Translations under genes and position numbers: made by a program
The notes under the pieces: generated by a model
Seen by the model: the letters and a program-made list of their open reading frames with translations, nothing else
Told to the model about the DNA's origin: nothing
Databases searched by the model: none
In this document: piece by piece, positions 1-20,593 of the stretch
Layout: each line of letters begins with the position of its first letter
How positions within the stretch are numbered: the first letter of the stretch is position 1
Virus record (IMG/VR): IMGVR_UViG_3300031772_000356
Span: 1 to 20,593 of that record
Origin: a virus
Direction: 5' to 3' (one strand)
Length of the DNA stretch: 20,593 nt

Positions 1-854
1 GCCCAGGCGTCGTCGATCTCGTTCCAGATTTTTCCCTGGTCATCGAGGAACTGCAGCAGTGATTGCTTCCCGTAAAGCTTCTCCTTCGAGATCGCGTCTG
101 CCACTTTTTCTTTCAACTGCATGGCCTTCTGCGGCGTGAATCCATTACGGCCGAAAAGTCCTCCCTGCAGGACCTTCATCATTTCCCTGCCGCGCACCCC
201 GCCGGCTTTCAGCACCGCATCGTTGAGCCAGTTGCGGAAGGTCTTGTAGCCTTTCTCAAGAAGTGTCTGCGCCGCGCCTCCGGCAGCCCCCATTAGAGCT
301 CCGGTGCCGATTCCCATGAGGCCGCCCTTCACGGCACCCGCGACATCCCCTGTCTCTACTGCCTGGGAGACAGTCTGCGGAACGGCGAAGGCCGCGGCGT
401 TGGTCGCTCCCCGAGCGAGGGACGGCAGGATCCCCTTTGCCGCGAGCCCGACTCCACCGGCAACCGGTTTGATCATCGGAATAGCGCCGGTCGCACCGAT
501 CCCTCCCGCGATGTTCCCTAGGACATTCGCTCCCGGCTTCTCCTCTGCGGATCTCCCCATTTCCGTCATCAGTTTCTCGTGACGGGTTTCGGGAATGACT
601 CCAGCCTTTGCGAGCTTGTCCAGCGCTCCCTTTGCGAACGGAACCCCCTGGATGACTCCCATGTTGAACGACTCGAGCCACTTCAACCAGTTTGATTTAT
701 CCGGCTGCGCTGCGGGCTGCGCCGGAGCCCGAGCCGCTACAGGTTGCGGAGCCTGGATGTTCTGCTTCCGCAGATAGTCGGGCAGCCCATTGAGCCGGGT
801 GTTCAGCTCCGTGTAGTTCGCTCCCGGGGCGAGCTTCTGCCAGTAGTCGCCCAT
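1..854 (-). CDS. Probable DNA-ejection (internal virion) protein, 3' part missing
   Basis: The frame stays open from an ATG at 854 to the left edge, giving 284 residues and no stop, so the C-terminus is outside the window. The ATG shares one base with the TGA of the preceding gene (TGATG). The N-terminus (MGDYWQKLAP) is followed by an Ala/Pro/Gln-rich linker at about residues 34-52. A Gly/Ala-rich hydrophobic stretch covers about residues 108-200, with repeated GG and GA steps and helix-like segments. The visible end is amphipathic and Lys-rich. Gly/Ala-rich hydrophobic segments of this kind are typical of phage proteins that leave the capsid and cross the cell envelope with the DNA (P22 gp16/gp20 type). 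The position after the tail genes agrees with this. The role is inferred from composition and gene order; no specific family motif was recognised. A membrane-active tape or lytic protein is an alternative. Confidence 0.72.
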   Translation of the reverse strand, partial: MGDYWQKLAPGANYTELNTRLNGLPDYLRKQNIQAPQPVAARAPAQPAAQPDKSNWLKWLESFNMGVIQGVPFAKGALDKLAKAGVIPETRHEKLMTEMGRSAEEKPGANVLGNIAGGIGATGAIPMIKPVAGGVGLAAKGILPSLARGATNAAAFAVPQTVSQAVETGDVAGAVKGGLMGIGTGALMGAAGGAAQTLLEKGYKTFRNWLNDAVLKAGGVRGREMMKVLQGGLFGRNGFTPQKAMQLKEKVADAISKEKLYGKQSLLQFLDDQGKIWNEIDDAW

Positions 855-1771
855 CACTGTCCCCCGTAGGTGCTCGCGATGAGTTGCTTGATCTGATCCA
901 GCGTCATCTGATGATTGACGGTCGCGACCTTCATCGCGCTCTGCCTATCCAGAGCGTTCTCCGAACTCTGCTGCTGATGCGCATCTTTCGCGGCCTGCAC
1001 ATCCCAGTCGTTCTTCGCCTTCGCTACCATGATCGAGAAGTCTCGGTCCATCGCGGCCTGCCGTGCCTGGAAGTCCTGGCTGATCTTCGCCATCTGCATC
1101 TGCCACTGCTTGTCGAGGAGGTCCTTCTTGTCGGCCGCCTCCGCCTCTACCTGTTTCTCATAGTCTGTCGGCTTGTTGATACCGGCGAAGTTGTACAACC
1201 CCGCCTGGAGGGCATCGAGGAAGCCCCGCCCTCGCCTTTTCGCGATCGAGCCGAGCTTTTCCTGGAAGGTCGGCTCCACGTCGGCTGCCGGCATCGCCTG
1301 TGCCGGCACTACTGCCTCCTCGGGGAGCGCCGTCACCGCCCGCGCCTCCTGCGCGATCGGAGGCACCGTCTCGATCGGCGTCTGCGCAGCGGCTTCGGGG
1401 GTGATCGGCGCGGTAGCAGGGGCGGCGACAGGAACGCCGCCGGCCTGGTTCTTCGCCGCCTCGGCTGCGAGTCTTCGTGCCTCCCGGTCGGCGGCGATCT
1501 CCTCGAGGCTTACCGCTGGCGTGGGAGTCCCGAGCGGGATCAGAGCCGGAGCGGGCGGCGCCGGGGCTACCGTCGCCCCTGCCATCGCGGCCTCGGGATC
1601 GGTACGCGCGAAGTTCGCTGCTGCCAACCGGGCAGCCTTGTCGGCTTCGATCGCAGCAGGCGTAACTGCGGGAGTCGGGGTCCCCACAGGTATCACCGCG
1701 GGAGCGGGAGTGGCAGCCGCGGCCGCCTGCTCCTTCTCCGCTTTCTCGGCGAGCATGTCGATGATGCCCAT
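854..1771 (-). CDS. Ala/Pro-rich coiled-coil protein, probable ejection/internal virion protein
   Basis: This gene encodes 305 residues. It starts one base after the TGA of the S74-domain gene, and its own TGA overlaps the next ATG. The first 165 residues are Ala/Pro-rich and contain an internal duplication: around residues 22-53 and again around 73-104 there is the pattern P-A-L/V-I-P-x-GTPTPAV followed by a charged helix (EADKAARLAAA and AADREARRLAAE), with a period of 51 residues. Residues 166-200 are a short ordered-looking segment (FQEKLGSIAKRRGRGFLDAL). The rest to the C-terminus is Gln/Lys/Ala-rich and likely a long helix or coiled coil. No enzyme motif is visible. Between an S74-domain protein and a membrane-active protein, a role in the ejection apparatus is the most reasonable inference (compare P22 gp7/gp20 by position only). 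A later ATG at residue 6 is a possible alternative start. Confidence 0.75.
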   Translation of the reverse strand: MGIIDMLAEKAEKEQAAAAATPAPAVIPVGTPTPAVTPAAIEADKAARLAAANFARTDPEAAMAGATVAPAPPAPALIPLGTPTPAVSLEEIAADREARRLAAEAAKNQAGGVPVAAPATAPITPEAAAQTPIETVPPIAQEARAVTALPEEAVVPAQAMPAADVEPTFQEKLGSIAKRRGRGFLDALQAGLYNFAGINKPTDYEKQVEAEAADKKDLLDKQWQMQMAKISQDFQARQAAMDRDFSIMVAKAKNDWDVQAAKDAHQQQSSENALDRQSAMKVATVNHQMTLDQIKQLIASTYGGQ

Positions 1772-1772
1772 G

Positions 1773-2579
1773 TCAGCCGCCCTTGCCTTCCAGCTCCTTC
1801 ACGCGCTGGCCGAGCTCTAGGATCAGGTCGAGCGCCGCGGTGCTGAGCTTGCTGGTATTGATCACCTTCCCCGCTGGGGTTTCCTCGACCACCGGGGCGA
1901 GGGGTGTCTTCTCGAGGTCCTGCGCGACGACTCCCACCTGTGGCCCGGGCTCGCCTGCTCCCTCCTTGTAGTCGAAGGTCTTCGGCCGGACCTTTCGGAG
2001 AATAGAGTCGAGCATGTCCGGGGCGGGCTCGATGTTCTCTTTCGCCTTCTCGTCGGAAATCAGACCCCCGGCGAGCCCCGCCACGTCTTTGATCCCGCTC
2101 CAGAGGCCCTGCCCCTGCGCTTGGCCTGCGCCCTGCTGTGCCTGGCCGATCGCCCCCTGCTGGCCCGCGGCAGCCAGTCGCTGGCCCGTGGCCTGCCCGT
2201 AGCGGTTCAACCCACTCTCGAGTCCGCCCTGGTAGGCTCCGGTGTAGAGGTCCCCTGCCTTCTGTCCCGAGGTGAGGGCTGCCTGGCCTGCGTTAAGTCC
2301 CGAGGTCCTGGCTGCCTGGAGCGCAGCTCGGCTGCCCTGCTTCGCCGCGGTCTGCCCCTGCTGCTCGGCGAGAGGCGTCGCTGCGGCCTGAGCGTTCTGC
2401 ATCTGCTGCTGCTCGGTAGTCCCCGCGATCCCCCCGGCGACCTTGCCGGCCTGAGTCATCTGATTCTGGCCGGCCTGCTTCTGAGTCTTGCCGGTGATCC
2501 CGCCCCACCAGTCGCCGGCCTTGTCCCAGAAGTTGGCTGCGTTCTGTGCCCCACGCTGCGCCCCACCCATGTCTGCCAT
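1773..2579 (-). CDS. Gln/Ala-rich virion protein with C-terminal S74 intramolecular-chaperone domain
   Basis: This gene encodes 268 residues. The chosen ATG at 2579 (MADMGGAQRG) has GGAG 8 bases upstream; a longer in-frame version exists but would run back into the preceding gene. Residues 1-35 contain a Trp-rich motif (FWDKAGDWWGGITG). Residues 36-160 are Gln/Ala/Gly-rich and probably helical, as in phage internal or ejection proteins. Residues 173-265 match the peptidase S74 / endosialidase chaperone domain: LISDEKAKENI (Ser175 is the expected cleavage serine), RPKTFDYK, GVVAQDLEKTP, then a C-terminal helix. Known S74 domains help trimeric fibres and spikes to fold and then cut themselves off. 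Here the domain sits on a short Gln/Ala-rich body rather than a beta-helix, which is unusual. The neighbours are a gp10-like tail protein and ejection proteins, so a needle, plug or ejection component is likely. Confidence 0.85.
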   Translation of the reverse strand: MADMGGAQRGAQNAANFWDKAGDWWGGITGKTQKQAGQNQMTQAGKVAGGIAGTTEQQQMQNAQAAATPLAEQQGQTAAKQGSRAALQAARTSGLNAGQAALTSGQKAGDLYTGAYQGGLESGLNRYGQATGQRLAAAGQQGAIGQAQQGAGQAQGQGLWSGIKDVAGLAGGLISDEKAKENIEPAPDMLDSILRKVRPKTFDYKEGAGEPGPQVGVVAQDLEKTPLAPVVEETPAGKVINTSKLSTAALDLILELGQRVKELEGKGG

Positions 2580-2580
2580 G

Positions 2581-5500
2581 CTATTTGCTCCTCGATGCCG
2601 CGGTGACGGCGAATGCGTCACCGGTGTACTCCACGCTCACGTCAGAGATCACGACTTTCTGCGCGCAGCTCACCTTCACGGAGGAGGCGAGCGCGAGTTG
2701 GTTCCTCGGCTGGATCCGGCAGCGGTAGAAGCCTTGCGCATCCCAATCGGCAGGCCTCACCGTCAGAGGCTCGGTGTTCGTATAGGTCTGCCCCTGATCG
2801 AAGCTGTAGCAGGTGAGAGTCACCGCTGCTGTCTGCCGGGTCGCCGAGTACAGCGTGATCACCCAGGTCGTCGCGAGGGATAGGATGTTGTTCAAGATGC
2901 CGTGGTACGCTGACTGCCAGGTGAGTGAGACGATGCTCGTCATCCCCGTGGATGAGAAGTTGTACTGCCAGCTCACCGTATTGTTCGCGAGGTAGATCCC
3001 CCCTCGCGTGTCGTAGAGCCCGAGGCCGGTCTGCGCCACTTTCTTCGTGTTCTCAGTGATCACCCCGTCGCGCACCCAGAGGAGGGTGGTCGTGGTTTCC
3101 AGCAGCAGAGTGTTGTCCCGGATGTTGAACACTCCCTGGAGGATCGTGTCCACGTCGTTCATGCGGATGAGCTTCGTGAGGGCCCGCCCACCGTCGAAGG
3201 TGAAGATTGCGTTGTCAAAGCCCGAGTAGAAGTAGATCAGCGTCGGGCTCGTGCCGATGAGCTCCATGCCGTAGGCCGGGCACATGGGCTCCTTGCCCGT
3301 GTAGATCGAGCCGGTGAACTGCGCGAGATATATCTGGTTTCCGTCGAAGAGGCAGCGCTGGCCGAAGAGGAGGAACCCCTCGAACAGGCCGGTGATCTGA
3401 TTTCCGAGCTCGTAGCAGAGGTAGTCGTTCTCAACGTCCGTCGCCCCGAGCACTCCCACGCCGCAGAAGATCGTCTCGATTTCCGTCTGCATGACAGGTG
3501 AGCTGAAGGTGTAGCCCATGCCGAACGGGATCCGCGTATCGGCGATATAGAGTTTCTGCGCCAGGTCTCCCCGGGCTGCCATGACGTTCACGGACTGGTA
3601 GGTGGTCGAGTAGACATCGGAGAGGTAGATGTTCACCCCGTAGTCAGAGACGGCCCGGTCAATGAAGGTCGGAAGCTCGATCCCCGGGATGAGGTTCGTC
3701 GCGGTGGCGAAGGTCTGCGTGATCAGCTTGTCGCCTGAGTCGATGCTGTTTGCGTGATTCCCCTGCATGACCCCGGCGGCGGTAACGGAACTGCCGAGGA
3801 TCGCGGCGGTCGATCGCAGGAGCATCCTGCCGTTGTAGTCGTTCACCCCGAGGGTCAGTGCGCGGTTCGCCACGTCCACCGCGTTGATCGGCGAGAGGGA
3901 GTTCACGATGTAGAGGTTGTCGCTGACCCGCTGGAGGGTGTTCGTCGCTCCCGAGGTGATCGAGAAGAAGAAGAGCACCCCGTTGTACCGGTAGATGCAG
4001 TTCGCTCGCGAGGAGCCGTTGTCCACGACGTGAGGGACGAAGTATTCGTCGAACTCTCCGACGTTCGTCACCGGCACCCCGAGGCAGTCCATGGGCAGGG
4101 TGTTCTCCGCCCCGATTACCCCGGCGGAAATGAGCGACGGCTGCTCATTGATCATGGGCACGCGCAGCGAGCAGGTGTTGCCGAGGGTGTTCCCTACGAA
4201 GTCCGTGAGGCGCCCGTATCCGTTGCACAGCGTGTGCGTCTGGGACTGCTTGTAGTCGTACCACAGGCCGGGGTTATGCCCCATGATCGGCGCGAGGTAG
4301 TAGTAGATGTTCGTGCCGGTGTCGCTTCGAGTGAATGTCGCCTCGGCGTAGCCCGGTCCGCTCACGTTCTCCGTAAACGTCGCCACGACAGCAGCTAGGG
4401 CCACGCCGTAGTAGACGGGAGTGGCGGAGTAGACGCCTGCCTGCGTGTAGCCGACTTCTCCGATGCCAGTGAGCAGGTTCGCGGTGTTCTTCTTGACGTT
4501 GAACGTGAGGATCGCGCGTGAGTAGGCTGTGCCTTTGAACTGGTCGATGACGCACCATGTGCCGTCGGCGATCGCGGTCATCGTCGCTGCCACGTCTCCA
4601 ATAGCGAAGCTGCCGACTCCCTGACGCCCCACGATGTAGTTCGAGGCGTAGAACTTCCAGCCGAAGTTGGTACCGGTGATTATCTGAGCGCTCGTCATAA
4701 CTTGGACGCCAACAACTCCATCCAGAGCGACCGCGCATAATATATTCAGAGCAGGCGACCAACATACCGATTGCCACGACTGAGCATTGGGACTTGTCTG
4801 CGCCGTCCAACTGATCCCATCAGGGGAGGTCATTATTTGAACACCTACCGCCCCATCGGATGCCACCGCACAGAATAGACCAAGAGCCGATGACCAACAA
4901 ATAGATGACCATGCTCTTGCGCTAGTACTTGTATGCGCTGTCCACGCAATTCCATTTGGAGAAGTCATGACTTGAGCGGCTACCGCTCCGGTGGCCGCTA
5001 CGGCGCAGAAAAGATTCAGTTCAGGCGACCAGCAGACGGATTGCCACGCCAGGGCGCTTGTGCTTGTCTGAGTAGTCCAAGTTGTTCCATCGGGAGAGGT
5101 CATTACCACCCCTCCCGAGCCCACTGCACAGAAAAGTGTTAATGCCGGCGACCAGCAGATTTCCTGCCATAGATCGGCGCTGGCACTTGTCCGGGAAGTC
5201 CAAGTAGTTCCGTCAGGAGAAGTCATCACCTGAACGGCGACTACCCCATTCTCTGCCACCGCACAAAACAAACCTAGGGCGGATGACCAGCAAACGGACG
5301 ACCATATTTGAGCGCTGGCACTTGTCCGGGAAGTCCATGTGATCCCATCGGGAGAGGTCATCACTTGAGTGGCGACTAGTCCATCTGCCGCTACGGCGCA
5401 GAAAAGATTCAACGCCGGAGACCAACAAACCGATCTCCACATCCTCGCGCTGGCACTTGTACGCGCGGTCCAAGTAGTGCCGTCGGGAGAAGTCATTACC

Positions 5501-6201
5501 TGGGCTGCAACCAACCCGTTGTTTGCCACAGCGCAAAACAAGCCGAGCGCGGGAGACCAGCAAACGGATCGCCACTGCTGAGCATTCGCACTCGTGCGCG
5601 CAGTCCAGGTCTGCCCGCCGAGGATAGTCGTGGTCGGTCCGGATTCGCTCAGCAAAAAGGAAACGATGTTGTTCGACAGGATGAATTGCAGGCTGTCTGC
5701 GTACGCCATGCCCATGTACTTCACGAGCGCTACGTTGATGATCGCCACTCCCGGCATCGAGAACGTCGTCGAACGGGTGTTGATGATGGCTCCCGTTGCC
5801 GGGTTGTATTCGTCCACGCGGATCGCCGAGCCGACCTTCACGATGCCGATGATCGTGTTGCTCGAAGTCCACGCCGCGTCGCTGTACCCGCGCATCGCGC
5901 CTCGCAGGCTCACGGCGTACGTCCCCACGTTGCCGATCACACTGTCGTTGATCCGAACGTTGTGGCTGGAATCCACCTGCAGCAGATCCCCGCTCCGCGT
6001 GTAGAGCGAGTGAAGCCCAGCGGTGGCGAACGTCGTCTCCTTCTCGTAGAGGTTCGTCACCCCGCCCATGCGTTCGATGCCGGTGTTCGCGAGCACCTTC
6101 GCCAGCTCGTCCTCGAAGGCGAAGATGTCCGCGCCGAGGGGAGAGTCGGTGCACAGCGGGGCTTTGAGGTTGAGCGTGGCTCGCGCGGTTTTCTCGCCCA
6201 C
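2581..6201 (-). CDS. P22 gp10-like tail / DNA-stabilization protein with seven-repeat beta-propeller insertion
   Basis: This gene encodes 1206 residues. I chose the GTG at 6201, which shares a base with the TAG of the preceding gene (TAGTG) and has AAGGG about 9 bases upstream. A longer version from 6288 would overlap that gene by 88 bases and add an Arg/Pro-rich shadow-like sequence. Residues 1-195 (GGVTNLYEKET, LYTRSGDLLQVD) and about 505-1206 are beta-rich. The C-terminal layout (SFDQGQTYTNTE, then FYRCRIQPRNQ, then VVISDVSVEYTG) recalls the end of P22-type packaged-DNA stabilization proteins, but the usual length there is near 470. Residues 197-504 hold seven tandem repeats built on WxSVCWSPALGLFCAVA and MTSPDGTTWT, like Asp-box (BNR) blades. 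The position directly after the gp4-like adaptor supports a tail-hub role. A tailspike or adhesin role for the propeller is possible. Confidence 0.75.
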   Translation of the reverse strand: MGEKTARATLNLKAPLCTDSPLGADIFAFEDELAKVLANTGIERMGGVTNLYEKETTFATAGLHSLYTRSGDLLQVDSSHNVRINDSVIGNVGTYAVSLRGAMRGYSDAAWTSSNTIIGIVKVGSAIRVDEYNPATGAIINTRSTTFSMPGVAIINVALVKYMGMAYADSLQFILSNNIVSFLLSESGPTTTILGGQTWTARTSANAQQWRSVCWSPALGLFCAVANNGLVAAQVMTSPDGTTWTARTSASARMWRSVCWSPALNLFCAVAADGLVATQVMTSPDGITWTSRTSASAQIWSSVCWSSALGLFCAVAENGVVAVQVMTSPDGTTWTSRTSASADLWQEICWSPALTLFCAVGSGGVVMTSPDGTTWTTQTSTSALAWQSVCWSPELNLFCAVAATGAVAAQVMTSPNGIAWTAHTSTSARAWSSICWSSALGLFCAVASDGAVGVQIMTSPDGISWTAQTSPNAQSWQSVCWSPALNILCAVALDGVVGVQVMTSAQIITGTNFGWKFYASNYIVGRQGVGSFAIGDVAATMTAIADGTWCVIDQFKGTAYSRAILTFNVKKNTANLLTGIGEVGYTQAGVYSATPVYYGVALAAVVATFTENVSGPGYAEATFTRSDTGTNIYYYLAPIMGHNPGLWYDYKQSQTHTLCNGYGRLTDFVGNTLGNTCSLRVPMINEQPSLISAGVIGAENTLPMDCLGVPVTNVGEFDEYFVPHVVDNGSSRANCIYRYNGVLFFFSITSGATNTLQRVSDNLYIVNSLSPINAVDVANRALTLGVNDYNGRMLLRSTAAILGSSVTAAGVMQGNHANSIDSGDKLITQTFATATNLIPGIELPTFIDRAVSDYGVNIYLSDVYSTTYQSVNVMAARGDLAQKLYIADTRIPFGMGYTFSSPVMQTEIETIFCGVGVLGATDVENDYLCYELGNQITGLFEGFLLFGQRCLFDGNQIYLAQFTGSIYTGKEPMCPAYGMELIGTSPTLIYFYSGFDNAIFTFDGGRALTKLIRMNDVDTILQGVFNIRDNTLLLETTTTLLWVRDGVITENTKKVAQTGLGLYDTRGGIYLANNTVSWQYNFSSTGMTSIVSLTWQSAYHGILNNILSLATTWVITLYSATRQTAAVTLTCYSFDQGQTYTNTEPLTVRPADWDAQGFYRCRIQPRNQLALASSVKVSCAQKVVISDVSVEYTGDAFAVTAASRSK
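4690..5613. repeat. Seven tandem ~135-bp coding repeats (propeller blades)
   Basis: Reading the minus strand, seven in-frame units occur with the Trp of the WxxxCW motif at residues 210, 255, 300, 345, 386, 431 and 476 of the host protein. The period is 45 residues, except for one unit of 41 that lacks four residues between GVV and MTSPDG. Each unit has a conserved core (CWSPALxLFCAVA, then QVMTSPDG, then TWTxxTSxSA) and variable positions just before the Trp and after CAVA. The DNA is poorer in GC than its surroundings: 4861-4980 is 50% GC (60 of 120, counted), against 70% in 5881-5940. Synonymous differences between units are common, so the array is not a very recent copy. Confidence 0.93.
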
Positions 6202-7610
6202 TAGTGCAGCCCTTGCGCCGGGTAGGCGTTCCGGATCCGCGTCGGCAGGTAGTCGTCGCGGCGCATCATCGAGGAGAAAGTCTGCCACTTCCCCGCGAGC
6301 TTCTCCTTAAGCTCCCCCGTGTCCTGGTTCTGCTTCGCGCGGTAGTCGATCGCGCTCTGGTAGGCCATGATCTCGGGGACCAGGTTGTTCGGGTAGGCGA
6401 AGTCGTAATCCACCACGCAGTCGACGCCGCGGAGCTCCTGCGTCTCTGCCCGCCGCACTCCGATGATGACCGTGGAAGGGGACTGACCGAGGTCCGGCAC
6501 GGGGAAGCCCATGTCCGTGACCGATGTGTCGATTGCCTCATCGGTGGCGATCGCCGCGGTGGTCCCGATGGTGAGCGTCACCCGGCGGAGGATCCCCGTG
6601 CTACCCAGCACGCACAGAGTGTTGGGCTCCCCGGTGATCTTCGTTATGCCCGAAGCGTAGATCGTGGTCGGCGTGGGGGTCTGGACGATCACCGCGCCGG
6701 CGGCCGTCGCGTAGACGACGGTGGTTCCGTAGATCGCGAGGCTCGTAGCGACCACCGTTGCCACGAGCGCATCGCTTCCCCCGGTGAGCGTGCAGGAGCG
6801 GATCTGCGTGGCGTTGGCGTAGTAGATGGTGTCCGAGACGATGCAGAAGGCGACGACGTTCACGATCGCCCCGACCTGCGTGGGAGCAGCGAACGCTGCG
6901 ATGAGGGTGCTCGCCTTATACCACATGCTTCCGCCGCGGATCCAGTAGAGCGTGCCCTTGTAGTAGACGAGGTTCGTGACGGCTCCCGAATCTGTGAACA
7001 GCGCCACCGGGGCGCTGACCGTGGCTGAGCTGATGCTCTCGGCGGTGATCACCGTCCCCGAAGTGAGCGTGTAGACCATCGACTGCCCGTAGGCCGCATA
7101 GCATGCCCCGCCGATGCCCATCCAGGCGGGGGCGGTGTAACTCGAGCCGAACACCAGGTCCGCCTGCGGGCAGGTGATCGTGGCCTGCCGGGGGTAATAG
7201 CCTATCTTCACGGAGAGGCCGGTCGCCGGCACGCTCGCACCGATGACCCAGAGGAACGCTCCCTTGATCCTGTAGTACGGGCTCGCGGGCTGGTTGTCCT
7301 TCATGCTGAGGTTGAACTTCAGCATCGGAAGCCAATCCATCGTCCCGCGGTAGTCCACGTAGCGGATCCTCGAGCAGTCCGAGGGAAGCGGCAGCAGGTA
7401 CTCGTTCGTCGTGCCGGAGACAGCGTACGTGCTCGAGAGCGTCAGCGTCGTCTCGGAGAGGAAGTAGTCGTCGTCGTTCTCGAGGAGCTGCGCGTAGATG
7501 TCTTTCCAGCTCTCGTTGAGTGACGCGAGCTCGTCGTTGTGGTCGACGAACTGCGAGGAGGGAAGATCCGAAGCGTGGCGAGCGCGGAGGATGATCTCGC
7601 TGGCGATCAC
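6201..7610 (-). CDS. P22 gp4-like head-tail adaptor with beta-propeller-like insertion
   Basis: This gene encodes 469 residues. The ATG at 7610 overlaps the stop of the preceding gene (ATGA). Residues 1-147 look like the helical-plus-beta fold of podovirus head-tail adaptors: IILRARHASDLPSSQ, then LNESWKDIYAQLLENDDDYF, then LLPLPSDCSRIRYVDYRG, then IGYYPRQATI. The C-terminal part, about 400-469 (DYDFAYPNNLVPEIMAYQS, then DYRAKQNQD, then RRDDYLPTRIRNAYP), reads like the end of the same domain. In between, about residues 165-395 form a beta-rich repetitive stretch with units such as LVYYKGTLYWI, FCIVSDTIYYAN, LAIYGTTVVYAT and TLCVLGSTGILRRV. This resembles blades of a YncE/DUF5050-type propeller. 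P22 gp4 has about 166 residues, so the extra length is explained by this insertion. Gene order (coat, then this gene, then the gp10-like gene) supports a tail accessory factor. The adaptor assignment is by motif reading and order only. Confidence 0.75.
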   Translation of the reverse strand: MIASEIILRARHASDLPSSQFVDHNDELASLNESWKDIYAQLLENDDDYFLSETTLTLSSTYAVSGTTNEYLLPLPSDCSRIRYVDYRGTMDWLPMLKFNLSMKDNQPASPYYRIKGAFLWVIGASVPATGLSVKIGYYPRQATITCPQADLVFGSSYTAPAWMGIGGACYAAYGQSMVYTLTSGTVITAESISSATVSAPVALFTDSGAVTNLVYYKGTLYWIRGGSMWYKASTLIAAFAAPTQVGAIVNVVAFCIVSDTIYYANATQIRSCTLTGGSDALVATVVATSLAIYGTTVVYATAAGAVIVQTPTPTTIYASGITKITGEPNTLCVLGSTGILRRVTLTIGTTAAIATDEAIDTSVTDMGFPVPDLGQSPSTVIIGVRRAETQELRGVDCVVDYDFAYPNNLVPEIMAYQSAIDYRAKQNQDTGELKEKLAGKWQTFSSMMRRDDYLPTRIRNAYPAQGLH

Positions 7611-7807
7611 TGGCCGCCCCCGAGGCTCGGGTACTTCTTGGCGACGGCGGCCCGCACCCTCGCCTTCTGTTCAGGTGATCCAAACTGCGCGACGCGGGCC
7701 AGCGCATTGCGAGCGTGAGCCGAATCGTGGATCGGGTAGCGGCCACCCGGCAGCGCGAAGTTCTTCGCTTTTATATGCTCTCGACCCTGCGCACTCAGTT
7801 CACCCAT
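7607..7807 (-). CDS. Short conserved phage protein (HARNALxR motif), function unknown
   Basis: This gene encodes 66 residues. The ATG at 7807 is preceded by GAGGGG with suitable spacing, and its TGA overlaps the start of the gp4-like gene. The pattern LPGGRYPIHDSAHARNAL, then VAQFGSPEQKARVRAAV, then KKYPSL is one I recognise as a short family found in many phage genomes and prophages near structural genes (possibly DUF6582; recalled, not checked). It is basic, with two predicted helices, no signal peptide and no membrane segment. It is the first gene after the coat terminator and the intergenic regulatory region, so it opens the tail block. Its role is not known to me. Confidence 0.85.
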   Translation of the reverse strand: MGELSAQGREHIKAKNFALPGGRYPIHDSAHARNALARVAQFGSPEQKARVRAAVAKKYPSLGGGQ

Positions 7808-7816
7808 ATCATCCCC

Positions 7817-7830
7817 TCACCTATATAGGC
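7817..7830 (-). promoter_or_regulatory. TCACCTATATAGGC box (copy 1), candidate promoter element
   Basis: This 14-base sequence is identical to the one at 14043-14056, and both lie just upstream of a gene that opens a block. Its core CCTATATAGG is a perfect palindrome and the TATATA could serve as a -10 hexamer on the minus strand. No convincing TTGACA-like -35 is visible at 16-18 bases. A phage-specific promoter or an operator are both possible. Confidence 0.45.
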
Positions 7831-7836
7831 TCTCCA

Positions 7837-7856
7837 GCGCAAATACCTGTTTGCGC
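7837..7856. repeat. 7-bp inverted repeat GCGCAAA/TTTGCGC between two TATATAG boxes
   Basis: GCGCAAA at 7837-7843 and TTTGCGC at 7850-7856 are perfect inverted copies with a 6-base spacer. A second CTATATAG lies at 7859-7866 on one side and CCTATATAGG at 7820-7829 on the other. The symmetric placement suggests an operator or a 5' leader hairpin of the tail-block mRNA. Confidence 0.5.
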
Positions 7857-7867
7857 GTCTATATAGT

Positions 7868-7897
7868 CAGAGAAAGAGGGGGGCCTTGCGGCCCCCC
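7868..7897 (-). terminator. Rho-independent-type terminator after major capsid gene
   Basis: GGGGGGCC at 7878-7885 and GGCCCCCC at 7890-7897 form a perfect 8-bp GC stem with a 4-base loop. On the minus strand the stem is followed by a T-rich but interrupted tract (TCTTTCTCT). It lies 42 bases beyond the capsid stop, before the tail block. The imperfect T-tract suggests partial termination, which would favour capsid over tail expression. Confidence 0.75.
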
Positions 7898-7938
7898 AGG
7901 AGAAGGAGGAAAGGAGAAGCGCGAAGCGACCCCCGTCG

Positions 7939-9315
7939 CTAGAAGCTCACAACCGCGCAGTGCCCGGGTTCCCTCGCGACGAAGTTCCCGTACAGCGACA
8001 CGCTGACCTGCGTGGCCGGTCCTTCAACCGAGGTTGCGTTGCCGTCCATCGTGAGGTAGTCCTCGATGTTCAGCTTGAACGTGGTGTCGGGCTCTTCCTG
8101 GTTCTCGTCGGCCGCAGCAGCCCCCGGCTCGTTTCCGGTGATGCCTTCGTCGAACTGCTTCTGAGCGTTCGAGTAGGTGACGAACTCGATCGTTGATTTG
8201 TCGATGATCCACGCGCGACCCCTGATGCAGTAGGGGTCATCGTAGACGTACTCGATCCAGTTCGTGCTCATGGCGAACCGCAGAGCCGCGAGGCCGCGAG
8301 CGACCTCGTTCTTCTGGTTCTTCGCCCCCGAGGTGTTGATCTGCTGCATGAGGGCGGTCTGCTGGTTCACTTCTCCTGCCATGGTCAGCCAGTCTTCGTC
8401 GTTGATCGCCACCATGTCCGGGACCCCTCCGCCGCGGCGGGCCATGGCGACTCCCTGGACGATGGCGTCCATGTAGAGCTCTCCGCTTGCTCGGCCGTAG
8501 TACCAGCCGGCGAGGGTGTTCGTTGAGGTGGAGCGCGTCACCCCGTAGAAGGCGGTGCCGATGTAGGTCGTCCAGTTGGCTCCGCTTCTGTTGGCAAGGA
8601 ACGGAATCCAGCCTGAGAGGCCGGTCGGCATGCTTGCAACCGGGGTTGCATCGCGTCCGCCTACGATCTCGATGAGCGATCCAGCAATCCAGCCGCCAGC
8701 GGTCGCACCGCCGCCCGTCCAGGTGATGGTGTTCCCGTCGATCGCGGATACCGTCCGCACCGTCGCGTCATAGTAGCCCGAGGTGGGTAAGGCACCGTTT
8801 ACGACGTAGAACTGCGTACCGATCGCCATCTTTACCACGGTGTCGTAGTTCAGCGTGGCGGTCGTGGCCGCTGCCGCTACCGCGGTCGGCAGATACCCCA
8901 GGTCCCCGCAGCCGTACCCGTACAGCGATGCGGCGAAGAGCTTCCGCTGGCTGTCGCATGCGGCGAAGAGTTTGTAGCCGAGCGCCTTCAGGTACCCGCC
9001 CTTTTTCGTGCGGGCCGCGAGGAACTCTTTCTGCGTCACGAGGAACACCGTGAAGATGTTGCCTGGCGTGACGGCCATCTCGGCGGTCTTGGCGCTCGAG
9101 GCGGCGTTCGCCACGGCTACGGTGTAGTCGCCGCTCGTGGCCCCTCCGCGGTCGTAGGGCATCGTGACCTGGTAGGTCTGGCCCTCGATCCGGTTTTTCT
9201 CGATCTCCCGCCCTACCGGTGAGTTGCGGAAGAACATCCCCCTGATCTTCTTGTCGGTGTACGTCCTCTTGTACAGCCCGAGCAAGAAGGCATCAGCCGT
9301 GACCTGCTGTGCCAT
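7939..9315 (-). CDS. Major capsid protein (HK97-fold type)
   Basis: This gene encodes 458 residues, with an ATG preceded by GGGAGGG. The N-terminal region (DAFLLGLYKRTYTDKKIRGMF, split as DAFLLGLYK and TDKKIRGMF, then NSPVGREIEKNRIEG, then TYQVTMPYDRGGATSGDY) and the following TPGNIFTVFLVTQKEF are typical of podovirus and siphovirus HK97-fold coat proteins. The later GVPDMVAINDEDWLTMAGE, and the C-terminal pattern IIDKSTIEFVTYSN then PDTTFKLNIEDYLTMDGN and SVSLYGNFVAREPG, fit the P-domain and last strands. A Gly/Ala/Thr-rich stretch at about 155-235 (TWTGGGATAGGW) may be a surface insertion. It directly follows a scaffold-like gene and is followed by a strong hairpin terminator, as expected for the most abundant virion protein. 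No obvious N-terminal cleaved delta domain is present, consistent with a separate scaffold. Confidence 0.88.
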   Translation of the reverse strand: MAQQVTADAFLLGLYKRTYTDKKIRGMFFRNSPVGREIEKNRIEGQTYQVTMPYDRGGATSGDYTVAVANAASSAKTAEMAVTPGNIFTVFLVTQKEFLAARTKKGGYLKALGYKLFAACDSQRKLFAASLYGYGCGDLGYLPTAVAAAATTATLNYDTVVKMAIGTQFYVVNGALPTSGYYDATVRTVSAIDGNTITWTGGGATAGGWIAGSLIEIVGGRDATPVASMPTGLSGWIPFLANRSGANWTTYIGTAFYGVTRSTSTNTLAGWYYGRASGELYMDAIVQGVAMARRGGGVPDMVAINDEDWLTMAGEVNQQTALMQQINTSGAKNQKNEVARGLAALRFAMSTNWIEYVYDDPYCIRGRAWIIDKSTIEFVTYSNAQKQFDEGITGNEPGAAAADENQEEPDTTFKLNIEDYLTMDGNATSVEGPATQVSVSLYGNFVAREPGHCAVVSF

Positions 9316-9329
9316 GCGTCATACCCTCC

Positions 9330-9959
9330 CTATGCTGCGCCCTTCTGTCGGGCTTTTTCGTGAAGGCGATCGCGCGTATCTTCTCGTTTCTTCATGCGCG
9401 CAATTTCGTTTTCGATGTCCGGGGTGATCCCGTCCCCCGGACCCTCTTCCTCTGCCGGCGTCTCTTCGGGCTTCACCTCGGCGGCCGTCACCTCGACGGC
9501 GGCAGGAGGAGATTCCTTCGGACCGAGCCGACCTTTGATCTGCTCGGCGAGATCCTTGAGCTTCGACCCTCCGACCTCATCGTTGAATCCGTCCTCGCCT
9601 TTCAACTCCTCGAGGTAGTCGAAGACCAGCGGGATGAGGTCCTTGTCGAAGACCCGTTTGAAGTCGTCAGCGAACGGAGCGAACATCGGGCCGTGCTTCT
9701 CTCCGAACGATTTCAGCCCGTCTGCCCGCAGGTTCTCCTTGTACAGCCCGTCGATCCCTCCGAGGATCTTCTCGTAGAAGTCCCCCGAGAGCTTCGATAC
9801 CTGCTCCGAGAGCTTCTCAACCGTCTCGAGGAGGTACTCACACACCGAAGCGATGGCGGCGACCGGGTTCTCCGACTGCGCCGCCTTGCGCTTGGCGATG
9901 GCCTCCTCGAGAGCGGTCATCTCTTCGGGCGACAGGCTGTCGAGCGTCATGCCATCCAT
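9330..9959 (-). CDS. Probable capsid scaffolding protein
   Basis: This gene encodes 209 residues. The start at 9959 has GGAGG 6 bases upstream; a second ATG lies at 9950. The protein is highly charged: helical N-terminal half (SPEEMTALEEAIAKRKAAQ, then EYLLETVEKLSEQVSKL), an acidic Pro/Glu-rich linker at about 147-178, and a basic C-terminal helix (ARMKKREDTRDRLHEKARQK). An acidic coiled-coil body with a Lys/Arg-rich C-terminal helix is the known layout of phage scaffolds such as P22 gp8, whose basic end binds the coat. The position immediately before the coat gene, 14 bases apart, supports this strongly. No protease motif (Ser/His/Asp) is visible, so it is a scaffold rather than a prohead protease fusion. 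Confidence 0.83.
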   Translation of the reverse strand: MDGMTLDSLSPEEMTALEEAIAKRKAAQSENPVAAIASVCEYLLETVEKLSEQVSKLSGDFYEKILGGIDGLYKENLRADGLKSFGEKHGPMFAPFADDFKRVFDKDLIPLVFDYLEELKGEDGFNDEVGGSKLKDLAEQIKGRLGPKESPPAAVEVTAAEVKPEETPAEEEGPGDGITPDIENEIARMKKREDTRDRLHEKARQKGAA

Positions 9960-9973
9960 GCCCTGCCTCCCTC

Positions 9974-10639
9974 CTACGTCCACAGCGGCGGCAGCGGAAC
10001 CTCCGCGAAGAAGATGCTCACCGAGTACGTGGTCGAGGTTGCCGCCGTGGCGCAGAACGAGAGCGCGGTGCCGGGGGGCATCACGAACAGCCCCATGAAG
10101 TCGAGGAACATCCTTGCCGGAAGTCCTACCGCAGCCGCACCTTCGATCCAGTGCCCCACTCCGAGATCTGCGATCCAGGTCGGGTTGGTGGTGAAGGTGT
10201 TGACGGCGTGAGCGAACCGCGTGGTGGCCGCTCCGCGTCCGATCAGGCATGGGGTTGGAACGACGTTCGTGAACGTTGCGATCGGGGCTCCAGTGAGCGC
10301 CGCGTCGCCCGTGGCGAGCGTCTGCGATACGGTGATCCCGTGCAGTACGGGTGTTCCGATCGCGCCTGGCGAGAGCATGATCGCCAGCGGGTAGACGAGT
10401 TTCCCCGAGCTGGAGATGTTCCACAGCGTCGGGCTGTTGGTGGCCGTTGACTGGATCGGAATCGCGGCCACGGCCGCGCTTTTCGCGACGTAGACCATGC
10501 CGCGTCGCGTCAGCTCTGCGTAGTTGCCGTAGAGCTGCTGCACGATCAGCTCGCCGGTATTGCCCCCTCTTCCCATTCCGAAGTTGTTGTCCTGGATCAC
10601 CTGCGGTCCAGCGACCATATCGAAAGTCAGATCAGGCAT
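9974..10639 (-). CDS. Probable virion surface/decoration protein, paralogue B
   Basis: This gene encodes 221 residues, with an ATG at 10639 preceded by AAGGAGTAACCT. It is beta-rich and Ala/Thr/Gly-rich, without Cys clusters, signal peptide or membrane helix. It is clearly homologous to the gene just upstream (10667-11356): shared positions include GELI then a Tyr/Trp-Gly motif, RRGMVYVAKSAAVAAIPI, NSPTLWN, then KLVYPLAIMLSPGAIGTPVL, and a final strand pair near PPGTALSF and IFFAEVP. It lies between the portal and the scaffold and coat genes. A head decoration, head fibre or other structural role is inferred from position and composition; no named family was recognised. Its proximity to the coat gene suggests high expression. 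Confidence 0.78.
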   Translation of the reverse strand: MPDLTFDMVAGPQVIQDNNFGMGRGGNTGELIVQQLYGNYAELTRRGMVYVAKSAAVAAIPIQSTATNSPTLWNISSSGKLVYPLAIMLSPGAIGTPVLHGITVSQTLATGDAALTGAPIATFTNVVPTPCLIGRGAATTRFAHAVNTFTTNPTWIADLGVGHWIEGAAAVGLPARMFLDFMGLFVMPPGTALSFCATAATSTTYSVSIFFAEVPLPPLWT

Positions 10640-10666
10640 AGGTTACTCCTTACTCTCACGCTCTCA

Positions 10667-11356
10667 TCACGCGCTCACGAGGGCGGGGATCTCGGCGAAG
10701 ATGATCGAGGTCCAGTACGTTGTGCTCGTCGCGATGGTCGAGCCGATGTGGAGCGTGGTGCCGGGCAGCAACTGGATGCTGCCGTCGAAGTCGTAGCTGA
10801 AGCCGCTGTAGAGCTGGCCGCTCGCAGCCGCACCCTCGAGGTGATGTCCGAAGCCCATGTCGATGAGGGCCGCGGGGTTCACCGTGTAGGTCGAGACGGC
10901 AGGAGCGAACAGCGTCGAGGCGACCTTGCCTCCGCCCACGAGCAGCGGGACCGGGGCGACGTTCGTCCAGGTCGGGATCGGAGCGCCCGTTGCGGCTACC
11001 GAGCCAGCGCTCGTAAGATACGAGAGGGTGAAGCCCTGGAGGATCGGGGTGCCGATCGCGCCCAGGGACAGCGAGATGCGAAGAGGAACCACGAGCTTGT
11101 TGGAGCCCGCGGGGTTCCAGATTGACGGGGCGTTCGTCAGCGTGGTGTTGATCGGAACCGCGGCCGCAGCCGCGACACGAGCAACGAAGACGAAGCCTCG
11201 CCGGCAGAACTCACCGAACTTGCCCCACAGGTCCGCGGTGATGAGCTCTCCCATGCTGCCGGCTAGGAAGTTGGTGACGGTGGAGTCGGATAGATTCCTC
11301 GGAGCGCCGACGGTGCACGCGCTCCCGAAATCTACTTTGCCGATGTCAGTTGCCAT
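10667..11356 (-). CDS. Probable virion surface/decoration protein, paralogue A
   Basis: This gene encodes 229 residues, with an ATG at 11356 preceded by AGGAG 8 bases upstream. Its main blocks are MGELITADLWGKFGEFCRRG, then FVFVARVAAAAAVPINTTLT, NAPSIWN, KLVVPLRISLSLGAIGTPIL and an end with LLPGTTLHIG then SIIFAEIPALV. These align in order with the next gene (9974-10639), so the two arose by tandem duplication. The fold is probably a beta-sandwich. The block lies between portal and scaffold, where P22 has no such genes, so these are lineage-specific additions. A structural role is inferred only. Confidence 0.78.
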   Translation of the reverse strand: MATDIGKVDFGSACTVGAPRNLSDSTVTNFLAGSMGELITADLWGKFGEFCRRGFVFVARVAAAAAVPINTTLTNAPSIWNPAGSNKLVVPLRISLSLGAIGTPILQGFTLSYLTSAGSVAATGAPIPTWTNVAPVPLLVGGGKVASTLFAPAVSTYTVNPAALIDMGFGHHLEGAAASGQLYSGFSYDFDGSIQLLPGTTLHIGSTIATSTTYWTSIIFAEIPALVSA

Positions 11357-11370
11357 GTTTCATGCTCCTT

Positions 11371-11964
11371 TTATCGCACGGCGCTCTTGTCGACCTCGGA
11401 CCACTCCATCGTGACGTAGAGCCGAAGCACGCCGGTGGCACCCATGAGGAAGAGGTTGTGGAGGACCAGGCCCTCGTTCTGCCGCAGGATGACCTGCTGG
11501 CTGTCATCCGAGCCTCCGAAAACCCAGTCCATATTTGCCGTTGCCCCGAGCGCGCTCGTCTGGAAGCAGTTCGCCCCGAGCGGGTGAGCATCCAGCGTGC
11601 GCGTGCCGGCGGTGATCACGCCCGTGGTCCCGATCCGCATGTCTCCCATGACGGAGGTCGGGTAGTTGGTGTCGAGCTTTCCGTTGTTCGTGGTCAGCGT
11701 CGCCGCCGTACCACCCGAGTCGGCGACAGTGAATGCCCGGGCGAAGTACAGACCGTATTCCGTACCCTGCGCCGTGCCGTATGCCGTCCTGACGGTGACA
11801 CTCAGCCCGACTCGCTTTACGACGCAAAGCTGCTGAGTGGCGGTCCATCGGCACGACCAGACCGGTCCGTCTGCCGCGACCGTTGTGAGGGCGCCCGAGG
11901 GAATGGTGATCGTGAACTCAGCGCGTTCCGGGGCGATCTTGTACGGAGCTCTCAAAATAGACAT
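11371..11964 (-). CDS. Probable virion protein, possible distant third paralogue
   Basis: This gene encodes 197 residues, with an ATG at 11964 preceded by GGAGAG. It is beta-rich with few charged residues; blocks include AEFTITIPSGALTTVAADGP, LSVTVRTAYGTAQGTEYGLY, GTTGVITAGTRTLDAHPLGA and a C-terminal LRQNEGLVLHN then LYVTMEWSEV. The last part has the same rhythm (turn with Gly, hydrophobic strand, then strand ending W/F-x-E) as the ends of the two paralogues downstream. A shared fold is possible but not shown by direct identity. It directly follows the portal gene and sits in the head block. No enzyme motif is visible; a head-completion or decoration protein is the best inference. Confidence 0.75.
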   Translation of the reverse strand: MSILRAPYKIAPERAEFTITIPSGALTTVAADGPVWSCRWTATQQLCVVKRVGLSVTVRTAYGTAQGTEYGLYFARAFTVADSGGTAATLTTNNGKLDTNYPTSVMGDMRIGTTGVITAGTRTLDAHPLGANCFQTSALGATANMDWVFGGSDDSQQVILRQNEGLVLHNLFLMGATGVLRLYVTMEWSEVDKSAVR

Positions 11965-11980
11965 AGTTCGTTTCTCTCCT

Positions 11981-13801
11981 CTACGCTGCCGGGACTCCCG
12001 GCTGGCTGGCTGCCGGCAACGCCGGCGAGGTCATCGACAGAGCAGATTCCGGCGGGGCTTCCAACGGAAGCTGGTTCGTCGGCCCTTGCACCGTCGGCGG
12101 CTGTACGGGTGATTCAGGCGGAGCAGGCGGGGCCATCGCAGCACTCATCGAGTCCTGCTTGCCCTTCACGGTCTCCAGAAGCTTTTTCAAGCGATTGAGT
12201 GTTTCGATCTTCTCATCGCTGGCATCGAGACGAAGCAGCGTGCTCACCGTCTCACCGAAAAGCTGCTCGAGGTTCACCGTCTCGAAGAACTCGAACTCGT
12301 TGTCCTCGACCGCCCGCTCGATGATCCGCTGGCAGTAGTCGTAGCTCGCCGAGGTGATCGAGTAGGCTCCCTCGAGGTCTGGGAACTCGAGGAGCGTCGC
12401 CACGAGGGAAGGGTTGAGGACCTTCATCGCGATCAACTTCTCGATCTGCTCCATCTTCGTTTTTGGATCCTTCGAGAGCGAGGAGCTCGCGGAGAACTGG
12501 ATTGAGAAGCTGTCCCTCTCGCGCTTGATGTCCGCCCAGGTGATCGCGGCGCGGCCCCTGCGCTTCGGCAGAACGTCCTCGCCCGCGGGGAACACTTCGA
12601 TGCAGATGTTCGCCACGTCCATGAAGAAGCGGATGAAGGACTGGAGCCACGGGTTGTGCCGCTCGCTCTCCACGTCCTCGACGGTCTGAAGAGCCACGCC
12701 GCTGTTGAGGCCCGAGGGCTTCTTCGCCTGCGCCGAGAGTTGCGAGATCCCGCTCATCTCCATGCTCTGCGCGATCCAGAACTGGAGCATCGGGAGGTAC
12801 TGCGGATCGAGTGCCGGGGGAGTAGCTACAATCACCGGCGGGGAACTCACGCCAGGCACAGGCTTGTACGGGTAGACGGCGCCGATCTCGTTGGTGAGCA
12901 GCGACGCCTTTACCTCGCTGCCCATCATCACCCACGCGACGTTCGCCGGGGAGAGTTCGTAGGCGAGGTGGATCTTCCTGCACAGTGACTCTACCTGGAG
13001 CTGGATGGTGTAGGTGTTGTCGGCAATCGAGGTCGAGGTGTTGCCCTTCAGCGGCTGCTCGAGGTACAGCACCGCGACGGGCGGGCAGTCGAACTCGATC
13101 GGCACCTCGTCGATGAGCTTGCCGGCGGCGAAGGTGAGCTGCTTCCTGCCGGCCAGGTCGTAGTAGATGGTCCGCTCGCCCTTGAGGAACGGGTTATCCT
13201 CGAGCCGCTGCGCGAGGTCCTCGACTCCCTCTTCCTTGCTCTTCTTGATCCGGTCCTTCAGGTATGCGAGCGGGAACATCTTCTGGGAGATCGCGCAGCG
13301 GGTGAGCTTCCCGAAGTTCCACTCCGCGGGATCGAACAGGTACTCCCACGGGGCGACCGAGCGGATGACCTTCTCTTCCCAATCGACCCACAGGCACCCG
13401 CGCTCGAAGATGTCCGCGAACCGCGCGCACTGGATCGCCTTGCGGTGCACGTCCTGCCTCTCGTAGAGCTGGTCGAAGTAGCTCTGCGCGTTGCGGCAGG
13501 TCTTCAGGGTCTTGAAGGTGCCGGCGGTGGGATTGAAGAATGGGCGGACCTTCGTCTCGCTGACCTTCGAGACGTGCGTGTCGATGCAGGCCCGGATGAC
13601 GTTGAGGTACGGGGTGATCCCCGTGTCCTCGCCCTCGTCGAGGTTGTAGTAGCCCGCGGGATTGCCGTACTGGTTACTGAGGTCCTCGACGCGGCGGCCG
13701 TTGTTGAGGTAGCGGTTGATCGAGCGCCGCCACTTCGGCATGTTCTTCGACATCTGCCCCGCGAGGAAGGCGAGGTCGACTCGAACCTGCTGGACCGTCA
13801 C
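11981..13801 (-). CDS. Portal protein
   Basis: This gene encodes 606 residues. The start is a GTG at 13801 whose bases overlap the preceding TGA (GTGA); AAGGCGGGA lies upstream. Recognisable podovirus portal features are the N-terminal helix (KWRRSINRYLNNGRRVEDLS), ITPYLNVIRACIDTHVSKV, KAIQCARFADIFERGCLWVD, then SVAPWEYLFDPAEWNFGKLT, PPVAVLYLEQPL, and a long helix with the clip and stem region (QLSAQAKKPSGLNSGVALQT, then VEDVESERHNPWLQSFIRFF). The C-terminal 50 residues are a Pro/Ala/Gln-rich, probably disordered tail after a helix (ETLNRLKKLLETVKGKQD). The length is within the range of short-tailed-phage portals. Its product forms the dodecameric ring at the capsid vertex through which the terminase below loads DNA. 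Confidence 0.88.
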   Translation of the reverse strand: MTVQQVRVDLAFLAGQMSKNMPKWRRSINRYLNNGRRVEDLSNQYGNPAGYYNLDEGEDTGITPYLNVIRACIDTHVSKVSETKVRPFFNPTAGTFKTLKTCRNAQSYFDQLYERQDVHRKAIQCARFADIFERGCLWVDWEEKVIRSVAPWEYLFDPAEWNFGKLTRCAISQKMFPLAYLKDRIKKSKEEGVEDLAQRLEDNPFLKGERTIYYDLAGRKQLTFAAGKLIDEVPIEFDCPPVAVLYLEQPLKGNTSTSIADNTYTIQLQVESLCRKIHLAYELSPANVAWVMMGSEVKASLLTNEIGAVYPYKPVPGVSSPPVIVATPPALDPQYLPMLQFWIAQSMEMSGISQLSAQAKKPSGLNSGVALQTVEDVESERHNPWLQSFIRFFMDVANICIEVFPAGEDVLPKRRGRAAITWADIKRERDSFSIQFSASSSLSKDPKTKMEQIEKLIAMKVLNPSLVATLLEFPDLEGAYSITSASYDYCQRIIERAVEDNEFEFFETVNLEQLFGETVSTLLRLDASDEKIETLNRLKKLLETVKGKQDSMSAAMAPPAPPESPVQPPTVQGPTNQLPLEAPPESALSMTSPALPAASQPGVPAA

Positions 13802-14043
13802 CAGGATCCCGCCTTGTCTGCGGACATGAGCTGCGTGAGGCGGTCGGTCGCGTCAGCCCGGCGGATGTCGAGCTTCGTGCCGTCCTTGAAGGTGACGGTC
13901 GCCACCACTTCGTAGCGCGCCGAGTCGATGAGCTCTTTGATGAGTGAGTAATCGGGCTCGCTGCCGATGAGGCGCTTGTATCGCGCCTGCTTCGCTCGTT
14001 CGGCCTTGACGGCCCTGTAGGCGAGGATGAGATCTCCGACCAT
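13798..14043 (-). CDS. Small protein of unknown function upstream of portal
   Basis: This gene encodes 81 residues from the ATG at 14043; a GTG one codon earlier (14046) is an alternative. The ATG has no good Shine-Dalgarno, but it lies directly behind the TATATAGG box, so a leaderless mRNA is possible. The N-terminal half is a basic helix (ILAYRAVKAERAKQARYKRL). The second half has a short beta-hairpin (YEVVATVTFKDGTKLDIRRA) and a final helix. No family was recognised. The TGA overlaps the portal GTG, so translation is probably coupled to the portal gene. Confidence 0.68.
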   Translation of the reverse strand: MVGDLILAYRAVKAERAKQARYKRLIGSEPDYSLIKELIDSARYEVVATVTFKDGTKLDIRRADATDRLTQLMSADKAGSW

Positions 14044-14056
14044 CACCTATATAGGC
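14043..14056 (-). promoter_or_regulatory. TCACCTATATAGGC box (copy 2), candidate promoter element
   Basis: This is an exact 14-base match to 7817-7830, placed directly before the gene that opens the portal/head block. On the minus strand the TATATA ends about 5 bases before the ATG at 14043, so a start there would give a leaderless transcript. Copies of another shared element (14066-14084) lie just upstream, which makes 14043-14084 a likely regulatory region. Confidence 0.5.
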
Positions 14057-14065
14057 GCTTTGGCC

Positions 14066-14084
14066 GGAGAAAAGTTGTTTACGC
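14066..14084 (-). promoter_or_regulatory. Conserved intergenic 19-mer (copy 1)
   Basis: The plus strand reads GGAGAAAAGTTGTTTACGC here and differs at only one base from 17152-17170. It lies between the end of the 118-residue gene and the portal block, 20-23 bases before the start codon. Its distance from the start and its occurrence before two gene blocks suggest a phage promoter part or an operator. Confidence 0.55.
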
Positions 14085-14086
14085 GG

Positions 14087-14443
14087 TCAGTTTGCTGGAG
14101 GCAGCGCGCCTTTCGGCAGCACGAGGCCTGAGAGCGCCTCCTGGCACTTCGCCGTCATCTCGGGGTTCCCGCAGTCGTGCATGAAGGCGATCGAGGTCTT
14201 CGGCACACGAGCGAGCCGAGGCTTGAAGATGCCGGCCTCGGACATCTTCTGCATCGTCACCTGCCCCTGCCCGTTGCGGCCCGTCTGCACGGGGCCTATC
14301 ACCAGCGTCTTCTCGGGATCGAAGATGAAGCAGTCCCCGTCCTCCCTCGCGCACTCGGAGTACAACACCGGTCTGGTGGTGAGCTGGTAGACGACGGTAG
14401 GCCCGGGGGTAGCAGACTTGCCTTGGAAGTTGAGGATGCTCAT
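14087..14443 (-). CDS. Unknown 118-residue phage protein
   Basis: I chose the ATG at 14443, which has GGAGG 8 bases upstream and shares one base with the preceding TGA (TGATG); a GTG just before it is possible. The protein begins SILNFQGKSATPGPTVVYQL and contains four Cys (CAREDGDC, then HDCGN and AKC), a region of alternating strands (YSECAREDGDCFIFDPEKTL) and a Pro-rich end. No signal peptide, membrane segment or known domain was recognised. It closes the small-gene run after the terminase and is followed by a non-coding regulatory gap. Confidence 0.75.
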   Translation of the reverse strand: MSILNFQGKSATPGPTVVYQLTTRPVLYSECAREDGDCFIFDPEKTLVIGPVQTGRNGQGQVTMQKMSEAGIFKPRLARVPKTSIAFMHDCGNPEMTAKCQEALSGLVLPKGALPPAN

Positions 14444-14559
14444 CACCTACCCCTCCGTTCGTGCCATTCATCCACCAGATGCCTGATGAACGTGGCGACG
14501 TAGCAAGCCGCAGCGACGGATGCCACGAAATAAAACATCGCCCGCAGTATCTCCATCAT
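14443..14559 (-). CDS. Tiny single-helix membrane protein (38 residues)
   Basis: The ATG at 14559 overlaps the TGA of the zinc-binding protein gene (ATGA) and has GAGGAGGG a few bases upstream; a second ATG follows directly. The product is MMEILRAMFYF, then a hydrophobic stretch to about residue 25 (VASVAAACYVATFI), then a charged tail ending HERRGR. This is one predicted transmembrane helix with the positive end probably inside the cell. The function is unknown. A holin-like or membrane-anchor role cannot be concluded from a single helix. Confidence 0.65.
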   Translation of the reverse strand: MMEILRAMFYFVASVAAACYVATFIRHLVDEWHERRGR

Positions 14560-14843
14560 CTCCCTCCTCGAAACACTCGCGATAGCGGCGTCACGTCTTC
14601 CACGCGCAGCCGCGCCTTCTGCTTGCGGATCTCCTCGGCCCGCGGCGCCGTGCACCATTCGCAGTGGCACTTCCCGCACGGCATCGAACGCGTGCCCTGG
14701 TAATGCTCGCTGATCCTATGCCCGCACCGGCACATGATCGGCTTGAGGGCGGGATCCTCGCGGTGCGCCGCCTCCTGCATCTGCTCGCGGCCGACGTCGC
14801 GAAGCCAGCGGTGCCGCTCAAGAGATTCGTCGGCGCGGCTCAT
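14556..14843 (-). CDS. Small zinc-binding protein (CxCGH...CxxCxCxxC)
   Basis: This gene encodes 95 residues, and its ATG overlaps the TGA of the terminase gene (ATGA). Residues 38-64 carry a dense metal-ligand array: C38, C40, H42, H47, C56, C59, C61 and C64 (CRCGHRISEHYQ, then CGKCHCEWC). I recognise this pattern from short proteins scattered in actinophage and environmental phage genomes. Eight potential ligands could bind two zinc ions. The flanks are charged helices. The position between terminase and portal genes hints at DNA packaging or a nucleic-acid-binding accessory role, but nothing in the sequence decides this. Confidence 0.78.
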   Translation of the reverse strand: MSRADESLERHRWLRDVGREQMQEAAHREDPALKPIMCRCGHRISEHYQGTRSMPCGKCHCEWCTAPRAEEIRKQKARLRVEDVTPLSRVFRGGR

Positions 14844-16477
14844 TCCTTCACCTTCGAGTAGAACAGCCAGATGTCCCTCATCGCGTACGTCACCGCGGGG
14901 ATCGCGTCCGGGTGGAACGTCTCATCGTCGATCTCGCGCGTGAGCTTGTCCTGGTCGTCGCGGCCGTAGATCGTCTTCAACGACTCATCCCAGAACGCTC
15001 CCGTGCGCCGAGCCTTGAAGATGCCGCGCCGGCACTCGTCCTGCAGCAGCTCGACGGCCATCGCCTTCTCCGCTTTGTACGCTGCCTGGATCGGCAGGCC
15101 GTACTGTGTCGCCAGGTCGAAGGGGGTGATCGCGTTGCCGCCAGTATCGGCGTAGATCATGAACTCCTTCGTGACCACCTTCGCGAAGAGCGGCGAGGTC
15201 GCGACGTACTGAAGGCCGCGACGGATTTCAGCAGCAAGCTCCGCAGTACCGATGCGGTTCTGCTTGTACTCGTAAACGAGCCATCGCTCGCTCTTCGAGG
15301 TCGAGTAGGCGATGATAGCGAAAGCGTCGGAGTCGGTGAATCCGAAGTCGAGCCCTGCGGTGAAACGGATGTCGGTGACGGGCTGCTTGGCGATCCACGC
15401 AGCGAGCTCGTCATCGACGAAAGCGTTTCCATCGCCGAGCCGTAGAACGAGGGCGTCGTCATCGTAGCTGATCCTCCCGAGATACTCGCGCACGTACAGG
15501 CTGTCCGTCTCCTTGAGCTGCTTCTCGCGTCGGATCTCCGCGAGCGCCGTCTCGTAGTTCGGGATGAACGGATTCTGCGTGAGGTTCCAGTTGATCCGCA
15601 GCGCGTCAGGGTACAGCGACCTGCCGTCTGCCCACTGCCCGAGGAAGACGGCCTCCCAGTAGGTCCCCCGCACCCGCGGCCCGGTGCCGGCCATCGCGAG
15701 CTGGCCGCCGGTGTCGATGAGCGTAGGCGAGAGGATCGACTCGACCAGGTACATCAGCTCTTTCTGCGACTGGCTCTCGTCGATCGCCACGCGGTCCCAG
15801 TGAGGACCTCGGTTCTTTTCCCGCTCGTCCTTCGATCCGTTGCCTCCGAAGAGCATGAGGCCGCCGGCCTCGGTGAGAATCCGCCCCTCGATGCGCGACT
15901 GCTCCTTGACCTTGATCCCGAGCTCGGCGAACAACTCCATGATCGGCTGCCAGAGCTGCGCCATGGCGCGCGTAATGGTGAGGCCGATATACAGGCAGCG
16001 CGCCGTGGGCTTCTGCACGAACGCATCGCCGAACCAGTATGAGAGCCCCTGCGATTTCCCCGCGCGCCTGCCCGCCATGAAGAACTGGTACTTGCATCGC
16101 GAGAAGAGGATCTGCCGCTGGATATCAGTAGCGCGTTTGTGGAGCTGGTAACTCAGGAACATCTGCTCTCGCCGCTCGCCGCGGTCGATCCATGCGTCGA
16201 TCTCGTCCAGCGCGTCGTCCTTGAACAAGCGGTCAGCTAGGAAGCGCGACTGCCACGAGTCTTTACGTTTCGCCGCTCCTCGAAACGTCCGCATGTACTG
16301 CGTGAGGAAGTCCTTGCCATCCTCTCCGCCGAGCAACCCCATGAACGCTTGCAGCGCGCGCTGCTTGTAGCCCGTCCCCGCAGGACGCCCAGGGCCAGGC
16401 TGACAACCCGGCTTGAACGGAGGAGCGTTCACCTTGTGCTTTTTTTGTGCTTTACTTTTCGTCGTCGCGTTGCTCAT
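14840..16477 (-). CDS. terL: Terminase large subunit (ATPase-nuclease), with N-terminal DUF5681-like extension
   Basis: This gene encodes 545 residues. The motor packages DNA into the prohead through the portal. The ATPase has a Walker A at about 134-142 (MAGRRAGKS), a Walker B at 229-234 (RVAIDE, with the catalytic Glu at 234) and a coupling motif at 262-266 (MAGTG). The C-terminal RNase H-like nuclease shows acidic residues at D377 (AGLDFGF), D444 (IYADTGG) and D524 (FHPDAIPA). Residues 1-110 precede the ATPase; the segment PPFKPGCQPGPGRPAGTG followed by a helical part resembles the DUF5681 domain often linked to small terminases. No separate classical small terminase gene is obvious nearby, so a fusion is possible. 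The ATG is shared with the TGA of the sigma-like gene (ATGA) and lies inside the small RHH gene. Confidence 0.93.
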   Translation of the reverse strand: MSNATTKSKAQKKHKVNAPPFKPGCQPGPGRPAGTGYKQRALQAFMGLLGGEDGKDFLTQYMRTFRGAAKRKDSWQSRFLADRLFKDDALDEIDAWIDRGERREQMFLSYQLHKRATDIQRQILFSRCKYQFFMAGRRAGKSQGLSYWFGDAFVQKPTARCLYIGLTITRAMAQLWQPIMELFAELGIKVKEQSRIEGRILTEAGGLMLFGGNGSKDEREKNRGPHWDRVAIDESQSQKELMYLVESILSPTLIDTGGQLAMAGTGPRVRGTYWEAVFLGQWADGRSLYPDALRINWNLTQNPFIPNYETALAEIRREKQLKETDSLYVREYLGRISYDDDALVLRLGDGNAFVDDELAAWIAKQPVTDIRFTAGLDFGFTDSDAFAIIAYSTSKSERWLVYEYKQNRIGTAELAAEIRRGLQYVATSPLFAKVVTKEFMIYADTGGNAITPFDLATQYGLPIQAAYKAEKAMAVELLQDECRRGIFKARRTGAFWDESLKTIYGRDDQDKLTREIDDETFHPDAIPAVTYAMRDIWLFYSKVKE

Positions 16478-16616
16478 CTCGCGGCCTCACGCGATTGAAG
16501 AGCTGCAGCATCCGGTTCACTACGTAGCTGAAGCTCAGCCCATACTCCCTGCACTGGCGCTTGGTTTCCTGCCACACATCTTCGTCCAGGCTGACGAGCA
16601 CGGATTTCTTTGCCAC
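16452..16616 (-). CDS. Ribbon-helix-helix DNA-binding protein (54 residues), overlapping gene
   Basis: This small gene lies in another frame over the 3' end of the sigma-like gene and runs 26 bases into the terminase gene. It starts with GTG at 16616, preceded by AGGATGAT and by an in-frame TGA two codons upstream. The product begins MAKKSVLVSLDEDVWQETKR and continues with REYGLSFSYVVNRMLQLF, the pattern of a ribbon-helix-helix (CopG/Arc-type) domain: a short strand, a helix starting after DEDVW, and a second helix after LSFSYV. The charged tail ends DDEK. Third codon positions are rich in G/C here, unlike the overlapping frame. A transcriptional repressor or a small terminase-type DNA-recognition factor are both possible. 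Confidence 0.72.
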   Translation of the reverse strand: MAKKSVLVSLDEDVWQETKRQCREYGLSFSYVVNRMLQLFNRVRPRDEQRDDEK

Positions 16617-17124
16617 GGTGCATCATCCTGTAGACGGTGTGCAGTTGCACGGCCCGGGCGTAGATCCACGCTCGGCCCGCGTACTCGGCGATCGTGAGCA
16701 CAGCACGCTGGTAGCCCCATGAGCTCCACAGGTCGAGCAGCGCCTTGCGCCCAACCTCTGTTCGTTGCAGGTCCTTCGCGTAGTCGATCGGCTGGAGCTC
16801 GTCGCCTCTCTCGACGATTGACGCCGGCTCGTATTCGAGCTGCGCATCAGGCGGCTCGCGATGACCGTTGCCGCCGTAGAGCAGAGCGTGAGCCACTTCA
16901 CGGCTCACCATGAAACCGAAGTGGCGGATTCGATACCCGCCAGGACTGCGCATGTAGCGCTCGACAAGTCGAGCCGCAGCATGATGCGCGATCTCGGTGC
17001 TGTCAGGCCGGCCACGAAGGATCTGCCCTGCCATGAAGTGGAGCTCGGAGTACAGAGCAGTGAGCGCCCGCCCTTCCCCCTCGAGGTACCGTCGCTGCAG
17101 CTCATGTGCGACTCGCTCATTCAT
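16474..17124 (-). CDS. Sigma-factor-like protein (regions 2 and 4-like), with unusual run-on tail
   Basis: This gene encodes 216 residues, with an ATG at 17124 preceded by AAGGTGG. Residues 1-82 have the layout of sigma region 2 in short alternative sigma factors: HELQRRYLEGEGRALTALY, then an AEDLAQEAF-like helix (DSTEIAHHAAARLVERYMRS), then an Arg-rich strand and FMVSREVAHALLYG. Residues 125-170 (ALLDLWSSWGYQRAVLTIAE, then YAGRAWIYARAVQLHTVYRM) could be a region-4-like helix-turn-helix. The last 45 residues (after KEIR) have poor G/C use at third positions and overlap the RHH gene, so they are probably a run-on rather than a domain. Its TGA still overlaps the terminase ATG. Likely a phage transcription factor; it could instead be a DNA-binding protein with a sigma-like fold only. 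Confidence 0.68.
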   Translation of the reverse strand: MNERVAHELQRRYLEGEGRALTALYSELHFMAGQILRGRPDSTEIAHHAAARLVERYMRSPGGYRIRHFGFMVSREVAHALLYGGNGHREPPDAQLEYEPASIVERGDELQPIDYAKDLQRTEVGRKALLDLWSSWGYQRAVLTIAEYAGRAWIYARAVQLHTVYRMMHRGKEIRARQPGRRCVAGNQAPVQGVWAELQLRSEPDAAALQSREAAR

Positions 17125-17139
17125 TCCACCTTAATCCGT

Positions 17140-17553
17140 TTACGGGTTTGAGGACAAAAGTTGTTTACGCTCATGCATCCTACGGTGGCAATAGGCGCAG
17201 AGATGCATGACCAGTAGCGGCATGGAATAGTCGGGGTGGTGCCGGTGCTGCGCCTTCGCACCACATAACTCGCAAGTATCGGCAAGGGGGATCTTGCTTC
17301 GAGCTTGATGCGCTGCGTTGCACTCCTGCCGATGTGCTTTTTCCCACCTGCGTACCGATTTCGCGAACTTATCCGGGTTGGCCTTTTGCCACTTTCGCAC
17401 CGATTCCCTGTCGCTCTTTCGGTATATTTCGCGATGAGCCTCCTTCCACCGGCACACTGCCTCTCTGCTCTTCTCGGGGTGTGCCTTGGCCCACTTGCGG
17501 TTCGATTCCCTGTGATGTGTCAACCGATCCTCATCGGATAGTTTTGCTGGCAT
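17140..17553 (-). CDS. HNH-type nuclease-like zinc protein with N-terminal Trp/Arg repeats
   Basis: This gene encodes 137 residues, with a start at 17553 (MPAKLSDEDR) behind GGAGGAGG; it overlaps the end of the preceding sigma-like gene by 23 bases. Residues 12-80 are short basic repeats of about 17-18 residues (RKWAKAHPEK, CRWKEAHREI, RKWQKANPDK, RRWEKAHRQE), which I know as a DNA-binding spacer in phage HNH proteins. The C-terminal domain has the metal-binding pattern CELC (94-97), HRHHPDY (103-109) and CAYCHRRMH (119-127), resembling the HNH fold with structural CxxC pairs. It may be a homing or packaging-associated nuclease. Such a gene close to the terminase is common in phages with cohesive ends. 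Activity depends on the HH of the motif, and no mutation was seen. Confidence 0.82.
   Translation of the reverse strand: MPAKLSDEDRLTHHRESNRKWAKAHPEKSREAVCRWKEAHREIYRKSDRESVRKWQKANPDKFAKSVRRWEKAHRQECNAAHQARSKIPLADTCELCGAKAQHRHHPDYSMPLLVMHLCAYCHRRMHERKQLLSSNP
17152..17170 (-). promoter_or_regulatory. Conserved intergenic 19-mer (copy 2)
   Basis: The plus strand reads GGACAAAAGTTGTTTACGC, one base different from 14066-14084. It lies within the last codons of the HNH gene, 28 bases before the ATG of the sigma-like gene. A second GTTTACG at 17138-17144 lies 25 bases from the one inside this copy (17163-17169), which suggests a two-site binding array. Confidence 0.55.
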
Positions 17554-17779
17554 TTTTCCTCCTCCAGTTCCGCATGTACAGCGCGCTGATAGCTCTGCCG
17601 GCGATCTCCGCGCAGTCCGGGATTGAGGCGTGCTCGGGAGCCCTCTGGATCTTCTCCCACGCCTCGGACTCAGCATCCTCGACGTCCTCGGGTAGCCCGA
17701 AGTACCGGAGGGCCCGCTTGCGGATGAAGGTGATGAGGAACTCGCTTCGGCGCAGTTGCTCACACTTGGCTGCGGTCAT
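17531..17779 (-). CDS. Short sigma-region-2-like protein
   Basis: This gene encodes 82 residues, with an ATG at 17779 behind GATGAGG; it overlaps the preceding gene by 20 bases. The sequence FLITFIRKRALRYFGLPEDV, then EDAESEAWEKIQRA, then a variable link and AGRAISALYMRNWRRKN, follows sigma region 2: helix, PEDAEDxxxEA helix, and a final helix with A/S-x-x-R-N-W-R-R-K. The length is only about half of a full alternative sigma factor and no region 4 follows. It might bind core RNA polymerase as an anti-host or co-activator factor, or be a degenerate sigma factor. It lies between a small basic protein and the HNH gene, and near a second sigma-like gene, so paralogy is possible. Read by eye only. 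Confidence 0.65.
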   Translation of the reverse strand: MTAAKCEQLRRSEFLITFIRKRALRYFGLPEDVEDAESEAWEKIQRAPEHASIPDCAEIAGRAISALYMRNWRRKNASKTIR

Positions 17780-17999
17780 ACGGCCTCATCGTGTAGTGCG
17801 AGCCCCGCTTGGCGATGCGGGCGCGGATCGCTTGCTCGTGGCGCTGGCAGTAGCGAACGGTCCAGCGCTGAGCTGGGCCTGATAGCCCGAGGCGGGCCGC
17901 GGTCTTCCTCCACCTCGGGCAGGCTGCGTCGATCGAGGCTCTGACGTTCACCGACAGCCTGGCCTGGCGCCTGGCCCGCTTCCACGCTTTTTCAGCCAT
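17760..17999 (-). CDS. Small basic protein of unknown function (79 residues)
   Basis: The start is an ATG at 17999 (MAEKAWKRARRQARLSVNVR) behind AGGGAGGGG. The protein is strongly basic, with Arg-rich helices (WKRARRQARLS, RWRKTAARLGLSG, RWTVRYCQRHEQAIRARIAK) and two Cys. GC-rich codons and positive charge suggest nucleic-acid binding. No domain was recognised; one helix-turn-helix-like segment (ACPRWRKTAARLGLSGPAQR) is only suggestive. Its stop overlaps the next gene by 20 bases, and the 53-residue gene upstream overlaps its start. Confidence 0.68.
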   Translation of the reverse strand: MAEKAWKRARRQARLSVNVRASIDAACPRWRKTAARLGLSGPAQRWTVRYCQRHEQAIRARIAKRGSHYTMRPYDRSQV

Positions 18000-18153
18000 G
18001 TACCCCTCCCTGTTCGACCTGGCATCGAGACTCTGCACGGTTCCAGTATTTGCATCGCTTCCAGCACTTCGCCCGGGTGAAGTTCGCTGGCACCATCGGA
18101 CAGCGGCGAAGACGGACGGGGACCCTGCCCTGGGCTCGGCGGCTGGGGTTCAC
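17992..18153 (-). CDS. Small Cys/Arg-rich protein (53 residues), probable
   Basis: It fills the space between the replication gene and the basic protein gene. The start is the second of two GTG codons, at 18153, overlapping the replication-gene TGA as GTGA; the first GTG (18156) is possible. GAGG lies about 13 bases before the chosen start. The sequence is Arg-rich at the N-terminus (NPSRRAQGRVPVRLRRC), then has four Cys at 18, 30, 34 and 44 (CWKRCKYWNR), which could bind zinc. The C-terminal part shares nothing with a known family. The frame fits the packed layout of the region. Expression has not been shown, so confidence is moderate. Confidence 0.5.
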   Translation of the reverse strand: MNPSRRAQGRVPVRLRRCPMVPANFTRAKCWKRCKYWNRAESRCQVEQGGVHG

Positions 18154-18896
18154 CACGGGATGCCGTCCTCGAGGTCCGGGGCTGGCTGCTGCCGGTGCAG
18201 TTCGCGGGTCTTCATGGCAGCGAATGGGTTGCCGGCTTTCGCCTGGCGCTCGAGCTCTGCCCGCCGTTCCTCCGGGGTAGGCGCGGAGGCGCCGCTAGGA
18301 GCGCCTCCAGCGCCGTCTACCGGGTGATCCGGGGGAGACTCTGATAGAGAGAGAGATACTAGGTTCTCTCTCTCTATCAATTCATTGTTCGGGGATACTC
18401 GAACCGGTTCGGGGGTTCGGTTCGGTGTTTTCCGAACGCCGTTCGGGATTGGTTCGAACCGGTTCGGTGTTGTTCGAGTGTTTGGAGATTTACCGGGTGG
18501 CTGCGCAGTTCCGAAGCGAGACCGTCTGGATACCGCACTGGCACGACCGGCATTCCTCTGGTGGTCGCATATCTCCTGCCACTGAGCCATCCTTCGGTTG
18601 AGGCTGTCGCTCCAGTACCATGCGCCGTCTGTGGCGACCAGCTCCAACCCGTCCGATACGAGGGCATCGAGGAACGCCCTAGCCTCATCCGGTTCGCAGA
18701 GCCAGATCAGCGCTAGGTAGTGGGTCGTGCGCTCCCCCACGGGTAGCCGATAGTCGGCCTCGTTGCGTAGGGCTTCGACCAGGCGCCACCACCGTCCATA
18801 GCCGGCCATCCCGTAGCGCGAGAGCAACGGGACGATCTTCGGGTCCATGGAGGCCGTAGAGTCGTGACGGAACCATGGGGCGCTCTTGTCTGCCAT
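18150..18896 (-). CDS. Probable replication initiator (replisome-organizer type)
   Basis: This gene encodes 248 residues. The ATG at 18896 follows the stop of the RHH gene by one base and has GAGGGATGAG upstream. Residues 1-105 match the Lin1244/Lin1753-like N-terminal domain (DUF4373) of phage replisome organizers: WFRHDSTASMDPKIVPLLSR, YGMAGYGRWWRLVEALR, then LIWLCEPDEARAFLDALV and GAWYWSDSLNRRM. Residues 125-205 form a Pro/Thr/Asn-rich, probably disordered linker, and the remainder is charged (ERRAELERQAKAGNPFAAMK). Such proteins bind the phage origin and load the host helicase. The linker-coding DNA contains two 12-bp palindromes and a 15-bp-stem hairpin, as in genes carrying an origin (compare lambda O). 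The linker may follow from that DNA. Confidence 0.8.
   Translation of the reverse strand: MADKSAPWFRHDSTASMDPKIVPLLSRYGMAGYGRWWRLVEALRNEADYRLPVGERTTHYLALIWLCEPDEARAFLDALVSDGLELVATDGAWYWSDSLNRRMAQWQEICDHQRNAGRASAVSRRSRFGTAQPPGKSPNTRTTPNRFEPIPNGVRKTPNRTPEPVRVSPNNELIERENLVSLSLSESPPDHPVDGAGGAPSGASAPTPEERRAELERQAKAGNPFAAMKTRELHRQQPAPDLEDGIPW
18342..18379. repeat. Long perfect hairpin (15-bp stem) in replication gene
   Basis: TGATAGAGAGAGAGA at 18342-18356 and its exact reverse complement at 18365-18379 are separated by 8 bases. It is made of (GA)n/(TC)n and sits in the coding sequence for IERENLVSLSLSE. It is located 9 bases from the TTCG repeats. It could be a structural part of an origin or a translational control element; this is inferred. 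Confidence 0.7.
18388..18476. repeat. Palindromic TTCGG/CCGAA repeat cluster, candidate replication-origin iterons
   Basis: Two perfect 12-bp palindromes CGAACCGGTTCG occur at 18400-18411 and 18455-18466, 55 bases apart. Between and around them are eight TTCG copies and further CGAA copies. The repeats lie in the linker of the replication gene, a place where phage origins are known to occur. Since they encode the linker (TPNRFEP, then TPNRTPEPV), protein-level selection is an alternative explanation. Confidence 0.6.
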
Positions 18897-18897
18897 C

Positions 18898-19161
18898 TCA
18901 TCCCTCGTCGTTTCTGCCCGTGGATGTACCTGCAGGTACCCGTGGCGAACGTTGCCCCCCCATGCCGAGTCGTTCTTCCACCTCGGACAAACGGGCCGCC
19001 AGGCCGCGATCCCGGTCCTCCCGGGGGTATCGCCGCATGTGCTGCTCGAGGGCTTCGGCGACCAGCCCGGACAGGTCCGCCATGTGCGCGAGCTCGGCAT
19101 ACCTGCGGGCCTTCTCGAGCAGATCAGGGGCGAGTGTCAGGCGCACGCGGTTGCGGCTCAT
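18898..19161 (-). CDS. Ribbon-helix-helix DNA-binding protein (87 residues)
   Basis: The ATG at 19161 overlaps the stop of the membrane-protein gene (ATGA). Residues 1-45 fit an RHH domain: strand NRVRLTLAPDLLEKARRYAE (RVRLTL is the DNA-contacting strand; PDLLEKARRYAEL is the first helix), then DLSGLVAEALEQHMRRY as the second helix. The rest (EDRDRGLAARLSEVEERL and a Pro/Gly-rich end) is helical then disordered. RHH proteins bind DNA as dimers and commonly repress their own promoter. As the neighbour of the replication gene, it may regulate the early operon, or bind the nearby repeats. This is inferred. A second RHH protein is encoded at 16452-16616. Confidence 0.82.
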   Translation of the reverse strand: MSRNRVRLTLAPDLLEKARRYAELAHMADLSGLVAEALEQHMRRYPREDRDRGLAARLSEVEERLGMGGQRSPRVPAGTSTGRNDEG

Positions 19162-19538
19162 GCTCTCCTCGCGGCGGTCCTGCTAGCGTCGGCGTTCCAG
19201 TTGTGGTTCCAATTCTGCTGGGCATCGAGCAGGCGCGCGAGCTCCGCGTTGTCCTCCTCGAGTTTCATCTGCGCTCGCCGGCTGTCGTAAAGCTCGGCCT
19301 TCATCGTGAGGATCGCCTGCCGCAGTCGAGCTGCCGCCTCCTGATCGCGCAACTTCGGACGTAGCCTGCCCTCGATCAGGCGCCAGGTCACTCCGCCGGC
19401 GATCTCCAGCAGGTAGATAAGAGCACCTAGCAGCAGCAGCGTCGTCGACCAGAACCCCCACGCCTCCACGGCGCCTAGGGCGAAGCTGCGGCTGGCTGCC
19501 GTCAGCGCGTACCAGATGCGTATGAAGAACTCTGCCAC
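19158..19538 (-). CDS. Membrane protein with coiled-coil cytoplasmic tail
   Basis: This gene encodes 126 residues from a GTG at 19538 with GGGAGGATACC upstream. Residues 1-27 include an amphipathic hydrophobic start (AEFFIRIWYALTAASRSFAL). Residues 28-52 are one clear transmembrane helix (GFWSTTLLLLGALIYLLEIA). Residues 60-107 are a charged coiled coil (KLRDQEAAARLRQAILTMKA, then ELYDSRRAQMKLEEDNAELA) and the tail is Asn/Ala/Arg-rich. The function is unknown. A membrane anchor for a phage complex is a fair guess; lysis-related roles (spanin, holin) are possible but there is no supporting motif. It ends by overlapping the RHH gene start. Confidence 0.75.
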   Translation of the reverse strand: MAEFFIRIWYALTAASRSFALGAVEAWGFWSTTLLLLGALIYLLEIAGGVTWRLIEGRLRPKLRDQEAAARLRQAILTMKAELYDSRRAQMKLEEDNAELARLLDAQQNWNHNWNADASRTAARRA

Positions 19539-19570
19539 GGTATCCTCCCAGTTTTCATTCGCGAGAAGCG

Positions 19571-20062
19571 CTAGGCCGGCTTCTCCTCCTCCAGTATCTT
19601 GCGGGCGGCGGCGAGAGCGGCTATCGCTGCCATGATGGTGTCTCCGTCAGAGATTATTGTTGTGGTCCCATCCTCGTGCTGTTGCATCTTCAAGGCTGAT
19701 ACCTTCTCCGCGCACTGCCGGAGTACCGAGAGAAGGCGCTCGCGCTCGGCGAGTTGGGCGTCGCGGTCGGCTATCTTCGCTTCGAGGGTTATGAGTACAT
19801 GATGAACGGCGTCGTCGAAGAAGGTGCACTCCTCGCCGTACCGCTCTTGCAGCTCGGCGCGGATGGTTCTCAATACATCTCCGCTCATCTGCGCGTAGCC
19901 GAGTTCCTGCCGCGCCTCCGCAAGCTCGCGGCGAAGGGTGTTTCGTTCCAATACCAGTTTTCGCACTCCTACACCGATAGCCGTGGCGCCGCATCCAGTG
20001 CATAATCCGTCCTCGTCTACTGAAACATCCCAACCGCACTCGGGGCAGAACGTGTCACTCAT
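19571..20062 (-). CDS. Zinc-ribbon coiled-coil protein (163 residues)
   Basis: The start is the ATG at 20062, which overlaps the TGA of the upstream gene (ATGA) and has AAGGGG upstream; a longer in-frame version exists but runs into that gene. C6-x2-C9 and C21-x2-C24 (CPECGWDVSVDEDGLCTGCG) make a zinc ribbon. Residues 35-130 are a charged coiled coil (LERNTLRRELAEARQELGYA, ITLEAKIADRDAQLAERERL). The C-terminal region (TIISDGDTIMAAIAALAAAR) is helical. It is likely a nucleic-acid-binding or scaffold protein of the early region. No enzyme motif was found. Confidence 0.75.
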   Translation of the reverse strand: MSDTFCPECGWDVSVDEDGLCTGCGATAIGVGVRKLVLERNTLRRELAEARQELGYAQMSGDVLRTIRAELQERYGEECTFFDDAVHHVLITLEAKIADRDAQLAERERLLSVLRQCAEKVSALKMQQHEDGTTTIISDGDTIMAAIAALAAARKILEEEKPA

Positions 20063-20292
20063 TTCCCCTTCCCCCTTCTCTCGCTGAGCAGGCGGGCGAC
20101 GGTGCGGGAAAGTTTGTCCATTTGCGATCCCTTCAGCCACCCGAAGCGCAATCCGAATGATTTGATTGTCTTCACCGCTGCCGCGATGACGGCTCTTTCG
20201 GCCGGGGTCATGCGCGCCTCCTCCAGTTCCCGGCGAAGGGTGGCGATGGTATCGGCCATCTCCGCTACCATCTCTTCATAGTTGTCGCTCAC
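20059..20292 (-). CDS. Small helical protein (77 residues), unknown
   Basis: The start is a GTG at 20292 behind GGGGAGGAAA; it overlaps the stop of the previous small gene (GTGA). The first 30 residues are acidic and coiled-coil-like (NYEEMVAEMADTIATLRREL), then an amphipathic helix with KTIKSFGLRFGWLKGSQMDK and a basic end (RLLSERRGKGK). No family was recognised. It is part of a chain of short genes with overlapping start and stop codons. Confidence 0.68.
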   Translation of the reverse strand: MSDNYEEMVAEMADTIATLRRELEEARMTPAERAVIAAAVKTIKSFGLRFGWLKGSQMDKLSRTVARLLSERRGKGK

Positions 20293-20414
20293 TTTGCTTT
20301 CCTCCCCTTCATCCTTCGGACAAGCTCCTCGTAGGCCGCTCGGGACTTCTTTGACCACGCCATGCCGGCGTAGACAACCTCGTCCAGCAGTTCAAGGTCT
20401 GTTTTCTTACTCAC
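20289..20414 (-). CDS. Very small basic protein (41 residues)
   Basis: The start is a GTG at 20414 directly behind GGAGGAG; it overlaps the stop of the upstream gene. The product begins MSKKTDLELLDEVVYAGMAW, then KKSRAAYEELVRRMKGRKAK, a single charged helix. Both ends overlap neighbours in the same style as the rest of the operon, which supports a real gene despite its length. The function is unknown. Confidence 0.58.
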   Translation of the reverse strand: MSKKTDLELLDEVVYAGMAWSKKSRAAYEELVRRMKGRKAK

Positions 20415-20593
20415 TTGCTCCTCCTTGCTTCTATACGGGCGATGAGGTCTTCGATTTCCACGTTCGCTTCCATGTCAGGATATGGTTCACCTCGCGGTGC
20501 CGTCTCGTAGTACGCCCGGTAGTCCGCGAGTTCCTCCCGCAGCGCCTTCACCTCGGCCTCCAAGGACAAAACGATCCCGTGTTCTTGTTGTAA
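20411..20593 (-). CDS. Coiled-coil protein, 5' part missing
   Basis: The frame is open from the right edge to a TGA at 20411; the start lies outside the window. The visible 60 residues include a coiled coil (SLEAEVKALREELADYRAYY), a Pro-rich link (APRGEPYPD) and a final helix (EANVEIEDLIARIEARRSK). The stop overlaps the next GTG. No family was recognised. Confidence 0.6.
   Translation of the reverse strand, partial: LQQEHGIVLSLEAEVKALREELADYRAYYETAPRGEPYPDMEANVEIEDLIARIEARRSK

Follow-up and report, generated by a model that had tools for sequence, protein, structure and literature searches.

How does a complete beta-propeller come to lie inside a structural tail protein of a short-tailed phage, and what might it do there? 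The question is raised by the virus record IMGVR_UViG_3300031772_000356, a stretch of 20,593 bases that is referred to here as the window, where an initial annotation had noticed seven repeats in a tail hub protein resembling gp10 of phage P22. All on the minus strand, the structural genes of the window begin with terL and continue through portal, scaffold, coat, adaptor and hub to an S74-chaperone protein; as far as the hub they are arranged as in P22, except that three additional genes separate the portal from the scaffold. The terminase large subunit (14840-16477) matches phrog_2 at E 1e-13. The portal (11981-13801) has a weak match to the Pfam model SU10_portal (E 0.001, below the cut-off), and its homologue in the distant, syntenic G025 matches connector/portal PHROGs; the major capsid protein (7939-9315) is identified in a similar way, through a G025 homologue with matches to major head protein PHROGs. 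Directly after the hub gene lies the gene of a Peptidase_S74 (chaperone of endosialidase) protein (1773-2621; Pfam E 1e-10), followed by two possible, weakly supported ejection proteins. No RNA family or tRNA was found in the window, and sequence searches of the PDB with profiles of the portal, adaptor and nozzle returned nothing meaningful.

The hub gene occupies 2581-6201 on the minus strand and encodes 1206 residues, as judged from its open frame, its start context and its orthologues L228, L229, L230, L231 and L232. GTG at 6201 is most likely the start codon; it overlaps the TAG stop of the adaptor gene as TAGTG and has AAGGG upstream. The first in-frame GTG (6288) was set aside in its favor on start context. 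Outside the repeats, the protein consists of an N-terminal backbone (aa 1-194; 5620-6201) that aligns with G056, G055, G059, L230 and L231, and a C-terminal backbone (aa 506-1206; 2581-4686) that is recognized by its identity to relatives, 56-62% for the close ones and 33-35% for G059. When the whole protein was modeled with AlphaFold2 from six sequences, the backbone reached a mean pLDDT of only 40.7, mostly below 50, and groups of four strands at aa 64-91 and 109-146 of this low-confidence model give no more than a hint of propeller blades such as those of other nozzle cores.

Whether this protein should be called gp10-like depends on the evidence considered. Like P22 gp10 (phrog_578), it is encoded directly after the adaptor gene. 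Its sequence, in contrast, gives no such indication: no PHROG match was found for the window protein, the A9 members or G056, and comparison of the nozzle profile with P22 gp10 in hhalign gave an E-value of 0.19 (for a single comparison) and a probability of 0.3%. The same profile had no significant match to T7 gp12, SU10 gp17 or G025, and outside the array the window protein matched no family and no solved structure. The syntenic protein of G025 has a weak match (E 7e-4) to phrog_3287, the family that SU10 gp17 matches at E 8e-116, and the window protein is without such a match. Nor does the length agree with the roughly 470 residues of the P22 protein, since the 1206 residues still leave about 895 after removal of the array, nearly twice the 472 of P22 gp10. 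The best reading is that the carrier protein is, by position, probably a nozzle, which is a safer name than gp10-like; the gene order is that of P22, no significant sequence match to P22 gp10 was found, and the protein is not assigned to that family.

The array itself comprises aa 195-505 of the nozzle (4687-5619, minus strand), as delimited by repeat units, structural model and a fourfold-site GC of 0.495. Landmarks spaced by 45, 45, 45, 41, 45 and 45 residues divide it into seven units, of which unit 1 (5485-5619) starts with a GG conserved in the carrier protein and is followed by units 2 (5350-5484), 3 (5215-5349), 4 (5092-5214), 5 (4957-5091), 6 (4822-4956) and 7 (4687-4821); unit 4 has 41 residues and all others have 45. 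Tandem Repeats Finder (TRF) independently detected a 135-bp period at 5177-5502. The repeat number and lengths first noticed are thereby confirmed, and the array lies where it had been placed (4690-5613), with its exact span extended to 4687-5619 when full units are counted. The units share 68% identity on average in pairwise comparison (range 54-80%) and a common core of the type CWSPALxLFCAVA, and six copies of SPDGxxW or SPNGIAW are spread over them. The array thus matches, repeatedly, the Asp-box consensus (S/T)-x-(D/N)-x-x-x-(W/F/Y) and the short Asp-box S/T-x-D/N-x-x-x-W (PMC2716378). There was no match to a curated Pfam BNR/Asp-box model; sub-threshold matches to DUF6242, DUF6385 and WD40 were all that was obtained for the repeats.

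Structural prediction agrees with these repeats. The AlphaFold2 model of the array contains 27 strands, four per unit, at moderate confidence (pLDDT about 70), and Foldseek aligned it with full seven-bladed propellers including 7big (TM 0.78, on the target) and also with Ycf48 (5ojr). A profile scan for the array found at least 477 viral and at least 278 bacterial loci, and among the matches listed, 186 arrays are left whole by the contig ends, of which 129 have exactly seven units, as expected for a closed ring. The model, the Foldseek matches and the predominance of seven units elsewhere bear out the earlier prediction and support a closed seven-bladed beta-propeller of the short Asp-box type (SPDGxxW), seven being among the blade numbers (6, 7 or 10) of closed Asp-box propellers.

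Is this propeller an original part of the nozzle or an addition to it? True kin of the phage were found by alignment scans with TerL, portal and hub; exact-peptide scans with the whole nozzle or with TerL alone found no relatives. The most informative relative is G056 (L182/L228), whose hub of 919 residues has flanks about 61% identical to those of the window and lacks the array. Window residues 5-198 and 511-1198 are directly adjacent in this protein, which has IGGQGFSNFCWKF where the window reads LGGQ-array-TNFGWKF. An empty site in so similar a protein argues that the array was added or acquired. Other relatives show what else the site can hold. L230, L231 and G055 (L223) carry arrays at the same GG as the window, L229 carries one at the window's position that is truncated upstream by the end of the contig, and at this GG the G059 hub (L185/L232) holds a repeat propeller that is unrelated to these arrays and about 400 residues long. 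In addition, the G055 hub contains a CBM_4_9 domain (Pfam E 5e-7) inserted at residue 64. These observations support the view that the array is a discrete cassette. The invariant GG near residue 195 would then act as an exchange point that can be empty or be filled by either of two array lineages or by an unrelated propeller.

Two array lineages are indicated by a tree of 42 arrays, in which the window groups with L229 and L012 in one clade (support 100/100) and L230, L231 and G055 form a second (100/99). The nearest array to that of the window in this tree is the one of L012, which lies within the adaptor protein (phrog_394) of another phage. Could the array nevertheless be ancestral to the clade, inherited with the nozzle gene, homogenized among blades within each copy, and lost from G056? 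Four relatives have arrays at the same GG, the window and L229 share both lineage and site, and the star-like backbone tree permits one gain and one loss; indeed, this tree alone is compatible with either a gain in the window or a loss in G056. The array tree is less accommodating, since an AU test rejects one common origin for the arrays at this site (p = 0.024) and an adaptor array from another phage falls beside those of the window and L229. Moreover, G059 holds an unrelated propeller at the site, and codon usage changes sharply and only within the array. Common inheritance is therefore an unlikely explanation.

The codon-usage step deserves closer description. The lower GC reported in the initial annotation (0.50 in 4861-4980 versus 0.70 in 5881-5940) is correct, and the difference is larger at fourfold sites, where the array has a GC of 0.495 versus 0.846 in the remainder of the nozzle gene and 0.86 in its N-terminal backbone (aa 1-194). 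All other stretches of 311 codons in structural genes are at 0.740 or above. Low GC as an intrinsic property of the repeat family was rejected, as arrays found elsewhere in hosts of high GC resemble their flanks: among 137 arrays in other hosts, the fourfold-site difference from flanks has a median of about 0 and a minimum of -0.26, and the drop in the window exceeds them all. The adaptor gene (6201-7610, minus strand, 469 aa) provides a useful control. Aligned with the adaptors of about 220 aa in G025 and L176 and those of 438-485 aa in close kin, it shows an all-beta, propeller-like insert of its own at approximately aa 155-405 (6396-7148), delimited by alignment, codon use and model. This insert is common to all close kin and host-like in codon use (0.86 versus 0.90), in keeping with an older insert without a GC drop. 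At the hub itself, all inserts in the clade have a lower GC than their own backbones, with the smallest drop in L231 and a drop in L229 larger than that of the window, and a general AT-richness of hub inserts may explain part of the effect.

A sharp step at the array bounds is also what an assembly chimera would produce. This explanation is barely credible, as relatives from other metagenome datasets, whose contigs were assembled separately, have arrays at the same site, and the reading frame is intact through both joins and open, with no stops, across the whole array.

The blades themselves carry a further record. Synonymous differences among them are saturated (pS 0.78), with pN 0.21 and pN/pS 0.27. 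Recent tandem growth in place was rejected on this saturation, and the blades had probably diverged before the array arrived. The annotation had left open whether the array is old or was imported as a whole; whole import agrees better with blades that have already reached synonymous saturation and a codon use that is still not host-like. Overall, the data support the import of a ready-made propeller. Its source would have a lower GC, most likely reached by recombination with a structural gene of another phage, and the arrival would be too recent for the array to have adopted the codon use of the recipient gene. The suggestion of an added or acquired domain is upheld by the empty G056 site, the two same-site lineages and a fourfold-site GC drop that coincides with the array. 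Close relatives with the same insert and the same GC, which would speak against it, were looked for, and the presence and lineage of the insert were found to vary among them.

Related arrays are not confined to this clade. Other phages carry them in nozzles, adaptors and tail proteins, including phrog_376 tail proteins, where they enter at about residues 160-190, and in G025 the array forms the end of a different long protein instead of lying in the hub gene. Such a wide distribution over very many loci in unrelated genes might be expected if the repeat were neutral and passed from one phage gene to another without benefit, owing to the ease with which such repeats recombine. The pN/pS of 0.27 between blades, the retention of seven units in most arrays and the intact frame in the window make this very improbable.

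Where on the virion would the cassette be located? In T7, SU10 and crassviruses a seven-bladed propeller forms the basis of the nozzle, and extra domains emerge from blades 2 and 3 or from between them (PMC6702177, PMC9509320, PMC10172136), and in SU10 and crassviruses the inserted domains are distal and point at the cell (PMC9509320, PMC10172136). IG1 of the crassvirus nozzle starts at residue 163 (PMC10172136), and an Ig-like stretch is detected in SU10 gp17 from about residue 158. These entry points, together with about 160-190 for the phrog_376 arrays, are similar to residue 195 in the window and suggest, by analogy, that the cassette may lie at the distal opening of the tail. With six nozzle copies per virion, the region of the tail tip would bear six near-symmetric propellers. 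Their near-identical blades might present the same kind of site several times over, as lectin-like propellers do. The propellers could thus serve as an additional, multivalent adhesin whose targets would probably be surface glycans, and exchange at the GG site would alter recognition by the tail tip. Glycans as the putative target are pointed to by the CBM_4_9 domain in the G055 hub and by the adaptor insert, the model of which resembles the lectin tectonin 2 (5fsb, TM 0.69). Host binding by the cassette is plausible on these comparisons.

The same nozzles offer another role, in which the propeller is a structural part such as a spacer, a stabilizer or a docking face for tail fibres, comparable to the Ig-like domains that lengthen the SU10 tail, and not an adhesin. 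SU10 and crassvirus IG domains do enter comparably and build the nozzle (PMC9509320, PMC10172136), and the core nozzle propellers serve structure. A load-bearing part, however, does not easily allow for its absence from G056 or for unrelated occupants of one site, and the carbohydrate-binding domain in G055 belongs to the same protein. A purely structural role is rather unlikely. We regard it as probable that the array is a complete seven-bladed short Asp-box propeller, imported as one cassette at the GG exchange point in the putative nozzle of a divergent short-tailed phage, and a putative adhesin. The broader proposal, that such propellers are general plug-in adhesion cassettes of tailed phages and that this clade uses its nozzle GG as a dedicated point of exchange, is put forward more tentatively, as possible but somewhat doubtful.

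Comparison with known systems shows what is familiar here and what is distinctive. SU10 gp17 and the crassvirus muzzle gp44 are also nozzles of short-tailed phages with extra domains entering at about 160-200 (PMC9509320, PMC10172136). Their inserts, however, are Ig-like or 'crass' domains, whereas that of the window is a complete seven-bladed Asp-box propeller which is missing or replaced in relatives, within a hub that has no direct sequence match to theirs. Evolved Dit, Tal and MTP proteins of siphophages similarly have carbohydrate-binding or adhesion modules inserted into the loops of a conserved tail protein, and kin differ in carrying them (PMC7291167); the carrier in the window is, by gene order, a short-tailed phage hub, and the module is a propeller and putative adhesin. 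The S-x-D-x-x-x-W motif is shared with Asp-box propellers (PMC2716378) and the array model resembles Ycf48 among other seven-bladed propellers. Short Asp-boxes, however, have mostly been reported in one or two copies in five-bladed GH32/GH43 proteins (PMC2716378), unlike the six copies in this repetitive seven-bladed propeller without a Pfam BNR match. Finally, near-symmetric blades are a feature of highly repetitive beta-propellers, which arise by amplification of one blade (PMC9218822), but the one in the window is a cassette inside a phage structural protein. What is new is the combination of a complete short-Asp-box propeller as module and a podoviral hub as carrier, with evidence of empty, occupied and alternative states. 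No published description of an exchangeable nozzle propeller of this kind was found in the open-access literature.

Adhesion of short-tailed phages is usually ascribed to fibres and spikes. An exchangeable nozzle propeller, if true, would put the evolution of host contact into the DNA gate itself, and the empty and occupied relatives constitute natural pairs with and without it. A widespread unnamed repeat family would also become a candidate adhesin in many uncultured phages. If the plug-in proposal is true as well, unrelated phages would exchange the cassette among their nozzle, adaptor, hub and fibre genes, providing a modular host-range device beyond tail fibres.

The nozzle of relatives can carry other inserts. 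At the site occupied by the seven-blade array in the window, a GG near nozzle residue 195, the relative L232 (gene at 4411-8172) has a different repeat propeller of about 400 residues (nozzle residues ~205-600), with repeats of the type GRIGSWxGTAWTxY. In a second relative, G055 (locus L223), a CBM_4_9 carbohydrate-binding domain lies within the nozzle at hub residues ~63-226, and this insertion marks a second site, apart from that of the array.

In the window, the adaptor gene next to the nozzle also contains an insert, roughly 250 residues long (6396-7148), which is predicted to be all-beta and propeller-like, with tectonin 2 among its Foldseek matches. Close kin keep this insert, and it is absent from the 222-aa adaptors of the more distant syntenic phage G025 and of the loci L177 and L176. 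Seven-blade arrays also occur in adaptor and tail genes of other phages. Three adaptor paralogues stand side by side at L012 (1351-4396), with an array in the first only. At L013 (1388-6285) and at L014 (2736-7633), adjoining adaptor and nozzle-like tail genes of one phage each carry one. In Synechococcus phage B23 (MN695335.1), seven blades are encoded by a 323-residue open frame at 4941-5909, where the annotation gives the antisense genes gp328 and gp329 and not this frame.

Elsewhere in the window, two neighbouring paralogues of about 220 residues each (9974-10639 and 10667-11356) lie between portal and scaffold, and each matches both kin homologues. Fourfold-site GC is 0.77-0.88 in most structural genes, higher than the 0.55-0.59 of the genes upstream of terL (16474-18990).
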